From Paludibaculum fermentans (GTDB taxonomy: Bacteria > Acidobacteriota > Terriglobia > Bryobacterales > Bryobacteraceae), in assembly GCF_015277775.1 (NCBI RefSeq), contig NZ_CP063849.1, positions 9,067,501-9,131,500 of the forward strand: DNA of 64,000 nt, given 5' to 3'. Positions 1-64,000 of this stretch are shown here, one piece after another (positions within the stretch are counted from its first letter, which is position 1; each line of letters begins with the position of its first letter). Made by a program: the position numbers and the translations under genes. The notes beneath the pieces were generated by a model, which did no database searches, was not told the origin of the DNA, and worked only from the letters and a program-made list of their open reading frames with translations.

Positions 1-1326
1 CAGCCGGAAGTTCACTTCCACATTGGCCTGTACCGGAACGGGCTTCCCGTCTTTATACCCTGGCCGGAACTTCCACTTCATCACCGCTTCGATGGCCTTC
101 TCATCCAGCCCCATGCCAAGCGGCCGGACCACGCGTACATTGGTAGTCTTGCCGGTTTCGTCGACGACAATCGCCAGCATCACGGTGCCCTGGAACTTAG
201 CCTTGCGAGCCTCTTCCGAATACTCAGGTTCCACGCGGAACACCGGCACCGGAGCGCTCACGCCACCGCCAATGCGGTACGCGCCGCCGCCAAAGCCGCC
301 GCCTTCACCAGGACCCACGCCGCCGCCTCGGCCCGAGCCGACGCCGCCGCCACTACCGGAACCAATACCGCCACCGGAACCAGGGCCGTTCGAGGGAATG
401 CCCGCCTTGGCGAACGGATCGCCGTAGTTCGGCATATTCACATTCGGCAGGGGCGTATCCGGAGGAGCGATAATCGTGGGCTCCATCACCAGCCGCGGAT
501 TCGGATTGTTGATTACAGCTACCGGGGGCGTAAACTGCTTCAGATCCGCGCGGGGCAGCTTGCCCTTGCTGGCCGGCAGGGGCGAACGATCACCGCCACC
601 ACCGCCGCCGCCCATGGCCTGCTTCTTGACCGCCATCTTCGGCATGTACGGGTCAATATCCGGCTGGACGAGCGTGATCGAATTCTTCACCGCAGTCTGG
701 ATCGTCTTGTTGGTCCCCAGGAAGAAGGCCAACGCCACAAGCCCGACGTGGACGAACACCGACATGATCTGCGACTTGCCGCGATACTCGTCGCGGGCGA
801 ACATCTCTTTGACTTGTACCGGCTGGGACGTCACCTGCAGCGGTGGTAGCTGCGGCGGGAAGAACAGATCCTTCGCGTTGGCGAAAATCGTCCGGTACCA
901 GGGCAGGGAAGTCTTGGCCAGCTCACCCATGCCCGACAGCCCGACCTCTTCTTCCGTCAGGGGACGGGAAGTGATCTGCAGCGGCGGGGGAGCGGGACTG
1001 AAGAGATCGGCGATGTTTTCCCGCAGCGTACGGAAAAACGGCTTCTTCTGCTGGATCTCCGCCAGTTGGCGCAGGGAAGAGTCGGTGCCGTGCAGCAACT
1101 CATCTTCGCTCAACGGCTTGAAGGTGACCTGCAGCGGTGGCAGCTTTTTATACGCAGCCAGTTCTCTCAGGTTTTCAATCAGCGAAAGGAACCACGGCTT
1201 CGAGCCGTCCTGCAGTTCCAGCGCCCGGTCCAGCGGACTGGACATAGGGATCTGCGAGGGGTTCCCCGGCTGCACTCGGTTCGCCTGGTTAGGCTCGTTG
1301 AATTGGTTGGGATTGCTCGCCGACAT
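1..1326 (-). CDS. TonB-family energy transducer with internal membrane segment (3' end cut by window)
   Basis: The last ~85 visible residues form a TonB C-terminal domain (core VFRVEPEY..., then a VNFRL-type strand at the window edge), which in this family contacts outer-membrane receptors. The frame is open from the ATG at 1326 to base 1 (442 codons), so only the last residues are missing. The order is unusual. Residues 1-180 are hydrophilic and hold three imperfect ~37-residue repeats (about 42-78, 94-130, 140-176), each with a KPWF-like motif and a PPLQ(V/I)T..P core. The only membrane helix is at about 185-205. A glycine run, a proline-rich linker and a long GGG/GSG stretch (about 290-345) follow, then the TonB domain. 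AGAGGT precedes the start. Partners may be the receptors at the other end of this window, but that is inference. Typical TonB has its anchor at the N-terminus. Confidence 0.85.
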   Translation of the reverse strand, partial: MSASNPNQFNEPNQANRVQPGNPSQIPMSSPLDRALELQDGSKPWFLSLIENLRELAAYKKLPPLQVTFKPLSEDELLHGTDSSLRQLAEIQQKKPFFRTLRENIADLFSPAPPPLQITSRPLTEEEVGLSGMGELAKTSLPWYRTIFANAKDLFFPPQLPPLQVTSQPVQVKEMFARDEYRGKSQIMSVFVHVGLVALAFFLGTNKTIQTAVKNSITLVQPDIDPYMPKMAVKKQAMGGGGGGGDRSPLPASKGKLPRADLKQFTPPVAVINNPNPRLVMEPTIIAPPDTPLPNVNMPNYGDPFAKAGIPSNGPGSGGGIGSGSGGGVGSGRGGGVGPGEGGGFGGGAYRIGGGVSAPVPVFRVEPEYSEEARKAKFQGTVMLAIVVDETGKTTNVRVVRPLGMGLDEKAIEAVMKWKFRPGYKDGKPVPVQANVEVNFRL

Positions 1327-1456
1327 ACCTCTCGACTCTCACATTCCAAACGTCAGCCTTGTGGCCGTTCGAATCTCTTGCTTCTGTTCCTTAGACGCGC
1401 CATGTATCTCAAGGTTGCAGGAAACGCGTCTGAAACTCATCCCAGCTCTTCAAAAA

Positions 1457-1486
1457 ATTGTATCACGCAGAGTCAGCGGATGTTAG
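1457..1486 (-). promoter_or_regulatory. Candidate sigma-70 promoter of the TonB-family gene
   Basis: On the minus strand CTAACA (1486-1481) and TACAAT (1462-1457) are separated by 18 bp, matching -35 at 4 of 6 and -10 at 5 of 6 positions. It overlaps the 3' end of the upstream gene and would give a leader of about 120 nt. Predicted by eye only. Confidence 0.35.
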
Positions 1487-2102
1487 CCCTTCCATTTTTC
1501 GTAAGTGATTGAAAATTCAACACTGTCTCAAAGGTATAGGACTCTTCCACCGCTTCCGCCTGCTTGTCCAGTCTGCAAACCATTCGTTCCAGACGATTTG
1601 TCGCGGCCAGTGGTCCATCCAGGGCCAACTCCTGCCGCCCGCCGGCCGCCACCGTCCCACCCGCTCGCCGCCAATCCGCCTCCGGCCCATTCGCCAGGCG
1701 GCAGGCTACACTCACATTGACCGTGTTATCCAGAGTGTTCTCAACCATCGCCAGCGGCCGGCCGGAACCCGGCTCTGCACGCAAAGACGACAGAAAAACC
1801 TTCGGTGTAACAAGCAGGGCCACAGGTAAACAACCTGCCGGCAGCGATATTTCGTTTGGACCGCGGCTCGAAAGATAGGGCGTCAATGCGGGCAGCCCCT
1901 CTTCCCGTAGAACTTCCGTACCATTCACTGTCAACCCGGCGTTGCAGGCTGTCTCCAGCCGCACGTGCTTGCCGCTCAACCCTGCCGGTGCCGGAAACCG
2001 GCAGACCACCCGCCCGTCCTGGCCCGCCGCGCCGGCCTCCAACGGAATCCGCTCCAGCCCTCTCACCTCCAACAACGCGGCGAGTAGCAGGAGTAGGCCC
2101 AT
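1473..2102 (-). CDS. Secreted protein of unknown function
   Basis: A 209-residue protein that begins with a hydrophobic signal-like stretch (MGLLLLLAALLEVRG). I recognise no family. The mature part is rich in short hydrophobic strands with glycine/proline turns and two adhesin-like halves, suggesting a beta-sandwich. Four cysteines (in VVCRF, TACN, SVACR and MVCRL contexts, plus one in AGCLP) could form disulfides in the periplasm. It starts 11 bp after the stop of the S1/P1 nuclease gene, so the two are probably co-transcribed. It may be an accessory to that secreted enzyme, but nothing in the sequence proves this. Confidence 0.6.
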   Translation of the reverse strand: MGLLLLLAALLEVRGLERIPLEAGAAGQDGRVVCRFPAPAGLSGKHVRLETACNAGLTVNGTEVLREEGLPALTPYLSSRGPNEISLPAGCLPVALLVTPKVFLSSLRAEPGSGRPLAMVENTLDNTVNVSVACRLANGPEADWRRAGGTVAAGGRQELALDGPLAATNRLERMVCRLDKQAEAVEESYTFETVLNFQSLTKNGRANIR

Positions 2103-2113
2103 AGTCCCGCCGT

Positions 2114-2902
2114 CTATTGACCCAGCGCCTCGTTCAGGATCCGGGCCAGCCGGACACCCGCCCGGCGCAGCTGCAGCTCAGTCGGCGGCAGCGCCTTATT
2201 GAAGTACTCGTCGCCCAGCGGAGCCGGACGCGCCTCCGGCAGGTTCGCATAAACCACATCGCGCGAAACGTCGCGGGATTGCCAGGCCCAGTCAACGAGC
2301 GAACCCTTGGCCAACCGGCGCCGTTCAAAGAATCCGGGCTTGCGGCCCAGCGCCGCCTTCAAATTGGCATCCTTCTGCTCGGCCATCTCCAGAATGCTGG
2401 AGTCCCACGTCGAGTGCAGGTTGCTCGGCTTGCCGAAATACAGGACTTTCACGTCGTTGCCGCCGCGGTCATGCTTCTCGCCCACATGCAGGGGTTGGTG
2501 CATGTCGCTCACCAGGTGCACCAGGAACTTCAGGGCTTCCGCCCGGTCACGCTGCGCCAGGTTCTTGTTTCTCAGGCGGCTCTCCATCTCCGGAATCTGA
2601 CCCACTACACAACCGGTTTGCGGGCAGAACTTCTTCCAATCCCCACGCGGGATGTCCAACGGCAGGTCGATGAAGTGCCACGTTGAGGTCTCTCTCCTCT
2701 GCGGCCTCACCTCATCCGCCCATGACGCAATGCTCTCCAGCGACTGGCCGTCCAGCAGCTTCTGCACCTCGGCGCGCGCCTTTGCGTTCAATTGCCTTGA
2801 CGCAATCTCCGCGATCAGCCGGTGCCCCTCACGCCCCCAACCAAACAACGCGGGCGCGCTCACCAGCAGCAGCCCGAGGCAGGACACGCGAAAACGGCTC
2901 AT
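2114..2902 (-). CDS. S1/P1-type zinc-dependent nuclease, exported
   Basis: A secreted phospholipase C/P1 nuclease-fold enzyme that cleaves single-stranded nucleic acids and 3'-nucleotides using three Zn ions. With the start at 2902 (262 aa) a signal peptide ends in ...APALFG, leaving Trp22 as the mature N-terminus; in this family the N-terminal Trp is itself a zinc ligand. Other ligands are visible in order: His27 (GREGHR), Asp63 (WADEVR), His76 (WHFIDLP), His129 and Asp133 (LVHLVSDMHQPLH), His139, and His163/Asp167 (NLHSTWD). An in-frame ATG exists 27 codons upstream, but it would bury the signal peptide; the chosen ATG follows GGAGAG closely. It is probably the first gene of a two-gene unit with the secreted unknown downstream and may serve nutrient scavenging. 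Confidence 0.9.
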   Translation of the reverse strand: MSRFRVSCLGLLLVSAPALFGWGREGHRLIAEIASRQLNAKARAEVQKLLDGQSLESIASWADEVRPQRRETSTWHFIDLPLDIPRGDWKKFCPQTGCVVGQIPEMESRLRNKNLAQRDRAEALKFLVHLVSDMHQPLHVGEKHDRGGNDVKVLYFGKPSNLHSTWDSSILEMAEQKDANLKAALGRKPGFFERRRLAKGSLVDWAWQSRDVSRDVVYANLPEARPAPLGDEYFNKALPPTELQLRRAGVRLARILNEALGQ

Positions 2903-3061
2903 CTCTCCAGTATCTGGGAGACAATCCCCGGCCCACAACCGGAACAAGGATTTTGTCACCAAGCGCGCGTAAGCGAACATCAATTGAATGGGGAGGCATC
3001 TCAGTCCCCCCTGGCGCGGCTCCGTTCAGGCGCCGCCGGTTGGAAGGAACAACAGATCTTC

Positions 3062-4168
3062 ATGACGTACGCTCGAGCGCGGCTTGGTCCGGGCCTCACC
3101 GGTGCCGGACTCCTCTTACTGCTGACCATCGCCGCCTATGTCTACCAGATGCCTTCCACCTTCTTTCCTTATTTCGGAGGCCCCTGGTACTCCGATTGGG
3201 CCGGCTTCGTGGTCTGCTTCCTCGCCTACGCGAGCGTCAGTCTGCCGTTTGACATCTGGGGCGGCTACACTCTGCCCTGCAGCCACCAGCGCCTCTGTCT
3301 GCTCTTTCCCGAGTTCCTCATGAAGTGGTTGCGCGGCGTCTTTGTGCAAGGCGCCGTCATGACGTCATCCGCGCTGGTCCTACTCCAGGCTGGTAAACAT
3401 TGGGGCGTCTGGGGCGCCACCGGCGCACTGCTGGCGCTTCAGATTACCTTGCTCGCCCTCCAGTGGCCGTTGGCCCGCTGGACCGGAGGCCTGGCTCCTG
3501 CGCCTGCGCTTCCAGGCTCCGGCGCGGTGACTGTGCTCGCCGTGGATATGGGCTTCACCGGCGGCCCCGCCGGTCTTCCCGGCCTGGAACGCAACATTCA
3601 GCCCCAATCCTGGAACACCAGCCTCTCTCCTCCGGCCCTGCTGGCCGAGCACCTCCGCCGCCAGGGCCTCATCAAAACCGGCGCCCGCACTCGCGGCGTC
3701 CTCCTCGCCCTGGGCTGGAACCTGCTCGGCTTTGTGCTGTCCGCCTCTCTTCCCTGGGGCGGGGTCGACACAATCTTCTCTTTATTGGAAACTTTGCTTG
3801 GCTGTACGCTTTGGTCGTTCCTCGGCCTGCTGATCCTGCCCTCGTTCAGCCGGCCCGGGACCCTCGAAGCCGACCGTTACGCCGCGGCCAACGGAGCCAC
3901 GCGGCCGCAATTGGAGGCCGCCATCTGCGAGATCGACCAGTTGCAGGACGAGGACCTCAGCCGCCCCCGCTGGCTGGAAACCATGAGCTCGATACCCTCC
4001 GTGGAAAACCGACTCAACGCACTCGACTCGAAGCACCAACCTTACGGCGCGTGGCTCGCCGCCCGCACAACCTTATACCTGTCCTGGGCCAACTTCGGAT
4101 TGCTCAGCCGCGCCGTTCATTTGAACGTCGGGCGGCCGGAGCTGTGGGTCCTGCCGCCCGGCGATTGA
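3062..4168 (+). CDS. Membrane protein of unknown function
   Basis: A 368-residue integral membrane protein with about six hydrophobic segments: residues ~10-28, 40-58, 95-112, 118-135, and a pair at about 225-270. A soluble C-terminal region of about 100 residues follows. The loop between the fourth and fifth segments contains a glycine-rich stretch (DMGFTGGPAGLPG). I do not recognise a family and see no HExxH or other metal motif that would make it an M48-type protease. The frame is open further upstream, but the ATG at 3062 gives a sensible N-terminus and has AAGGA about 15 bp before it. It ends 24 bp before the convergent esterase gene, and no operon partner is apparent. Confidence 0.65.
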   Translation: MTYARARLGPGLTGAGLLLLLTIAAYVYQMPSTFFPYFGGPWYSDWAGFVVCFLAYASVSLPFDIWGGYTLPCSHQRLCLLFPEFLMKWLRGVFVQGAVMTSSALVLLQAGKHWGVWGATGALLALQITLLALQWPLARWTGGLAPAPALPGSGAVTVLAVDMGFTGGPAGLPGLERNIQPQSWNTSLSPPALLAEHLRRQGLIKTGARTRGVLLALGWNLLGFVLSASLPWGGVDTIFSLLETLLGCTLWSFLGLLILPSFSRPGTLEADRYAAANGATRPQLEAAICEIDQLQDEDLSRPRWLETMSSIPSVENRLNALDSKHQPYGAWLAARTTLYLSWANFGLLSRAVHLNVGRPELWVLPPGD

Positions 4169-4192
4169 TTCACTTGGCTGTACTGAATGCCT

Positions 4193-4819
4193 TTACAGCC
4201 CTAGAAACAAGACGATACCGTTCCAAATTTCATCCACTACATTGGCCAGCTCATGATCGGAATCCACTTCCCGCAACTCGGCGCAGGTCCTGGTCCTCAC
4301 AAACGAACGGGATACGCCCACCGGCACGACATCATCGTGCACCCCGTGGTAGATCAGCGTGGGCTGCGTCAACGCCGGTTCGTCTTCATACCGCAGCGCG
4401 TCTTCCATCAGCTGCCAGCCCAACTCCGCCAGGCCGCCCTCGGCGTAGTTCATCGTTTCGATCACACCGGTCCGCTGCCAGGCCTCCATCGCTGCCGCGC
4501 CGAGCTTTTCGCTCCACAGCCGGCCGAAGCCGAACGCCGGAGCCAGCAGGACCGTCTTCTCCACCTCGGGGTGACGCGACGCGTACAGCGCCGCCAGATA
4601 CCCGCCCATGCTGGAACCGATGATGGATACCGGCCGTCCGGCCGCCGTCCGCTCGATGATCGCCAGCTGTCCTGTGATCGTCAGATTGCGGAAGCCGCCC
4701 TCTGCGAGGTCCGGAACCAGCAGTTCCACGCCTCGCGCGGCAAAGTGCTGGTGAAAAACACGAGCCTTCCTCGATTGCGGAGAAGAGGCAAAACCATGCA
4801 AGTACAGGATCGAATTCAT
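4193..4819 (-). CDS. YqiA/YcfP-family alpha/beta-hydrolase (putative esterase)
   Basis: A compact 208-residue alpha/beta-hydrolase without a lid domain, typical of the cytoplasmic YqiA/YcfP esterases. It begins with the oxyanion-hole signature [10 protein letters not shown]. The nucleophile elbow is G-S-S70-M-G-G. The acid is in HGVHDDVVP (Asp162/163) and the catalytic histidine is in DSDHELA (His189). Members hydrolyse short acyl esters; the natural substrate is unknown. It is transcribed toward the membrane-protein gene and diverges from acpP, with about 110 bp between the two starts. Confidence 0.85.
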
Positions 4820-4871
4820 GCTCTCCTGTATGTTACCGGACCCGCGACACCGAAATTCAGGCCGCCCTTCG

Positions 4872-4900
4872 TTGCAATATATCCGGACTGTCGGTAGAAT
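4872..4900 (+). promoter_or_regulatory. Sigma-70-like promoter of acpP-fabF
   Basis: TTGCAA (4872-4877) and TAGAAT (4895-4900) are separated by exactly 17 bp, with -10 matching 5 of 6 and -35 matching 4 of 6 consensus positions. It lies 30 bp before the acpP start, which has a strong GGAGG at 4921-4925. Confidence 0.55.
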
Positions 4901-4929
4901 CGGAGCTTTGTGGACTTCTTGGAGGTTTC

Positions 4930-5166
4930 ATGTCTGTTGAAGCAAAAGTGAAGCAGATCATTGTCGAGCAGCTTGGCGTCGACGAAGCACAGGTGGATAG
5001 CACCGCCTCTTTCGTTGACGATCTCGGTGCGGATTCGCTCGACATCGTCGAACTCGTCATGGCGTTTGAAGAGGCGTTTGACCTCGACATCCCCGACGAA
5101 GACGCGGAAAAGATCCAGACGGTCAAAGACGCCGTCGAGTACATCGACGCCAAGGCGAAGAAGTAA
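4930..5166 (+). CDS. acpP: Acyl carrier protein
   Basis: A 78-residue acidic helical protein that carries growing acyl chains in type II fatty acid synthesis. Ser36 in the DSL motif ([11 protein letters not shown]) is the 4'-phosphopantetheine attachment site. Helix II ([13 protein letters not shown]) and helix III ([16 protein letters not shown]) match the family closely, and the length is standard. GGAGG lies 5 nt before the ATG. It is followed after 52 bp by fabF, the usual acpP-fabF arrangement, and probably shares its promoter. Confidence 0.97.
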
Positions 5167-5218
5167 CAGCCTTTAGGCGCCGGTTCCTAGAACACTCTTT
5201 TCCCCCGGGAGAATCTCA

Positions 5219-6466
5219 TTGTCACGTAGGGTGGTAGTCACCGGAGTGGGTTTGCTTTCCGCTCTCGGCCATACGGCCGAAGAGACTTGGGCCGGCATCC
5301 TCGCTTCTCAAAGCGGCATCGAACCGATCACTCAGTTCGATAGCACGCAATTCAGTGCCAGGATCGCGGCCGAAGTGAAGAACTTCGATCCGCTTCAGTT
5401 CATCGAGAAGAAAGAGCTGAAGAAGGTCGGGCGTTTCATTCAATTCGCGGTCGCCGCCTCGGATGAAGCGATGAAGGCCTCCGGACTTCAGGTGACGCCT
5501 GACATCGCCGAACAGGTGGGTGTCTACATCGGAAGCGGCATCGGTGCCTTTGAAGTGATTGAACGCGAGCACCGGAACCTCCTCGAAAAAGGGCCCAGCC
5601 GCATCTCCCCCTTCTTCATCCCTGCCACTATCGTCAACCTCGCCTCCGGCAACGTCTCGATCCGGTTTGGGGCCAAAGGGCCCAACTCCGCCACCGCGAC
5701 AGCCTGCACCACCAGCGCGCATTGCATCGGTGACTCCTTCCGCCTCATCCAGCACGGCTATGCCGATGCCATGATCTGCGGCGGCGCCGAGGCCTGCATC
5801 ACGCCGATGGGTGTGGGTGGATTTGCCGCCCTGCGAGCCCTCTCCACGCGCAACGACGATCCGCATGGCTCCTCCCGCCCCTGGGATAAGGACCGTGACG
5901 GCTTCGTTGTCGGCGAAGGCGCCGGCATCCTCGTCATCGAGGAGCTTGAGTTCGCCAAGGCCCGCGGTGCGAAGATCCTGGCCGAAATCGTAGGCTACGG
6001 CATGAGTGGCGATGCTTATCACATCACCGCCCCGTCCGAAGACGGCGATGGCGCTTTCCGCGTCATGCGCAACGCCCTCAAGGACGCCAAACTCGCGCCG
6101 GAGTCCGTCGACTACATCAACGCTCACGGCACCTCCACGCCCGTCGGCGACATCATCGAATGCAAGGCCATCAACCGCGCCTTCGGTGACCACGCCACCA
6201 ACGGCCTGGCGGTCAGTTCCACCAAGTCCATGACCGGTCACCTGCTCGGCGGCGCCGGCGGTCTCGAGGCAGGCATCACCGTGCTCGCCATCCGCGACCA
6301 GATCGCACCGCCCACCATCAACCTCTACGAGGTGGATGAGCAGTGCCAGAACATCGATTTCGTCCCTCTCACCCCGCGCAAGATGAAGATCGATTACGCC
6401 CTGTCGAACTCCTTCGGGTTCGGCGGCACCAACGGCAGCCTGATCTTCAAGCGCTACACTGAATAA
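5219..6466 (+). CDS. fabF: 3-oxoacyl-[acyl-carrier-protein] synthase II
   Basis: A 415-residue KAS II that condenses malonyl-ACP with acyl-ACP in fatty acid elongation. The catalytic triad is Cys163 (TATACTTSAH), His303 (INAHGTSTP) and His341 (STKSMTGHLLGGAGG), with the conserved Lys336. The C-terminal SFGFGGTNG signature is present, and the length is normal. The start is TTG at 5219 after GGGAG; an N-terminus of SRRVVVTGVG fits the family, and no nearby ATG does. It lies immediately downstream of acpP and ends just before a strong hairpin. Confidence 0.96.
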   Translation: MSRRVVVTGVGLLSALGHTAEETWAGILASQSGIEPITQFDSTQFSARIAAEVKNFDPLQFIEKKELKKVGRFIQFAVAASDEAMKASGLQVTPDIAEQVGVYIGSGIGAFEVIEREHRNLLEKGPSRISPFFIPATIVNLASGNVSIRFGAKGPNSATATACTTSAHCIGDSFRLIQHGYADAMICGGAEACITPMGVGGFAALRALSTRNDDPHGSSRPWDKDRDGFVVGEGAGILVIEELEFAKARGAKILAEIVGYGMSGDAYHITAPSEDGDGAFRVMRNALKDAKLAPESVDYINAHGTSTPVGDIIECKAINRAFGDHATNGLAVSSTKSMTGHLLGGAGGLEAGITVLAIRDQIAPPTINLYEVDEQCQNIDFVPLTPRKMKIDYALSNSFGFGGTNGSLIFKRYTE

Positions 6467-6481
6467 GTCCCCTTCATCCGG

Positions 6482-6509
6482 CGCGCCCTTCCCTCACGGG
6501 GAGGGCGCG
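6482..6509 (+). terminator. Terminator-like hairpin after acpP-fabF
   Basis: A 12-bp stem (6482-6493 with 6498-6509, one T-G pair) and a TCAC loop, 15 bp after the fabF stop. Only scattered T residues follow, so it may terminate weakly or stabilise the 3' end. It separates fabF from etfB. Confidence 0.6.
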
Positions 6510-6533
6510 TCTCTATATCTCCGCGAGGTGCCT

Positions 6534-7304
6534 ATGAAGATCCTCGTCGCCCTCAAACAGGTGCCGGCGCGCGACTCGCAATTGAAAGTCGATGCGGCTG
6601 CCCTCTGGCTGGACGAGTCCGATTTGAGTTTTGAAATCAATGAGCCCGACGCTTACGCCCTGGAAGCAGCTCTACAGTTGAAGGAACAACACGGCGGCGA
6701 AGTCGTCGTCCTCTGCGCCGGACCCGAACGCGCCACCTCCGCGATCCGTGAGGCGCTGGCCAAAGGGGCCGATCGCGCCATCCACATCGAGGACGACAGC
6801 CTGGGCGCTTACGATACGCTCAGCCTCGCCCGCCTGCTCTCCAAAGCCGCTTCGGCTGAACAGCCCGACCTCATCCTCACCGGCCTCCAGTCCGACGATC
6901 TCGGCAGCGGCCAGACCGGCGTTGTGATGGCCGAAGTCATGGGCCTGCCCCACGCCACCATCATCATGGCCGTCGAGGTCGACGGCGCCTCCCTGCGCGT
7001 CAAACGCGAGCTCGAAAACGGCTGGTTCCAGCATGTTGCCATGCCCCTGCCCGCCGTCCTGACCATCCAGAGCGGCATCAACAAGCTCCGCTACGCTACG
7101 CTGATGGGCATCAAGAAGGCCAAGACGAAGGAAGTGAAGCACCTCACCGCCGCTGACCTTGGGGTCGCGCCGGCCGCCACCGTCCGGCTGCAGAGCGTCT
7201 ACCAGCCCCAGCGCGTGAAACAGACCCAGATGATCGAGGGCAACCCTGCCCAGCAGGCCGCCACGCTGGTCGAGAAACTCAAGTTTGAAGTGAGGGCGCT
7301 ATGA
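6534..7304 (+). CDS. etfB: Electron transfer flavoprotein beta subunit
   Basis: A 256-residue EtfB that forms the FAD/AMP-containing heterodimer with EtfA and passes electrons from acyl-CoA dehydrogenases toward the quinone pool. It begins KILVALKQVPARDS, with the family's NEPDAYALEAALQLKE, GPERATSAIREALAKGADRAI and LTGLQSDDLGSGQTGVVMAE segments; the last is the AMP/FAD-contact loop. A GTG two codons upstream could also be used, but the ATG at 6534 has GAGGTG just before it and gives the usual N-terminus. Its stop overlaps the etfA start by 4 bp, implying translational coupling. Confidence 0.95.
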   Translation: MKILVALKQVPARDSQLKVDAAALWLDESDLSFEINEPDAYALEAALQLKEQHGGEVVVLCAGPERATSAIREALAKGADRAIHIEDDSLGAYDTLSLARLLSKAASAEQPDLILTGLQSDDLGSGQTGVVMAEVMGLPHATIIMAVEVDGASLRVKRELENGWFQHVAMPLPAVLTIQSGINKLRYATLMGIKKAKTKEVKHLTAADLGVAPAATVRLQSVYQPQRVKQTQMIEGNPAQQAATLVEKLKFEVRAL

Positions 7305-8275
7305 GCGGCATTCTCGTAATCACTGAACAGTCGGGCGGCGTCTGGCACAAGATGTCCTTCGAGACGCTGGCCGCCGGACAGCAACTCGGCCGCGAACTCG
7401 GCCTGCCCGTCCGCGCCTGCGTCTTCGGCAAGTCCACTCCCTCCGCTGACTTGGCCGCCTATCAGCTCGACGCGGTCATCGCCGTGGAGCACGATCTGCT
7501 CGAGCAGTACACCGCCGATGGCGTCACCGCCGCCCTCGCCGGGCTCGTCAAGGATCTCCAGCCCGACTACGTCCTGCTGCCGCATACCTACCAGGTGCGC
7601 GACTTCGGCCCCAAGCTGGCCACCCGCTTCGAACGGGTCCTGCTCAGCGACGTCATCGCGTTCAAGGTCGACGGCCAGAGTGTCGCTTTCGAGCGCCAGC
7701 TCTTCCAGGGCAAGCTGAACGCGTCATACGCCTCCGCAGCCGGAGCGCCCGTGTTTGTCTCGCTCCAGGCCGGCGCCTACCGCGCCGAAACCCTGGTGGC
7801 CGGTTCCGCCCCCGTCGAAACCCGCAATCCGCTTCTCGAGGCCTCCCAGATCCGCCAGAAGCCCGAAGCGCCCTTCCGCGAGTCCGCCCGCGCCGTCGAT
7901 CTCTCCGCCGCTGAGCTGATCGTCGCCGTCGGCCGCGGCATCAAGGAAGAAGGCAACGTCCCACTCGTCCAGGAACTCGCTGAAGCCCTCGGTGCCGAAC
8001 TGGCTGCCTCCCGCCCCATCTGCGACTCCGGCTGGCTCCCCATGGAGCGCCAGGTCGGCAGTTCCGGCCAGACCGTAGCCCCCAAAGTCTATCTGGCCGT
8101 GGGCATCTCCGGAGCCATCCAGCACCTCGTCGGCATGAAGGGCTCCAAGTGCATCGTTGCCATCAACAAGGATGCCGCCGCCCCCATCTTCGAAGTCGCC
8201 GACTACGGCATCGTGGGCGATCTGTTTGAGGTGGTGCCCGCACTCACCGAGGCTGTGAAGAAGGCTCGATCCTGA
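7301..8275 (+). CDS. etfA: Electron transfer flavoprotein alpha subunit
   Basis: A 324-residue EtfA. The N-terminal domain resembles EtfB, and the C-terminal FAD-binding domain carries the family signature: VAVGRGIK, then the C-terminal run [39 protein letters not shown]. With EtfB it acts as an electron carrier in the cytoplasm. The ATG overlaps the etfB stop (ATGA). The last 73 bp overlap, on the opposite strand, the 3' end of the acyltransferase gene. No quinone oxidoreductase or dehydrogenase is encoded next to it here. Confidence 0.95.
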
Positions 8276-9387
8276 ACAGGTTCAGGCTGTACTTGAAAGT
8301 ATTGCTTTAGCCTCAGGAATCGCTTCTCGTACACTTCGTAGCTGAGCCAACCCAGCAAACTGGAACCGGCCAGACCCGCCACCAACAGGGCGATCTGGCC
8401 GGTTCCTTTTTGTAAGCCCATCGCGGGATAGGAATAGTACAACGCATACGCCAGGGGCCAGTGCCAGACATACATCCCATAACTGTGGCGACCGAACCAG
8501 ACGAGCACCGGATACTCCAGAAACCCGCCGCCGCGCGGTGCGGTCACAATCACCGTCAAAACGACGGCAAACGCCACCGCAAACACGGTCAAACCGGTGG
8601 CTAAAACCGGCGGATGGAGATAGTGCGTGCCGCGGCCGGCCGCCAACACCGCCAGGCTGGCTGCACCCGTACCCCACAGTGCGGTTTTGAGCCACGGACG
8701 GACCAGCACCACCCACGATGTCTCCCGCACCAGTACGGCCGTCATGGCGCCCATCATCAGCGCGTCCGACCGCAAGATCGTATTGCGGTAGATCCAACTC
8801 GGATCCCAGCCTAACCAAATACATGATGTTCGTGCCGCAAGCACAAGTAAACAAGCAATATTGCACCATCTAAAAAGCCGTCGTGCCGGCAGCAGCCAAA
8901 CCACCACCGGCCAGGCCAGGTAGAACTGTTCCTCCACGGCCAGCGACCAGAAATGGCCTAGGATGTGCTCGAGTCGTCCATCCGCCGGCAAAGGCACCCA
9001 ATTGTTCAAGTACATCCAATAGTAGATTCGATCTGCTTGATTCGGAAGATACTTATCCCCTAAAACGACAACTGTTGGGAAGGCAAAAAGGAGCACCGTC
9101 AGAGCCGCGAAATAGAGCGGGAAGATACGCAGGATCCGCCGCATCCAAAAGGTGCTGAAGTAGTTCGGAGCCTGACGCGTATCCAGCAGAATTCCGGTGA
9201 TCAGGAAGCCCGAAAGCACGAAGAAGAGCTGCACGCCTACCCACCCGAGGCCGAGAATACCCTTCCATGGATGCATCAGGTCAGGTGCTCTAAAGTGAAG
9301 TAATAGAACAAGAAGCAGCGCAATCCCGCGCAGTCCATCCAAGGCGGGAATGTGGGCTTTCGGCGCGACACCGGAATCACCAGTCAC
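8203..9387 (-). CDS. Acyltransferase 3 (OafA/YrhL-type) membrane protein
   Basis: A 394-residue integral membrane O-acyltransferase. It has about ten hydrophobic helices and the family signatures: the N-terminal PALDGLRGIALLLVLLLHF with the His of helix 1, GVQLFFVLSGFLITGIL, FWMRRILRIFPLYF, and HFWSLAVEEQFYLAWP. These enzymes acylate cell-surface sugars such as O-antigen, peptidoglycan or exopolysaccharide; the substrate here is unknown. The C-terminal ~24 residues are read antisense to the end of etfA and are not part of the conserved core, so the tail may be a late extension of the reading frame. Confidence 0.88.
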   Translation of the reverse strand: MTGDSGVAPKAHIPALDGLRGIALLLVLLLHFRAPDLMHPWKGILGLGWVGVQLFFVLSGFLITGILLDTRQAPNYFSTFWMRRILRIFPLYFAALTVLLFAFPTVVVLGDKYLPNQADRIYYWMYLNNWVPLPADGRLEHILGHFWSLAVEEQFYLAWPVVVWLLPARRLFRWCNIACLLVLAARTSCIWLGWDPSWIYRNTILRSDALMMGAMTAVLVRETSWVVLVRPWLKTALWGTGAASLAVLAAGRGTHYLHPPVLATGLTVFAVAFAVVLTVIVTAPRGGGFLEYPVLVWFGRHSYGMYVWHWPLAYALYYSYPAMGLQKGTGQIALLVAGLAGSSLLGWLSYEVYEKRFLRLKQYFQVQPEPVQDRAFFTASVSAGTTSNRSPTMP

Positions 9388-9419
9388 GCTTGCTTAGTGG
9401 GCAGGAAAGACGAATGCTC

Positions 9420-9656
9420 TCAGCGCGGCGCGTCTTTCAGGACGCCTGGAACCCGCGGACCCGGGTGGCGCAGGCTCGACCGCGCAGGAGCGCCAAAGAG
9501 CGCAATATAGACCAACAGGCTAAGTGCAATGGCGAAGGTGCAGACGAAGGCAAGAATCACACGGCGGCCTACTCGATCCCGATAGGCATCGAGTTGATCG
9601 ATCTCGGCAATGAGCCGTTCAATCGCCCGTGACTCCTGGTCAGTGGGGAGTTCCAT
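9420..9656 (-). CDS. Small single-pass membrane protein
   Basis: A 78-residue protein with a charged N-terminal helix (ESRAIERLIAEIDQLDAYRDRVGRR) that looks coiled-coil forming, one membrane helix (about 33-53, LAFVCTFAIALSLLVYIALF), and a short basic/proline tail. The ATG at 9656 has AAGGAACGAGG upstream; a TTG ten codons earlier is less likely. It follows the DUF3106 gene by 30 bp and is probably the last gene of the sigma/anti-sigma operon. I do not recognise a family. Confidence 0.55.
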   Translation of the reverse strand: MELPTDQESRAIERLIAEIDQLDAYRDRVGRRVILAFVCTFAIALSLLVYIALFGAPARSSLRHPGPRVPGVLKDAPR

Positions 9657-9686
9657 CCCGCCCTCGTTCCTTCTAGAATGCAGCAA

Positions 9687-10172
9687 CTAAGGCGTTTCGT
9701 CCAGTAGCGCAGAGTAGTCGGATAGAATCGATTGCTCGTTCCGATTGAACTTCTTTTTGAACTGCTGGCTCTTAAGTCGATCAAGGCGTTCAGTTTGTGA
9801 CAGAGTGCGGAGAGAATCCATTTCGCTCTGCACCTTGGCCCTGCGGTTGTCATCCAGCGCATTGAACTGCTGGAACATGTCGCGGGCGCGCTGCTGATGC
9901 TCGGAGGGCAGCTTCTGGAAAGCCTCATACCGGCGCTGCAGCGCCTCCCGCTCGTCGGCCGGCAGCGCGTCCAGTCTCTGCATCCGCATCTCGGCCTGTT
10001 TGCGGCGATCGGGCGGCAGCGTCTCCAGAGTTCGTTTGCGTTGATCCTGGGGCATGCCCCGGATCCGGTCTACCGGTCCGCCGGACGGTCTCCGTGCCGG
10101 CTGGGCAAGCGCGAACAGGGGCCGGCAAATGACCATTAAAGCTATAAACTGCAGTAGCTTCAGTGGTGTCAT
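9687..10172 (-). CDS. DUF3106-type exported protein
   Basis: A 161-residue exported protein with a signal peptide ending near FALAQ. The mature part is highly charged and mostly helical, with the repeating pattern seen in DUF3106 proteins (PQDQRKRTLETLPPDRRKQ, LPADEREALQRRYEAFQ, LPSEHQQRARDMFQQFN). Its function is unknown; members commonly sit beside ECF sigma factor/anti-sigma pairs and resemble periplasmic stress sensors of the Spy/CpxP type in composition. Its start overlaps the anti-sigma stop by 4 bp, so it is translated from the same message. Confidence 0.8.
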   Translation of the reverse strand: MTPLKLLQFIALMVICRPLFALAQPARRPSGGPVDRIRGMPQDQRKRTLETLPPDRRKQAEMRMQRLDALPADEREALQRRYEAFQKLPSEHQQRARDMFQQFNALDDNRRAKVQSEMDSLRTLSQTERLDRLKSQQFKKKFNRNEQSILSDYSALLDETP

Positions 10173-10624
10173 TTGTTGCTCAACTTTAGCTGCTGCAGCA
10201 TCTCCAGATCCTGCAGGGTCTGCTCCACCTGCTGGACCTCAGTGCCGGCCATCAGGGGCTGCTGATCCTGGGGCTGTGGGGCGACGATCACGAAATACGC
10301 GGCGAGAACAGCCGCCGCGGGCAGTACAGGCTTCCAGGAGATCTCTCCCAGCCATTGCCGCAGCCGCACCTTCCAGTTCGGTCTCGCTTCGATTCGGGCC
10401 AGCAGCCTGGCGTCGAACCTTGTGTCGACCGGCCCGGGCTCCCACGCGTCGAGGGCATTCCAGACCCGCTGTTGCTCGGCGCAGAATTCTATACAGAAGA
10501 AGCAGTTGGCGATATGTTCTTCAAGTGATGCTTTGCGCAATTTGTCCAGCCGTCCGGCACAATACTCCACTAGCAACTGCGTATGGTGTTCGGATTCCAG
10601 TGGGCAACCGGGATGCTGAGTCAT
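10169..10624 (-). CDS. Zinc-finger anti-sigma factor
   Basis: A 151-residue membrane-anchored anti-sigma factor. The N-terminal cytoplasmic zf-HC2 domain has the H37-x3-C41-x2-C44 zinc motif (EEHIANCFFC). One membrane helix lies at about 97-116 (KPVLPAAAVLAAYFVIVAP), and a short periplasmic tail predicted to be helical (EVQQVEQTLQDLEMLQQL) follows. It would hold the ECF sigma factor encoded 7 bp upstream until an envelope signal releases it. Its stop overlaps the start of the DUF3106 gene. Confidence 0.88.
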   Translation of the reverse strand: MTQHPGCPLESEHHTQLLVEYCAGRLDKLRKASLEEHIANCFFCIEFCAEQQRVWNALDAWEPGPVDTRFDARLLARIEARPNWKVRLRQWLGEISWKPVLPAAAVLAAYFVIVAPQPQDQQPLMAGTEVQQVEQTLQDLEMLQQLKLSNK

Positions 10625-10631
10625 TTCCGCA

Positions 10632-11264
10632 TCAGGCGTACTGCGCCAGCCTCGCGCGCAGGCTCTCGTACGCCCGGAACAGCAGTGACTTCACCGCCGA
10701 CTCCGAACAGCAGAGCACCTTCGCGATCTGAGCATACTCCATCTCTTCGTATTTGTGCATCAGGATTGCGGCCCTTTGCTTGGCAGGTAGCTTAGCGATA
10801 GCCTCCCGCACCTCATGGAGCTTCACTCGATGCACCAGTACGGATTCCACGCTGGGCTGTCCGTCCGTCAGCCGCCGGGTCGCACCGCTCGTGCTGTCGT
10901 CCTGGAGGCTATCCTGCGACTTGAGGTTCTTCTCGTCGCGCAACCAATTGAAGGCCAGATTCGTGGCGATGCGGAACAGCCAGGTGGTGAACTTGGCGGA
11001 GGCTTCGTAGCTCAAACGCGAGCGGTAGACCCGCAGGAAGACCTCCTGGGCCAACTCCTCGGCGATGGCTTTATTTTGGACCATGCGGAATAGAAAGTTG
11101 ATGACCGGTGTCCGATGCCGTTCCAGCAACTGCGCAAAGCAGGCAGGATCCCCATCCCGCACACGCAGCATCAAGGCCGCATCGAGATCGATCGCAGCCG
11201 CAACCGCCACACCCGATTGAACCCGTCCAGGAGTGGAAGGTTGCAGAGAGATCCCGCTGGTCAT
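10632..11264 (-). CDS. ECF-family RNA polymerase sigma factor
   Basis: A 210-residue sigma-70 factor with only regions 2 and 4. Region 2 includes ELAQEVFLRVYRSR and the -10 recognition helix FTTWLFRIATNLAFNWLRD. Region 4 includes LPAKQRAAILMHKYEEMEYAQIAKVL followed by the recognition helix SESAVKSLLFRAYESLR. A 35-residue low-complexity linker rich in Ser/Thr/Asp separates them. It is the first gene of a four-gene unit (sigma, anti-sigma, DUF3106, small membrane protein) and probably controls an envelope response. I could not identify its own promoter. Confidence 0.92.
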   Translation of the reverse strand: MTSGISLQPSTPGRVQSGVAVAAAIDLDAALMLRVRDGDPACFAQLLERHRTPVINFLFRMVQNKAIAEELAQEVFLRVYRSRLSYEASAKFTTWLFRIATNLAFNWLRDEKNLKSQDSLQDDSTSGATRRLTDGQPSVESVLVHRVKLHEVREAIAKLPAKQRAAILMHKYEEMEYAQIAKVLCCSESAVKSLLFRAYESLRARLAQYA

Positions 11265-11344
11265 GCCTCTGATGACGCAAGCGAGGCTGCGCTGGTTTAC
11301 AGCAGGTAACAGAAATTCACTATCGGCCCGTCCGGTTTGGGGTA

Positions 11345-12343
11345 CTACTCTTCCTTCAAGGAACGGTCCATTAGATCATGCAGGCCTTCCCTGGGAGATT
11401 TACCCTCTCGAAGGATGGCGTACATCTGCCGGGTGATCGGAAGTTCCACACCTAGCCGCGCGGACAGGTCCATCGCCGCGTAAGTTGTCTGGACCCCCTC
11501 CGCCACCATGCGCATCCCGCCGAGAATCTCCTCCAGCTTGCCGCCCTGGCCCAACTGGTACCCGACGGTGCGGTTCCGGCTGAGCTCGCCGTTGCAGGTC
11601 AGCACCAGGTCACCAAGACCGGCCAGCCCGGCCATCGTCCGGCTCTCGCCGCCGGCCGCCACGGCCAGCCGGGTAATCTCCGCAAGACCCCGGGTGATGA
11701 GGGCGGCCATGGTGTTGGCGCCCAAACCCAGGCCGGCGCAGACGCCCGCCGCGATGGCGATCACATTCTTCAGCGAGGCCCCGATCTCGACCCCGATCGG
11801 ATCGCTGTTCGTATACAGGCGGAGCGTCGGTCCCGAGAAAGCATGCTGGACGGTTTTGGCCAGTTCCGCATCCTGGGAGGCGATGACGATGGCGGCCGGC
11901 TCGCGCCGCGCAACCTCCTTGGCGAAAGTGGGTCCGCTGAGCACCCCGATGCGAGGCGCAAAACGAGGTGCGATCTCCTCGTGGATCACTTCACTGATGC
12001 GGGCCAGCGAACCGTTTTCCAGGCCCTTGGTGGCGCTGACGAACAGCATGTCGGGATGCAGTACCGGCAGAAGCTGGCTGTAGATCTTCCTTGCGTGGTG
12101 TGAGGGCATGACGCCCAACAGCACCTCCGCCCCCACGGCGGTCGCCTGCAGGTCAGAGAGAACCTCGATGTTCATCGGCAGCGCGTTGTCGGCCAGGTAG
12201 ATGTCGTTGCGGCGCGTTGTGCGCATCCGCTCCGCCAGATCCTGCTCGTACACCCACAGCCGGACTCTCTCGAAGCGCGGCGCGAGGACGATGGCCAGGG
12301 CCGTACCCCAACTGCCTCCGCCGATGACTGCAAGATCCTTCAC
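11345..12343 (-). CDS. gpsA: Glycerol-3-phosphate dehydrogenase [NAD(P)+]
   Basis: A 332-residue enzyme that reduces dihydroxyacetone phosphate to sn-glycerol 3-phosphate for phospholipid synthesis. The Rossmann motif G8-G-G-S-W-G13 is at the N-terminus, followed by SATKGLE (103-109) and SGPTFAKEVA (136-145). The catalytic Lys192 is in GASLKNVIAIAAG, and the substrate-binding motifs GLGDLVLTC (242-250) and SRNRTVG (255-261) are present. Its ATG directly abuts the plsY stop, so it is co-translated with the enzyme that consumes its product. Confidence 0.96.
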   Translation of the reverse strand: MKDLAVIGGGSWGTALAIVLAPRFERVRLWVYEQDLAERMRTTRRNDIYLADNALPMNIEVLSDLQATAVGAEVLLGVMPSHHARKIYSQLLPVLHPDMLFVSATKGLENGSLARISEVIHEEIAPRFAPRIGVLSGPTFAKEVARREPAAIVIASQDAELAKTVQHAFSGPTLRLYTNSDPIGVEIGASLKNVIAIAAGVCAGLGLGANTMAALITRGLAEITRLAVAAGGESRTMAGLAGLGDLVLTCNGELSRNRTVGYQLGQGGKLEEILGGMRMVAEGVQTTYAAMDLSARLGVELPITRQMYAILREGKSPREGLHDLMDRSLKEE

Positions 12344-12949
12344 TTACTTCTTACCCCCAAACCGGAAGACGTTTTCGGTGCCGGCGCGCAGGCGCTGGAT
12401 GTTGGACTTGTGCCGCCAGACGACGAAGGCCCCGCAGAAGGTAACGGCCAGCATCACGGGCCACTCGGGGTGGTAGATTAGCCAGACACCCAGAGGGAAC
12501 AGGGCGGCACCCAGGATGGACCCGAGCGAAATGAAGCGCGTGACGGCGACTACCAGGACAAAGACAATGATCACCCCCAGCAAAGCAGCTGGGGCGAGGG
12601 CGAGCGCGGCGCCGGCAAAACTGGCGACGGCCTTGCCGCCCTGGAATTTCAAGAAGATCGGGAAGGCATGCCCCAGGACGACGGCCACCGCCGCGGCGGC
12701 CATCCACGACAGGTCGCCGTTCGTGAAGTGGCTCATGATCCAGACGGAGAGCCAGCCCTTGCCGATATCCAATAAGAGCGTGAGGATGCCGATGCCGCGG
12801 CCGGAGGTGCGCAGCACGTTGGTGGCGCCGATATTGCCGCTGCCCATCGACCGGACATCCTGACCCGTCTTCAGCCGTACAAGAATGTAGCCGAACGGGA
12901 CGCCGCCCAGCAGATAGGCGGCCAGCAGAATCAACAAGGGAGTGGTCAT
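12344..12949 (-). CDS. plsY: Glycerol-3-phosphate acyltransferase
   Basis: A 201-residue membrane enzyme that transfers an acyl group from acyl-phosphate to glycerol 3-phosphate, the first step of phospholipid synthesis. The three PlsY motifs are present: GSGNIGATNVLRTSG (residues 37-51), the GHAFPIFLKFQGGKAVA glycine-rich phosphate loop, and a hydrophobic C-terminal helix followed by the basic tail. About five membrane segments fit the family. It overlaps thpR by 4 bp and abuts gpsA. This links it functionally to acpP/fabF and gpsA elsewhere in the window. Confidence 0.96.
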   Translation of the reverse strand: MTTPLLILLAAYLLGGVPFGYILVRLKTGQDVRSMGSGNIGATNVLRTSGRGIGILTLLLDIGKGWLSVWIMSHFTNGDLSWMAAAAVAVVLGHAFPIFLKFQGGKAVASFAGAALALAPAALLGVIIVFVLVVAVTRFISLGSILGAALFPLGVWLIYHPEWPVMLAVTFCGAFVVWRHKSNIQRLRAGTENVFRFGGKK

Positions 12950-13509
12950 ACTTCTTGGGAGGCTTCCAGGGGATACGTCGCGAACTTGGTGTAGACGGAG
13001 CCGGTGGCGGTGGGGCGGCTCTGGTAAAGGTGGAACTCCTTGGCGGTGTACGCGCCGAAGTCGGAGTTGGGCAGGTCGGCGATCGCCTTTTTGAGAGGGA
13101 ACAGGTCCACCGTGGTCTTGATCCGGGCCAGGGTCAGATGCGGGTGGAACTCCTTGGTCTCCGGCGGCACTCCGATTTCCGTACAGGCATCGTCGCAGTC
13201 CTTGGCCAGTTGACGCAAGGCGTCGGGCGCCTGAATGCCCGCGTAAAGCACATGGGGATGATGGGGATTCGGGAACCAGCCCAACCCGCGGATCCCGATC
13301 TTCATGGCGCCAGGGCGCGGCACCTGTTTGAGGGCGTCCTTCAGCTCATCCAGCCGCTCCACCGGCCACATGCCTACAAACTTGGTGGTAATGTGCAGAT
13401 TGGAAAGCGGACTCCAGGCGATGTCCGCCTTCGGCTGCAGCAGCTTCAGCAGCAGTTCGAGGTTGCGCCGCATTTCGTAGGGCACGTCGAGACCGATGAA
13501 CAGACGCAT
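12946..13509 (-). CDS. thpR: RNA 2',3'-cyclic phosphodiesterase (2H family)
   Basis: A 187-residue 2H phosphoesterase. The two catalytic tetrapeptides are H39-I-T-T (NLHITTKFVG) and H124-L-T-L (FHPHLTLARI). The N-terminus MRLFIGLDVP is typical. Members hydrolyse 2',3'-cyclic phosphates on RNA and are also called 2'-5' RNA ligases; the cellular role is unclear. It is the promoter-proximal gene of a thpR-plsY-gpsA unit, with a 4-bp overlap to plsY. Confidence 0.9.
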   Translation of the reverse strand: MRLFIGLDVPYEMRRNLELLLKLLQPKADIAWSPLSNLHITTKFVGMWPVERLDELKDALKQVPRPGAMKIGIRGLGWFPNPHHPHVLYAGIQAPDALRQLAKDCDDACTEIGVPPETKEFHPHLTLARIKTTVDLFPLKKAIADLPNSDFGAYTAKEFHLYQSRPTATGSVYTKFATYPLEASQEV

Positions 13510-13611
13510 ATGACTTGGGACGCTCGCGGGAATCCGGGAAGGTATTTTGAGCTGTCAGCTCCCCCTTCGCCTCGCTATCCTCGTACTTAGCGTACCCTGA
13601 CGTGCTTTGAT

Positions 13612-14109
13612 ATGCATCCTCGAGTCCTGCCTCGCTCCTTCTATAAGCGGCCTACGGTGGAGGTCGCTCGCTCCCTGTTGGGCCAGATCCTGGAGTTCAA
13701 CGGCCGGCGGGGGCGGATTCTGGAAGTCGAGGCGTACCTCGGCGAAGGCGACCGGGCGGCGCACTCCCACCGCGGCATCACTCCGCGGACAAAGGTGATC
13801 TTCGGTCCTCCGGGGCATGCCTATGTCTACTTCATCTATGGGATGTACTACTGTCTGAACGTCGTGGCGGAACCGGAGGGTGTGGCGGGCGGGGTCCTGA
13901 TCCGTTCAGTGGAAGGCGCAGGCAACGGACCGGGCAAGTTGACGCGCTCGCTGGGCATCACCCTGGAACAGAACGGCTGCGATCTGACGAAAGGGCCGAT
14001 TCGAGTGCTGTCGGGGCCGCCGATCGACCATGAGGCCATTGAGGTGACGCCGCGCATTGGGATCCGACTGGATGCGCATTTGCCGCTACGGTTTGTGCTG
14101 CGCGGCTGA
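13612..14109 (+). CDS. DNA-3-methyladenine glycosylase (AAG/Mpg family)
   Basis: A 165-residue base-excision glycosylase that removes alkylated purines. Catalytic Glu40 is in ILEVEAYLGEGDRAAHS, and RSLLGQIL precedes it. The intercalating/wall segment VIFGPPGHAYVYFIYGMYYCLNVV and the later GPGKLTRSLGI and LTKGPIRV motifs match AAG. It is a little shorter than most bacterial members (about 180-200), with a trimmed C-terminus. It diverges from thpR with about 100 bp between the starts. Confidence 0.93.
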   Translation: MHPRVLPRSFYKRPTVEVARSLLGQILEFNGRRGRILEVEAYLGEGDRAAHSHRGITPRTKVIFGPPGHAYVYFIYGMYYCLNVVAEPEGVAGGVLIRSVEGAGNGPGKLTRSLGITLEQNGCDLTKGPIRVLSGPPIDHEAIEVTPRIGIRLDAHLPLRFVLRG

Positions 14110-14216
14110 TCGCATTCTCCGGCCGCGGACATTTCCACCGATTCGCCAAACTCGGCCTGAAAATCCTTGATTCCTCAGTCCGGCAGCAGTACTATGCTTC
14201 CGGGAGGATTTGCCCC

Positions 14217-14333
14217 GTGCGCACCTATCACACCCCCCAGGTCGCGGACTGGCTCCGCGAGGCCTTTGTTGTGTTCGTCATCCTGGCAGCGCTGCTGTCG
14301 CTGCTGGTATTGGTTATCCCCTCTAACGCCTGA
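14217..14333 (+). CDS. 38-residue membrane peptide
   Basis: A short frame starting with GTG at 14217, preceded by a clear GGGAGG eight bases upstream. It encodes 38 residues: a polar amphipathic start (RTYHTPQVADWLREA) and one strongly hydrophobic helix (FVVFVILAALLSLLVLVI). A tight hairpin follows its stop by 8 bp. The strong ribosome site, a clean membrane helix and the hairpin support a real gene, but I know no family and cannot confirm expression. Confidence 0.5.
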   Translation: MRTYHTPQVADWLREAFVVFVILAALLSLLVLVIPSNA

Positions 14334-14341
14334 CCTCCAGC

Positions 14342-14377
14342 GGCCGGCCGGAGTAGCTGATGGGACTCCGGCCGGCC
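14342..14377 (+). terminator. Terminator-like hairpin
   Basis: A perfect 13-bp inverted repeat (14342-14354 with 14365-14377, arm GGCCGGCCGGAGT) and a 10-nt loop, directly after the small membrane peptide gene. There is no long T run, so its efficiency as an intrinsic terminator is uncertain. Confidence 0.5.
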
Positions 14378-14403
14378 CGGCCGATTCAATTTCACATTGA
14401 GAT

Positions 14404-16377
14404 ATGCTCGGGAGCATGCTTCGCGCTGCGCTCCTGCTCTGCCTGGGTTGTGCCCTTGTCTCCGGGCAACCCGGCTGGTGGATGAACGAGCCGATCCGCT
14501 GGGTCCAGACGAATCTGCGCGAGACCGATGCGGCGATGGATACGGGCCGGCTGGCGCGGCAACTGGCCGAGATGCGGGCCAACGTCGTGCTGATGGGCAT
14601 GGGCGGGATCTGCGCGTATTATCCGACGAAAACAGAGTTCCATTACCCGAGCGCCTATCTGCCGGCGGGCAAGGATATGTTCGGCGACATTCTGCGCGAG
14701 GCGCACGCCCGACACATTCGCGTGGTGGGCCGCTACGACTTCAGCAAGACGCAGAAGGCGGTTTACGAAGCGCACCCCGAGTGGTTCTTCCAGAAGGCCG
14801 ATGGCTCGCCCGTCGTCTACAACGGCTTGTACTCCACCTGTATCAACGGTGGTTACTACCGCGGGCAGGTGATGAAGATCCTCGCTGAGGGGCTGGAGAA
14901 GTACGACGTCGACGGGCTGTTCTTCAACATGTTCGGCAACCAGCCGACCGACTACAGCGGGAACTACGTGGGTCTGTGCCACTGCGATGCCTGCAGGAAG
15001 AAGTACCGCGACGAGTATCACCGGGAGATTCCGGAGAAGCCGGACGAAATCTATCGGGAATTCCTGCAGCAGAGCGCACGGGAGGTGTCGCAGGCGATCG
15101 GCCGGCTGATTGGAGAGAAGCGCGAGCGCGCCGGGTATTTCAATTACATGCAGGAGTTCACCGACGGCATCATGTCGGAGTCGAACACCGCCGTGAACCG
15201 ACCGCTGCCGCTGTGGCCATATGCCACCAGCGACAATGTGAACCGCGCCCGCAACAGCCAGCCGGACAAGATGGCGGTGGATCTCAACATGCAGTTCGTC
15301 GATTACGCCTGGCGCTTCGCGACCGTGCCGCCGGCGGAGATTGCGCGGCGTATGTGGCAGGCGCTGGCGCACGGCGGAGCCCTGACCTTCGAGGTGAACG
15401 GCACGCTGGACCTGCAGGACCGTCAAGCCTATGAGACGGCTCGGCCCATCTTCCAGTGGGCCGCCGCGCACGAACGAGAGTACCTGGGGCTGCATAGCGA
15501 GGCGCGGGTCCTGTTGCTGACGAAGAGCGGCAGGAATAGCGCGGAAGATGCCTCCTACCGGGGCCTGTTCCGGCTGCTGAGCGAGGAACATATCCCCTTC
15601 GCGGTCTCCAACAATCTGGAATGGATCGGCGCCCACCCCTACGATCTGGTGATCGCCTCGGATTGGGCTCCCTCGCAGTTGAAGCGCTATGTGGAGCAGG
15701 GTGGCCGGCTGTTGCTGGTGAGTTCGAAGCCGCCGGAGTTTGAGGCGGCGATGGTGGTGGGGACGCAGGCGGATGTGAAGGGGTACGTTCGCGTGCGCGA
15801 TCACAGCGCCTTTCCGTCGCTGAAGTCCACTGATCTGCTGATGCTGAACGGGGGCTTTACTCAACTGGAGGCGGAAGGGGGCGTGCCGCTGACGCTGGTG
15901 CCTCCCTCCATGATTGGACCGCCCGAGAAGATCCATGTGGATATGAAAGACACCGACACTCCGGCGGTGTGGGCGCGCGCGGTGGGGCGGGGCCGGATGA
16001 CCTGGCTGCCCTGGAACCTGGGCGCGCTGTACTACCGGCTGAGCCTGCCGGCGCACGCCGCATTGTTCCGGGACCTGGTGTCGGCGCTGATGCCGAAACG
16101 GCAACTGGTGACGAACGCGCATCCCCTGGTCGAGATGACGCTCATGGAGCGGGAAGGGGAGACGCAGGTGCATCTGATCAACCTCTCAGGCCACTCGCAG
16201 ACGGCCACGTTCGAGCCCATCCCCATGCAGGGCATTGAGGTTGCGGTGGAAGGCGTCTTTCGGAAGGCCCGGACGGTGCGCGGCGCGGGTGAGTTGAAGG
16301 TGTCCGTTGTGGACGGGTATACGCGCTTCGCCGTGCCGCGGTTGGCGGACTACGAACTGGTGGTGCTGTTCCGCTGA
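14404..16377 (+). CDS. Exported GHL6-like putative glycoside hydrolase
   Basis: A 657-residue secreted protein with a signal peptide (LRAALLLCLGCALVSG). The N-terminal ~380 residues form a TIM-barrel region like the 'hypothetical glycosyl hydrolase' GHL6 and related alpha-amylase-like families: RANVVLMGMGGICAYYP, HIRVVGRYDFSKTQ, the HPEWFF segment and KYDVDGLFFNMFGNQP. A CHCDACRKKY cysteine cluster follows. The middle region (about 375-500) has a beta-galactosidase-trimerisation/amidotransferase-like fold (ARVLLLTKSGRNS, VIASDWAP, GGRLLLVSSKPP), and a beta-rich C-terminus ends the protein. Substrate and catalytic acids cannot be assigned. An alternative ATG at 14416 has GGGAGC beside it; both starts keep the signal peptide. 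Confidence 0.7.
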   Translation: MLGSMLRAALLLCLGCALVSGQPGWWMNEPIRWVQTNLRETDAAMDTGRLARQLAEMRANVVLMGMGGICAYYPTKTEFHYPSAYLPAGKDMFGDILREAHARHIRVVGRYDFSKTQKAVYEAHPEWFFQKADGSPVVYNGLYSTCINGGYYRGQVMKILAEGLEKYDVDGLFFNMFGNQPTDYSGNYVGLCHCDACRKKYRDEYHREIPEKPDEIYREFLQQSAREVSQAIGRLIGEKRERAGYFNYMQEFTDGIMSESNTAVNRPLPLWPYATSDNVNRARNSQPDKMAVDLNMQFVDYAWRFATVPPAEIARRMWQALAHGGALTFEVNGTLDLQDRQAYETARPIFQWAAAHEREYLGLHSEARVLLLTKSGRNSAEDASYRGLFRLLSEEHIPFAVSNNLEWIGAHPYDLVIASDWAPSQLKRYVEQGGRLLLVSSKPPEFEAAMVVGTQADVKGYVRVRDHSAFPSLKSTDLLMLNGGFTQLEAEGGVPLTLVPPSMIGPPEKIHVDMKDTDTPAVWARAVGRGRMTWLPWNLGALYYRLSLPAHAALFRDLVSALMPKRQLVTNAHPLVEMTLMEREGETQVHLINLSGHSQTATFEPIPMQGIEVAVEGVFRKARTVRGAGELKVSVVDGYTRFAVPRLADYELVVLFR

Positions 16378-16391
16378 GCTGTTGGGAGCGC

Positions 16392-17606
16392 TCAGGCGGC
16401 GGCGATGGACGCGGCCACCCTGCGGATCTGTGCTCCGATGGTCAGGCGCAGTTCGGGCGGCAACAGGTCCTTCTGCGGAAGGTCTTTCCAGGCGCGCGCT
16501 GTCAGTTCGGCTGTTGTGCGCACCGTGTCCCAGGCCGGGGCCATGGGCAGGCCGGCCCGATCCGCGAAGCGGCGGACCTGATCGAGGGTGATTTCATGCA
16601 AGGCGCGGCTGCCCCCGAACGACAGAGCCAGTTGGTCTTCGCGGAGGTAGGGCAGGGTAGAGACGTAGTCGTAGGCAGGCGCCAGCGTCGGGACGCGGCC
16701 ATCGGGGTAGAGCAGCGCCCAGTTCTTGAGGTGCATGTCGCCGTTACCGATGAGGACTGAAAAGACGATGCGCCGGAGGAAGTCGCCGGTGGCGTCGCCC
16801 GCCGTCTCCGCACGGAGCACGGCCGCGATGTTGGCGTAGCTGCGGCCCTTGTGTTTGTCCTCGGGTAACTGGCCGAAGACCTGGGCGAAGTCCTCCATGT
16901 GGATGCGCCTGCCGTTCGCCGTGCGATCAAAGCGCTGCACCGCAAGGGCTTGGCCGGGAAGGCGGGCAAAGTCCGCCGGGAGTCCGCCGATCTCGGCGAC
17001 GGGCAGCAGGCGTAGGGGTGGTACCTGGATTCCGATGGCCCGCGCCAGTTCCAGCATCACGAACTCGTTCTCCGGGACCGACGGGCATTGGGTGGAGGGT
17101 AGTTTCACGATCCAATTGCCACCAATGCCTTGCGCCGGGATGGTCAGGCCGCCCGCTGCTTCCAGGATGGCCGGGAACTTCAAATGCGTTCCGGCCAGCG
17201 AGAAGCGAATGGCTCCGGGGCGCGGCGGTTGCGCTGCCGGTTTGACACTGTCCATGGGACGGATCACGACGGCGCCACTTAGGTCGGCGCCCAGCACCGC
17301 CATCAGGGAGAACTCGCGCTCCAGATGGACGCCTGCCTTGGCCGCGAGGTATGTCCGCAAATGCCCCTCCGGCAGTAGGTTTGCGAAGAATGGCGGGAGC
17401 CGACGGAGGGTCGGGCGGGCGCGGGTGACCAGTCCGCCGCTGGAGGCCTTGAAGCCCAGGCTGAGCGTGGCGCGGCCTGGATCGTCCACATAATGCTGTT
17501 CGAAGGAGAAGAGATGTTGGTCGCCCGCCAGCCGGGTGAGCGTGCCGGCCAGGCGGTCGTGCAGATAGACGCCGAGGACGTGCGTCCGCTCAAGCTCAGG
17601 CGTCAT
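16392..17606 (-). CDS. hipA: HipA-family serine/threonine kinase toxin
   Basis: A 404-residue HipA-like kinase. In the best-known member the kinase phosphorylates glutamyl-tRNA synthetase and halts growth; the target here is unknown. The ATP-binding lysine is in NWIVKLP (Lys168). The catalytic loop is G287-N-G-D290-M-H-L-K-N, and the metal-binding Asp313 is in APAYDYVS. The N-terminal domain (HDRLAGTLTR, LPPFFANLLPEG, FSLMAVLGADLSGAV) is the HipA-N subdomain. The frame stays open upstream through hipB, but the ATG at 17606 overlapping the hipB stop by 11 bp gives the family N-terminus (LGVYLHDRLAG). It is co-transcribed with hipB from an operator-covered promoter. Confidence 0.92.
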   Translation of the reverse strand: MTPELERTHVLGVYLHDRLAGTLTRLAGDQHLFSFEQHYVDDPGRATLSLGFKASSGGLVTRARPTLRRLPPFFANLLPEGHLRTYLAAKAGVHLEREFSLMAVLGADLSGAVVIRPMDSVKPAAQPPRPGAIRFSLAGTHLKFPAILEAAGGLTIPAQGIGGNWIVKLPSTQCPSVPENEFVMLELARAIGIQVPPLRLLPVAEIGGLPADFARLPGQALAVQRFDRTANGRRIHMEDFAQVFGQLPEDKHKGRSYANIAAVLRAETAGDATGDFLRRIVFSVLIGNGDMHLKNWALLYPDGRVPTLAPAYDYVSTLPYLREDQLALSFGGSRALHEITLDQVRRFADRAGLPMAPAWDTVRTTAELTARAWKDLPQKDLLPPELRLTIGAQIRRVAASIAAA

Positions 17607-17940
17607 CGCCGGCCTCGTCGTCGGGATCGGTGGCGTAGAGCGGGCGGTCGTCGTCGCTGGCGGGCTGAGCGTAATCGCGGACCATCGATTGGACGGCGGG
17701 CACCAATGGCCGGGGGATGAGCAGCAAGTCGAAGTCGAGGACGCGTACGAGGTCGAGAAGGGTGTTGAAGCGGGGTGTAACCTTACCCGACTCGATGGCA
17801 GAGATGTGGACCTGCGGGAGGCCGATGCGGCGGCCCAGTTCGAGCTGGCTCCATTTGCGGGCGCGGCGAGCCGAGGCGAGGGCTTGGCGCATGGCTTCGG
17901 GCAGGCCTGCGAGTCGCTGGGAATCGATATGCGCTGGCAT
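17596..17940 (-). CDS. hipB: HipB-family antitoxin and operon repressor
   Basis: A 114-residue antitoxin with a Cro/CI helix-turn-helix (about residues 28-72: ARKWSQLELGRRIGLPQVHISAIESG) and an acidic C-terminal tail (SDDDRPLYATDPDDEAGDDA) of the type that binds HipA. It would repress its own promoter by binding the palindromes around its start. The ATG at 17940 was chosen over a TTG four codons upstream because the predicted transcription start lies between them. The leader is then about 8 nt. It overlaps hipA by 11 bp. Confidence 0.9.
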   Translation of the reverse strand: MPAHIDSQRLAGLPEAMRQALASARRARKWSQLELGRRIGLPQVHISAIESGKVTPRFNTLLDLVRVLDFDLLLIPRPLVPAVQSMVRDYAQPASDDDRPLYATDPDDEAGDDA

Positions 17941-18047
17941 ATGGACCTGCAATCAACATATGCCATCGCATATCGCCTGTCAATCAAATTCGATCAGTAG
18001 ATATGCGATCACATATCAATGTAGATCATCAATATGCTATCGCATAT
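17927..18047 (-). promoter_or_regulatory. hipBA promoter with four HipB-type operators
   Basis: Four copies of ATATGC-N4-GCATAT lie at 17927-17942 (over the hipB start), 17958-17973, 18001-18016 (one half-site reads ACATAT) and 18032-18047. Their centres are 31, 43 and 31 bp apart, close to whole helical turns. On the minus strand TTGACA (17983-17978) and TATGTT (17960-17955) are spaced by 17 bp, and the second operator fills the spacer and part of the -10. This is strong evidence for autorepression, comparable to the four operators of E. coli hipBA but with a different half-site. Confidence 0.8.
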
Positions 18048-18071
18048 GAAAGAGATAGCCGGAAACGCGCG

Positions 18072-20552
18072 CTACCCCCGCACCACATACACCTCGCCCG
18101 GCTTCGTCTCAAACTCCACGATCTCGCCCTCCGCCTTCTGCGGCCAAACCGTTCCATCCGCCTGCCGGACGACCTGCGGCTTGCCCTTCGGCCACGGATT
18201 CACCAGCCGGACTTTGGCGCCTTTCTCACTCCTGATACTCAACGCAGTCACCCGCGACCCGTTCCAGGCAGCGGAAACGAGGAACGCTCCAGCGGCGCGC
18301 AGGTCCCGGAAATTCGCCGGACCGAGGTTCTGCGTATTCGGGAACAGCCGGATCACCCCGCTGTAACTCTGCAGCAGACACTCATTGAGGACCGCGGGTA
18401 GCGAGAGGTTCTCCGTCCAGACGCCCATCTCCATCATGTAGTCGTAATTGGTCTCATCGCGATAGCGGCCTCCGGTCTGGCGCAGGCGATCGTTGGCGAC
18501 GCCGAGCGGGGTAGTGCAGTAGCGGACTTCGCGCTTAAACCAGTCGAGATCCAGCATCCCGAGCCGGGCCCGCGCCAGCGGCTGCCAGACGAGGTCGTTG
18601 CCGCCCTCCAGTCTCACGGTGCGGGCCGTGCGGCGCGCGATTTCCAACTGGTCCCTGCGCTGGTCGAGCCCTACCTGTTCTCCGGGAAAGACCGGAGCCA
18701 GCGTCACCGGCACGTTGTAGACATACTCGGCCGGGGCGTCGAGCACGTCGAGCCAAACACGGCCGTACGGCCCTTCCACATCGGGATACGGCGCCAGATT
18801 CTGGCGGACCTCTTTCCAGCGCGCCAACTGATCCCGATCGGTGTTGAGACGCGCGGCGGCTTCGCCGACGGCATCGAGCAGGAACGCGGTGAGGGCGATG
18901 TCGATGATGCAGTCGCGGTTCAGACGGAAGTCGACGGTGGCGCCCCAGTTCTCGGGCGAGACCGTGGGGGCGATGTGGTACTTGCCGTCGTCGCCCTTCT
19001 TGACGAAGGCAACCAGGAAGTCGGCCGCGGCTCGCAGCATGGGGTAAACGCGGCGCAGGTACGCCTCGTCGAGCGTGTAGAGGTACTGCCACCACAGGCT
19101 TTGGACGGTCCAAGGCGTTTCACAGATCTCGTAACCCCAGGGCGGGGCAGGGTAGGGGTTGGCGGCGCTGGGTACGGGATAAGCGGAGTGCGGGAAGTAG
19201 GCGCCGGGCAGGCCGAACTGCACGCGGGCATTCCACTCGGCCATGGGCATGAGCGACTCCACCAGCCGCGTATAGGGCTCGTGCTGCTCGACGTGATTGC
19301 TGGAAAAGACGCCCCACCATACCTGCTGGGTGTTGTAGTTCATGTGGTAGTCGCCATGCCAGGCGGTGCCGATGCGGCCGCTGCTCCAGTTGCCGAAGAG
19401 GCCGGGTGCGATCTTGCCGGGCTTCAGGCAGCAGGCGAGGACGTACTGATTCTGGTACCAGGTGCGCTCCAGATCCTTGTCCTGGAACCCGACGGCGGAG
19501 TGATTCCAGAACGCGGCCCACTGCCTGGCGGAGTCGGTGCGCAGGGTGGCGACGGGCACGGTGGAGAGGCGCGCGGCCTCATCGCGGGCATGGTCTGCCG
19601 CGTTCACGTGATCGCGGGGTGTGAAGAGCGTGAGGTCGAGCCGCAGGGGCTGGGCCGCGGACGAGGTCAACAGGACCCGATGACGCTTCGGCTCCTCCGG
19701 TTGGACGCTCCAGTTGCCGGCCAGGATCCCGTGAAGCGAAAAGTTGGTGTCCTTGGGCGAAGCGGGCGGGTGGGGGACGGCGTCGGTAGGCGCGGTCGCC
19801 GGGAAGAGTTGGTAGCCCGAGAAGCGGTTGCCCTCGGCCCACAGTTTCGGTTCCGGCAGTTTCGCCTGATCATCCCAGTTGGCCTGATAGGCGACGGAGA
19901 GGACGGGCACCGGGCCATCGCTGGACAGGCTGATATGGCCGTTCTCGCGGCTCACGAAGCAGGTCAGATGGAAGGGGCGCACCGTTCCGCGCAGGTCGTC
20001 GTGTTCAAAGGTAAGGGTCGCGGCACCGGTGGCGATGTCGAGTTCCTGCCGGACCACGCGCACCAGGCGCGAATCCCAATGCAGCCAGATGGTGCCGCAG
20101 GGCCAGGGCCGCGGCCAGGGCTTGCGGTAGGAAGACTGCATAAGGTCGGAGTATTCGCGGAAGAAGTCGATCTTCGACTCCAGGAACGTCATCTCCGGCT
20201 TGCCCTGCCGCTTGGCCTCGTCGCCGGCGCGCTTCCACAGTTCGAGCACCTGTTGGAAGGTCTTGATGTGCGGGACGTGCTCGTCACTGACGCGGATGTC
20301 CCATGCGTCATTCTTCCCAATGTGGAGGCCCAGGGCGTCGGGTCGTACGGTGAGGCACACACCGATGTCGCCATTGCCCAGCAACAGCCCTTCAAAGAAC
20401 GTCGGCGTGGGTTGAGTGCGGACGAAGGGATGGCGGCCTGCGAGGGCCCTGCTGTCGAGCGGAGCCGAGGGGGATGCCTGCGTTTGCGCGGCGGCCAGGG
20501 CTGTGGGCGCGGCTGCGGTGGCGCCTAGGAAAGTCCGGCGGGTGGTGTCCAT
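18072..20552 (-). CDS. GH95-type glycoside hydrolase (alpha-L-fucosidase-like), Tat-exported
   Basis: An 826-residue exported hydrolase. A Tat signal (DTTRRTFLGATAAA) precedes the N-terminal beta-sandwich (FFEGLLLGNGDIGVCL). The (alpha/alpha)6 barrel carries the family hallmarks: WGVFSSNHVEQH preceded by TAWHGDYHMNYNTQ, then WTVQSLWWQYLYTLDEAYLRR and APTVSPENWG, where the glutamate is the usual catalytic acid position. GH95 enzymes release alpha-1,2-fucose (some act on galactose) by inversion. The exact substrate cannot be told. The promoter side faces the BamE-like gene, and the 3' end stops 25 bp before the distal hipBA operator. Confidence 0.82.
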   Translation of the reverse strand: MDTTRRTFLGATAAAPTALAAAQTQASPSAPLDSRALAGRHPFVRTQPTPTFFEGLLLGNGDIGVCLTVRPDALGLHIGKNDAWDIRVSDEHVPHIKTFQQVLELWKRAGDEAKRQGKPEMTFLESKIDFFREYSDLMQSSYRKPWPRPWPCGTIWLHWDSRLVRVVRQELDIATGAATLTFEHDDLRGTVRPFHLTCFVSRENGHISLSSDGPVPVLSVAYQANWDDQAKLPEPKLWAEGNRFSGYQLFPATAPTDAVPHPPASPKDTNFSLHGILAGNWSVQPEEPKRHRVLLTSSAAQPLRLDLTLFTPRDHVNAADHARDEAARLSTVPVATLRTDSARQWAAFWNHSAVGFQDKDLERTWYQNQYVLACCLKPGKIAPGLFGNWSSGRIGTAWHGDYHMNYNTQQVWWGVFSSNHVEQHEPYTRLVESLMPMAEWNARVQFGLPGAYFPHSAYPVPSAANPYPAPPWGYEICETPWTVQSLWWQYLYTLDEAYLRRVYPMLRAAADFLVAFVKKGDDGKYHIAPTVSPENWGATVDFRLNRDCIIDIALTAFLLDAVGEAAARLNTDRDQLARWKEVRQNLAPYPDVEGPYGRVWLDVLDAPAEYVYNVPVTLAPVFPGEQVGLDQRRDQLEIARRTARTVRLEGGNDLVWQPLARARLGMLDLDWFKREVRYCTTPLGVANDRLRQTGGRYRDETNYDYMMEMGVWTENLSLPAVLNECLLQSYSGVIRLFPNTQNLGPANFRDLRAAGAFLVSAAWNGSRVTALSIRSEKGAKVRLVNPWPKGKPQVVRQADGTVWPQKAEGEIVEFETKPGEVYVVRG

Positions 20553-20773
20553 GGGTGCCTATTTCGGGCCTCCGGCATTGGAGTATTCAGGTCTGGAAAT
20601 CAGATCCCGTGGAGCCACAGTATCAGATGCGGCTGGGAGCGCCCAAGCGGTTCGCACCCGCCCAGCTACGGTTGTGTAGGAGAAAGACCGGGTGATTTCC
20701 GGCGGAGTACTAAGGGAGTTCTACGATGGTTCGCGCCCGGCATGCCCGTTAGCATCTTCGGTAAGAGGTACGC

Positions 20774-21364
20774 ATGAAGATTCCGGCCCTGCGAATGACT
20801 CTGCTCTGCGCCGCGGCGAGCTGCTGCTTTGGTCAGGCAATGGTGGAACACGCGGCGGCCGCGGCTGTGGGCACGGCCGGCAGCGTGGGTGGCAAGGCGA
20901 TCAGCAACGGCTTGGACAAGGTCTTCGGCCGTGTGGCGGCGGTGACGAAGGAGGCGGAGGGGAACCCCGAGCCCGAGGCGAAGGTCAAGGCCCAGGCGGG
21001 CACGAAGTCCATGGGCGATTCCTCCAGCACCTCTGGAGCGGCGCATTCGCGGCGTACTCGAGTGACACGCAGGAGCACGGCGGCGGCCGAAGCCTCGGAG
21101 CCGGCCGCTGCCTACGGTCCTGCGCGGAGCTACGCCGCAACGCCGCCGCGCATCGTGGCCACTCCGCAGGAGTTCGCCAAACTAACAACTGGCGCGCCCA
21201 GGAGCGAACTGGCTGAGCGCCTGGGGACGGCCTCATACAAGATCAGCGTGCCCGAAGAAGGGCACCTGACGGAGATCTATCGCTACGCCAACCACGGCGT
21301 GGCGGTAGGTACGGTGCGGGTGGTGGATGGAGTCGTGTCGGAAGTGAAGCCGGCGAAGAACTAG
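20774..21364 (+). CDS. Exported protein with C-terminal BamE/SmpA-like domain
   Basis: A 196-residue exported protein with a signal peptide cleaved near CCFGQA. An Ala/Gly-rich, then Ser/Arg-rich low-complexity region runs to about residue 130. The C-terminal ~55 residues (LTTGAPRSELAERLGTASY, then YRYANHGVAVGTVRVVDGVV) have the two-helix/three-strand pattern of BamE/SmpA-type periplasmic modules that follow a 'TxGMSxxEVxxxLG' motif. The signal peptide has no clear lipobox. AAGAGGT lies upstream of the ATG. Its stop overlaps the convergent M55 peptidase stop (shared CTAG). Confidence 0.65.
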   Translation: MKIPALRMTLLCAAASCCFGQAMVEHAAAAAVGTAGSVGGKAISNGLDKVFGRVAAVTKEAEGNPEPEAKVKAQAGTKSMGDSSSTSGAAHSRRTRVTRRSTAAAEASEPAAAYGPARSYAATPPRIVATPQEFAKLTTGAPRSELAERLGTASYKISVPEEGHLTEIYRYANHGVAVGTVRVVDGVVSEVKPAKN

Positions 21365-22203
21365 CGGCCGGCCCAAAGGGTCCAGGCTTCCATGAAATCC
21401 TTACCCCGGAAGCGCGTCGTGCGGGGGCCGATGTGTTCGACGCCGGGCAGGAGTACGGCGTCGGGTGATGGCGTGGAGCGTGTGGTGGCTTCCTGGATGA
21501 TCTCGACGGGCCCCTCGATGCGGTACGGCGGGATCTGGCTGAGCTTGCGCAAGGCCTCGTAGGCGCCGGCTTCAATCCGCATGTTGGCGGTGGTTGCATT
21601 GTCCGAGATGCAGGCGTAGTAGCCGACGCCTTCTTTGACGGCGACGGTCACGGCCTGGGGCACAATCGCGTGGAGGTCTTCCGTGGCGGCCTGGTCTCCG
21701 GTGAGCAGGATGACGGGCGTGTTGTACCAGCCGGCGAGCGCGCTGCGGGTTTCGATTTCGCCCACCTCTTTGCCGTTCATGAGCAGCTTCTGGATCCCTT
21801 GCGAGCTATAGCTGTGGGCCATGACGGCACGCTCGCGATTGGCGCGCGCGTGCTGGCCGATGAAGGCGATGGCGGAGAATTTCCGTTCCAGCAGCATTCT
21901 TGGTCCAAGTGCGCCGATGACGAGCCGTCCGCCTTCAATTTGGAGAGCGGACAGGGTGCGGCTGCCGTCATGGCCATCCCAGACGACGACATCGGCTCCG
22001 CCGGCGCGATTGAAGCCGCGGATGGCGGCGTTGATCTCACCGGCCAGCAGCTTCTGGAGTTCGGGATTGGTGGGCTCAGTCTGCTCCTGGCGGCAGATGC
22101 CGGCGACGCCTTCGGCGTCCGTGATCAGCAGAATCGATTTGGATGCTTGCGCGGCGGCGCAGGCGCAGAGGGCGGTGGTCAGGACGAGTAGCTTGCGTAG
22201 CAT
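21361..22203 (-). CDS. M55 (DppA-type) D-aminopeptidase, exported
   Basis: A 280-residue zinc D-aminopeptidase of the DppA family that releases D-amino acids from short peptides, possibly during cell-wall peptide recycling. Metal ligands are recognisable in ITDAEGVAG (Asp29, Glu31), the VVWDGHDG motif, and the FIGQHARA histidine, followed by MAHSYSS and NGKEVGE. The start at 22203 gives a signal peptide (LLVLTTALCACAAAQA). The frame runs further upstream, but those residues are proline/arginine-rich and not family-like. The gene converges on the BamE-like gene with overlapping stops and lies 10 bp beyond the last cassette gene. Confidence 0.88.
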   Translation of the reverse strand: MLRKLLVLTTALCACAAAQASKSILLITDAEGVAGICRQEQTEPTNPELQKLLAGEINAAIRGFNRAGGADVVVWDGHDGSRTLSALQIEGGRLVIGALGPRMLLERKFSAIAFIGQHARANRERAVMAHSYSSQGIQKLLMNGKEVGEIETRSALAGWYNTPVILLTGDQAATEDLHAIVPQAVTVAVKEGVGYYACISDNATTANMRIEAGAYEALRKLSQIPPYRIEGPVEIIQEATTRSTPSPDAVLLPGVEHIGPRTTRFRGKDFMEAWTLWAGR

Positions 22204-22213
22204 GACTAGCCCA

Positions 22214-23956
22214 TTATGGGGCTGACGGGGGCGGGGTGTCTCCGTAGAGATAGGTCGTGATGGCCTTCTCCACCTCGGCCTTGGTAAAGCATCGGACGGG
22301 GATAGTCTGCCCACCGGTAGGCTGGACCTCGATGGGGTCCACTTTGGGAGCCAGAACCCGGAGCAGGGGTGCGTGGTCGCGGCTGCCGGCGAAGTCCGGT
22401 TCCAATGCTATGAAGCGGTAGCGGCCCGGAACGATCCGGCTGGCGTACTTGAGTGATTCCGGATCACCTTCGGCGACATTGTCATCCTGCTCAGTCAGCA
22501 GTGGTTGCTCGGGGATGGCCAGCACCATCCATTTCTTCTCAGGATCAGCCGGCTGGTTTGTCAGTTTGTAAGTCACGTTGGGTTTTGGTGCCAGGCGGAT
22601 TCGTAGGGCCGGCGCGGGGGCTCCCCTGATCTCAATGACTCCGCATTCCATACGTTTGTCATTGAAGATCACGCTTTCAACGTAGGTACGGTCGTACTTG
22701 AGTCGGCAGCGGACCCTCCATCGACCGGCCGGGACCGCGGGCAGCGTGAACCGGCCGGTCTCGGAATCGATGTCGGCAGACGTAGCGAAGAGCTCGGAGC
22801 CTGCGTCGGCAGAGTCCAGTGTGGTGGTTCCGGCTGGGTGGACGACGGTGTGGCGCACTGCGCCGGTAGGGGTGTTCTCAACTACATAGGAAACATTGCT
22901 GCCCGGCTGAATCAGGCGGCTGCCCAAACTGTCTTCCGCGATTCCGCTGACGGGGATTCCGGGCCGCAAGACGATCGGAAAGGGAGCCGGTGCGGCACTG
23001 CCCACAATCAAGGGGAAGTTTGCCGTGGCCGGCGGAGTGGCCCCCCGATCCCTGGTGGTGGCCACGAGGCGGTAGGTGCCGGGCGGCGCCATTTGGAATA
23101 AGAAGGAGCCGATTTCCTCGTCCGAGTTTCCGGATATGGATGCGAAACGGCGCTCTTCACCGGCGTCGGCTGGATAGATCTCCATCGATACCGGCTCTTG
23201 CCAACGAACCCCCGGCGCAGCGGAGAACGGGCCGGTGAGGGAGTTGACGGGGGTAGCCCGCAGGTGAAACTCGAGATGAGGGTCGAGTCCTGGCGCGGCC
23301 GCGAACGGCTGCGCCCCGGCGCGAGTAGGGCTGTCGGGATAGAAGACGGGCATCCACATGGAACGAGCCTCGAAACCGTTGCGCGGGACGGCATCGAGCA
23401 GGTGCTCGGTGGGCAGAATGGCGTTGCAGCGGGTGAAAGCGACATACCGATCGGGAGCCACGGAGTCAATCCGGAAAAAGCCACGATGGCCAGTGACGGC
23501 CATGTGCAGCCGGCTGGCGCTGCCTTCCTGCACCGCAACAGGGGAAATGAATACATGGCAGTCGCCAACGGGTTCACCCTCATCGTTCAGGACGCGGCCG
23601 GAGACGACCGTGGGCGCAGAGAACGTTAGCTTCAACCCCTCAGTCTCCTGGCCAGGCTTCATCTCCACTCGGATCCCAATCTGTGGGCCACCCAGCGGGC
23701 CAGGGTTCTGGTGGTGGGAGACAGTCAGAAAGTAGTGTCCGGGTTTCACGCCGGCAAAGCGGAATGCCCCATTGGCGTGGGTGGACGTGGATTGGCCTAG
23801 ATTCGTCTGTCTTCCGTCCTCGTCCACCAGGCGCAGGCGCGCATCGTTGATGGGCACTCCAGCCGAGTCGACGACGATTCCGGAGAGAGTCCCGGGAGTC
23901 TGCTGCGCCATCGCGCCAAGCACGGCGAGGAAGAGAACGGCGAAGCGGCTGGGCAT
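22214..23956 (-). CDS. Cassette 4, A protein: secreted carboxypeptidase-regulatory-domain protein
   Basis: A 580-residue secreted protein of repeated CarboxypepD_reg-like beta-sandwiches, second gene of the fourth BA cassette. The signal peptide ends near GAMAQQ. Domain 1 (LSGIVVDSAGVPINDARLRL) and domain 2 (VSGRVLNDEGEPVGDCHVFI) are followed by at least three more sandwich modules with the pattern GxFRFAGVKPGHY or GRFTLPAVPAGRW. Three cysteines conserved in all four A proteins are present: GDCHV, TRCNA and PVRCF. The C-terminus (EVEKAITTYLYGD) is a shared helical tail, here extended by PPPSAP. No enzyme domain or membrane anchor is visible. It starts one base after the B gene stop (TGA-A-ATG). 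Such domains often bind carbohydrate or act as scaffolds; the function is unknown. Confidence 0.85.
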   Translation of the reverse strand: MPSRFAVLFLAVLGAMAQQTPGTLSGIVVDSAGVPINDARLRLVDEDGRQTNLGQSTSTHANGAFRFAGVKPGHYFLTVSHHQNPGPLGGPQIGIRVEMKPGQETEGLKLTFSAPTVVSGRVLNDEGEPVGDCHVFISPVAVQEGSASRLHMAVTGHRGFFRIDSVAPDRYVAFTRCNAILPTEHLLDAVPRNGFEARSMWMPVFYPDSPTRAGAQPFAAAPGLDPHLEFHLRATPVNSLTGPFSAAPGVRWQEPVSMEIYPADAGEERRFASISGNSDEEIGSFLFQMAPPGTYRLVATTRDRGATPPATANFPLIVGSAAPAPFPIVLRPGIPVSGIAEDSLGSRLIQPGSNVSYVVENTPTGAVRHTVVHPAGTTTLDSADAGSELFATSADIDSETGRFTLPAVPAGRWRVRCRLKYDRTYVESVIFNDKRMECGVIEIRGAPAPALRIRLAPKPNVTYKLTNQPADPEKKWMVLAIPEQPLLTEQDDNVAEGDPESLKYASRIVPGRYRFIALEPDFAGSRDHAPLLRVLAPKVDPIEVQPTGGQTIPVRCFTKAEVEKAITTYLYGDTPPPSAP

Positions 23957-23957
23957 T

Positions 23958-25595
23958 TCAACGAGCCCCTTTCTTCGCTGCCGGACGATTCCCGGATATG
24001 GCCCTGAGGATAACTGCCGGCCCGGGACCTTCCTTCAGTTGGACAGGTGTGCCCGCAGCTCGATACTCCGCCAGGAAGTTGGCGTCGAGCCAGGCTCCGG
24101 GCTCGATGTCATCGAAGGCATAGATACGGTAGGCGCCCGGGTGAAGTCCCGTCAGGCGGAAGTTGCCTTGCTCGTCGACGCTGGTGGTGGCGTAACGGCT
24201 GGGAATCGAGGCAGCGGCATCATCCGGGGCCGCCAGGATGATGGTGGCGATTCCCTCCTGCACATGGCCGCTGACCTCGGCACCGTTCGCTCCGATGAGG
24301 ATGTCGAGGCGAGCCGGAGTGGCGGGTGAGATGAGGAAGGGCTGGTCGAGGACGTCGAGTTTGCCCAGCGTCACTGATTTCAAGTAGCCGCCAGGTGGAA
24401 GGGGACTGAGAGCAAGGGCCCAGCGCCCGGCCGGCACCCCAGGGATGACGAAGGAGCCATCGGGCTGGAGTGTGGAACGGTCCAGATTGACCGGTGCGGA
24501 TTCCAGTGAGCGGAGACTGACGGTGAGCTTGGCGGGAAGCGCTGGGGCTCCGGAGATGCGTACGCGGCCACGGAGGTCTATACAGGGCTGAAGAGGCAGT
24601 TCCACAGTTGGCGCCCCCGCTGCGGCGCTGACTTCTTCGCGAGCGGAGTAACAGCGGCCCTGGAGTTGGACAGTGCCACTCAATGTATAGCGTCCGGGGA
24701 CGAGACTCCGATACACGGGACGCTCATCCCCGGCCATGATGGACTGGCCGCCGACATAAAGGTCCTCAAGGATTCCAGTGGGGCGTGTTTGCAGGATCAG
24801 GGTTGCAAGGCTCGTGCCTGGAGCAGGTTTTGGGATTGCGACATCCTTCGGCCACAGGATACGGATGCCAAGCATGGCCTCGGCCGGCACCTGCGCGGCT
24901 ATATTGAAGCCCGCGAGTTCGTCGCCCGGCTTGATCTCGACGAGCACCGCCTCGTGGAAATTGAGAGTGGAAGGATAGTAGGAGGTATAGCGGCGATTGA
25001 GATCGACATTGGCGTTCGCTGGAAACAGTTCCAGCCGCGGCAACACCGTGTAACCCACCGACAGGCGATAACGCCCGGGGATCAAGCCATCAATCTGGTA
25101 GTCTCCTGACCGGTCGACGGTTCCGCCTCGCCCGAAGTAGTTACTGATTGTGCCTTCGACGGGCCGAGCCGTGACGGTTGGATTCATCGCAGCCGCCGAT
25201 AGCCCCGTGATCGTCCCGCTCACTTCCCCGAGCGCGGGCAGCCTGATGATCAACCCGGACTTGTTCTCATTTGCCCCGAGCGTAATGATTTGGCCAGGCG
25301 CGTCGGGCCGGCGTGCGCCGTAGTTCATCGGGGCGTAGCCGGGCCGGGTGACGCTGATGCGGTAACGGCCGGCGGGTAGCGCTCGCAGAAGGAACTGGCC
25401 GTCACCTTCCGTGCCGGCTTGGCCTCGGACATCGTCGCGGCCTTCCAGGGTGATTTCGACCGTGGCGCGGTGTAGCGGCGCGCCCGTGACGGAATTGACG
25501 ACGCGGCCCGCAATCGAGCTGCTGCGCTCCGGCTGGGCGAAGGCTCGGCCCATTCCTAGAATTAGGAGAACAACGGAAAGTTTATACCGGACCAT
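23958..25595 (-). CDS. Cassette 4, B protein: secreted carboxypeptidase-regulatory-domain protein
   Basis: A 545-residue secreted protein, first gene of cassette 4. The signal peptide has 20 residues before Gln21, giving a mature start QPERSSSIAGRVVN shared by the other B proteins. Several sandwich modules follow: residues ~25-95, ~120-185, ~290-345, ~345-420 and the C-terminal GNFRLTGLHPGAYRIYAFDD. Two cysteines (315, RCYSAR; 338, QPCIDL) match a pair in B2 and are absent from B1 and B3. The ATG has GGAG nine bases upstream. The conserved upstream element lies 30 bp before the start. No catalytic residues or known partner are visible. Confidence 0.85.
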   Translation of the reverse strand: MVRYKLSVVLLILGMGRAFAQPERSSSIAGRVVNSVTGAPLHRATVEITLEGRDDVRGQAGTEGDGQFLLRALPAGRYRISVTRPGYAPMNYGARRPDAPGQIITLGANENKSGLIIRLPALGEVSGTITGLSAAAMNPTVTARPVEGTISNYFGRGGTVDRSGDYQIDGLIPGRYRLSVGYTVLPRLELFPANANVDLNRRYTSYYPSTLNFHEAVLVEIKPGDELAGFNIAAQVPAEAMLGIRILWPKDVAIPKPAPGTSLATLILQTRPTGILEDLYVGGQSIMAGDERPVYRSLVPGRYTLSGTVQLQGRCYSAREEVSAAAGAPTVELPLQPCIDLRGRVRISGAPALPAKLTVSLRSLESAPVNLDRSTLQPDGSFVIPGVPAGRWALALSPLPPGGYLKSVTLGKLDVLDQPFLISPATPARLDILIGANGAEVSGHVQEGIATIILAAPDDAAASIPSRYATTSVDEQGNFRLTGLHPGAYRIYAFDDIEPGAWLDANFLAEYRAAGTPVQLKEGPGPAVILRAISGNRPAAKKGAR

Positions 25596-25625
25596 TTCGA
25601 GGCACTCCGGCTGTAATTCTCAATT

Positions 25626-25639
25626 ATTCACTATGACAC
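25626..25639 (-). promoter_or_regulatory. Conserved cassette element, copy 4
   Basis: Minus-strand GTGTCATAGTGAAT, starting 44 nt before the B4 ATG. TGTCATAGT resembles an extended -10 (TGN then CATAGT). The same element precedes all four cassettes. No conserved -35 is seen, so it could instead be a regulator site. Confidence 0.5.
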
Positions 25640-25673
25640 GTTTGGAGAAGTCTGCAAGGGGCGACATTCTTCT

Positions 25674-27428
25674 TTAACGCGGATCTCCGGCGATGTAGTG
25701 ATGGATGATCTTCTGGACCTCCTCCGCCGCGAAGCATCTCACATTGAGGGTCTGATCCCGGCCGCCCACAACTTCCACAGGCTTCACTTGCCTGCCGAGA
25801 AGCCGGAGCGCGCGTTCATTCAGACTCACACCGCCCTCCGGTTGTTCCACGCCGAACAGATGGTACCTTCCGGGCATTAAGCCGTCGCCACGGCCAGCAT
25901 CCGAGTGGATGAGCCTGCTCGGGCTGCCATCTCCGAATGGAACCGCGTGAAGTGCACAATTGGACTTGGCAGCCGCGGCGATGTCGACAAACTCGAACTG
26001 CAAATTGGGGAGCTTACTATTTGTACGTATTTTCAGGATTGCGGTCGAATCCGGGGTCACTTCGATCTCCTGGTTCCCAACCGGCGCTTCCCCATACTGC
26101 ATGGATTCCACCCAGGCGGGCCGCTGTAGTTGTTCATAGCGGACAAGCCAGCGGCCCGGCGCCACTCCGGGGATCTGAAAGCTTCCCTCCTGGGGGCTAA
26201 CCCGGCCGGTGAGGGTCGTGAAGGGGCCACCCGGCCGTGCGGGCGTCAACGTGAGGATGCCCACGGAAGCAGTTCGTGCAGATCCCATGGGCGGAACTCC
26301 TCCCGGCCGGATTCGCTGACCAGCGGAGGCGGGCGCTGCTGTGGCGGCTCCAGCATCAGGCCACTCCACCTTGCCGAGGACCGTCGTGCTCATTCGCAAC
26401 TGGAGTTGGACCAGTGGCGGCGCGGCCGGTCCGACCACCACCTTGCCGGCCTCGGAAACCAGCAAGCGCCCGAACTGATCCGTCGTCCAGGCTGTGAGGC
26501 TGTAGGCGCCGCGCGGGATCATCTCGAAACGGAAAGTTCCCGTTTCCACGTTGAGGTAGTCGGTCCACTCCAGTGAATCCTCAGTGTCTGGCCCCTCAGG
26601 GATCAGGCGGATCTCCGGTGCCGTCGACCAGGACAGGCCCGGAGCTGGTGTCACCGTGCCGCGGATGGTGTGGACGGGGACGGACCTCAGCTGGAACTCA
26701 AGGCTCACCTCGGCTCCGGAGGCGACACTGATCTCGACGGCGTCCGAGCGGGTTGTGCCGTTCTGGTAGAACGTGCGCTGCCACGTTTCTTGCGGCTCGA
26801 ACCCGTTCGGGCCGACGATGTCCAGGATGTGCTCAGCCGGGAGATCCTGCTCGCAGGTCACCACGAGGGAGTAGCGGTCCGGTGCGACGGATTCCAGGCG
26901 GAAACGGCCTTTGTCGTCAGTTGATCCCCTGCCGGCTTCCGGAGGAACCGCGCCGCCCAGCGGCACCGGCAGCAGGGCGACGCCGCATTGGGAAAGAGGC
27001 TCTCCGCCGTCGTTTAGGACGACTCCGGTGATGGTTCCCGCGGGCTTCAGGCTCACCGCGATGGCAGTGGTCTCCTTGCCGGCGCGGACTTCAATGCGGG
27101 TGCCCTCCTGCGCCAGGTTGAGCGCGCCCGGGTACTCGCTGTGCGCGGCACTCACAATGTAGATTCCCGGGGGCAGTCCACCCGCTGAGAATCCTCCTGC
27201 CGAGTCGCTGGTGGCCAGCTTCGTGCTGTCAGTCTTGGCAGTGCGGCCGATTGTCACCCGGGCACCGGCAATGGGCTCACCTGTCGCCGCGTCGACCACA
27301 CGCCCGCTCACGGAGCCTCGCTCCGAGGGCGGTTGGCTCTGTGGCCGGCCCTGATTGGCGGGATACGCGCTGGTCTGGCCCCGGACCGCTATCGCACACA
27401 GGCAGAGGGCAAGCAGCCATCGTTGCAC
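25674..27428 (-). CDS. Cassette 3, A protein: secreted carboxypeptidase-regulatory-domain protein
   Basis: A 584-residue secreted protein of the A family. The true start is GTG at 27428, one base after the B3 stop (TGA-C-GTG); the frame is open further upstream, but those residues are read over the end of B3 and are not homologous to other A proteins. A signal peptide (RWLLALCLCAIAVRGQ) is followed by domain 1 (GSVSGRVVDAATGEPIAGA) and domain 2 (ITGVVLNDGGEPLSQCGVAL). The family cysteines SQCGV, VVTCEQ and NVRCF are present, and the tail EEVQKIIHHYIAGDPR closes the protein. A proline/alanine/glycine-rich insert lies around residues 350-400. Confidence 0.85.
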   Translation of the reverse strand: MQRWLLALCLCAIAVRGQTSAYPANQGRPQSQPPSERGSVSGRVVDAATGEPIAGARVTIGRTAKTDSTKLATSDSAGGFSAGGLPPGIYIVSAAHSEYPGALNLAQEGTRIEVRAGKETTAIAVSLKPAGTITGVVLNDGGEPLSQCGVALLPVPLGGAVPPEAGRGSTDDKGRFRLESVAPDRYSLVVTCEQDLPAEHILDIVGPNGFEPQETWQRTFYQNGTTRSDAVEISVASGAEVSLEFQLRSVPVHTIRGTVTPAPGLSWSTAPEIRLIPEGPDTEDSLEWTDYLNVETGTFRFEMIPRGAYSLTAWTTDQFGRLLVSEAGKVVVGPAAPPLVQLQLRMSTTVLGKVEWPDAGAATAAPASAGQRIRPGGVPPMGSARTASVGILTLTPARPGGPFTTLTGRVSPQEGSFQIPGVAPGRWLVRYEQLQRPAWVESMQYGEAPVGNQEIEVTPDSTAILKIRTNSKLPNLQFEFVDIAAAAKSNCALHAVPFGDGSPSRLIHSDAGRGDGLMPGRYHLFGVEQPEGGVSLNERALRLLGRQVKPVEVVGGRDQTLNVRCFAAEEVQKIIHHYIAGDPR

Positions 27429-27429
27429 G

Positions 27430-29091
27430 TCACTGCACCCTTCTCGTGGCGGTGGAGCCCACGATGGTTTTGACCGCGATCTCCGGGGCGCGGCCTTCGC
27501 GCAATTCCACGGGCGTGCCCAGTCCTGCGTAGTGCGGCAGGAACTCCGGATCGAGCCACGCCTGCGGGGCCAGTTCTTCGAACGCGTAGATTGTGTATGC
27601 GCCCGGGGGCAAAGCTCGGAACTCGAAGCTGGCGTCCTCATCCAGGCCTGCCGTGAAGAAGAAACGCGGGCGGCCGGCTCGCTCGCCCTGTGGGGCGGCC
27701 AGGACCACTGTCGCCCGGCGGTCGTCCACACGGCCCCGGAGTTGAGCGCTCACCGTGCTCACTACAATCTCCAACGGGTCGCGATTGTCATTGGAGACGA
27801 GGAGACCTCCGTTCAGGACATCGGTTCGGCCTAGCAGGGCCGATTTGACGTGGCCGCCCGGGGGGATGGCGTCCACCGCCAGATCCCACACACCGGCAGC
27901 AACCGCTGGGATCGAGAACGAACCATCTGGTTGCACCTTGGCTGATTCCATGCGCAGGATGCCAATCTCGGATCCGCTCAAGCGGACGCTCATCCTCGAC
28001 AGGGCTCCACCGTTCGGGCCTTCCAGGCGGATGCGGCCCTTAACGGACGGGGCGGGTCGAAAGTAGAGGGGGACGTCGAGGGTGCCGCCTGTGAGGTTCA
28101 CCTCCTGGCGGGCCGAATAGAGTACGCCCGTGGCCTCAGTCGCGCTCGTAATCACATATCTGCCCGGCGCCAGGGCGAGCGTCTCAAAGCGGCGCTCGGG
28201 GCCCGTCGCGATCTGCAGATGGTATCCCGATTCTCCGTTGACCTCCCGGATCCGTGCGGGGATGAATGGGCGGGCTGTGAGCGCCCCATTGGCCCGCTGG
28301 ACAAGCGGGCTGTTCCCTCCGGGCAGTCCGAAGAACGGGAGGCTCAGGCGGATCGGTTCCATCTCCTGGATTGACACATTGATGCCCATCGCCTCGCTGG
28401 CCGTACCCAGCAGGATCGGAGCGGCCTCGCCTCGAGCCGGAGTGGCGGGATGGAAGGTGAGTGCCGGGACCTGGCGCGGAGCCGGCTCCAGCGAAACCAC
28501 CGGCCCGGGCTTTTCATCCGCGATCTCCTCGCGCTGTCGAGCCGAGACAATATAGTAGCCGGCAGGCAGATGGATGATCCGGTATTGGCCCGCATTGTTG
28601 GCTCGCGCGCTGCCTTCGGGGCTCCAATCCAACTGGCCGCGTCGATAGATTCGCCGGTATGCCTGGACGAATGCGCCCTTGGCCGGGCCTCCGCCGGCCG
28701 CAACGATGCTTCCACTGATTGCGCCCAACTGCGGGAGCCGGACGATGAGCCCGGACTTGTTCTCGTTGGGCCCCACTGTCACAATCTGGCCTGGATTGGA
28801 AGGGAACCTGGCTCCATAGTTCATGACGGCGTAGCCGGGTTTGGAGACCTCGATCCGGTAGCGGCCCGCCGGCAGCAGCCGCAGCAGGAATTGGCCATCG
28901 GCATCGGTGGGCGCCATGCCGCGCACATCGTCCCGGCCGTCCAGGACTATGGTCACCGCGGCCCGGCGCAGGGGTGCCCCGGTGACCGCATTCACCACGC
29001 GCCCCGCAATGGAGCTATTCCGTTCCGGCTGCGCGGCGGCCGTGCGGGCGGCGAGGATCAGTAGAATAGCGGCGGTTTGATATCTGACCAT
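27430..29091 (-). CDS. Cassette 3, B protein: secreted carboxypeptidase-regulatory-domain protein
   Basis: A 553-residue B-family protein with a 20-residue signal peptide before the mature QPERNSSIAGRVVN. Conserved blocks are LRRAAVTIVLDGRDDVRG, the MNYGAR motif, the N-E-N-K-S-G-L-I motif near residue 110, PAGYYIVSARQ, IQEMEPIRLS and the C-terminal GAYTIYAFEELAPQAWLDPEF. It lacks the cysteine pair of B2/B4 (Leu and Ala at those positions). GAGG precedes the ATG by eight bases. Compared with B4 it keeps the long 'R-R-x-x-R-G-x-L-x-W' insert after residue 145 seen in B1 and B2. Confidence 0.85.
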   Translation of the reverse strand: MVRYQTAAILLILAARTAAAQPERNSSIAGRVVNAVTGAPLRRAAVTIVLDGRDDVRGMAPTDADGQFLLRLLPAGRYRIEVSKPGYAVMNYGARFPSNPGQIVTVGPNENKSGLIVRLPQLGAISGSIVAAGGGPAKGAFVQAYRRIYRRGQLDWSPEGSARANNAGQYRIIHLPAGYYIVSARQREEIADEKPGPVVSLEPAPRQVPALTFHPATPARGEAAPILLGTASEAMGINVSIQEMEPIRLSLPFFGLPGGNSPLVQRANGALTARPFIPARIREVNGESGYHLQIATGPERRFETLALAPGRYVITSATEATGVLYSARQEVNLTGGTLDVPLYFRPAPSVKGRIRLEGPNGGALSRMSVRLSGSEIGILRMESAKVQPDGSFSIPAVAAGVWDLAVDAIPPGGHVKSALLGRTDVLNGGLLVSNDNRDPLEIVVSTVSAQLRGRVDDRRATVVLAAPQGERAGRPRFFFTAGLDEDASFEFRALPPGAYTIYAFEELAPQAWLDPEFLPHYAGLGTPVELREGRAPEIAVKTIVGSTATRRVQ

Positions 29092-29120
29092 ATCTTGCGC
29101 CTCGGCTGCGAATTGAGAAC

Positions 29121-29133
29121 ATTACTATGACAT
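29121..29133 (-). promoter_or_regulatory. Conserved cassette element, copy 3
   Basis: Minus-strand ATGTCATAGTAAT, starting 42 nt before the B3 ATG. The leader shares a TCTCAATTC/AATTGAG-like segment with copies 2 and 4. It is the most divergent of the four elements at its first base. Confidence 0.5.
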
Positions 29134-29194
29134 GGATTGGGGTGAAATTGGTTTCGTCATAATTGGCAGGAGCTGCGGGTAAGGCGCTGAAGGA

Positions 29195-30946
29195 TTACCG
29201 CGCTTCTCCGGCCACAAAGTTCGCCACGATCTTGAGCAACTCGTCCGTCGGGAAGCATCGGATCTGGACCGTCTGCTCCTGGCCGGCGGAGAGTTCAACT
29301 GGCTTGACCTCACGGCGCAGCAGTTCGTTCACCCGTTCATTGATCATGCCGCCGCCTGCCCCCTGTTCCACCGCGAAGAACGAGTAGCGGCCCGGCCCGA
29401 GGGGCCTCGCCTGCACCGGTTGCCCCGGAACCACGACGCCGATGATGCTCGTACCCCTGGGGCCCCCGCCGTCCGCCGGCACTGCCTGAATCATCCAGTA
29501 AGTCTTGGCCTGGGGCGGCGCACCCTTCAGCTCATAGTGGACCTCTGGTGCCTTGGTGCCTGTTCTGAGCAGCAGGGTGCCCGTCGAGCCCTGCACAATT
29601 TCAATGACGTCGCCCTCCACCAGTGTGTCGCCGTATTGCATGGACTCGATCCAGGCGGGCCGCTGATACGACTGGTATTGCACGCGCCAACGCCCCGGCG
29701 TGATGCCTTCCAGTTGAAAAGTGCCATCCGCGGCACTCACCTGGGTGCTGTGTGATTCCAGGTTCTGACTGGGGCCGGCCTCGCTGAGCATGATGGATCC
29801 CCTGACCGGTTGTTGGCCGGAAGGCCCACCCATCGGCCCCACTCTCATGCGGACCGCCGCTTGCCCATTGCCTGCTGCCTCGGATGGCGGCTCCTCCACC
29901 TTGCCGGTGAGCGCGATGGAAGTCTGCAGTTGGAGCGTGACCGGCGGGGGCGCTGTCTGCCCGACTGTGATGCGCTGGCTGGCGTACCAGGCGGGCTGGG
30001 ATCCACCCCGGAACGGGACCGCCTTGAAGCGATACGCGCCGGGGGGCACCATCGGGATGCGGAACCGGCCGGACTTTCCGGCCGCCGCCGAACCGAAGTT
30101 GGATCCGCGATCCGCGGCACTCTCTTCCGGATAGAGCATGACATGGTAGCCGTCGGCCGGCGGGGATCCATCGGGGGCGATCACGACTCCGGTAACCGTT
30201 GTGACGAGCTGAGGTTTCGCGCGCAGCTCGACTTCCACATTGGCGCCGGGTACGACATTGACCGTCGACGCGCCGGCCGCCGTGGGACTATCCGGGTAAT
30301 AGATTGGCTGCCAACCGGCGCCGGGCTCCAGCCCTCCTGGTCCGACAACGTCCAGCAGGCGCTCGACGGGCAGGGCTTGGGAACACCGGACAGCGAGCAG
30401 GTAGCGATCCGGTGCGACCGGCGCGATGCGGAACTCGCCATCTTCGTTCGATTGCGCGTAGTTGTTCTGACGGATGGGCACTGTCCCGATCGGCGCCGCC
30501 GACAGGAAGACTCCGCAGTCCGGCAGCGGTTCGCCGTCATCGCTCAGAATGCGGCCTGAGACTGTGCCTGCCGGCGTCAGCTTCACCACAACGCCGGTGG
30601 TCGCTTTGCCGGATTCCACGTCCACTAGTAACCCGGCTTGGGGCAGGCCCAGCGCGCCGGGGTACGACTGATGGTTGGCCTGCACGTAGTATTGGCCCGG
30701 CTTCAGATTCGCGGCCGAAAACTGTCCGGCTGGATCCGCGCTGGCGGAGACCATTCCGCCGGGGCCCAATGCCTGCACTGTTACCGTTGCCCCTGCGACA
30801 GGTTCTCCCTTTGCAGCGTCCACCACGCTTCCGCTGATCGAGCCCGACGGCTGCTGCTGCTGCTGGTCCTGACGCCCGCTGCCAATTCCCTGAATCTGCG
30901 CGGGGCAGGGGAGACAAAAGCAAAGGAGAAAGAACAGGCAGCGCAT
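29195..30946 (-). CDS. Cassette 2, A protein: secreted carboxypeptidase-regulatory-domain protein
   Basis: A 583-residue A-family protein with a signal peptide (RCLFFLLCFCLPCPAQ) that is unusually cysteine-rich. Domain 1 reads GSISGSVVDAAKGEPVAGA and domain 2 VSGRILSDDGEPLPDCGVFL. The three family cysteines are PDCGV, AVRCS and QIRCF. The DPAGQFSAANLKPGQYYVQA and GRWRVQYQSYQRPAWIESMQYGD blocks match A1 and A3 closely. The tail is DELLKIVANFVAGEAR. It begins one base after B2 (TAA-C-ATG). The closest relatives by eye are A1 and A3. Confidence 0.85.
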   Translation of the reverse strand: MRCLFFLLCFCLPCPAQIQGIGSGRQDQQQQQPSGSISGSVVDAAKGEPVAGATVTVQALGPGGMVSASADPAGQFSAANLKPGQYYVQANHQSYPGALGLPQAGLLVDVESGKATTGVVVKLTPAGTVSGRILSDDGEPLPDCGVFLSAAPIGTVPIRQNNYAQSNEDGEFRIAPVAPDRYLLAVRCSQALPVERLLDVVGPGGLEPGAGWQPIYYPDSPTAAGASTVNVVPGANVEVELRAKPQLVTTVTGVVIAPDGSPPADGYHVMLYPEESAADRGSNFGSAAAGKSGRFRIPMVPPGAYRFKAVPFRGGSQPAWYASQRITVGQTAPPPVTLQLQTSIALTGKVEEPPSEAAGNGQAAVRMRVGPMGGPSGQQPVRGSIMLSEAGPSQNLESHSTQVSAADGTFQLEGITPGRWRVQYQSYQRPAWIESMQYGDTLVEGDVIEIVQGSTGTLLLRTGTKAPEVHYELKGAPPQAKTYWMIQAVPADGGGPRGTSIIGVVVPGQPVQARPLGPGRYSFFAVEQGAGGGMINERVNELLRREVKPVELSAGQEQTVQIRCFPTDELLKIVANFVAGEAR

Positions 30947-30947
30947 G

Positions 30948-32612
30948 TTATTGGCTCCGCCTTTCCGCTGGAGCGCCGGGGATTGCGGTCACCTTGATAT
31001 CCGAGGCTCGGCCTTCTCCAAGCTCAACGGGAGTGCCGAGACCGGGGTAACTCTTCAGGAACTCCGGATCGCGCCAGGCCCCCGGTGCCATTGATTCGAA
31101 AGCGTAGATCCGGTAGGCGCCCGGAGCGAGATTTCGGAATTCAAAGTCTCCGTTCTCATCCGCACCGGTTGCGAGGTAAAAGGATTGGACGCTTGCCAGT
31201 TCGCCCTGCGGGGCCGCCAGGATCGTGCTGGCGAAGCCGTTCTCGACATGACCACGGAGTTGCGCCGCGCGGGTGCTGATGACAATCTCCAGCGAATCTT
31301 TGGTGTCCGCCGCAATGACCATGTCCTTGGCCAGCACATCCAGCTTGCCCAGCATCATGGACTTCAAATACCCGCCCAGGGGAATGGGCCCCGGCAAGAT
31401 ATCCCAAATCCCGGGTGGGACGTCTTTGAGGATGAAGGAGCCGTCCGCTTGGACCTCGGCGCTCCTCCTGTCAATGGGTAGGTTTTCCCCGGAATTCAGG
31501 ACAACCTGCATACCGGAGAGCCGGCCGGCGCCGGGCCCTGTGATGCGCAGATGACCGGAAAGATTGACGCACGGGGAGTAGGAGAGCAAAGTGTCGACAG
31601 AACCGCCGGACAGCGCAATCTCCTTCCGCGCCCCGTAACACTTCCCCTCGACCTCCATCGAACTCGCCAGGATGTAACGGCCGGGATTGACCGGCTGGTA
31701 CTCCACCTGCCCGTCCATCGTGGCGGTGAACGCGTGCATCGGCGCGCCCGGACCTCCATCCGTGCCTCGGATCCAGACCGGCGCTCGCAGCATCCCGAGG
31801 CGAGGGGCGGCCCCAGGTTGGCTGAACTGCGGGGTCACGCCCGGCGGCAGTTGAATCCACAAACTGACCCGCACCGGCGCCATCTCCTGGATGGGGATGT
31901 CGATATCGCGGCGCGCCTCGCCGGAGCCGATGTCGAGCGGCACTGCCTCCTGTTGGATCACCGTGGAGGGATAGTAAGTCAGGGCCGGCACCGCCTTCTG
32001 CTCGGTCTCCTGCGGGGAGCGGGGCGTGCCCATGCGAATCACCGGCATGTTCACCTGGTACGCGGCCACGATATAGCGGCCGGGCCGGAGGTTGCCGATG
32101 TGATACTGGCCCCGATCATCGATGGTGGCGCCCCCGGCCTGGATCCAGCCCAGCCTGCCGCGCGGGAACTCCCTGCGGAACACGCTGACGTAGGATCCGC
32201 GGGCGATCATGCCGGACGTGCCGAGGATGGTGCCGCTGATCGAGCCCAGGCGTGACAGCCGGACCATGAGACCCGACTTGTTCTCGTTCGGGCCGAGCGT
32301 GATGACTTGGCCGGGAGCACCGGGATAGCGGGCTCCGTAGCCCATATCCGAATAACCGGGCTTGGAGACATTGATCAGGTAGCGGCCCGCGGGCAACGCT
32401 CTCAGCAGGAAACTGCCGTCGGCGCTAGTGGGCGCCATGCCGCGAACATCGGACCGCCCCTCGAGAATGATCTCCACGGAGGCTCGGTTCACCGGCGCGC
32501 CAGTGGTGGCATTCACCACTTGGCCCGCAATCGAACTGCTTCGCTCCGGCTGCGCGGCGGCCGTGCCGGTCGCCAGGATTAATGCAATGAAGAGGCGTTT
32601 ATTCCGGAGCAT
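30948..32612 (-). CDS. Cassette 2, B protein: secreted carboxypeptidase-regulatory-domain protein
   Basis: A 554-residue B-family protein: a 20-residue signal peptide, mature QPERSSSIAGQVVN, then the conserved VEIILEGRSDVRGMAPTSADG block and the sandwich modules in the family order. Cys325 (GKCYGARKE) and Cys348 (YSPCVNL) are 23 residues apart, exactly as in B4, and probably form a disulfide in the periplasm. The C-terminus carries HVENGFASTILAAPQGELA and DFEFRNLAPGAYRIYAFESM. The start lacks a clear Shine-Dalgarno, unlike B3 and B4. Confidence 0.85.
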   Translation of the reverse strand: MLRNKRLFIALILATGTAAAQPERSSSIAGQVVNATTGAPVNRASVEIILEGRSDVRGMAPTSADGSFLLRALPAGRYLINVSKPGYSDMGYGARYPGAPGQVITLGPNENKSGLMVRLSRLGSISGTILGTSGMIARGSYVSVFRREFPRGRLGWIQAGGATIDDRGQYHIGNLRPGRYIVAAYQVNMPVIRMGTPRSPQETEQKAVPALTYYPSTVIQQEAVPLDIGSGEARRDIDIPIQEMAPVRVSLWIQLPPGVTPQFSQPGAAPRLGMLRAPVWIRGTDGGPGAPMHAFTATMDGQVEYQPVNPGRYILASSMEVEGKCYGARKEIALSGGSVDTLLSYSPCVNLSGHLRITGPGAGRLSGMQVVLNSGENLPIDRRSAEVQADGSFILKDVPPGIWDILPGPIPLGGYLKSMMLGKLDVLAKDMVIAADTKDSLEIVISTRAAQLRGHVENGFASTILAAPQGELASVQSFYLATGADENGDFEFRNLAPGAYRIYAFESMAPGAWRDPEFLKSYPGLGTPVELGEGRASDIKVTAIPGAPAERRSQ

Positions 32613-32642
32613 TCTGTTGCGTTGCGGCTCAATTACTCACGC

Positions 32643-32656
32643 ATTTACTATGACAC
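32643..32656 (-). promoter_or_regulatory. Conserved cassette element, copy 2
   Basis: Minus-strand GTGTCATAGTAAAT, starting 44 nt before the B2 ATG, in the 80-bp gap between A1 and B2. It is identical to the copy before cassette 1 over all 14 bases. Confidence 0.5.
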
Positions 32657-32692
32657 CGTTCGGTGGCAAGCGAAAGCGGGGCGCTGGCTGTC

Positions 32693-34456
32693 CTACCGTT
32701 CTTCCCCCGCGATGTAGTTCGCCGCCATCTTCTGAACATCGGCGACGGAAAAGCACTTCACTGCAATGGCCTGGTCGTTGCTTGCGGTAATCTCCACAGG
32801 CTCCACTTGCCGGCTCAACAGTTCCAGCAGGCGGTCATTTACCATGCCCCCGCCATTGGATTGCTCCAGCGCGAAGAAATGATAGCGGCCGGGCGCCAGC
32901 GAATTCGCCGTGATCGAGTGGCCTGGCGTGCTGTTGCCCACATAAGCCTGGTTCCCGGAGCCCTCCCGCGCCACCGGCAACGCCTGGATCATCCAGTATT
33001 TCTTGGCATCACCCGGCGGATCCTTCAGCTCATACTTGACCGTCGGAGGACTCCCGCCCAGCACGATGCTCAGCGTTCCAGGGGCGCCTTCTACTACCTC
33101 AATCTGTTGGTTCTCCGCCGGCGTGTCCCCATAATGTATGGTCTCCATCCAGCCCGGCCCCTGGTACGACTGATAGCGCACGCGCCAACGGCCCGGGGTC
33201 ACACCCTGGATCTGGAAGGCGCCGTCCTGTGCATTCACCTGGCCGGCCTTCTGCCCGAGCGGCAGGTTGGGCCCCGCCGGCATCAACATCACTGATCCCT
33301 TCGCTGGCGTGAATGGCGTGGCCTTCGGGCCTCTCAGGCCGGAAAAAACGTTGAGGGTCAGCGGAGCGGAGGCAGGCGCCGAACTCGCATGTGGATCCTC
33401 TACCTTGCCGCTGATTGTCATCGACGGCCGGAACTGCACGGTCATCGGAGGGGGAGGGGCGGAGCCGACGCTGACCGCCGCCTCGGCCACATTCGCCTGC
33501 TCCGGCGCACCATCCTGGGTCATCCCGAACAGCCTGTAGTTGCCCGGCTGCACCATGGTGAAACGGAAACTGTTGCTGGGTTGGACCATGGCGACGGCGG
33601 CCGGCTGCTGCGAGCCAACGATACTGTCCGCGATGGCGAGCTGCAGCATCGGCTGGTTCTTCCAACTGGCGCCCGGTGCGGCTGTGATGACCCCGGTGAG
33701 TGAGGTGACGGCAACCGGTTTCATATGGAACTCCACCTTCACGTCGGCCCCCGCGGTGACTCCGAATGACGCTCCGCCTCCGGCCGCTGGATTGTCGGGA
33801 AAGTAGCCGGTTTGCCACGATTCGCGCGGATCAAACCCCTCCGGACCTACCATGCTCAGCAGGTTCTCCACCGGCAGGTCTTCCGGGCAATTTGCCTGCA
33901 GGATATAGCGGTCCGGCCCAACGGGAGCCATGCGGAACGCCCCCTTGTCATTCGACTGCGCAAACCCCGCGGGCTGCCCCGGCGAACGGCCCAGCGGTGC
34001 ATGCATCAGCATGAGATTGCAGTTGGACAGCGGTTCCCCACCATCGTCAAGTACACGGCCGGACACTGCTCCAGGCGGTGAGAGGGTTACCGTGACGCCC
34101 TTGGTCTCCTTCGCAGGCAGAACCTCCGCGAACACTCCGGTCTGCGGCAAGCCCAGCGGGCCCGGATAGTTCTGATGCGCCGCCTGCAGGTAGTATTGGC
34201 CCGGAGGCAGCTCATCGACCGAAAACTGCCCCGAGGCATCGGTGCTCACGGTGCGCGTACCGGCCCCGCCGCCCGAGCCAAAAATCAGCACCTGGACCTC
34301 CCGCGCCGGTTCGTTGGTGGCGGAATCGACCACCCGGCCGCTGAGGGAGCCGGCCGGCTGCGCAGCAGCCTGTGTCCCCGTGGTATTGAAGAACTGATTC
34401 TGCTGGGCGCCGGCTGCCAGCGCGAAGGTCGCGATACACAACAGCAGCCGCCTCAT
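32693..34456 (-). CDS. Cassette 1, A protein: secreted carboxypeptidase-regulatory-domain protein
   Basis: A 587-residue A-family protein. The start at 34456 (TGA-G-ATG after B1) gives a signal peptide RRLLLCIATFALAAGAQ; an ATG seven codons upstream would overlap B1. Modules: SLSGRVVDSATNEPAREV, VSGRVLDDGGEPLSNCNLML, SLTGVITAAPGASW, TISGKVEDPHASS, then GRWRVRYQSYQGPGWMETI. The family cysteines SNCNL, QANCPE and AVKCF are present, and the tail is DVQKMAANYIAGEER. There is no anchor or catalytic motif. Together with B1 it forms the promoter-distal half of the first cassette. Confidence 0.85.
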   Translation of the reverse strand: MRRLLLCIATFALAAGAQQNQFFNTTGTQAAAQPAGSLSGRVVDSATNEPAREVQVLIFGSGGGAGTRTVSTDASGQFSVDELPPGQYYLQAAHQNYPGPLGLPQTGVFAEVLPAKETKGVTVTLSPPGAVSGRVLDDGGEPLSNCNLMLMHAPLGRSPGQPAGFAQSNDKGAFRMAPVGPDRYILQANCPEDLPVENLLSMVGPEGFDPRESWQTGYFPDNPAAGGGASFGVTAGADVKVEFHMKPVAVTSLTGVITAAPGASWKNQPMLQLAIADSIVGSQQPAAVAMVQPSNSFRFTMVQPGNYRLFGMTQDGAPEQANVAEAAVSVGSAPPPPMTVQFRPSMTISGKVEDPHASSAPASAPLTLNVFSGLRGPKATPFTPAKGSVMLMPAGPNLPLGQKAGQVNAQDGAFQIQGVTPGRWRVRYQSYQGPGWMETIHYGDTPAENQQIEVVEGAPGTLSIVLGGSPPTVKYELKDPPGDAKKYWMIQALPVAREGSGNQAYVGNSTPGHSITANSLAPGRYHFFALEQSNGGGMVNDRLLELLSRQVEPVEITASNDQAIAVKCFSVADVQKMAANYIAGEER

Positions 34457-34457
34457 C

Positions 34458-36143
34458 TCAAGGCCCCTTCCTTGCACCGCCTGACCCCGGGATCGCCTTC
34501 ACCTTCAGGTCCGGAGCACGGCCTTCCTGCAACTCCACTGAAGTCCCGCTATCGGGGTAGTTCTTCAGGAACTCCGGATCCAGCCAGGCCTGCGGTGCCA
34601 TCTCTTCAAACGCATAAATCTTATACGAACCCGGCGTCAGCGCCCGGAAATCGAAATCGCCATTTTCGTCGACTCCAGACGCCGCGTAGAAGCTGAGGAC
34701 GTGTGCGAGTTCGCCCTGCGGCGCGGCCAGTATCGTGGTGGCGAAGCCTTCCTCGACATGGCCATGCAGGTCGGCGCCACGCGTACTCACTACGATATCC
34801 AACGGGTCCCGCGTCTCCGCCGTAATGAACATGTCCTTCGTGAGCACGTCCATCTTGCCCAGCATCATCGATTTCAGGTAGCCGCCCTTGGGGATCGGCT
34901 CCACGACAATGTCCCACAAGCCCGGTGGCACGCCTTTCAGCACATACGAGCCGTCCGGCTCCACTTTGGCGTTCTCGACCCCCATCGGCGCGTTTTCGCC
35001 CGAAACCAGGCCGACCGTCATGTTGGACAGCGGACCCGCGTTGGGGCCGACCAGGTGGACATGCCCTGACAGATAGATGCTCGGCGTCAGTGTCAGTGTC
35101 ACCTCCACGGCTCCGCCCGAGATGGTAATCTCCTGCCGCGCCGAATACTTCTTGCCCTCCGCTTCGGTCATGCTCGACACGATATACCGGCCCGGCAGCA
35201 GCGCCTGGGCCTGGTAACGCTGTTCGCTGCTGGCGCTCAAAGCCTGCGCCTGGTTGCCCGTGGAGCCACCCACGCGTTGTAGCCAGACCGGCAGGTACAT
35301 CCGCGGGCCCGGCCCGCCGCCATTCATCTCTGAATGGCTCGCTTCCACCTCCGGCGGCGCCTGCACCCGGACGCTCAAACGCACGGGCGCCATCTCCTGG
35401 AGCGCGATATCCACATCCGTCATCTCCGCCCCCGGCTTGAGGTCGACCGCACCGGCTTCCTCTTCAATCACCGACGAAGGATGGTAGGTCAACGCGGGCA
35501 TCGCCCGCGGCTCCGGCTCACCCGGTTCGCCCGGCCGCATCACCTGCGGGGGTAGGAACTGGTTCTGGCGCGCTGCCACGACATACTGCCCGGGTGGCAG
35601 GTGAAAAATCCGGTATTCACCCCGGTCGTCTGCATTCGCCCCTCCGGCGTACACCCATTCCGGCTTACCGCGCGGAAAGGAACGGCGAAACGCCTGCACA
35701 TAGCTGCCAGTCGCCGGACCGCCGCCCACACCCGTCACTGAGCCGGTGATCGCCGACAGTTGCGGCATGCGGATGATCAGGCCCGACTTGTTCTCGTTGG
35801 CCCCGATGCTGATAACTTGTCCAGGACCACCCGGTTTGCGCGCGCCGTAGTCCACCGGGCCGTATCCATTTTTGGAAGCCCCGATAAAGTACCGTCCCGG
35901 CGGCAAGGCCCGCAGCAGAAACTGCCCCTCCCCATCGGTAGGCGCCGTGCCTCGGACATTCTCACGGCCCTCCATGACGATGCTCACCAGGGCCCGGCGC
36001 ACGGGCGCTCCAGTCGTTTCGTTTAGCACACGCCCGGCGATCGAGCTGTTGCGCTCCACCTGCCCGGCCGAGCCCACGGCTCCGAGGATTACCAACATCA
36101 AAATGGAACAAACTCTATATATTTGGGCGCTCTCCACCGGCAT
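34458..36143 (-). CDS. Cassette 1, B protein: secreted carboxypeptidase-regulatory-domain protein
   Basis: A 561-residue B-family protein as drawn from the first ATG. The start is doubtful. Aligning the upstream element and signal peptide with B2 and B4 places the ancestral start 21 bp downstream, where the codon is ATA (36122-36120), 44 nt after the element and nine bases after GGAG, as in B4. From there the protein is 554 residues, equal to B2, with 20 residues before Gln. The drawn ATG would leave a leader of only a few bases if the element is a -10. The body has all B blocks (IVMEGRENVRGTAPTDGEG, the GPNENKSG-like motif as GANENKSG, IALQEMAPVRLS, IYAFEEMAPQAWLDPEF) but lacks the B2/B4 cysteine pair (Lys and Ser). 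Confidence 0.8.
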   Translation of the reverse strand: MPVESAQIYRVCSILMLVILGAVGSAGQVERNSSIAGRVLNETTGAPVRRALVSIVMEGRENVRGTAPTDGEGQFLLRALPPGRYFIGASKNGYGPVDYGARKPGGPGQVISIGANENKSGLIIRMPQLSAITGSVTGVGGGPATGSYVQAFRRSFPRGKPEWVYAGGANADDRGEYRIFHLPPGQYVVAARQNQFLPPQVMRPGEPGEPEPRAMPALTYHPSSVIEEEAGAVDLKPGAEMTDVDIALQEMAPVRLSVRVQAPPEVEASHSEMNGGGPGPRMYLPVWLQRVGGSTGNQAQALSASSEQRYQAQALLPGRYIVSSMTEAEGKKYSARQEITISGGAVEVTLTLTPSIYLSGHVHLVGPNAGPLSNMTVGLVSGENAPMGVENAKVEPDGSYVLKGVPPGLWDIVVEPIPKGGYLKSMMLGKMDVLTKDMFITAETRDPLDIVVSTRGADLHGHVEEGFATTILAAPQGELAHVLSFYAASGVDENGDFDFRALTPGSYKIYAFEEMAPQAWLDPEFLKNYPDSGTSVELQEGRAPDLKVKAIPGSGGARKGP

Positions 36144-36152
36144 TTTCTAAAC

Positions 36153-36166
36153 ATTTACTATGACAC
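36153..36166 (-). promoter_or_regulatory. Conserved cassette element, copy 1
   Basis: Minus-strand GTGTCATAGTAAAT, only 10 bp before the drawn B1 ATG but 44 nt before the aligned ATA. It lies in the 129-bp gap shared with the divergent GH51 gene. Confidence 0.5.
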
Positions 36167-36272
36167 CGCCGGCATCGCCGCAGGTTCCAACAAAGTTTGG
36201 TGAATAACAGCGGAACCTCCGCGTCCTGCCGCCCCTGCACGCTGCCCCCGGTCCGGCCCTCCAATTGGTGAT

Positions 36273-37892
36273 ATGACGTATGGGATGCAGCGACGCACTT
36301 TACTTCGGACAGCGGCCGGCGCGTTGGCGGGCTTTGCCGCCGCAGTGCGCCCGGCCCTGGCGGCCGACGCCGACATCGAGATCACTCCCCGGGCCGACGG
36401 TGACACCATCAGCCCGCACATCTACGGCCACTTCATCGAGCATCTCGGCACCGTCATCTACGACGGAATCTGGGTGGGCCGCAATTCGAAGATCCCCAAC
36501 GTCGACGGCATCCGGCTGAAGTTTGTCGAGGACATGAAACGCCTCGCCGTCCCGAACCTTCGCTGGCCCGGCGGCTGCTTCGCCGACGGCTACCACTGGC
36601 GCGACGGCATCGGCTCGGCCTCTGCCCGGCCGCGCACCTACAACTACTGGCAGGCCAGCCTGCCGCCCGGCTTCGACCACACCGAGACCAACGAATTCGG
36701 GATCCACGAGTTCATGCGTCTCTGTCGCCTCACCGGAGCCGAGCCCTACCTCGCCGCCAATGTCGGCTCCGGCTCCCCCAAGGAATTCCACGACTGGGTG
36801 CTCTACTGCAACGCGCCCGTCGGCACCGTCTCCCTTGCGGCCGAACGCGCCGCCAACGGCGACAAAGCCCCCTTCGGCGTGAAATGGTGGGGCGTCGGCA
36901 ACGAATCCTGGGGCTGCGGTGGCGCGATGAATCCCGGTGAATACGCCACGCTCTACCGCCGCTTCATCACGCAATTCCCCGTCTACGAGCCCAAGCCTTA
37001 CCTCGTCGCCGTCGGCCCGCGCGGCCATTCCAAGGACATGGACATCGGCTGGACCACAGGCTTCTTCGAGAACATGCTGCCGCAGCACCGCGCCAAGGTC
37101 GATGGCTACTCCCTCCACTTCTACACCGACTTCCGGAACACCAGGGAAAAGGTCGGCCAGTTCGACGCCGCCGGCTGGTACGACGTCATCCGCGAGGGCC
37201 TGCGCACGGAAGAGGTGATCGATAAGCACTGGACCGCCATGGGTGCCTACGACAAGGCCCACCACACGAAGCTGATCGTCGACGAGTGGGGTGTCTGGTA
37301 TCCGCCAGGAGAAGAGACGGCGCCGAACCACCTGCTCAGCCAGCCACTCACCTTGCGCGATGCCCTCCACACCGCGGTCTCCTTCGATGTCTTCAACCGC
37401 CATGCCGGCAAGATCGCCATGGCCAACGTCGCTCAAACCATCAACTGCCTGCACTCCCTGTTCCTGGCGCAGGGCGACCGTTACGCACGCACGCCCGTCT
37501 ATCACGTCTTCGACATGTATCGCGGCCACATGGGTGGCCGGTTGGCCCAGCTCAACATCCGGACCCCCGAGCGCAAAGTCCCCTCGCGCAATGGAGCAGT
37601 CACCCTGGCCGGACTATCCGGCTCAGCCTCCACGAAGGACGGCCGGATGTCCATCACCCTCACCAATCCGTCCCTCGACGACGCGGTCGCCTGCCGCATC
37701 CGCCTCAGCGCAGGGACGGCCTCAGAAGCCCGAGCCACCGTTCTCACCCATGCCGACAAAGCGGCCCGCAACACCTTCGACCGCCCGGACGAGGTGAAGC
37801 CCGCGGCCCTGCCCATCACCGTGCGCGGTGGCAGCGTGGAAGTCACCCTGCCGAAACAGTCCGTCGTCTCCATCGAACTCCGCCTGGGCTGA
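36273..37892 (+). CDS. GH51 alpha-L-arabinofuranosidase, Tat-exported
   Basis: A 539-residue exported exo-arabinofuranosidase that removes terminal L-arabinofuranose from plant hemicellulose. A Tat-like signal (MQRRTLLRTAAGALAGF) leads to the (beta/alpha)8 barrel: HIYGHFIEHLGTVIYDGIWVG, NLRWPGGCFADGYHWRDGIG, the acid/base Glu211 in WGVGNESWGCGG, and the nucleophile Glu338 in LIVDEWGVWY. A C-terminal beta-domain closes the protein. The second Met (36285) could be the start. It is followed after 84 bp by a phosphodiesterase gene in the same direction. Confidence 0.93.
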   Translation: MTYGMQRRTLLRTAAGALAGFAAAVRPALAADADIEITPRADGDTISPHIYGHFIEHLGTVIYDGIWVGRNSKIPNVDGIRLKFVEDMKRLAVPNLRWPGGCFADGYHWRDGIGSASARPRTYNYWQASLPPGFDHTETNEFGIHEFMRLCRLTGAEPYLAANVGSGSPKEFHDWVLYCNAPVGTVSLAAERAANGDKAPFGVKWWGVGNESWGCGGAMNPGEYATLYRRFITQFPVYEPKPYLVAVGPRGHSKDMDIGWTTGFFENMLPQHRAKVDGYSLHFYTDFRNTREKVGQFDAAGWYDVIREGLRTEEVIDKHWTAMGAYDKAHHTKLIVDEWGVWYPPGEETAPNHLLSQPLTLRDALHTAVSFDVFNRHAGKIAMANVAQTINCLHSLFLAQGDRYARTPVYHVFDMYRGHMGGRLAQLNIRTPERKVPSRNGAVTLAGLSGSASTKDGRMSITLTNPSLDDAVACRIRLSAGTASEARATVLTHADKAARNTFDRPDEVKPAALPITVRGGSVEVTLPKQSVVSIELRLG

Positions 37893-37976
37893 AACACGGG
37901 CAGGGTGGCAAATCTGGTGTAATCAGAAGCGGTTCCAGCCGGACTCGAATCCCCTTGGAACCGCCCTCTTTATCCC

Positions 37977-39290
37977 ATGAGACTCCCCCTTCTCCTGACA
38001 CTCTTCGCGGCCCTGGTGCCGCTGTCCGCCCAGAACCCCGTACCCGCGAAAAACCGCATGGTCGTCGTCATCAGCCTCGACGGCTTTCCCGCCTACGCCT
38101 TCGACGATCCCAATCTGCCCGCACCCACCCTGCGCAAACTGATCAGCGACGGCGCCTGGGCCAGGCGCATGACCACCGTGAATCCCAGCGTCACCTGGCC
38201 CAACCACACCTCCATCGTCACCGGAGTCCTGCCCGGCGAACACGGCCTCTTCTACAATGGCTCGCTCACCGCCTCCGGAACTCCGCCCGTGCACAAAGTG
38301 GAACCCTGGATCGAGAAGGAAAAGATGGTCCACGCCGTCACGGTCTACGACCAGGCGCAGAAAGCCGGTCTCACCACCGCGCAGGTCGATTGGGTCGCCA
38401 TTCACAAGGCGAAGACCATCACGTGGGCCTTCGAGGAGGTGCCCTCCGTCGATGGCGTAGTGGAACAGGAGATGATCGCCAAAGGCCTCGTCACCGCCCG
38501 GGAAGTGGAACAGTTCCGCCAGGCCAACATCTTCCGCCGCGACCAGATCTGGGCCGACGCCGCCAGCTACATCATCCGCGAGCACAAGCCCAACCTTATG
38601 CTCTTCCACATGCTGAGCCTCGACTCCACGCACCACACTTACGGTCCGAAGACTCTGGCCGGCACAGCGGCCATCGCCTTCCTCGATGGTCAGGTGGCGC
38701 GTATTCTCGAAGCCATCCGCGGCGCCGGCATGACCGACCGCACCACCGTGATCATCGTCTCCGATCACGGCTTCAAGAAGTACAGCAAGCAGATCCGCCT
38801 GCTGCCCGCGCTCGCAGCGGCCGGCATCACGTCCGGCGTCCAGGTGATTCCCGAGGGCGGCACCGCCATGATCTATCTCGATCCGGCCCGTGCCGCGGAG
38901 CTGGCTCCGAAGGTCAGCGCCGCGATCGCGGGTGTCGAAGGCGTGACGCAGGTCGCCGGACCCAAGGAATTCCCCTCGCTCGGCTTCCCCGATCCTGCCA
39001 GGGATCCGCAAATGGCCCACCTCGTGGCGGCGGCCCGCGACGGTTATGCCTTCACCAACACGCCCGGCGGAGCGGCCTCCACCGAAGTACCGCAAATCGG
39101 CGGCAGCCACGGCTTCCTGAACTCCGAAGAGGACATGGATGCCATCTGCATCGCCTCCGGTTACGGCATTAAGAAGGGCGCCACCCTCGACCGTGTCCGC
39201 AATCTCGATGTCGCGTCGACCCTGGCCAACCTGTTAGGCGTCAAACTGCCCGATTCGAAGGGCCGCGTGATCTCTGAGTTCCTTAGGTAA
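37977..39290 (+). CDS. Exported NPP-type phosphodiesterase (alkaline phosphatase superfamily)
   Basis: A 437-residue exported type I phosphodiesterase/nucleotide pyrophosphatase. The signal peptide ends near PLSAQ. The two-zinc site is complete: Asp35 (ISLDGFP), nucleophile Thr73 (SVTWPNHTS), Asp216 and His220 (LDSTHHTYG), Asp263-His264 (VSDHGF) and His378 (GGSHGF). Members hydrolyse nucleotide or phospholipid phosphodiesters outside the cytoplasm. The length and fold fit bacterial NPPs. A long hairpin follows its stop. Confidence 0.92.
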   Translation: MRLPLLLTLFAALVPLSAQNPVPAKNRMVVVISLDGFPAYAFDDPNLPAPTLRKLISDGAWARRMTTVNPSVTWPNHTSIVTGVLPGEHGLFYNGSLTASGTPPVHKVEPWIEKEKMVHAVTVYDQAQKAGLTTAQVDWVAIHKAKTITWAFEEVPSVDGVVEQEMIAKGLVTAREVEQFRQANIFRRDQIWADAASYIIREHKPNLMLFHMLSLDSTHHTYGPKTLAGTAAIAFLDGQVARILEAIRGAGMTDRTTVIIVSDHGFKKYSKQIRLLPALAAAGITSGVQVIPEGGTAMIYLDPARAAELAPKVSAAIAGVEGVTQVAGPKEFPSLGFPDPARDPQMAHLVAAARDGYAFTNTPGGAASTEVPQIGGSHGFLNSEEDMDAICIASGYGIKKGATLDRVRNLDVASTLANLLGVKLPDSKGRVISEFLR

Positions 39291-39302
39291 GAAGCCGGAC
39301 CA

Positions 39303-39332
39303 ACGGGCCGGTGCCCGTCCTCACCGGCCCGT
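39303..39332. terminator. Hairpin between convergent genes
   Basis: A perfect 11-bp inverted repeat (39303-39313 with 39322-39332, arm ACGGGCCGGTG) and an 8-nt loop, 12 bp after the phosphodiesterase stop and overlapping the 3' end of the convergent gene. No T run follows on either strand. Confidence 0.45.
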
Positions 39333-40139
39333 GCCTGACGGCGCGGCCATCTGCCCGTTGTTCAGGCGCAATTTGGAGAGCCAGGAGTTCTGTCCCCGGA
39401 ACAGGAATTCCATCGCGATGTTCCCGCCCACATTCGCCAGCATGCTGTAGTTCCCCATGCGGAAGGCATCTTTCACTCCGTACCGGTCCGGATACCAGCC
39501 ATAAACGGCTGTCGTTGCCCCCGCATACGGAGCAACGATCGCGGGAAATGACAGGACCCGATGCCCGTCCTCTCCGCGCCGCGCAGTTACCGTAGAAAAC
39601 ACGGCATGCCCCAGCCGGCGCATCGCGCCCTTGCACTGGCACGGATAGTACACTGCATCTTCATCGAAGGCCGCCGAAAGCGCATATCGCGTGGTGGTGC
39701 TCACCGCGGCGATCCCAAAATTGGAGCCCATGCGTTTGCCGAACCCCTCCGCGCCCTGGCCCCATTCGGGAATGCCGTTGCCCGCCTGGCTGATGCCGGC
39801 TGCGAACGCAGCGCCCGCGATAGGGTAGGGGCCGAAGGCGGAGAACAGGTAGTTGCGGAACTCCGTCGCCTCCGTCGGCTTTGAATACCCAACCACTCCC
39901 GTCGGCCGTGCGAGGGTCGCATCCTCCTGCGGCCGTAGCGTACCGGGCGGCGTCCTGGATGGGTTCTTCTCCGTGGACGGCGGCTGGGCCCACGCCAAGC
40001 TCTGTGCTCCACCCAGGCAAAGGGCGGCGAAGAGCAGCACTGCGCCAGTGCGGCCCCACGCTCTCCGGGCCGGCTCACTCTTCGCTGGATGATCGCCTGG
40101 CGAGCGGCCGGCGGCAGGCCTTTGGTTGACAGTGGACAT
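39321..40139 (-). CDS. Exported protein of unknown function
   Basis: A 272-residue exported protein. The start at 40139 follows GGAGGGAA closely; the frame upstream is open but not protein-like. A long basic N-region precedes the signal helix (AVLLFAALCLGGAQSLAWAQ). The mature part has aromatic- and glycine-rich segments (FSAFGPYPIAGAAFAAGISQ, NFGIAAVSTTTRYALSAAF, YAGATTAVYGWYPDRYG, NYSMLANVGGNIAMEFLF) whose alternation suggests amphipathic helices or strands at the envelope, and a CQCKGAMRR cysteine pair. I do not recognise a family. Confidence 0.65.
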   Translation of the reverse strand: MSTVNQRPAAGRSPGDHPAKSEPARRAWGRTGAVLLFAALCLGGAQSLAWAQPPSTEKNPSRTPPGTLRPQEDATLARPTGVVGYSKPTEATEFRNYLFSAFGPYPIAGAAFAAGISQAGNGIPEWGQGAEGFGKRMGSNFGIAAVSTTTRYALSAAFDEDAVYYPCQCKGAMRRLGHAVFSTVTARRGEDGHRVLSFPAIVAPYAGATTAVYGWYPDRYGVKDAFRMGNYSMLANVGGNIAMEFLFRGQNSWLSKLRLNNGQMAAPSGTGR

Positions 40140-40473
40140 GGGATTCCCTCCAGTGGAAGTGCGGCTCACTTTGGTTGCTACTGCACGAGGCGGTCCAAAC
40201 TTCCGAACTGGCAGGATACCGCGCCGGGGGACCTCAGGCACAGCGCACCCGGCCCACGGTCTGGCCGCCATCAGCCGGGCAGGGCAGCGGGATCGCCCTC
40301 TCTCCTCGCCCAATAGGCGTCAGGTGACGAAATGAGGTCAACTGGCCCGCTCCGTCGCCCACCTCATTGTGGAAACGGCAGGCCCGGCTCGGCCCGGCCC
40401 TTCCGTCATTTCGTCTGGGATCGGGAAGATCCTGGCTCCGGGCCCGGCAACAATTGCCGGAATCCGCGCTTCG
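40140..40473. other. Intergenic stretch, no gene seen
   Basis: I see no convincing coding frame. It carries the ribosome-binding region of the exported unknown and a 10-bp inverted repeat, GACGAAATGA (40326-40335) and TCATTTCGTC (40406-40415), with 70 bp between the arms; its meaning is unknown. The rest is GC-rich without obvious structure. Confidence 0.4.
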
Positions 40474-42600
40474 CTACAGATCCAGCGCGCATCGGAACCC
40501 AATCAACCCCGACCGGTCCTTCGCCGGCGCCATCAGCAGATACTTCCCGTGCTCATTCAACTTGTATGTATTCGGGAAGTACCACGCGGAGCCCTGCGGC
40601 CAGTAATACGACCCGCCCCGCAGCACCGCCGCGCGCGTGTGTTCGTCCGTATACTCGTCCGTCCACTGCCACACATGCCCCACCATCTCCTCCACCCCAA
40701 ACGGACTCGCGCCCTTCGGATACGCCCCCACGTCGGAAGGCGCGCGCACCGTCCGTCCGGTCTCCTTGGGCGGCACCGCTGACGCATCAAATTCCGCACC
40801 CCACGGATACAGCCGGCCATCCGTCCCCTGCGCCGCGTACTGCCACTCCCACTCATGCGGCAGCCGAGCCCCGGCCCAGGCGGCATACGCCCGCGCATCC
40901 TCCAACGACACCCAGGTCACCGGCTTCTGCGCCCAGCCCTCGGGATAGTTGCCGTTCTTCCAGTCGCGCAGGAAGTTATGGTCATCCGCCGGGTGATACT
41001 GTGTGGCGTCCATGAACTTCTTGAACTGCGCATTCGTCACCGGATGCTTCATCAGGTAGAACCCGGGCATCTCCAGCATGCGCCGGTGGTGCCGCCGCGC
41101 CGACGGCTCGCCCGGATACTGAACATCCACACCCACATCGTTCCCGCCCTCGATCATGATGCCCGACACCTGAAATTCAAAGCGGCCCGCCGGGATCTTC
41201 ACATACCCTTCCGGGCTCGCCGTCGCCGCGCGTGCGGCGGGAATCTCCACTCGCGTCTGGCCCAGCGCCTTCCACTCCTGCGCGTAGCTCCGCAGTTCCC
41301 GCGCCGACATCTCGCGCATGCGAGTCAGGAACGCCGGCAGCTCCGCGTCCGGCTGCGCCGTGACATAGATTGCGCCGTACCCCAGCGCCTCCATCTCGAA
41401 GTTCAACACCAGCCGCCCGCCGTCCCGCTCCGCTTGCAGTTCCCGGCCATGATAGACGTCGAAGAAGCGCAATCCAGCCGTCGCCGGCGCCTCCAGTTGA
41501 CGCCCCGCCACGTCGTACGCATTGCGATTCACCAGCGTATACAGCGTACCCGCCGCACCCGGAAACTTCGTCGCGAAAATCCCATGCTGCAGCGTCGGTG
41601 TATGCGGCGCCCATTCCGGACTCACCAGCAGCGAGGCAAACTGCCGCTCAATCGTGGCGACACGCCGCAGCGCCTCCCCGTCGCGAGGCGTGATCCCGTT
41701 CCAGATCCCCCACACGTTCTCCCAGCTCTCATAGCCCACGCCGTTGAAGAACGCCGCCTGCAGTTGGTCGTTCCGATCCTTGGCCCAGCGCGCGCATATG
41801 TTCACCATGTGCCGCGGCTCCAGCCACTTGTAGCGGCTCACCCCGGGCACCCACGGATACTTCCAGTACCCCCACGACATCGTGTTCCACGCCAGTTGCT
41901 CGTCCGCCTCCAACGCCGTCTCGGGCTCCAGCACCACCGGCCGGCCCGCCTGGTCCGCGGCAGTTTTATACGACAGCGGCAGCCCGTGGAACGTGTCGCC
42001 ATTGATGCCATCCGATCCGGTCTCGGCCGCAATGCGAGCGGCGGCCGCCCAATACGCCATACCCGCCTCGCGCGTGCCGGTATCCCACGGCATGGTCGGC
42101 CAGAATACTTTTACGCCCCGCTTGTGGAAGTCCGCCACCATCTGCCGCAGGCCGGCTGGGCCGCCGGGCAAATCGTAGTGAAGGTCGAACTGATTGCGGA
42201 TGTCGATCCCGATGTTCGGATACACCGGCCACAGCAGGATGCTGTCAATCCCGCCGTAGCGTTGCGTCACGTCATCCAGGAACCGGTCCACCGTATACCG
42301 CCGCGTCACCGGATCGTAGAGGAACCGGTCCTCCACCATCACCTGCGGCTGAATGAAATTCCTTTGGGACCACAGTAGCTCAGGGCGGGCATACTCGGAG
42401 CCGTTGTAGCCCATGCGGATCAGCTTTTCGTGGCGCCACTGCTTGAGCTGTCCCAGCCAGTCCGCGAAATCGGCCGGCTTGGCCGGACCCGGCAGAATCT
42501 CGCCATCCGGCGGATATCGCGTATCCTGGGCCTCCAGCGGGGTCATGGTCATCAGCAGGCCCAACAGGCCCGCGGCACCCAGCGCACAATGGCAATTCAT
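40474..42600 (-). CDS. Exported TIM-barrel protein fused to an FGE/SUMF1-like domain
   Basis: A 708-residue exported protein with two parts. After a signal peptide (LGAAGLLGLLMTMTPLEAQ), residues ~30-380 look like a glycoside-hydrolase-type TIM barrel (DSILLWPVYPNIGIDIRNQ, GVKVFWPTMPWDTGTREAG, SDGINGDTFHG), with a beta-domain after it. Residues ~490-708 form a formylglycine-generating-enzyme-like domain (FYLMKHPVTNAQFKKFMDAT, WVSLEDARAYAAWAGARLP, HEWEWQYAAQGTDGRLYPWG, EEMVGHVWQWTDEYTDEH, VLRGGSYY, GFRCALDL). The paired catalytic cysteines of true FGE are missing, so this domain is more likely a binding or structural module. The ATG at 42600 was chosen because it starts the signal peptide. The substrate is unknown. 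Confidence 0.78.
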   Translation of the reverse strand: MNCHCALGAAGLLGLLMTMTPLEAQDTRYPPDGEILPGPAKPADFADWLGQLKQWRHEKLIRMGYNGSEYARPELLWSQRNFIQPQVMVEDRFLYDPVTRRYTVDRFLDDVTQRYGGIDSILLWPVYPNIGIDIRNQFDLHYDLPGGPAGLRQMVADFHKRGVKVFWPTMPWDTGTREAGMAYWAAAARIAAETGSDGINGDTFHGLPLSYKTAADQAGRPVVLEPETALEADEQLAWNTMSWGYWKYPWVPGVSRYKWLEPRHMVNICARWAKDRNDQLQAAFFNGVGYESWENVWGIWNGITPRDGEALRRVATIERQFASLLVSPEWAPHTPTLQHGIFATKFPGAAGTLYTLVNRNAYDVAGRQLEAPATAGLRFFDVYHGRELQAERDGGRLVLNFEMEALGYGAIYVTAQPDAELPAFLTRMREMSARELRSYAQEWKALGQTRVEIPAARAATASPEGYVKIPAGRFEFQVSGIMIEGGNDVGVDVQYPGEPSARRHHRRMLEMPGFYLMKHPVTNAQFKKFMDATQYHPADDHNFLRDWKNGNYPEGWAQKPVTWVSLEDARAYAAWAGARLPHEWEWQYAAQGTDGRLYPWGAEFDASAVPPKETGRTVRAPSDVGAYPKGASPFGVEEMVGHVWQWTDEYTDEHTRAAVLRGGSYYWPQGSAWYFPNTYKLNEHGKYLLMAPAKDRSGLIGFRCALDL

Positions 42601-42768
42601 CACTTCACCATTCTGCCTCCAAGTACGCCAGGCCCGTCTGGCCCAACTCGCCACGGAAACCCGCAGCCCGCACGCGCCGCAAACAGAGCCGCGCACGCAA
42701 GTGAGCGAATAGCCCACAGCAAGGCTGCAGTCAACTCATCCGCGCGACCGTTCACTCGAGCACCAAGC

Positions 42769-42797
42769 TTGACATATATCCGTAACGGATATAGTAT
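42769..42797 (+). promoter_or_regulatory. PadR promoter with operator in the spacer
   Basis: TTGACA (42769-42774) and TAGTAT (42792-42797) are spaced by exactly 17 bp. The spacer and the first -10 bases are occupied by a perfect 19-bp palindrome TATATCCGTAACGGATATA (42775-42793). It lies 7 bp before the PadR start codon, so the transcript is nearly leaderless. This is the layout expected for tight autorepression by the PadR dimer. Confidence 0.75.
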
Positions 42798-42803
42798 CCA
42801 AAC

Positions 42804-43151
42804 ATGCCGAAGAAGAAAACGGAGCAAGGCCCGCTCACCCCCGCCGTTCTCCACATCCTGCTGGCTCTATCCACCGGCGAGCGGCACGGCTACGGAATCA
42901 TGAAGCAGGTCGAAGCGGACTCGCAGGGCAAAACGAAGATGGGACCGGGCACCCTCTACGGCTCGATGGGGCGGATGATGGAGGCCGGCCTGATCCGCGA
43001 AAGCGACAAGCGGGTTGATCCCGGGATGGACGACGAGCGGCGCATCTATTACGAGCTCACCGGCGCGGGCCGCGCTGCGCTGGAAGCGGAGCTGCAGCGC
43101 TATCGCGGCGTAGTGGCGGTGGCGGAAGGACGGACCGCATATGGCCACTGA
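42804..43151 (+). CDS. PadR-family transcriptional regulator
   Basis: A 115-residue winged-helix regulator: LTPAVLHILLALSTGERHGYGIMKQVE, then the recognition region MGPGTLYGSMGRMMEAGLI and the wing ESDKRVDPGMDDERRIYYELTGAGRAALEAEL. PadR proteins are dimeric repressors released by ligands, often controlling adjacent membrane proteins. The gene overlaps the next one by 11 bp, and its promoter carries a palindrome that is probably its own operator. The inducer is unknown. Confidence 0.93.
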   Translation: MPKKKTEQGPLTPAVLHILLALSTGERHGYGIMKQVEADSQGKTKMGPGTLYGSMGRMMEAGLIRESDKRVDPGMDDERRIYYELTGAGRAALEAELQRYRGVVAVAEGRTAYGH

Positions 43152-43902
43152 TCGCGCGGTCCGGCGCTACCGGGCCTGGTATACGGCACTGCTGCGGCTG
43201 TATCCGCGATGTTTCCACGACCGGTTCGGCGAGGCAATGGCGCAGACATTTCACGACCAGTGCCGGGAGCGCCGCAACGCCGGGCGGAGCCTCCTGGGGC
43301 TCGCCCTATGGATTTTCTTTGAGACCTCGGCGGGCATCATCAGGGAGAACACAATGCACGTGACAGAATTGCGAAAAACGATCCTGCGCGTGGCGCTGGG
43401 GGCGTTGGCTTTCTGGATGGTGCCGTTGGTGGCATCCCAGTTCGTGGAAGACTGGCACTGGGGCGTCGGCGGGTTCGTCTTCGCCTATGCCATGTTCTTC
43501 GCAACGGGCTTGGCCTTTGCCCTGATCGCGAGGAAGATGAGCGCCTGGTCGTACAAGGCAGGTGTCGCTTTAGCGCTGGCATCGGGTTTCGTCATGGGCT
43601 GGTCCACCATGGTCCACATCTCGGAATCGGAAAACCCGGCGAACTTCGTTTACTTCGGCGTGCTCGCGGTGGGCGCCATCGGAGTCTGGCTGGCGCGCCT
43701 GGAAGCGCGAGGCATGGCGCGAGCAACGTTCGCGATGGCGGCAACGTTGGCCGTGATAGCGGCCTTCGCCCTGCTGCGGTCATCGGGCGCACCCTCGTCG
43801 GGGCCAGTGTGGGATGTCGGAGTCGCGCACGGTGGGTTCGTGCTCTTGTTCGCCGCGTCCGGTCTGCTGTTCCGGCGCGCGAGCTTGGCGGAACTGAAGT
43901 AA
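43141..43902 (+). CDS. Membrane protein co-encoded with PadR
   Basis: A 253-residue protein. The N-terminal ~60 residues (RRYRAWYTALLRLYPRCFHDRFGEAMAQTFHDQ) resemble the short N-terminal module found on acidobacterial MacB-like permeases and PadR-linked proteins (LYPxxFRxRFGxEM). About six membrane helices follow (from ~78 onward: RVALGALAFWMVPLVAS, GFVFAYAMFFATGLAFALIA, GVALALASGFVMGW, FGVLAVGAIGVWLA, TFAMAATLAVIAAFALL, GGFVLLFAASGLLF). It starts inside the PadR gene (11-bp overlap), so the two are translationally coupled. The transport or sensing function is unknown. Confidence 0.8.
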   Translation: MATDRAVRRYRAWYTALLRLYPRCFHDRFGEAMAQTFHDQCRERRNAGRSLLGLALWIFFETSAGIIRENTMHVTELRKTILRVALGALAFWMVPLVASQFVEDWHWGVGGFVFAYAMFFATGLAFALIARKMSAWSYKAGVALALASGFVMGWSTMVHISESENPANFVYFGVLAVGAIGVWLARLEARGMARATFAMAATLAVIAAFALLRSSGAPSSGPVWDVGVAHGGFVLLFAASGLLFRRASLAELK

Positions 43903-44175
43903 GGGCCGGCGCGAAAAACAGCTTCCAACCCTGAACCTTGCGGGGCGGCATCTATGCTGCGCGGAGCTTGAGCCTCGCCTCGTCAAGACTCTGGAAACTG
44001 CGGCATTTTTGTCGATCGAACCCTCGGTTCTTGCCGCGCAATTCGCACCTCTTGTGCCGAACCTTTGCTTCTGAACCGTTCGCAGTCGCGTTGCGGCTGC
44101 ACTAAGCTGGTAGCCAGGGCGTGGAGTTTCCGAGCCGGCGGGGGCTGGTTTGATTTTGCGAAAGCGAGGGCGTGG

Positions 44176-44820
44176 ATGTCTAAAGTTCGTGTCGCTGGAT
44201 TCAGTGTCTCGTTGGACGGCTTCGGCGCTGGGATTGAGCAGAGCCTGGACAATCCCCTGGGCAAGCGCGGTCCAGAGCTTTTTCAGTGGTTCTTCCCTAC
44301 AAAAACCTTCCGCGCGATGCGGGGGCAGGAAGGCGGATCTACCGGAGTGGACGATGAGTTCGGTCGACGCGCAATGGAAAACTTCGGCGCCTTCATCCTG
44401 GGTCGCAACATGTTTGGCCCGGTCCGTGGTCCATGGCTAGACGACTCGTGGAGAGGCTGGTGGGGTCCCAATCCGCCCTACCATGCACCGACCTTCGTAC
44501 TGACGCACTTTGACCGGGAACCCCTCGTGATGGAAGGCGGGACGACCTTCTATTTCATCAGCGGCGGAATTGAAGAGGCGCTGAAGCTGGCAAAACAGGC
44601 CGCAGGCGACAAGGACGTCAAAATCGGAGGCGGAGTCTCCACCGTAAGGCAGTATCTGGAGGCCGGGCTGATCGATTCCCTCCATCTTGCAGTGGCACCG
44701 GTAGTCCTCGGTCAAGGGGAGCCGCTATTTACGGGGATTGACCTGCCAGCGCTGGGATTAACTGTGAGCGAACACCAAGCCACTGAGCGCGCAACTCACG
44801 TTGTGCTCACGCGGAACTAG
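44176..44820 (+). CDS. Dihydrofolate reductase-like (RibD C-terminal) protein
   Basis: A 214-residue protein of the DHFR/RibD C-terminal superfamily that binds NADPH. Family features: KVRVAGFSVSLDGF at the N-terminus, GAFILGRNMFGPVRG, YHAPTFVLTHFDREPL, then GDKDVKIGGGVSTVRQYLEAGLIDSLHLAVAPVVLGQGEPLF. Members of the YyaP/YwjB group reduce unknown substrates and are not the housekeeping DHFR. The ATG at 44176 has GAGGGCG upstream; residues further upstream are not family-like. Confidence 0.88.
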   Translation: MSKVRVAGFSVSLDGFGAGIEQSLDNPLGKRGPELFQWFFPTKTFRAMRGQEGGSTGVDDEFGRRAMENFGAFILGRNMFGPVRGPWLDDSWRGWWGPNPPYHAPTFVLTHFDREPLVMEGGTTFYFISGGIEEALKLAKQAAGDKDVKIGGGVSTVRQYLEAGLIDSLHLAVAPVVLGQGEPLFTGIDLPALGLTVSEHQATERATHVVLTRN

Positions 44821-45398
44821 CTAGCCCTCTAGCCTGGCCCGGGATCCCCGTCAGCGACGGCTGCGCCCCATGGCCGCCCGCGCTTCTCAGTGCTGCGATG
44901 ATCCTGGGCCACCCCGAACGAATCGGCCGGAATCACCCGGCGGCGGCGCAGGTCGTTCTCCAGCGTGCTGACTAGAGAATCGGCGGCGCAGGGGTGCATC
45001 ACTTTCTGCGAACGGCGACCATCTGAATCCCGTCGACCGTGATGATGCAGATGTGTCCGGCCCACGCGGTACCCGTCGCGTCGGGTCTCCCATTCCGGAG
45101 GCTAGTTCGGCCGGACTGAAGTCAGACCGGCCCGCTGACCCGACCGGTCCGGCTCGACAAGCGCCCTGGTTGGCCGCGGTTAGCCCTTCCATTTCCAACC
45201 AACATCACCGCGATCGCAACGGTTCGGATAGTCCTAACGCGAGTTCGTCTGGGAGGCATGCCGGTGGTCGAACGCCCTTTGCGGCATCGAGTGTCACTTT
45301 GAGTTAGGCACTGTTCCCGTCGGTACAAACGGCGCCTCGCCGCGGAGATGACAATCCCTGGGGGCAGTCCTCCACGGCGTGCAGGCGGCCGCTTTTTG
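44821..45398. other. Intergenic stretch with no supportable gene
   Basis: No frame here looks like a conserved protein. A short minus-strand peptide ending near 45000 (GHICIITVDGIQMVAVRRK before a stop) has protein-like composition and could be the remnant of a longer decayed gene. The composition differs from the tight gene spacing elsewhere and may mark an old insertion or deletion. Confidence 0.35.
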
Positions 45399-46613
45399 TT
45401 ACTTGCGCAGAGAGCTGAAGCCCGCGCGCATTTCCTCGGACATGAACTTCGGTTGCTCCCAGGCGGCGAAGTGTCCACCCTTGGGCAGTTTGTTGAAGTG
45501 AATGAGGTTGGGATAAGCCCGCTCGGTCCAGCTCCGCGGAGCTTGATATAGTTCGTCGGGGAAGACGCTGACGGCAACCGGGATGGAGACACCTTTGGCA
45601 TTGAAATACCCCTTGCCCCAGAACTCCCAGTAGAGACGAGCTCCAGAAACCCCGGTGTTCGTCAGCCAGGCGATCGTGATGTTATCGAGAATGTCGTCGC
45701 GCGTGAGGCCCTCCGACTCGCCATCGAACACGCGCGCGATGAGCGCCAGGCTGCGAGCGTCGTGATCGAGGAAGTACGCGGCTAAGCCGACGGGCGAATC
45801 CGCAATTCCGTACAGCGTCTGCGGTCGCAGCCCCATCTGGTACCCGTAGCCGATCCCCTTCTGATAGACGAACTGCAGACGCTCGTACGCCAGTTTCTCA
45901 TCGGCTGAGAGACTCGCTGGCGCCGGCGCACCGGAATAGGCCGAGCCGTCGATCTCGGCTGGATAGACGCCGGGCATGTTGGTGTGGATGCCCAGCAACT
46001 CCGGTGGTGCCAGCAGTCCCATCAGGTCGACGACGACCGCACCCCAATCGCCGCCTTGCGCTACGAACTTTGAGTATCCGAGCCGCTGCATTAACACGAC
46101 CCAGGCGCGGGCAATTCGGTCCGGGCCCCACCCGGTGCTGGTGGGCTTGCCCGAGAAGCCATAACCTGGCATGTTCGGAATCACCACGTCGAACGCGTCA
46201 ACCGCGGTCCCCCCGTGCGCCGTCGGGTTGGTCAGCGGTTCGATGAGCTTGAGTTGCTCGACAATCGAGCCGGGCCAGCCGTGCGAGATGATCACCGGCA
46301 AAGCGTTCTCATGCTTCGATCGCACGTGAATGAAGTGGATATCAAGACCATCGATTTCGGTGATGAAGTTCGGCACGGCGTTGAGGCGCGCCTCGATCTT
46401 GCGCCAGTCGTAGTCCGTCGCCCAGTAGCGTGCGAGCTTCTGAACGGTCGCGAGCGGCACGCCCTGCGTAAAGTCGCCGACGGTTTCCTTCTCGGGCAAC
46501 CGAGTGGCGACGATGCGTCGGCGCAAGTCGATCAGGTCTGCCTCGGGGACATTCACCTGGAACGGGCGAATCGCCGCTGAGCCGGCCAAGTTTGCTAGCT
46601 TTGCTGTTGTCAT
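45399..46613 (-). CDS. Epoxide hydrolase with EHN domain
   Basis: A 404-residue alpha/beta-hydrolase of the microsomal-type epoxide hydrolase family. The N-terminal EHN domain (IRPFQVNVPEADLIDLRRRI, DYDWRKIEARLN) precedes the HGWPGS oxyanion motif (about 111-116). The nucleophile Asp189 is in QGGDWGA, the lid follows, and the catalytic His is in GGHFAAWEQP near the C-terminus. It opens epoxides to diols; the substrate is unknown. AAGGAG lies six bases before the ATG at 46613, which is preferred over an ATG 14 codons upstream. It lies 165 bp downstream of the interrupted sigma-54 regulator on the same strand. Confidence 0.9.
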   Translation of the reverse strand: MTTAKLANLAGSAAIRPFQVNVPEADLIDLRRRIVATRLPEKETVGDFTQGVPLATVQKLARYWATDYDWRKIEARLNAVPNFITEIDGLDIHFIHVRSKHENALPVIISHGWPGSIVEQLKLIEPLTNPTAHGGTAVDAFDVVIPNMPGYGFSGKPTSTGWGPDRIARAWVVLMQRLGYSKFVAQGGDWGAVVVDLMGLLAPPELLGIHTNMPGVYPAEIDGSAYSGAPAPASLSADEKLAYERLQFVYQKGIGYGYQMGLRPQTLYGIADSPVGLAAYFLDHDARSLALIARVFDGESEGLTRDDILDNITIAWLTNTGVSGARLYWEFWGKGYFNAKGVSIPVAVSVFPDELYQAPRSWTERAYPNLIHFNKLPKGGHFAAWEQPKFMSEEMRAGFSSLRK

Positions 46614-46778
46614 TACTGTCTCCTTCGCAGCCACTTCGCAGCCGCGTGTTGGCATGACTCAAAGCACGCAATGCGCCCTTCCTAAGCCATTGCAACTGAA
46701 GGAGACCCGACTTGGAATCAACTGGTGAATATGGCGACGATGGTGATTCTGGTGAATTTGGCGGATCTTGCGGGGCTT

Positions 46779-48335
46779 TCAGCGAAACTTAAAATCCGTC
46801 TTGCGGATGCCCAACGCCTTGATGCGATGGTCAAGCGTCGACGGTGGCACCCCGAGCTTCGCCGCAGCCCCCAAAGTTCCAGCGACTCGGCCTCGGCATT
46901 CTGCGAGCGCTGCCTCGATAATCTCCCTCTCCCCGCGTGGCTGGCTTGGAAGGCGAGTCGGCGCCGCCCCTCGGGGACGGGGCTGCGCCGGTCGCGTCGA
47001 CAACCAGGCCGGGTCGACGGCAAACACCTCGCCTGCGCCCACAATTACGGACCGCTCGATGACGTTCTGCAACTCACGGATGTTGCCCGGCCAGTCGTAG
47101 TGTTGCACCAACTCCAGCGTCTTCTTGTCAATCGAGTTGAAGCGCTTGCCCGACCGGGCCGCGAAGCGTTGCACGAAGTACTCGACGAGCATCAGGATGT
47201 CATCTGCTCGTTCCCGGAGCGGCGGCACCTCGATCGGAAAAACATTCAGGCGATAGAACAAATCCTCCCGGAAACTTCCGTTAGCCACGGCGGCCGTCAG
47301 ATCGCGGTTGGTCGCCGTAATGACTCGAACATCGACCCGAACCGTCTGCGCGCCTCCAACCCGCTCGAACTCACGCTCCTGCAACGCTCTGAGGAGTGCC
47401 ACCTGGGTATCGAGAGGGAGTTCACCCACTTCATCCAGGAAGATCGTGCCGCCGTCGGCCATTTCGAACCGGCCCAGCCTCCTATGGAGGGCGCCTGTGA
47501 AGGCTCCTTTTTCATGACCAAATAGTTCCGACGAAATCAGGGTAGGCGCCAGGGCGGCGCAGTTTACACTGACGAACGCGCGTCCGGACCTCCGGGATCG
47601 TTTGTGAACGGCACGGGCGATAAGTTCCTTGCCTGTTCCCGTCTCTCCGGAGATGAACACGGTGGAGTCCGTCGGCGCCACATTGGTGATCCGCGACAGT
47701 GCGGCCTGCAAAGGCTTGGAGGAGCCGACAATTTCCTCGAACATTGACACCCGGTCGACTTCGTCGCGCAGGGCCAGATTCTCCCGGTAGAGCTGATCCT
47801 TGAGAGCACTGATGCGCGTCTCGCGCTCCTGGAGATCGGTGTAGAGTCGCGTGTTCTCCATGGACATCGCGGCGCCCGAGGCCAGCAACCTCAGGACCGC
47901 CATGCGCGCGGGCGTGAACGCGTGAGGCGTCAGGCGGTTTTCAAGATACAGCACCCCCAGCAGTCTGGTCTGTTTGAGGAGAGGAAGGCAGAGCACTGAG
48001 CGAGGGCGGTGCTCGCGAATGTACTCATCTGACGCGAAGATGTTCTGACCGCCGGCATCGTGCAGGAGCACCTTCTCCTTGGTCCGCAGAACATACTGGA
48101 ACACCGAACCCGGCAGAGCTACGGCTGTCACGCTCGCCTGCTGCAAGACGACATTCAAGTGATCGCTGCTCGTGGTCACCTCCGCCTCAATGCGATAATC
48201 ATCCCCTCGAGGAAGAATCAGGAGACCTCGTTCGGCGCCCGCATGCTCGATGGCCGTGCGCATCAGGGTGTCGATCAGCTTCTCCAGCACGATCTCGCCC
48301 GCTACGGCTTCCGATACCTTGATCACGGTGGCCAA
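46779..48335 (-). CDS. GAF/sigma-54 activator half of an interrupted regulator gene
   Basis: Encodes a GAF domain (about 1-165), a short coiled-coil, a sigma-54 interaction AAA+ domain and a Fis-type helix-turn-helix. AAA+ landmarks: GETGTGKE (230-237), GAFTGA (277-282), Walker B GGTIFLDE (295-302), and HYDWPGNIRELQNVIER; the HTH is at ~475-515 (AAKLGVPPSTLDHRIKALGI). The same frame runs upstream without a break into the kinase gene except for one TGA at 48507-48509; the 57 codons between read as normal protein (AEAKAQQLEQLHPQIG). The only possible start here is a TTG with no ribosome site, so this part is probably not an independent gene. Confidence 0.8.
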   Translation of the reverse strand: MATVIKVSEAVAGEIVLEKLIDTLMRTAIEHAGAERGLLILPRGDDYRIEAEVTTSSDHLNVVLQQASVTAVALPGSVFQYVLRTKEKVLLHDAGGQNIFASDEYIREHRPRSVLCLPLLKQTRLLGVLYLENRLTPHAFTPARMAVLRLLASGAAMSMENTRLYTDLQERETRISALKDQLYRENLALRDEVDRVSMFEEIVGSSKPLQAALSRITNVAPTDSTVFISGETGTGKELIARAVHKRSRRSGRAFVSVNCAALAPTLISSELFGHEKGAFTGALHRRLGRFEMADGGTIFLDEVGELPLDTQVALLRALQEREFERVGGAQTVRVDVRVITATNRDLTAAVANGSFREDLFYRLNVFPIEVPPLRERADDILMLVEYFVQRFAARSGKRFNSIDKKTLELVQHYDWPGNIRELQNVIERSVIVGAGEVFAVDPAWLSTRPAQPRPRGAAPTRLPSQPRGEREIIEAALAECRGRVAGTLGAAAKLGVPPSTLDHRIKALGIRKTDFKFR

Positions 48336-48506
48336 ATCGAGGTGCTCGACTGACGTCTGGATCGTCGCGGTTGCATCGGCGACGGCTCCTTCGGTTCCAA
48401 TCTGAGGATGCAGTTGCTCGAGTTGTTGAGCCTTGGCCTCCGCTCCCCAACGGCGATAACAGGCGCGGGCATCGCGGAGATAGGTCGTAGCGATCGCCTC
48501 AAAACC

Positions 48507-48509
48507 TCA
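48507..48509 (-). other. In-frame TGA interrupting a regulator gene
   Basis: Minus-strand TGA between GCC GCG and GGT TTT GAG. Both sides are in one frame and both encode expected parts of the same protein architecture. No frameshift or other stop is present across 46779-52265. Confidence 0.85.
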
Positions 48510-51500
48510 CGCGGCATAAAAGCGTCCCGCACGCTCGTTGGATACCGCCGCGTTGTGTACGGAGCCGTTGGCGTGCGCCAGACGAATCGCACTTTCGTAC
48601 AGCGTCTCCGCGTCAACGACACGGCCTTCGATCCGCGCGACTTCGGCACGAACGAGCGTGGCGCGTTCCGCGAAGTTGGCAGGGCAGTGTTCAGCCCATA
48701 CCTCGAGTTGGGCGTGGTGAGCCGCCAACGCATCCATTTGCAGAACCTTGCCGTCCGTCTCGGCAGACTCCACACCTCCAGCGTGGGCAAGAGCCGCATA
48801 AAAACGATAGTCCGCGGTGACGATTTGAGATGGTGCTGTCCACAGCAACCGCTGCGCCTGCTGTGCGGCAGCGACGGCCGAAGCGAAGTCGCCGGCAAAA
48901 TAGCGCGCTTGCATTTTTCGTGTCCAGTAGCAGAACTCGGCGAGAGACAACATTGGATTGCCCGCCAGCTGCCGCTCCGCGTCCAGTTCGTCGTACTCGT
49001 CGTAATTCAGCGAGCCGAACTGCGCGGTGGATCCGCGAAGGGTCCGTACAAGACCGAGCTCCGATCCGCAGACGTGAATCACATAACCGAAGCCCACTCG
49101 CTTACCGAACGCCAGACCATTGTCGGCCTCCGCTTGAACCTCGACGAGCGGGTCTCCCGCCACCAGATAATTCGCTACTAGCTGTTCCCCTCGGTAGGCA
49201 GCAAATGTGAGGTCTCCAGCTCGATACGCAAGGTCAAATGCACGGCGCACCAGGTCGCGTTCGGTTGCGACATGCTTCGCCCAGGGGACCACGCCGTTCG
49301 CGAATGTAATGTAGGTCCGGGCTTGATAGCGCGTCAAGCCACGTTTCTCCACCAGATCGTAGCCGAGCTGACCGAAGCGATAGCCATCCTTATAGTTGTT
49401 GAACTGCGGTCCGGCCAGCATGGAGAACCACGCATAACCGAAGCATGAGCCATCGCAATTGCCATACTCAAGGCTTAGGCTCACCATGCGGCACACGACG
49501 AGCGCCATTAATTGATCGTCGTAGAACAATGTAGGCGTCACGATTTCACTGAAGACATCCAAGGTGTCGAGGAACTCGGCGTCGGTGGCCAAGGGCAGAT
49601 CCACCAACTGTTCAATTGTCCGGCTCCCGAGCAGCGTCCAAATGCGTTCATACTCCGGCATCACGTCGTCACGGGTCGGATGATTTGACCACACAGTGCC
49701 CTCCTGGCGAAGCCAGTCCAGGAATACTTCTACTCCACGATCACTTTGATCCGATGCAGTGTACAGGGTGAGTCGCAGGCGCGTCACTATACAGAAGTCG
49801 TGACGATTCCTGGTGCGTTGCACCAGGCGCGAGAGTCGATCCTCGGCGGTGCCCATGTCCGCAGTCAGGAGCTCGCACTCGGCCATCAGGTACTCGATCC
49901 AGAATACGAGCGCGTAGTTGCTCTCCCAGGTCTCCTCTGTCAGGAGAGCGCTGCCGGCTCTGAGGTACTTGAGTGCCGAGTCATATGCCGTTGCGTTCTT
50001 CGCCCGCCGTCCCGCGATCAGATTCAGGTCGGCGATCCATTCCCGCTCATTGATCGACGCGACAAGGTGCGCACCGCGATTGAGTTGATTGACGATTTCG
50101 AAGATGGCTTCTTCGCGCTTAGCCGGAGGCGTGTGGGTTGCGAGCAGTGTGCCGATGCGCAGGTGCGCCTCAGCGCGCTGCTCCTTCGGGATCAGCGAGT
50201 ACGCGGCTTCCTGCACCCGGTCGTGCAGGAATCGATACGAATTATCCGCGCGAAAAATAAGACCCGACCGCACCGCTTCCCAGAGATGGTCGTGCATATC
50301 CGCGGCTGTGCCCGGATACGCCATCTGCAACATCTCGAACTCTGCGCTATTGCCCATGCAGGCGAATTGCTGAAGAGCTTGCTGGGTTTCAGTCGGCAAG
50401 CGATTCAGTTTTCCGACCATGAGATCGACGACGTTGTCCGTGAAATCCTTGGCATAAATGCGCGGAAGGTCCCAAATCCACGCCCGCTCGCCGATGTCGA
50501 ACGTGAGCAGGCCTTCATCCGCCAGAGTCGAGATGAATTGAATTGCAAAGAAGGGGTTCCCCGTCGTTTTTTCGTGAATCAGTTCCGCCAGGGGCGACGA
50601 GCGTGCCGGTACGCCGTGGAGGGCATCCGCCAAGAGTTTCCCCAGGTCGTCGCGGCCGAGCGGCGTGAGCACGATGTCCTGGATTACTGCACCGGCCTGG
50701 CGGATCGCAGCCAATTTACGCATCAGCGGGTGATCGGCACTCACCTCGTTGTCCCGATACGCGCCAATGAGAAACAGGTGTTGGAGGTCGCCGCCGGTCA
50801 ATAGATCTTCGAGCAGGTTCAGTGTCGCTGCATCGAGCCATTGCAGATCGTCAAGGAAGAGCGCCAGCGGGTGCTCGGGGCGAGCGAAGACCGCGATGAA
50901 CCTGCGAAACATGAGTTGGAAACGTCTCTGCGCTTCCTGCGGTGGAAGTTCGGGCACCGGTGGCTGTTCACCGATGACATGCTTCAATTCCGGGACGAGA
51001 TCGACGATCAACTGCCCATTCGGCTCCAGCGCTTCCCGCAGCGCGTCACGCCATTTTCCCAGGTCAGCATCGGTCTTGCTAAGGAGCGGCCGAATCAGGC
51101 CTTGGAATGCCTGGGCGAGCGTGGCATACGGAATGTCGCGCTTGTACTGGTCGAACTTGCCTGATGCAAACAGACCGCGGGGAGGGACCAGCGGCTTGTG
51201 GAGTTCATTTACGACCGCCGACTTGCCAATGCCGGAATATCCGGAAACCAACACCAGTTCCGGCCGGCCGCCTGCGACGATTCTATCGAACGAGGCGAGC
51301 AGGGTCTCGATCTCATCGTCCCGCCCGTACAGCTTCTCGGGGATCATCAGGCGATCCGGGATGTCGTGCGCCCCTAGCGCGAAATTGTCGATACGTCTCT
51401 GGGACTCCCACTGCGATAGACACTGCCGCAGATCGCTCTCAACGCCCGCCGCGGTCTGATAGCGTTCCTCCGCCGCTTTGGCCAGCAGCTTCATCGTCAT

Positions 51501-52265
51501 CGCCGACACAGGAACTGGGACACGGCTCAAGCGCTCGGCGGGCGCCACCGGTTGTCGAGCGATGTGGGAGTGCACCCATTCCATCGGATCGGAAGCCGTG
51601 AACGGAAGGCTGCCAGTCAGCATCTCGTAGAACGTGACTCCAAGTGAGTAAAGGTCGCTGCGGGAATCGATCGAACGATTCACTCTTCCTGTTTGCTCTG
51701 GCGCCATATAGGCGAGCGTTCCCGCAATAAATTCGGGGGGCTCGGGAGACTGGCGTTCCCGCGGGAGTCGTGAGGCGATTCCGAATCCGGTGAGACGGAC
51801 GAGAGCGGTGTCAGGGTCCACGAGGACGTTGGCAGGCTTGAGATCCTTGTGGATCAGCCCACACCCGTGGAGTCGACCGAGGGCGCCGGAAAGTGCTACG
51901 GCAAGACGGAGGAACTGGCCGATCTCCATCGGCTCTTGGACGAGGCGCTCAAGGGGTGCTCCTCCGGCGTAGTCCACAACCAGCATCGGCTGTCCGTGCT
52001 CGCGGGAGAGATCCACTGGCCGCAACGCCCAAGTGGGGTCCAAATGCTCTCGAATTGCATACTCATGTGTCAGGCGATTGACGTTCTCGATGTTTGATCG
52101 TTCAGTGCTGGAAGAGATGGGGATGAACGTGTGTACCTCTGTCGCGGCGTCCTTCCGTTTCAGTTTGCAGAAGGCACGGCCGGCGTCTCGCCACAGCACA
52201 TCTAGCGAGTCGTCTTCCCACGCAGCGCCTAACAAAACGGATGCCTTCATCGCGCCTGCCCGCAT
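48507..52265 (-). CDS. Kinase-like/AAA ATPase/TPR half of an interrupted regulator gene
   Basis: 1252 residues: a serine/threonine kinase-like domain (about 20-285), an AAA ATPase region with Walker A G342-YSGIGKS349 and Walker B LALFLDDLQWLD near 475, then a long helical TPR-like region. The kinase has HKDLKPANV (139-147) and APEQ, but the DFG aspartate is replaced (T-G-F-G at 159-162), so it may be a pseudokinase. The frame ends at TGA (codon 1253) in ...RFYAA*GFEAIATTYL..., where relatives of this multi-domain family usually have an arginine; CGA to TGA is one transition. The restored product would be 1828 residues with GAF and sigma-54 domains at the C-terminus. Confidence 0.85.
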   Translation of the reverse strand: MRAGAMKASVLLGAAWEDDSLDVLWRDAGRAFCKLKRKDAATEVHTFIPISSSTERSNIENVNRLTHEYAIREHLDPTWALRPVDLSREHGQPMLVVDYAGGAPLERLVQEPMEIGQFLRLAVALSGALGRLHGCGLIHKDLKPANVLVDPDTALVRLTGFGIASRLPRERQSPEPPEFIAGTLAYMAPEQTGRVNRSIDSRSDLYSLGVTFYEMLTGSLPFTASDPMEWVHSHIARQPVAPAERLSRVPVPVSAMTMKLLAKAAEERYQTAAGVESDLRQCLSQWESQRRIDNFALGAHDIPDRLMIPEKLYGRDDEIETLLASFDRIVAGGRPELVLVSGYSGIGKSAVVNELHKPLVPPRGLFASGKFDQYKRDIPYATLAQAFQGLIRPLLSKTDADLGKWRDALREALEPNGQLIVDLVPELKHVIGEQPPVPELPPQEAQRRFQLMFRRFIAVFARPEHPLALFLDDLQWLDAATLNLLEDLLTGGDLQHLFLIGAYRDNEVSADHPLMRKLAAIRQAGAVIQDIVLTPLGRDDLGKLLADALHGVPARSSPLAELIHEKTTGNPFFAIQFISTLADEGLLTFDIGERAWIWDLPRIYAKDFTDNVVDLMVGKLNRLPTETQQALQQFACMGNSAEFEMLQMAYPGTAADMHDHLWEAVRSGLIFRADNSYRFLHDRVQEAAYSLIPKEQRAEAHLRIGTLLATHTPPAKREEAIFEIVNQLNRGAHLVASINEREWIADLNLIAGRRAKNATAYDSALKYLRAGSALLTEETWESNYALVFWIEYLMAECELLTADMGTAEDRLSRLVQRTRNRHDFCIVTRLRLTLYTASDQSDRGVEVFLDWLRQEGTVWSNHPTRDDVMPEYERIWTLLGSRTIEQLVDLPLATDAEFLDTLDVFSEIVTPTLFYDDQLMALVVCRMVSLSLEYGNCDGSCFGYAWFSMLAGPQFNNYKDGYRFGQLGYDLVEKRGLTRYQARTYITFANGVVPWAKHVATERDLVRRAFDLAYRAGDLTFAAYRGEQLVANYLVAGDPLVEVQAEADNGLAFGKRVGFGYVIHVCGSELGLVRTLRGSTAQFGSLNYDEYDELDAERQLAGNPMLSLAEFCYWTRKMQARYFAGDFASAVAAAQQAQRLLWTAPSQIVTADYRFYAALAHAGGVESAETDGKVLQMDALAAHHAQLEVWAEHCPANFAERATLVRAEVARIEGRVVDAETLYESAIRLAHANGSVHNAAVSNERAGRFYAA

Positions 52266-53160
52266 CTCAGGGCAAGAAGTTTTAGGACGTTATCAACTTC
52301 ATACTGCATGATGAATTGAATCTCCTCGTCAGACACGTGCGACTACTCGGTGCGCCAAAAACAAGCAGGCACCGATTGCAGTTTTTTGGGTCCTCTGTCG
52401 GCCCACTCCTGAACGCAAAGGCGACGATCGCCTATACCGCTCTCAAGAGTCGCATGCGAGCGCGGTGAGCAGTGGTGATGCCCAGGTTGATTGTTCCACA
52501 ACTGGCGTTCCGATCAAATCGGAAATGGGCCGCACACAGTAAACTTAGATAGGCGAAGCCTCTCCGCTCGGCCCGAATACGAGACATCATTCAGAATCCA
52601 TTCAGGTGCGACATTAAGGTGCGACCCCACTTGCCTTCGTGCCAGATCCCCACCGAATCCCCAGCTGTGCGCTGATCCCGGCCACCTCACACAAATCCCT
52701 CTGAATCCCTAAAATGAGATCTCTCTCCGTTACTCTCCGGGTGGCGGGCATCCGCGGAATGCGGGTCGCCCCGAGCCGGCCTTCCCCTCCAGTTTTGGCA
52801 TGTTGCCGCTTTTGGTAACAGGCAAGGCGACCGTACTCACCTTTCTCGCCACAGCCAAAACAAATCGCAGCCCCGCCTCTCAGTCGGGCCCGCCCATACC
52901 AGCCACCCGGCCCCCCCTGCGCCAACCCCTCCCCCAAGTTCTAGCCTGCATCCAGAGCCGAGGATTCCCCCCCTGGCCCCACCACCACTCCCCCCCCCCT
53001 GTTTCCCTCATGAAGCTTCCTTCAGTCACCGCGGAATCAAATCTTTATTTCCTTTATATTCAACAAACCTCTCCCCAAAACACCCCTCAACCCACCCGTT
53101 ACCCTGGAATCGCGCCGGCTCCCACGCCGGCTTTTTTTATTTCTACGGAGATTCGTCATC
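52266..53160. other. Long intergenic stretch, possible insertion-sequence scar
   Basis: I cannot support a gene in these 895 bp. AGGTGCGAC is repeated at 52604-52612 and 52617-52625 (13 bp apart), the sort of repeated end-motif left by a transposase binding site, but no transposase is present. A 107-codon minus-strand frame (52614-52937) has biased composition and no recognisable domain. The right end holds a perfect terminator and the leader of the next gene. Confidence 0.4.
53114..53138 (+). terminator. Intrinsic terminator just before a start codon
   Basis: GCCGGC (53114-53119), a 6-nt loop, GCCGGC (53126-53131), then seven T residues. It ends 22 bp before the ATG at 53161. No gene precedes it on this strand, so it may end a leader or small RNA, or act as an attenuator. 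Confidence 0.75.
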
Positions 53161-53826
53161 ATGGCTTCCGCCGCCCAGATCACCGCCAACCAGGCCAATG
53201 CCCAACGGTCCACCGGACCCGTCACAACCCAGGGCAAAGCCCGTTCCGCCCAGAACGCCCGCCGCCACGGCCTCACCGCGCGCACCCCCCACATCTCGGA
53301 AGACGACCGCGCCGAATTCGCCGCCCTCGAAGCTCGTCTCCTCCGCGAGACCCACCCCAAGTCCTGTCTCGAGGAAGAGGTCTTCCACCGCATCCTCGCC
53401 CATACCTGGAACCTCCGCCGCATCGAATCCTTCGAGTCCGCCATCCTCGCCGAAACGGACCCAATCGCCTTCTCCGAGACTGATGCCGCCCGCCTGAACC
53501 ACTTCGCCCGCTATCGCCGCGACCTCGAGCGCTCCCTCTACCGCGCTATGAACGAACTCCGCAAACTCCAGACCGAACGGGCTTCTCTCCAGTTCCAGGG
53601 ACCTTTTGCCATCCATGCCATCGCCGAATCCACGCCAATGGCGGAGGTGACCACCCTGCTGCCGCAGCTCCGCGAGGTCTTCAGCGGATCCCATACCGAC
53701 CAGGTCACGGCCCGCGTCCGCTTCACAACCGGTTCCAAAACCGCTGTCCAGTTCAGCAAGTCCTTGACCGCCAAGTGGCTCAAGAAGGTCAGGGCCGGCG
53801 GATCAGCGGCCACGCCCGCCGCCTGA
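53161..53826 (+). CDS. Conserved 'STGP' family protein of unknown function
   Basis: A 221-residue protein with a strongly conserved N-terminal motif seen in a widespread uncharacterised bacterial family: ITANQANAQRSTGPVTTQG, then KARSAQNARRHGLTA. The middle region is charged and helical (EDDRAEFAALEARLLRETHP, RRIESFESAILAETDP, LNHFARYRRDLERSLYRAMNELRKLQTER); the C-terminus is Thr/Ser/Lys-rich and probably disordered. The N-terminal KAR..NARRHG pattern suggests a nucleic-acid contact, but this is a guess. GGAG stands 11 bp before the ATG. A strong terminator lies directly upstream. The family often occurs in many copies per genome in this phylum. Confidence 0.8.
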   Translation: MASAAQITANQANAQRSTGPVTTQGKARSAQNARRHGLTARTPHISEDDRAEFAALEARLLRETHPKSCLEEEVFHRILAHTWNLRRIESFESAILAETDPIAFSETDAARLNHFARYRRDLERSLYRAMNELRKLQTERASLQFQGPFAIHAIAESTPMAEVTTLLPQLREVFSGSHTDQVTARVRFTTGSKTAVQFSKSLTAKWLKKVRAGGSAATPAA

Positions 53827-53869
53827 GAAGCTCAGCCGCTTCCCACGAAACAAAGCCAGTCTCCGCCGC

Positions 53870-53909
53870 AAAAAAAATCGCCCGGGTCACGACCAATGCG
53901 TGCCCGGGC
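53870..53909 (-). terminator. Intrinsic terminator for the TonB-dependent receptor transcript
   Basis: Read on the minus strand, a stem formed by 53899-53909 with 53880-53891 (11 pairs, one bulge, 7-nt loop) is followed by eight T residues (53877-53870). It lies 330 bp beyond the receptor stop. It may also fold at the end of the plus-strand STGP message. Confidence 0.75.
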
Positions 53910-54238
53910 ATGCTCTTCGAAAAATGAATATTGACTTCACGTCGTGGGGGCGCCAGCCCCCGAGCCACAGGAGTGTCTCTATCCGGGTAAGTCTCCCGCC
54001 ACGGTTCGGGCGAGCCCCGCCAATGGCGCTGGCTTCACCCCCCCACAGGGCGGAATGGCCACAACTGGAGGCCGTGGCTGGAGGAGGCGGCGGGCTCTGC
54101 TGGGGCAGAGCCCGCCGGGGATGACCCTGCCGGAAACTCGTTCCGCGCAGCTCTCCCTCTTCCGCCGCCCACCCCGGGCACGCCTGCGGCCGGGCCGTCC
54201 GCGGGGCAGTTCCGCCACACGGCCATCGCCTCAGTCGC
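53910..54238. other. Untranslated 3' region with strong hairpins
   Basis: No gene seen. A GGGGGC/GCCCCC hairpin stands near 53946-53963. A perfect 13-bp inverted repeat (54088-54100 with 54105-54117, arm CGGCGGGCTCTGC, TGGG loop) follows. Both lie in the 3' region of the receptor transcript and may be a REP-like palindrome or mRNA-stabilising structures. Confidence 0.45.
54088..54117. repeat. Perfect 13-bp palindrome with 4-nt loop
   Basis: Arms CGGCGGGCTCTGC and its complement around TGGG. No T tract follows on either strand, which argues against a simple terminator and for a mobile palindromic (REP-like) element. Only one copy is seen in this window. Confidence 0.5.
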
Positions 54239-57200
54239 CTAGAACGTGGCTCGCACGCCCAACTGCACCAGGCGCGGATTGTTCACCTGTGTGGTGATCA
54301 GCCCAAACTGCGCACTGGTATACGTCGTATTCGGGTTCCCGAAAATCGGCGTATTCGTCGCATTCAACGCCTCCGCCCGGAACTGCGCCTTCACCCGCTC
54401 CCGGATGCTGAACGTCTTGAAGATCGACAGATCCAGGTTGCGCGTCGCCGGCCCTCGCACATTCAGGAACCGGCTGATGTTGCCGAAGCTGAACTGCGCG
54501 GACTGCGAGAACGCCGCCGGATTCAGATACCCGTTCAGCCGCTCCTGTGTCGAGCCCTGGGTGGCAACCGCCAACCCCGTCGCATTCGGCCGCTGATAGC
54601 TGGCGCCAATCACGGAATTGTTGTTCGGCTGTGAGATCGATAGCGGGAACCCTGACTGCACGGTAATCACTGAATTCACAGACCATCCCCCAAGGGCGAG
54701 ATCCAGAATCCGGTTGCTGTTCCGCAGATACGGCCGGCCCCGTCCCACCGGCAGGTCGTAGCTCACCGCCGCCGTAAACCGGTTCGGCACATCCTGCGTG
54801 GACAGGCTCCGCTCGGCCGACAGATCGTAGGCGTTCTGCGGGCCGGACACGGTCGCAATCTGGTTCGTGCCCGCCAGGCTGATGCCCGACAGATCATCCG
54901 TACTCCGCGACCACGTGTACGACGCCAGCAGGCTCAGGCCCTGCGACAACCGCCGCTCCGCCCGGAAATAATAGGAGTAGTAGCGCGACGTCCCCGTCCC
55001 GGAGCTGTTCAACGTCACCGACGTGAACTGCGGGAACGGCCTCAACAACTGATTGCGGCTGATATTCGCCGTACCCACCGTGCCCACTCCGCCATTGCCG
55101 AACAATGGATTCGCCACCGGGGCGGTAAGCGACGATCCCTGCGAAGAGTAAGGCGGGTCCAGTTGGTTGATGTTCTGGCCGTTCCGCAACAGCCCCAGCG
55201 AGCGCGAGCCCAGCACGCCCGCCGTGATCACGAATCCGGCCGGCGCCTGCCGCTGGACTTCCAGCGAGATCTGCTGCACATACCCTGCCGAGCGTGTCGC
55301 CGGATCGGTAATCGTGATCGCCTGGCCAATGCCCGACAGGCCGCCCAGCGCATTGCCGGTGGGCTGCAGCAGCCCGTCCGGATACGGATTCGAAAGCGAG
55401 GCCGCCGGAGTGAAATTGCCGTCCGTCGAGGCGTTGATATTCGTGGTCTGCGAATACCCGATCGTGTTCTGGAACGTAAAATAGGTCGGCGCCCAGAAGA
55501 TCCCGTAACCGCCGCGCACCACGGTCTTGTCATTCGCCGAGTAAGCAAATCCCAGGCGAGGCCCCGGCTTGATGCCCTTCGGATCAAACGTCTGCGTCGG
55601 GTTGCCGCCCACGCCCGCATACTGCACGACACCCTTCAGCGCCAGCGCCGGCAGGCTCAGCGGACTCGCCGCTGTCCGATCGAACCCAACAATCAGGTGA
55701 TCGTTCACATCCCGGATCCCCGATTCGTACTCGAACCGGAAGCCGAAGTTCAGCGTCAGCTTCGGCGAGAACCGGAAATCATCCTGAACGAAGCCGCCGT
55801 AGTAGCGGATGTAGTTGTTGAAGTTGGTAACCACGTTCATGCTGCCCGAAACCGGAGCCCCCAGCAGCAGCGTCGCCAGGCTGCTGCCCTGGCCCGTCGT
55901 GGAAACCCGCGGATTCGGGCGCGTGAATACATCCGAGAATCCGAAGCTCGACGGACCTGCGGTCGGCACGCCCGCATCGTTGATGCTGCGCCGCTCGAAT
56001 CCCGCCTTCCAGCTATGCCGCCCCTGGAACTTCGAAACGCTCGCGTTGAAGCTGCGGGAATAGAACACGTCCTGCGAAGCTCCGCCGCCGCCGAAACTGC
56101 TCACGTCGGACATCGTGATGGCCGGAAAGGCCGGGTTGGGCGTGGCAGCTACCAGGGCAGGCGGCAGCCCCAGCGAAGCGAGGTTGAACCCCTGGCTCGC
56201 CTGCGTGCTCCGCGTGTAGAACCGGTTGAACCCCCAACGCAGCACCACCACAGTGGTCGGCGTCGGCGTCAGCGTGGCGTTGGCCTGCGTCGCGTCGATC
56301 TTGCGGTCGCAGCAATAAGTCTGGCTGGGCGAGCCCGCGTTCCCAAAGAGATTCGGCGCGTTGATCTCGAACGTCTTCTGGAAGATGTACGAGGCCGACG
56401 CCCGCAGCCACGGCGTGAACTGGTGATCGGCCTTGGACGCGAACTGGTCGCCTCGATTCGGATAGCTCCCTGTCAGGTTGAGATTCGGAGCACCATGGTA
56501 AGCCGTGGCCGAGTTCGGTAGCGGATAGTAAGAGACCAGGGCCTTTCCTACGGAGTTGATCCGATCCGCTGGAATCACGTTGCCCGCGAACGGCGTGCGC
56601 GTGCCCGCGGTAGTCGTCGTGGCCGGATCGTAGATCGTCTGCTGCGCGCCGCTGCGGCCCACCGTCTGGCTGAAATCGCCTTGCCGCTCCAGCGCCGTCG
56701 GTACGGACAACGCGAACGTCGCGGCGTCCTTCTGACGGTACGCCTCCGTGGCCGCAAAGAAAAAGGTCCGATTGCGGCCGTCGTACAGCTTCGGCACGTA
56801 CACCGGGCCGCCCAACGAGCCGGCCCAATCCCGGAACGGCTGATCCGCAATCCTCTGCCCGGCCCGGTTCGCAAAGAAGTCGTTGGCCAGCCAGTCCGTC
56901 TGCCGGATGTGGCCCACGGCGCTGCCGTGCAATCCGTTCGTACCCGACTTCAGCAGTGTGTTGAATGCACCGCCGCCCGTCCGCCCCGCTTCCGCGTCGT
57001 AGGTGCTCGCCTGCAGTTTCAACTCCTGCACGGCCTCCGGCGAGGGCACAATCACCGCCCGGTTCGTCGAGTCGCTGATCGAGATTCCGTCAACCAGGTA
57101 GTTGTTCGTCCGCAACGGCCCGCCCGCAATCGAAATCTGCGCATTGGCGTTCTGGTCCTGCATGCGCGCAAATTTCGGATTCCCGGCAAACACCACCGTC

Positions 57201-57667
57201 TGCGCCAGCTTCGCCATGTAGAACGGATTGCGCCCCAGAATCGGCAGGTCCGTGATCTTCTGGCTGTCGATCACCTGCCCCGTGGAAGCATCCGCAGCCT
57301 GCAGCAGCGGAGTGCTCTCCGTCACGTTGATCTGTTCACTCACCTGGCCCAGTTCCAGCCGCAGATCCACCGTAATCGCGGTCTGCGTCGGCACCACCAC
57401 GCCGCTGCGCTCCAGCCGCTTGAAGCCTGGAGCCTCGGTCACCAGCCGGTAGGTCGACGGATTCACTGAAGTGAAGACATACTCGCCCTGGTCGTTCGAA
57501 ACCGTCTGGCGGCTCACCTGCGTCTGCTGGTCCGTCAGGCTGACCCGCGCATTGGCGACCGCCGAATTGTTCGGGTCCGTCACCTGGCCGCGAAGCGTCC
57601 CATGGAAAGTCTGCGCTCCCAGCGATGCAGCCAGCAGCAGTAGCGTAAGCGGGATTCTGGTCAACAT
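54239..57667 (-). CDS. Oar-like TonB-dependent receptor with N-terminal carboxypeptidase-regulatory domain
   Basis: A 1142-residue outer-membrane receptor. AAGGAG sits five bases before the ATG at 57667, and a signal peptide (LTLLLLAASLGAQ) follows. Order: CarboxypepD_reg domain (~20-105, GTLRGQVTDPNNSAVANARV), plug (~125-240, ITDLPILGRNPFYMAKLA, NNYLVDGISISDS, VQELKLQASTYDAEAGRTGG), then the beta-barrel to the C-terminal NPRLVQLGVRATF, ending in aromatic Phe as barrel proteins do. It would import a large substrate using TonB; the substrate is unknown. It is divergent from cystathionine gamma-synthase and followed by a strong terminator. Confidence 0.93.
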   Translation of the reverse strand: MLTRIPLTLLLLAASLGAQTFHGTLRGQVTDPNNSAVANARVSLTDQQTQVSRQTVSNDQGEYVFTSVNPSTYRLVTEAPGFKRLERSGVVVPTQTAITVDLRLELGQVSEQINVTESTPLLQAADASTGQVIDSQKITDLPILGRNPFYMAKLAQTVVFAGNPKFARMQDQNANAQISIAGGPLRTNNYLVDGISISDSTNRAVIVPSPEAVQELKLQASTYDAEAGRTGGGAFNTLLKSGTNGLHGSAVGHIRQTDWLANDFFANRAGQRIADQPFRDWAGSLGGPVYVPKLYDGRNRTFFFAATEAYRQKDAATFALSVPTALERQGDFSQTVGRSGAQQTIYDPATTTTAGTRTPFAGNVIPADRINSVGKALVSYYPLPNSATAYHGAPNLNLTGSYPNRGDQFASKADHQFTPWLRASASYIFQKTFEINAPNLFGNAGSPSQTYCCDRKIDATQANATLTPTPTTVVVLRWGFNRFYTRSTQASQGFNLASLGLPPALVAATPNPAFPAITMSDVSSFGGGGASQDVFYSRSFNASVSKFQGRHSWKAGFERRSINDAGVPTAGPSSFGFSDVFTRPNPRVSTTGQGSSLATLLLGAPVSGSMNVVTNFNNYIRYYGGFVQDDFRFSPKLTLNFGFRFEYESGIRDVNDHLIVGFDRTAASPLSLPALALKGVVQYAGVGGNPTQTFDPKGIKPGPRLGFAYSANDKTVVRGGYGIFWAPTYFTFQNTIGYSQTTNINASTDGNFTPAASLSNPYPDGLLQPTGNALGGLSGIGQAITITDPATRSAGYVQQISLEVQRQAPAGFVITAGVLGSRSLGLLRNGQNINQLDPPYSSQGSSLTAPVANPLFGNGGVGTVGTANISRNQLLRPFPQFTSVTLNSSGTGTSRYYSYYFRAERRLSQGLSLLASYTWSRSTDDLSGISLAGTNQIATVSGPQNAYDLSAERSLSTQDVPNRFTAAVSYDLPVGRGRPYLRNSNRILDLALGGWSVNSVITVQSGFPLSISQPNNNSVIGASYQRPNATGLAVATQGSTQERLNGYLNPAAFSQSAQFSFGNISRFLNVRGPATRNLDLSIFKTFSIRERVKAQFRAEALNATNTPIFGNPNTTYTSAQFGLITTQVNNPRLVQLGVRATF

Positions 57668-58150
57668 AGTTCTCCTTCTCAACGGGGGTAAGGGGGAATG
57701 GAGGGCGTCTGTGGGGCGAGGCTCGAGGCCTCGCGAGAGCGAACGGTCGGCTGGCTGGCACTCCTCAAGGCCGCCCACCCGGTAATACAAAGGAAAATAG
57801 CGATAGGGACTCATGACGATCACCCTTCCTGATCTCGCAAAGACACACCTGTAGCCTCTGGCCCGGATTCCTCTTCCGGCTGGACACAGCGCACTTAAGT
57901 TGTTCTTGGGGTTTGGTTTGAACGGAAGATCAGGGTCAACAGCAACAGCCGCGGGAGGAGCGGACCGGCAATACAAGCTCGTCAGTTCTTCGATCAGTAG
58001 ACATTATAGATCTACAATAGGGGATACAAACGAAAGCGTCAAGATAAAACGACCAAATCTGTCTACTATAATTGGAGGCAGGCTGCTGATGCCCAATGTC
58101 CCGGACTCAGCCGCCCGGCCCCAGCCGTACTCTGCTACGACAGCTCACTC
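57668..58150. promoter_or_regulatory. Divergent control region between receptor and cystathionine gamma-synthase genes
   Basis: Perfect TATAAT -10 hexamers occur on both strands: plus 58067-58072 and minus 58008-58003. Neither has a good -35, suggesting activator dependence. AGTAGACA (57996-58003) and TGTCTACT (58060-58067) form an 8-bp inverted repeat that overlaps both -10 elements, a likely site for one shared regulator. TAGATCTA (58007-58014) is a further palindrome. The remaining ~300 bp on the receptor side is GC-rich leader with no gene. Confidence 0.5.
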
Positions 58151-59290
58151 ATGAACTTCAAAACGATCGCGATTCACGCCGGGCACGACCCGAAGAACCA
58201 TCTGGGCGCGGCCATGCCCCCCATCTACCAGACCTCTACCTTCGGTTTTCGCGATGTCGGTCAGCCCGGCCCCTACGACTATTCCCGCAGCGGCAACCCC
58301 ACCCGGGCCGCCCTTGAGGAATGCCTCGCCGCGCTCGAAGGCGGCCGCCGCGGCTTCGCTTTCGCCACCGGCATGGCCGCCGAGACCACCGCCCTCATGC
58401 TCTTCTCGTCCGGCGACCGCATCCTCGTCCAGAACGATCTCTATGGCGGCACCTACCGCCTCTTTGAAACCGTCTTCCGCAAACAGGGCATCACCGCCGA
58501 GTACGTCGACCTGCGCGACCTCGACGCCCTCCGCGCGGCGCTCGCCACGCCGGCCGCCGCCATCTGGATCGAGACCCCCACCAATCCGCTGATGAACCTG
58601 ACCGACCTTGCCGCCGTGGCCGGTCTGGCCCGCGCGCACGGCGCCATCACCATCTGCGACAACACCTTCCTCTCGCCCTACTTCCAACGCCCCCTCGATC
58701 TCGGCATCGACGTGGTCATGCACTCCACCACGAAGTACCTGAACGGGCACTCCGACGTAGTCGGCGGAGCCTTGATCGCGAAGCGGGAAGACCTCTGCGA
58801 CCGCATCGGCGTCCTCCAGAACGCACTGGGCACCTGCGCCGGACCGCAGGACTGCTACCTGGTATTGCGCGGCATCAAGACCCTGGGTGTTCGCATGGAA
58901 GAGCACAACCGCAATGCCCTGGCCATCGCTCATTGGCTGCAGGCGCATCCCGCGGTATCGGAGGTCCTGCATCCCGGTCTGGAATCGCACCCCCAGCACA
59001 GCCTGGCCCTCAAGCAGATGACCGGCTTCGGAGGCACTTTCTCGTTCCGCGTGAAGGGCGGGGAAGCGCAGCTCTACAAGCTGTTGCGGGGGGTAAAGGT
59101 GTTCCTGTTGGCGGAATCGCTAGGCGGAGTCGAGTCCCTCATCGATCACCCGGCCACCATGACCCACGCCAGTATCCCCCCGGAAGTGCGCCAGCGCATG
59201 GGCATCGGCGACGACCTCATCCGCCTCTCGGTAGGCCTCGAGCATGTGGACGACCTCATAGCGGACCTAGACGCTGCCTTGGCTCAATAG
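58151..59290 (+). CDS. Cystathionine gamma-synthase/lyase-family PLP enzyme
   Basis: A 379-residue Cys/Met-metabolism PLP enzyme. The PLP lysine is Lys195 in HSTTKYLNGHSDVVGG. Other family motifs: YDYSRSGNPTRAALEECLAALEGG, FATGMAAETTAL, WIETPTNPLMNL, ITICDNTFLSPYFQRPLDLG and SLGGVESLIDHPATMTHASI. Activity could be gamma-synthase (methionine synthesis), gamma-lyase or a related elimination; sequence alone does not separate these, though the C-terminal HASIPPEVRQRMGI block is common in synthases. It is expressed from a divergent region shared with a TonB-dependent receptor. Confidence 0.9.
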   Translation: MNFKTIAIHAGHDPKNHLGAAMPPIYQTSTFGFRDVGQPGPYDYSRSGNPTRAALEECLAALEGGRRGFAFATGMAAETTALMLFSSGDRILVQNDLYGGTYRLFETVFRKQGITAEYVDLRDLDALRAALATPAAAIWIETPTNPLMNLTDLAAVAGLARAHGAITICDNTFLSPYFQRPLDLGIDVVMHSTTKYLNGHSDVVGGALIAKREDLCDRIGVLQNALGTCAGPQDCYLVLRGIKTLGVRMEEHNRNALAIAHWLQAHPAVSEVLHPGLESHPQHSLALKQMTGFGGTFSFRVKGGEAQLYKLLRGVKVFLLAESLGGVESLIDHPATMTHASIPPEVRQRMGIGDDLIRLSVGLEHVDDLIADLDAALAQ

Positions 59291-59307
59291 CAGCGACCGG
59301 AAAAACC

Positions 59308-59349
59308 AAGGGCGCCCGCCAGACCCGTTTGGTCCAGGGGGCGCCCTTT
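59308..59349. terminator. Bidirectional terminator between convergent genes
   Basis: A 10-bp stem AAGGGCGCCC (59308-59317 with 59339-59348), with an inner GACC/GGTC stem in the loop. It has A residues on the left and T residues on the right, so it can act on both strands. It sits between the convergent PLP-enzyme and DoxX stops. Confidence 0.7.
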
Positions 59350-59374
59350 CATGACACCGTTATGTAAGACCCGC

Positions 59375-59860
59375 CTACACCGTAGCCTCCAACTCGCCAG
59401 CCGGCGCCCGGCCAGTCCCCCGCGCCAGCACGGCATCCAGCGAATACCGTCCCGCCGCGGCCAGCCCGATCGCAATCGCAGCCAACAGATACAACGAGGC
59501 CAACTCGGCCGACTGCCCGGCACTAAGATGCCGGTAAATCGCCACCAGCATCGTGAACCCCACAAACCCCGCGCTCACGCGGGTCAGCAGGCCCACCGCC
59601 ACCAGCAGCGATCCAATCGATTCGGCCAAGGCGGCAGCCACCGCGAATACCCCCGGCAGGGGGAACCCCAGTCCGGCCACACCCGCCACGAACCCCCATT
59701 CCTGACCTTGGAAAACATACCCCGACGCGGCGGCCAGTTTGCTCCAGCCGTGCAACCAGAACAAGCTGAACCCGGCCCCCAGGCGCAGGGCCAGCAGCCC
59801 CGCATCCAGAAGCCGGTCGCTTCGATACGACGAAAAGGAGATCAGGCCCATGGGCGTCAC
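59375..59860 (-). CDS. DoxX-family membrane protein
   Basis: A 161-residue protein with four membrane helices and the DoxX pattern: LLALRLGAGFSLFWLHGWSKL, FAVAAALAESIGSLLVAVGLLTRVSA, TMLVAIYRHL, LYLLAAIAIGLAAAGRYSLDAVL. Members are integral proteins linked to redox or thiol pathways (DoxX/DoxD, MauD-like partners). A GTG at 59860 overlaps the upstream thioredoxin stop by 4 bp (GTGA); an ATG three codons later is also possible. It is co-transcribed with the TlpA-like gene, which supports a thiol-redox role in the envelope. Confidence 0.85.
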   Translation of the reverse strand: MTPMGLISFSSYRSDRLLDAGLLALRLGAGFSLFWLHGWSKLAAASGYVFQGQEWGFVAGVAGLGFPLPGVFAVAAALAESIGSLLVAVGLLTRVSAGFVGFTMLVAIYRHLSAGQSAELASLYLLAAIAIGLAAAGRYSLDAVLARGTGRAPAGELEATV

Positions 59861-61086
59861 CGCGACGAACGGATCGTGTTCTCGGACAGCAGGCGTTCCA
59901 CCGTGGCGGTGAACTCAGCCTTCAGCCTGGTATGCTCTTCGCCCGTGGCTTTACTGGCGAAGCCGGCATGCGCGCCGCGCACCAGCCCGTCCCGCCCAAT
60001 GAAGAATGTAGCCGGCCAGGTGTTCAAGTTCACCGCCTGGGGCAGCTTGTCTTTCAAATCGGACGGCTCGCCGCCCACCAGCACCGTGTACTCAATCCCG
60101 TAGTTCTTGATGAATGCCCGCAAGCGCGTCGGATCCTTCAACTGCTCCGCCTCTTCAAACGACAAGGCGACAATCTCCAGCCCCTGCTTCCGGTACTTAC
60201 GGTAGAGCTCGGCCAGGTACGGAGCCTCATCGTGGCAGTTCGGGCACCAGCTGCCCGTGATGTTCAGCAGCACCACCTTGCCCCGGAACCGCGCATCCGC
60301 ATCGGTCACCGTGGCGCCGTTCAGATCCGCCGCGCTGAAGTGGATCGGCTGGCTCGGATCCTTCACGGAAGTCCAACGCGAGGGATCCGCCGGCTCCGGC
60401 AGTCCTTTGACGCGCGCTTCCGCGCTCTTCACCGCGGTGTAGCGCGTCTTGCCATTCTGCAGGATCCCCAGCGTCCCGTCCCCATTCACCGTGACTTCCA
60501 GCAGCCCGGGCCGTGCCCCCGAGAAGTGGCTCAGCAGGAACTTCCCATCCCGGTACGTGCCCGTGAGTGTCCCCGTATCGCCATCCACCCGCAGGATCGT
60601 CGCCGATACTTCCGGCCCGGATTGCCGCGCAAAGAACCGCCACGCCGCCTCGCCCTTCGGGCTCTTCACCGCGATCTCCCACTGGCCCGCGATGGACGGA
60701 ACCTTCTCCTCCGTCACCGCCACCGGCGCATAAGGCTTGGCCTGAAACACATAAGGCGGGCGCCCCGTGCGGCCATAAGTGCCCGTCAGTTGACCGTTCT
60801 CCAGCTTTGCTTCGAGCTTCGTCGCGTAGTGGTCGAACTGCAGCGACAGCACATTGTTCTCCAAGGTGCCGCCCGTCGAACGCACCCGTTCGTCCCCATT
60901 GAAGAACGCGCCCGACACCTTCCCGTTCTTGCTCGTGATCTCAAAGCGGAACGGGATCGGTAACTCGTTGACGACAACCGTCGCGTCCCAAAGGACGGGA
61001 ACAGCCGGTGTGGCCGCGTACGACGCGCTGGCCAACAGGAGCGAGGCGATGGTGGCGCCGCGCAGGATAGAGCTGGATGTTCTCAT
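59857..61086 (-). CDS. Exported TlpA/ResA-like thiol-disulfide protein
   Basis: A 409-residue exported protein. A signal peptide (SSILRGATIASLLLASASYA) leads to a ~230-residue beta-rich region with repeated strands (FRFEITSKNGKVSGAFFNGDE, LEAKLENGQLTGTYGRTG, GTLTGTYRDGKFLLSHFSG). The C-terminal domain is a TlpA/AlkHP-type thioredoxin with the C-P-N-C motif (GSWCPNCHDEAP, Cys281/Cys284) and the cis-proline region NTWPATFFIGRDG. It would reduce or isomerise disulfides in the periplasm. The start at 61086 gives the signal peptide. It overlaps the DoxX gene and follows a TonB-dependent receptor gene by about 90 bp. Confidence 0.88.
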   Translation of the reverse strand: MRTSSSILRGATIASLLLASASYAATPAVPVLWDATVVVNELPIPFRFEITSKNGKVSGAFFNGDERVRSTGGTLENNVLSLQFDHYATKLEAKLENGQLTGTYGRTGRPPYVFQAKPYAPVAVTEEKVPSIAGQWEIAVKSPKGEAAWRFFARQSGPEVSATILRVDGDTGTLTGTYRDGKFLLSHFSGARPGLLEVTVNGDGTLGILQNGKTRYTAVKSAEARVKGLPEPADPSRWTSVKDPSQPIHFSAADLNGATVTDADARFRGKVVLLNITGSWCPNCHDEAPYLAELYRKYRKQGLEIVALSFEEAEQLKDPTRLRAFIKNYGIEYTVLVGGEPSDLKDKLPQAVNLNTWPATFFIGRDGLVRGAHAGFASKATGEEHTRLKAEFTATVERLLSENTIRSSR

Positions 61087-61173
61087 GTCTCGGATACCTT
61101 TCTCACTCGTATTGCTTCTCGCCAGCCGGCTCTGCGCGGAGCCTTCCGTCTCGCTCAACTACATCGGACAAGG

Positions 61174-64000
61174 TCACCACGCCAGCTTCAGGCCGAGTTG
61201 CAGGTTCCTCGGCGTCGCGGCGCTCGTGATCGTGCCGAAATTCGCGGCCCCCAGCGTGTTGCCCGGAGTGCCGAATCGCGGCGTGTTGGTGAACTGGAAC
61301 GCCTCGAAGCGGAACTGCAGCCGCAGCGCTTCCTGCAGTTGCCACGACTTCGCCGCCGAGAAGTCCCAGCCGAACTGGCTCCGCTGCCGCAGGATGTTGC
61401 GGCCCGCATTGCCGATGGTGAATGCGGCATTCCTGGCCAGGGCGGCCGTGTTGAAGTCCTGCTGCACCGTGCGCGTGGTCGAGAACAGCTCCCCCACCAC
61501 ATTCGGCCGGTTCACGATGTTGATGCTGCCCGTGTTGGCCGGATTGCCCGAAACCACAACGCTATACGGCAGGCCGCTGGAGGCCGTGACAATGCTGCCC
61601 AGGCTCCATCCGCCCACCACGGCGTCTACCACCGGATGCACCGACTTGCCGAAGGCGCGGCCGCGGCCAAACGGCAGGTCATACAGCGTGCTGGTCACGA
61701 AACGGTGCGGCACGTCCTGGTTGTCGATCGCTTTCTCCAGGCTCATGTAGCGCGGATCCTGATACCCGCAACCCGACGCGTTGCCCTGTGCCGAGCCGCC
61801 GCACGTATCGCCGATCGCCTTCGAGAACGTGTAGGAACCCAGCAGCGTGAAGCCGCCCGAGAACCGCTTCTCGATCTTCGTCAGCAGCGCGTGATAGTTC
61901 GAGTTGCCGTCATAGCGGTGGCTATACACCTCGGCCAGCGGCGAGGTCGTGATGCCGGTGCCCGGAATCTCCAGCGATTTGTAGATGCGCTTCGAATTCA
62001 GTGCCCCCGCGCCCGGCAGCGAGAAGTTGCCCTCATACTGCCGCACCAGGTGCAGCCCGCGCGAACCCGAGTAGCCCACTTCGGCAAACCAGTCCTTCGG
62101 CAGTTGCCGCTGGATATTGAAGTTCCACTGGTGCGCGCTCGACAGCTTCGGATCGCGCTCAAACGAGCTGAACTGCAGCCCCGTGGCTTTCGTGAAATCA
62201 GTGGAGCCGGAGGGCGGCCCGCCCGCCAGAACCACGGCCGGGCTCGTCGTGCTGCCCGCCAGGCTCACGCCGTAAGCAAAAGGCGGATTCCCGATCAGGA
62301 ACTCGTTATCCCCGAACGGCTCCATGTAGGTGTAGTACAGTCCGTATCCGGCACGAATGACCGTGGCGTCGTTCGCCTTGTACGCAAAGCCCACGCGCGG
62401 CATGAAGTTGTTCTTGTCCGTCGTGACCAGCGCCCGGTCGTAGCGCGAACCGTTCGCCGCGTAGACCAGCTTGGCCTGCCCCGGAACCGTGTCGATGTCA
62501 AAGATCCCCATCTTGTTGTACTTCTCCACCCACGGCGGCGAGACCTCATACCGCAAGCCCAGGTTCACCGTCAGCCGGTTGGTGATCTTCCAGTCGTCCT
62601 GCGCATAGAGGCTCAGGTTGTACGTCCGCAACTGAACGTTTACCGGAGTATTCCAGCTCCACGAGTTCGAGTAGCCCAGCAGGAAATCGGCTGCGCCGTC
62701 CCCCGTATACTGCGAGTTGAAACTGTAGTTGCCCACCGCATTCCGCTGGTTCAGGATGTTGTTCTGCGACCGCAGGAACCCCGCCCCGAACTTGAAATTG
62801 TGCCGCCCGCGGATCCACGTCAGATCCCCCGAAAGCTGCCGGTTCTGCGAGTCGCGATCGACCGGATTGAAGCCGCCGATGCCCAGCGCCCGGTAGCCCG
62901 TGAGACTCATCTGCGAGAACCCGCCGGGAATCGTGTTGTCGCCGCCCTTGATCCCATACTTCGCGTTCAGCAACTGCCCCTGCGTCGAGGCCGGATTGTC
63001 GCGCTTGAACAGCGTGAAGTTCCAGCCCGCGCGGACCGAGAGCAGCAGCGTCGGTGTGAAGATGTGATTCCAGCCCGCGCCCGTGTTGTAGCCCTCGGTG
63101 ATGTAGTCCAGGTTGCCGCCGCCATAGGCGGGCGCCGGCAACGAGGGCGTATCCGGCACCGAGACGTCCTGCTTGCTCAACCGCCAGAAGGCCGTATCCT
63201 TCGTGCCCAGGTTCTGGTCCACCCGCACGTCCCACTTGTCCACGTCCTGCCAGCGCGGCGACAAAAACGTGTAGTTCGACGCCAGGTTCGACGACAGCGG
63301 AGTGGGATACAGATTGATCAGCCCGCTCGCCACCGGATCGAGCCGCGAAGAGGGGATCACATTGTTTGCGAACACCTGCCCGTTGGTGGGATCCACCAGC
63401 TTCTTGGAGGTCAGTTCGCCAAAGTCGCCCGTCCGCATCCGCAGCGTGGGGATCGTGCTCACCACTGTGCTCGTCTCCCGCACCCTCGTCCCTTCGTAGT
63501 CGCCGAAGATGAACGTCCGGTTCCTTCCGTTGAACAGCTTCGGAATCACCCCCGGAGCGCCAAACGAGAAGCCATACTGGTTCCGCTTGAACGGCGGCTT
63601 GGCCGCGCCGGCCGGCGTGAAGTAGTTCAACGCGTCCAGCTTCTCGTTGCGCAGGAACTCGAACGCCGACCCGTGCACCTGGTTCGTCCCTGACTTCAGC
63701 GTCAGGTTCACAATCGCCCCCATCGCGCGCCCGAACTCGGCCGAGTACGCGTTGGTTTGCACCTTGAACTCCTGCACGGCGTCAATGGAAGGCTGCACCA
63801 TCTCGGCCCGCCGGCCCGCTCCGGCCAACTCCACGGAATTGTTGTCGATGCCGTCGATCAGGTAGTTGTTCTGCGTCACCCGCTGGCCGCCCGAACTGAA
63901 GCCGCCAAAGCGGCTGCCCGGCGCCGACGGCACCGCCCCCGTTGAGAGCAGGGCCAGGTCGCCGTAGTACCTGCCGTTGAGCGGCATCTCCACGATCCGC
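61174..64000 (-). CDS. TonB-dependent receptor (Oar-like), N-terminus outside window
   Basis: At least 942 residues of an outer-membrane receptor; the frame is open to the right edge, which reads RIVEMPLNGR, the family 'LPLNGR' segment just before the plug. Plug motifs: NYLIDGIDNNSVELAG, AVQEFKVQTNAYSAEFGRAMGAIVNLTLKSGTNQVHG. The barrel runs to the C-terminal NLQLGLKLAW with a terminal aromatic. The missing part should hold the signal peptide and a carboxypeptidase-regulatory domain. It is the first gene of a probable unit with the TlpA-like protein and DoxX. Its substrate is unknown. Confidence 0.92.
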   Translation of the reverse strand, partial: RIVEMPLNGRYYGDLALLSTGAVPSAPGSRFGGFSSGGQRVTQNNYLIDGIDNNSVELAGAGRRAEMVQPSIDAVQEFKVQTNAYSAEFGRAMGAIVNLTLKSGTNQVHGSAFEFLRNEKLDALNYFTPAGAAKPPFKRNQYGFSFGAPGVIPKLFNGRNRTFIFGDYEGTRVRETSTVVSTIPTLRMRTGDFGELTSKKLVDPTNGQVFANNVIPSSRLDPVASGLINLYPTPLSSNLASNYTFLSPRWQDVDKWDVRVDQNLGTKDTAFWRLSKQDVSVPDTPSLPAPAYGGGNLDYITEGYNTGAGWNHIFTPTLLLSVRAGWNFTLFKRDNPASTQGQLLNAKYGIKGGDNTIPGGFSQMSLTGYRALGIGGFNPVDRDSQNRQLSGDLTWIRGRHNFKFGAGFLRSQNNILNQRNAVGNYSFNSQYTGDGAADFLLGYSNSWSWNTPVNVQLRTYNLSLYAQDDWKITNRLTVNLGLRYEVSPPWVEKYNKMGIFDIDTVPGQAKLVYAANGSRYDRALVTTDKNNFMPRVGFAYKANDATVIRAGYGLYYTYMEPFGDNEFLIGNPPFAYGVSLAGSTTSPAVVLAGGPPSGSTDFTKATGLQFSSFERDPKLSSAHQWNFNIQRQLPKDWFAEVGYSGSRGLHLVRQYEGNFSLPGAGALNSKRIYKSLEIPGTGITTSPLAEVYSHRYDGNSNYHALLTKIEKRFSGGFTLLGSYTFSKAIGDTCGGSAQGNASGCGYQDPRYMSLEKAIDNQDVPHRFVTSTLYDLPFGRGRAFGKSVHPVVDAVVGGWSLGSIVTASSGLPYSVVVSGNPANTGSINIVNRPNVVGELFSTTRTVQQDFNTAALARNAAFTIGNAGRNILRQRSQFGWDFSAAKSWQLQEALRLQFRFEAFQFTNTPRFGTPGNTLGAANFGTITSAATPRNLQLGLKLAW

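Follow-up and report, generated by a model that had tools for sequence, protein, structure and literature searches.

Four tandem cassettes in Paludibaculum fermentans encode co-inherited pairs of beta-sandwich proteins that may form recognition complexes outside the cytoplasm

Acidobacteriota are abundant in soils, and many of their exported proteins with CarboxypepD_reg domains lack a known job. The described systems that come closest to the locus reported here are of several kinds. NOMO, of the BOS complex in the endoplasmic reticulum, is a single long membrane-anchored protein. SusE and SusF of Bacteroidota are lipoproteins that occur beside SusC/SusD. In the BlaR1/MecR1 and BlaI systems, the sensor domain of classical BlaR1 has a penicillin-binding fold. 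Within the phylum, a 'CnaB-type protein' group of expanded, divergent paralogues was described in Candidatus Solibacter usitatus, for which the authors suggest binding (PMC3174227). Its members carry the same domain type in another acidobacterium, and the passages on them make no mention of pairing (PMC3174227). Among the matches listed in a literature search, titles and abstract openings contained no such pairs or arrays; subscription papers and preprints lay outside its scope.

We analysed a window of 64,000 nucleotides from the 9.53-Mb genome of P. fermentans P105T, which lives in soil and wetland. Eight open reading frames on the minus strand were confirmed to form four tandem two-gene cassettes, as proposed in an initial annotation of the same DNA; the B-A-B-A order given there is that of the plus strand, and A precedes B in the direction of transcription. 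Cassette 1 comprises A1 (34458..36143, 561 aa from the ATG at 36143) and B1 (32693..34456, 587 aa), the ATG of which lies one base past the A1 stop. Cassette 2 comprises A2 (30948..32612, 554 aa) and B2 (29195..30946, 583 aa). Cassette 3 contains A3 (27430..29091, 553 aa) and B3 (25674..27428, 584 aa), which begins with GTG one base past the A3 stop, and cassette 4 contains A4 (23958..25595, 545 aa) and B4 (22214..23956, 580 aa). With the chosen starts, A proteins thus span 545-561 aa and B proteins 580-587 aa; identity to unit 1 is 42-56% for A and 32-44% for B. The one-base junction already noted for each unit recurs at all four A-B boundaries as a stop codon, one base and a start codon.

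CarboxypepD_reg (PF13620) was matched in all eight proteins above the gathering score (79.6-118.3 bits versus 32.3), and the further families above cut-off (fn3_3, SpaA, SdrD_B, EMC7, CarbopepD_reg_2, DUF1416 and DUF4198) are of the same beta-sandwich kind. The family-model search returned no catalytic family at cut-off in the eight proteins, and neither a carbohydrate-binding module nor an M56 domain in A or B, bearing out the initial description of CarboxypepD_reg-like sandwiches without an enzyme domain. That description also gave every product a signal peptide and no anchor. The second part agrees with a pattern scan of the 35 N-terminal residues, in which none of the eight showed a lipobox, and with the lack of a C-terminal sortase signal, the sole LPxTG-like string being internal to B1; the signal peptides were assigned by eye, and on that basis both proteins are probably exported. 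The structural model of A1 contains five CarboxypepD_reg/TTR-like domains, and that of B2 has a mean pLDDT of 82.7. Among the matches listed, Cna_B adhesins and pilins were the best by fold, with TM-scores, computed over the query, that do not exceed 0.24, so that only single domains match; no full-length fold relative was among them and the likeness is at the domain level. Of the 24 B sequences, 23 have a B-type cysteine pair in domain 2, the exception being L203. A further, C-terminal cysteine, shared by all 14 array B proteins and replaced by different residues in the remaining 10 B sequences, was considered as a candidate for an intermolecular disulfide.

A and B thus contain the same domains above cut-off as PF13620, Cna_B and transthyretin-like proteins, but each is a five-domain exported unit without a catalytic or anchoring part, and two different units are encoded next to each other. 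Among proteins of solved structure, NOMO was the closest by sequence (9c7v_B; E 5e-25 with an A-based and 4e-31 with a B-based profile, scores that sum many weak domain matches). HMMER broke this match into seven pieces of mixed order, with no end-to-end match for units of about 550 aa, and NOMO was rejected as the same system because the likeness is at the domain level only. SusE and SusF are likewise exported multi-beta-sandwich proteins encoded by two adjacent genes, but the lipoprotein signal is absent from A and B. Gram-positive pilins and Cna_B adhesins differ from A and B in the sortase signal, in addition to the low TM-scores among the matches listed.

The same locus with the same flanks was found in three genomes of the genus, with arrays of four cassettes in P. 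fermentans, four in G214 and six in G217, while a single A-B pair occurs in nine other genomes. Only three of the nine same-genus genomes carry the array, which is therefore dispensable. An A clade of 24 genes (E<=1e-132) was delimited in 237 family genomes, 13 of which have A genes; the cut was chosen after viewing the list (446 bits in, 440 bits out). A tree built as a check placed the next-best four matches (G232, G227, G231 and G230) outside the A clade, within a clade of single genes. A B-type gene lies directly downstream of 23 of the 24 A-clade genes (in G235 typed as B by the tree), and the 24th, in G040, ends at a contig edge. Among the 22 B rows listed at E<=1e-110, 20 have A directly upstream; the remaining two are G099, in which A is truncated to a piece at the end of the contig, and G046, on a different contig from its presumed start. 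No lone A-clade or strong B-clade copy was found away from a contig end in the 13 genomes with A genes. Adjacent co-occurrence, which the initial annotation had put forward as a check, therefore holds within the A-B clade, and the unlinked singletons it had named as the opposite outcome were not found there. Starts and gene calls in the other genomes came from a home-made caller, and the searches scored the best five (B rows) or best six (A-clade survey) candidates per genome.

Stop-start coupling was retained across genera, with a stop-N-start junction in 13 of the 14 array cassettes and in G046, and an ATGA or GTGA overlap in eight single pairs. The 14 A and 14 B array genes of the three species have no internal stops, and pN/pS of 0.19-0.38 between array orthologues indicates purifying selection. 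An antigenic-variation reservoir is unlikely, because every copy is intact, most have orthologues in the other species, and purifying selection acts on them. Conservation reached 70% in A domain 1 versus 27-55% in the remaining domains. Synonymous sites between paralogues were evenly saturated, A domain 1 included, which points to selection on this domain; gene conversion was not supported.

Trees of A and B built from 24 pairs had 17 of 21 splits in common, where 1000 label shuffles gave at most three, and A and B distances were strongly correlated (Mantel r 0.92, permutation p 1e-4). The two topologies, proposed at the outset for comparison, are thus not incompatible, and they differ at four splits per tree, some well supported. 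G217u6 groups with G000u4 and G214u4 in the A tree (100/99) and G217u5 with G217u6 in the B tree (85/82), a discordance that may reflect some exchange between those two cassettes; the grouping of G214u3 with G217u3 in the B tree (98/97) is also among the unshared splits. One of the 24 pairs, L203, is of doubtful type since its genes lie 10 bases apart and the B-type cysteine pair is missing. Block duplication of a cassette yields matching trees in any case, so the trees alone cannot prove a physical complex.

Since the two genes stay adjacent and evolve together in relatives, their products probably act as a matched pair. On balance we lean towards a reading in which A and B are translated together and serve as dedicated partners in a heteromeric complex for recognition outside the cytoplasm, duplication having produced a small repertoire of such pairs. 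Each cassette would yield two co-translated exported proteins, both built from five TTR/Cna_B-like beta-sandwich domains in a row, which would partner in one binding complex, most likely a heteromer. Block duplication of the cassette would have occurred in the ancestor of the genus, each copy then being retained by selection, probably for its own target, with A domain 1 kept constant and A domains 2-3 and the whole of B left to diverge. The obligate pair of the initial annotation would then apply to the A-B clade, with its 23/24 adjacency and close trees; pairing is not general in the superfamily.

Alternatively, A and B could be ordinary tandem paralogues of a common operon that act separately, their adjacency and matching trees stemming from block duplication and vertical descent. 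They do belong to one superfamily of CarboxypepD_reg units, with A-profile matches in all 61 family genomes searched at E<=0.001 and in 54 of them at E<=1e-20. Single genes make up 72 of the 101 clusters examined, counts biased by loci taken from the top of the A-search list (100 fetched, 20 picked as tandem-looking or in the window's genome), with some singles at contig ends and the G046 pair halves counted as two. Stand-alone units are thus common, contrary to the premise of the initial annotation, and pairing belongs to some subfamilies and not to all. In a superfamily tree that was searched rapidly and has many poorly supported branches, 11 of 30 tandem pairs were unmirrored by a count made by hand, several resembling local duplicates. 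Yet the other 19 are mirrored and form four subfamilies, stop-start coupling persists between genera, and the A and strong B clades lack lone genes off contig ends, although the same family has single units from other clades. Fusions to M56 in two separate groups of the tree each keep an adjoining second unit as well, and we consider separate action rather unlikely. These fusions occur in G037, G068, G155 and G075, where BlaI is followed by a whole unit fused to a BlaR1/M56 peptidase and then by a second unit gene. In G068 and G075 a DUF3738 gene comes after that, and G037 additionally carries two units naturally fused to each other. The M56 fusions raise the possibility, an unlikely one in our judgement, that the pairs are sensors or co-receptors whose complex binds a signal, for example a cell-wall peptide, and signals to a regulator of the BlaR1/M56-BlaI type encoded at another locus. 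A secreted-looking M55 D-aminopeptidase (21361..22203, minus strand, signal-peptide-like N-terminus) fits this idea; it starts 10 bases past the B4 stop, a gap identical in P. fermentans, G214 and G217, and is possibly co-transcribed with cassette 4. However, the M56-fused units lie outside the A and B clades, of the seven long M56 frames taken from the head of the M56 search list three have no unit, and phmmer searches with the L084/L188 proteins found no M56, BlaI or DUF3738 relative on the 19 loci bearing A-B pairs or parts.

The other flank suggests a different role, as SusE/SusF-like surface glycan-binding proteins of a polysaccharide-use locus, to which we give similarly little credence. 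A divergently oriented alpha-L-arabinofuranosidase gene (36273..37892, plus strand, C-terminal domain match) and a GH95 gene border the array in all three species, the arabinofuranosidase-side flank is 94-95% identical in G214 and G217, and the host grows on complex polysaccharides (PMC8407742). Against this, A and B have no carbohydrate-binding module and no lipobox, no SusC/SusD-like gene was among the six flanking genes scanned by family, and the surroundings of the 101 loci share no recurrent gene family. Conserved neighbourhood was rejected as a functional guide, since no family took the same position at more than 3 of the 101; outside the genus no neighbour family hints at a ligand, as judged by eye for single pairs and by neighbour clustering over the 101 loci. 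Cell-wall peptide and plant-type glycan are the two leads to the ligand, taken from the neighbours. Least probable, and in our view quite improbable, is a pilus- or S-layer-like surface polymer of beta-sandwich subunits: the Cna_B adhesin and pilin folds speak for it, as do weak hits, scoring well under the cut-off, to a model of an anammox S-layer, but the fold matches listed cover single domains only, the sortase signal is absent and no assembly gene was recognised among the flanking genes tested.

More tentatively than the partnership of A and B itself, we suggest an undescribed class in Acidobacteriota, of paired five-domain TTR-fold recognition units outside the cytoplasm that would be encoded, inherited and probably assembled together, in matched sets without partner swapping; in some species they would be wired to a BlaR1/BlaI-type regulator, one partner serving as receptor ectodomain and the other being secreted. 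The analysis yields defined, testable units: a five-domain module, several partner-pair subfamilies and an array of species-variable copy number. The naturally occurring fusions with a signalling receptor of known type suggest a role for the module. Should the pairs prove to be recognition complexes, this genus, with its matched sets of four, four and six cassettes, would be a natural experiment in how cross-reaction between paralogous protein pairs is avoided.

The upstream element first noticed for each unit was recovered as TGTCATAGTRA, beginning 22-43 bases 5' of each of the four A starts. On the minus strand, it reads TGTCATAGTAA in cassettes 1 (36155..36165), 2 (32645..32655) and 3 (29122..29132), and TGTCATAGTGA in cassette 4 (25628..25638); the copy of cassette 1 is perhaps an extended -10 promoter. 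A 12-base form, GTGTCATAGTRA, is found three times genome-wide (9.53 Mb), upstream of A1, A2 and A4, with CATGTCATAGTAA in its place at A3, and the reversed control pattern had no match in the same genome. The shorter TGTCATA preceded none of the seven single-pair A genes checked. In the related arrays, it was found upstream of four of the six A genes of G217, a count affected by a u4 start called too far downstream, and of three of the four in G214.

The window (contig 1, 9067501-9131500) carries four A-B cassettes as eight minus-strand genes, and the products of both the first gene (A) and the second gene (B) are units of about 550 residues, exported as judged by eye and made of five CarboxypepD_reg-like β-sandwich domains. 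Contig 1 has 9,476,802 bases in a genome of 9,532,094 bases and 2 contigs; the Paludibaculum fermentans P105T genome consists of a chromosome of 9,476,802 bp and a plasmid of 55,292 bp (PMC8407742). In every window cassette a single base separates the A stop from the B start, and a TGTCATAGTRA element begins 22-43 bases before every A. The 12-base form of this element, GTGTCATAGTRA, has three occurrences genome-wide, all of them within the array. CarboxypepD_reg was matched above the cut-off by all eight array proteins. Across the whole genome there were 150 scored CarboxypepD_reg matches among 298 candidates, most of them in open frames of ~1000-1300 residues, comparable in length to Oar-like TonB receptors.

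The A profile at E<=1e-132 retrieved 24 genes from 237 family genomes: four in the window's genome, six in G217 and four in G214 (two genomes of the same genus), and one each in G015, G046, G014, G040, G098, G187, G183, G219, G220 and G235. A B-type gene lies directly downstream of 23 of these A-clade genes in the loci read; the 24th, in G040, is on a contig that ends inside A. One base separates A and B in G046, where B runs off the contig and its remainder is presumed to be on another one. The G235 B matched the B profile at E 1.7e-72 and was assigned to the B type by the tree alone. Outside the list of 24, a strong B follows a contig-end piece of A in G099, and in G090 the B is weaker (E 6.8e-92) and is preceded by fragments of A that lie in different frames. 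The next-best A matches (G232, G227, G231 and G230) were placed by the tree in another clade, of single genes, and their short contigs yielded no second unit. The arrays of G214 and G217 lie between the same flanking genes as in the window; the other six same-genus genomes contain no A gene at E<=1e-132, the best match being 1.2e-109 in G047.

Separate A and B trees were built from 24 pairs, including the divergent ones of G194 and locus L203 and the split G046 pair and leaving out those of G235, G099, G040 and G090. The two trees share 17 of 21 splits, and 1000 label shuffles gave at most three; Mantel r between A and B was 0.92 for all pairs, 0.93 for the 14 array cassettes and 0.95 for the other ten. 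Four splits in each tree are unshared, the best supported conflicts involving the fifth and sixth G217 cassettes (u5 and u6) and the u3 group. Orthologues of cassettes 1 and 2 are present in all three array species. Cassette 3 has its orthologue in G217 (u4); cassette 4 has orthologues in both G214 and G217, with two copies in the latter. Amino-acid identity among the window A paralogues is 70% in domain 1, 34% in domain 2 and 27% in domain 3. Synonymous sites are evenly saturated among the window paralogues (pS 0.62-0.70) and pN/pS between orthologues is 0.19-0.38 by domain, which marks the cassettes as old and distinct copies that have been maintained.

A and B both belong to a single superfamily, whose units are roughly 550 residues long. 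Each profile matched all 61 family genomes at E<=0.001, and the A profile matched 54 of the 61 at E<=1e-20; the seven weaker genomes may hold distant domain relatives alone. Among 199 genomes drawn from the phylum, a set that includes the window's genome and one more from its family, 35 were matched by the B profile at E<=1e-20. The 101 superfamily gene clusters around chosen matches comprised 72 single genes, 24 pairs, two triples, two quadruples and one octet, that of the window. In a tree of 137 members made by a quick method, 19 of 30 tandem pairs by our count fell into mirrored clades, first genes being closest to other first genes and second genes to other second genes. Four mirrored types were distinguished: the A-B type (6 pairs), a second, which the window's genome shares with G008, G011, G036, G041 and G028, a third represented in G020, G036 and G049, and a fourth in G001, G030 and G053, with two tandem cassettes in G001. 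The other 11 pairs looked like local duplicates or were not resolved in the tree.

Units also occur in receptor fusions. In four genomes (G037, G068, G155 and G075) a BlaI-type gene precedes one encoding a fusion of an M56 peptidase with a complete unit, and a second unit gene comes next (L084:6226-11057, L188:5661-11478, L254:2720-6962 and L258:2803-8634); the BlaI of G155 and G075 was named through similarity to the G037 BlaI alone. The second unit gene is cut by the contig end in G155, and in G068 and G075 DUF3738 comes after it. In the tree, G037 and G068 have fused units that cluster with each other, and so do their partners; the fused units of G155 and G075 make up a second group, with partners left unplaced, and the backbone between the groups is weak. 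Three further long M56 frames, in G199, G072 and G200, contain no unit. Classical BlaR1 senses on the outside through its C-terminal part; by analogy, the fused unit would serve as the sensor here, with a secreted unit as its partner. G037 further encodes a 1105-residue protein in which two units follow one another (L083:2709-6026), with no internal signal peptide by eye, adjoining a single unit gene.

AlphaFold models of A1 (mean pLDDT 85.7, 30 sequences) and B2 (mean pLDDT 82.7, 24 sequences) are nearly all-β chains, B ending in a helix; divided by strand order, a division of our own, each would comprise five sandwich domains. A Foldseek search of solved structures with both models gave domain-by-domain matches to a thioester adhesin, Cna_B adhesins and pilins, with TM-scores over the query of at most 0.24 among the matches listed. 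The best solved relative by sequence profile was NOMO2 for A and B, the match being a sum of weak domain matches. A cysteine pair in domain 2 is present in 23 of 24 B proteins, and an extra cysteine near the C-terminus (C568 in B1) in all 14 array B proteins; its column holds F, I, V or L in the 10 others.

Given the adjacency, coupling and co-inheritance of A and B, the pairing in several subfamilies and the receptor fusions, the simplest reading is that A and B form a heteromeric complex with a binding role outside the cytoplasm, which cassette duplication has diversified; co-inheritance alone cannot show physical contact. The two hints to a ligand disagree. The GH95 (18075-20552), arabinofuranosidase (36273-37892) and GHL6 (14404-16377) genes around the array hint at a polysaccharide locus, and the first two are kept beside the arrays of G214 and G217. 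The other hint comes from a secreted-looking M55 D-aminopeptidase (21361-22203), which begins 10 bases past the last B, with the same gap in G214 and G217; a BlaR-type receptor can respond to a peptidoglycan fragment (PMC3305447). Identity of these flanks to G214/G217 is 94-95% for the arabinofuranosidase, 84-91% for M55 and 85-92% for GH95.

The window also encodes a HipA-type protein with both HipA domains (16395-17987), whose gene has a relative at the matching position in G214 and G217, in the latter behind a small helix-turn-helix-like gene as read by eye. A protein kinase of 1252 residues that also has AAA_16 and TPR-like parts is encoded at 48510-52265, and a second open reading frame near its size lies at 54239-57976.
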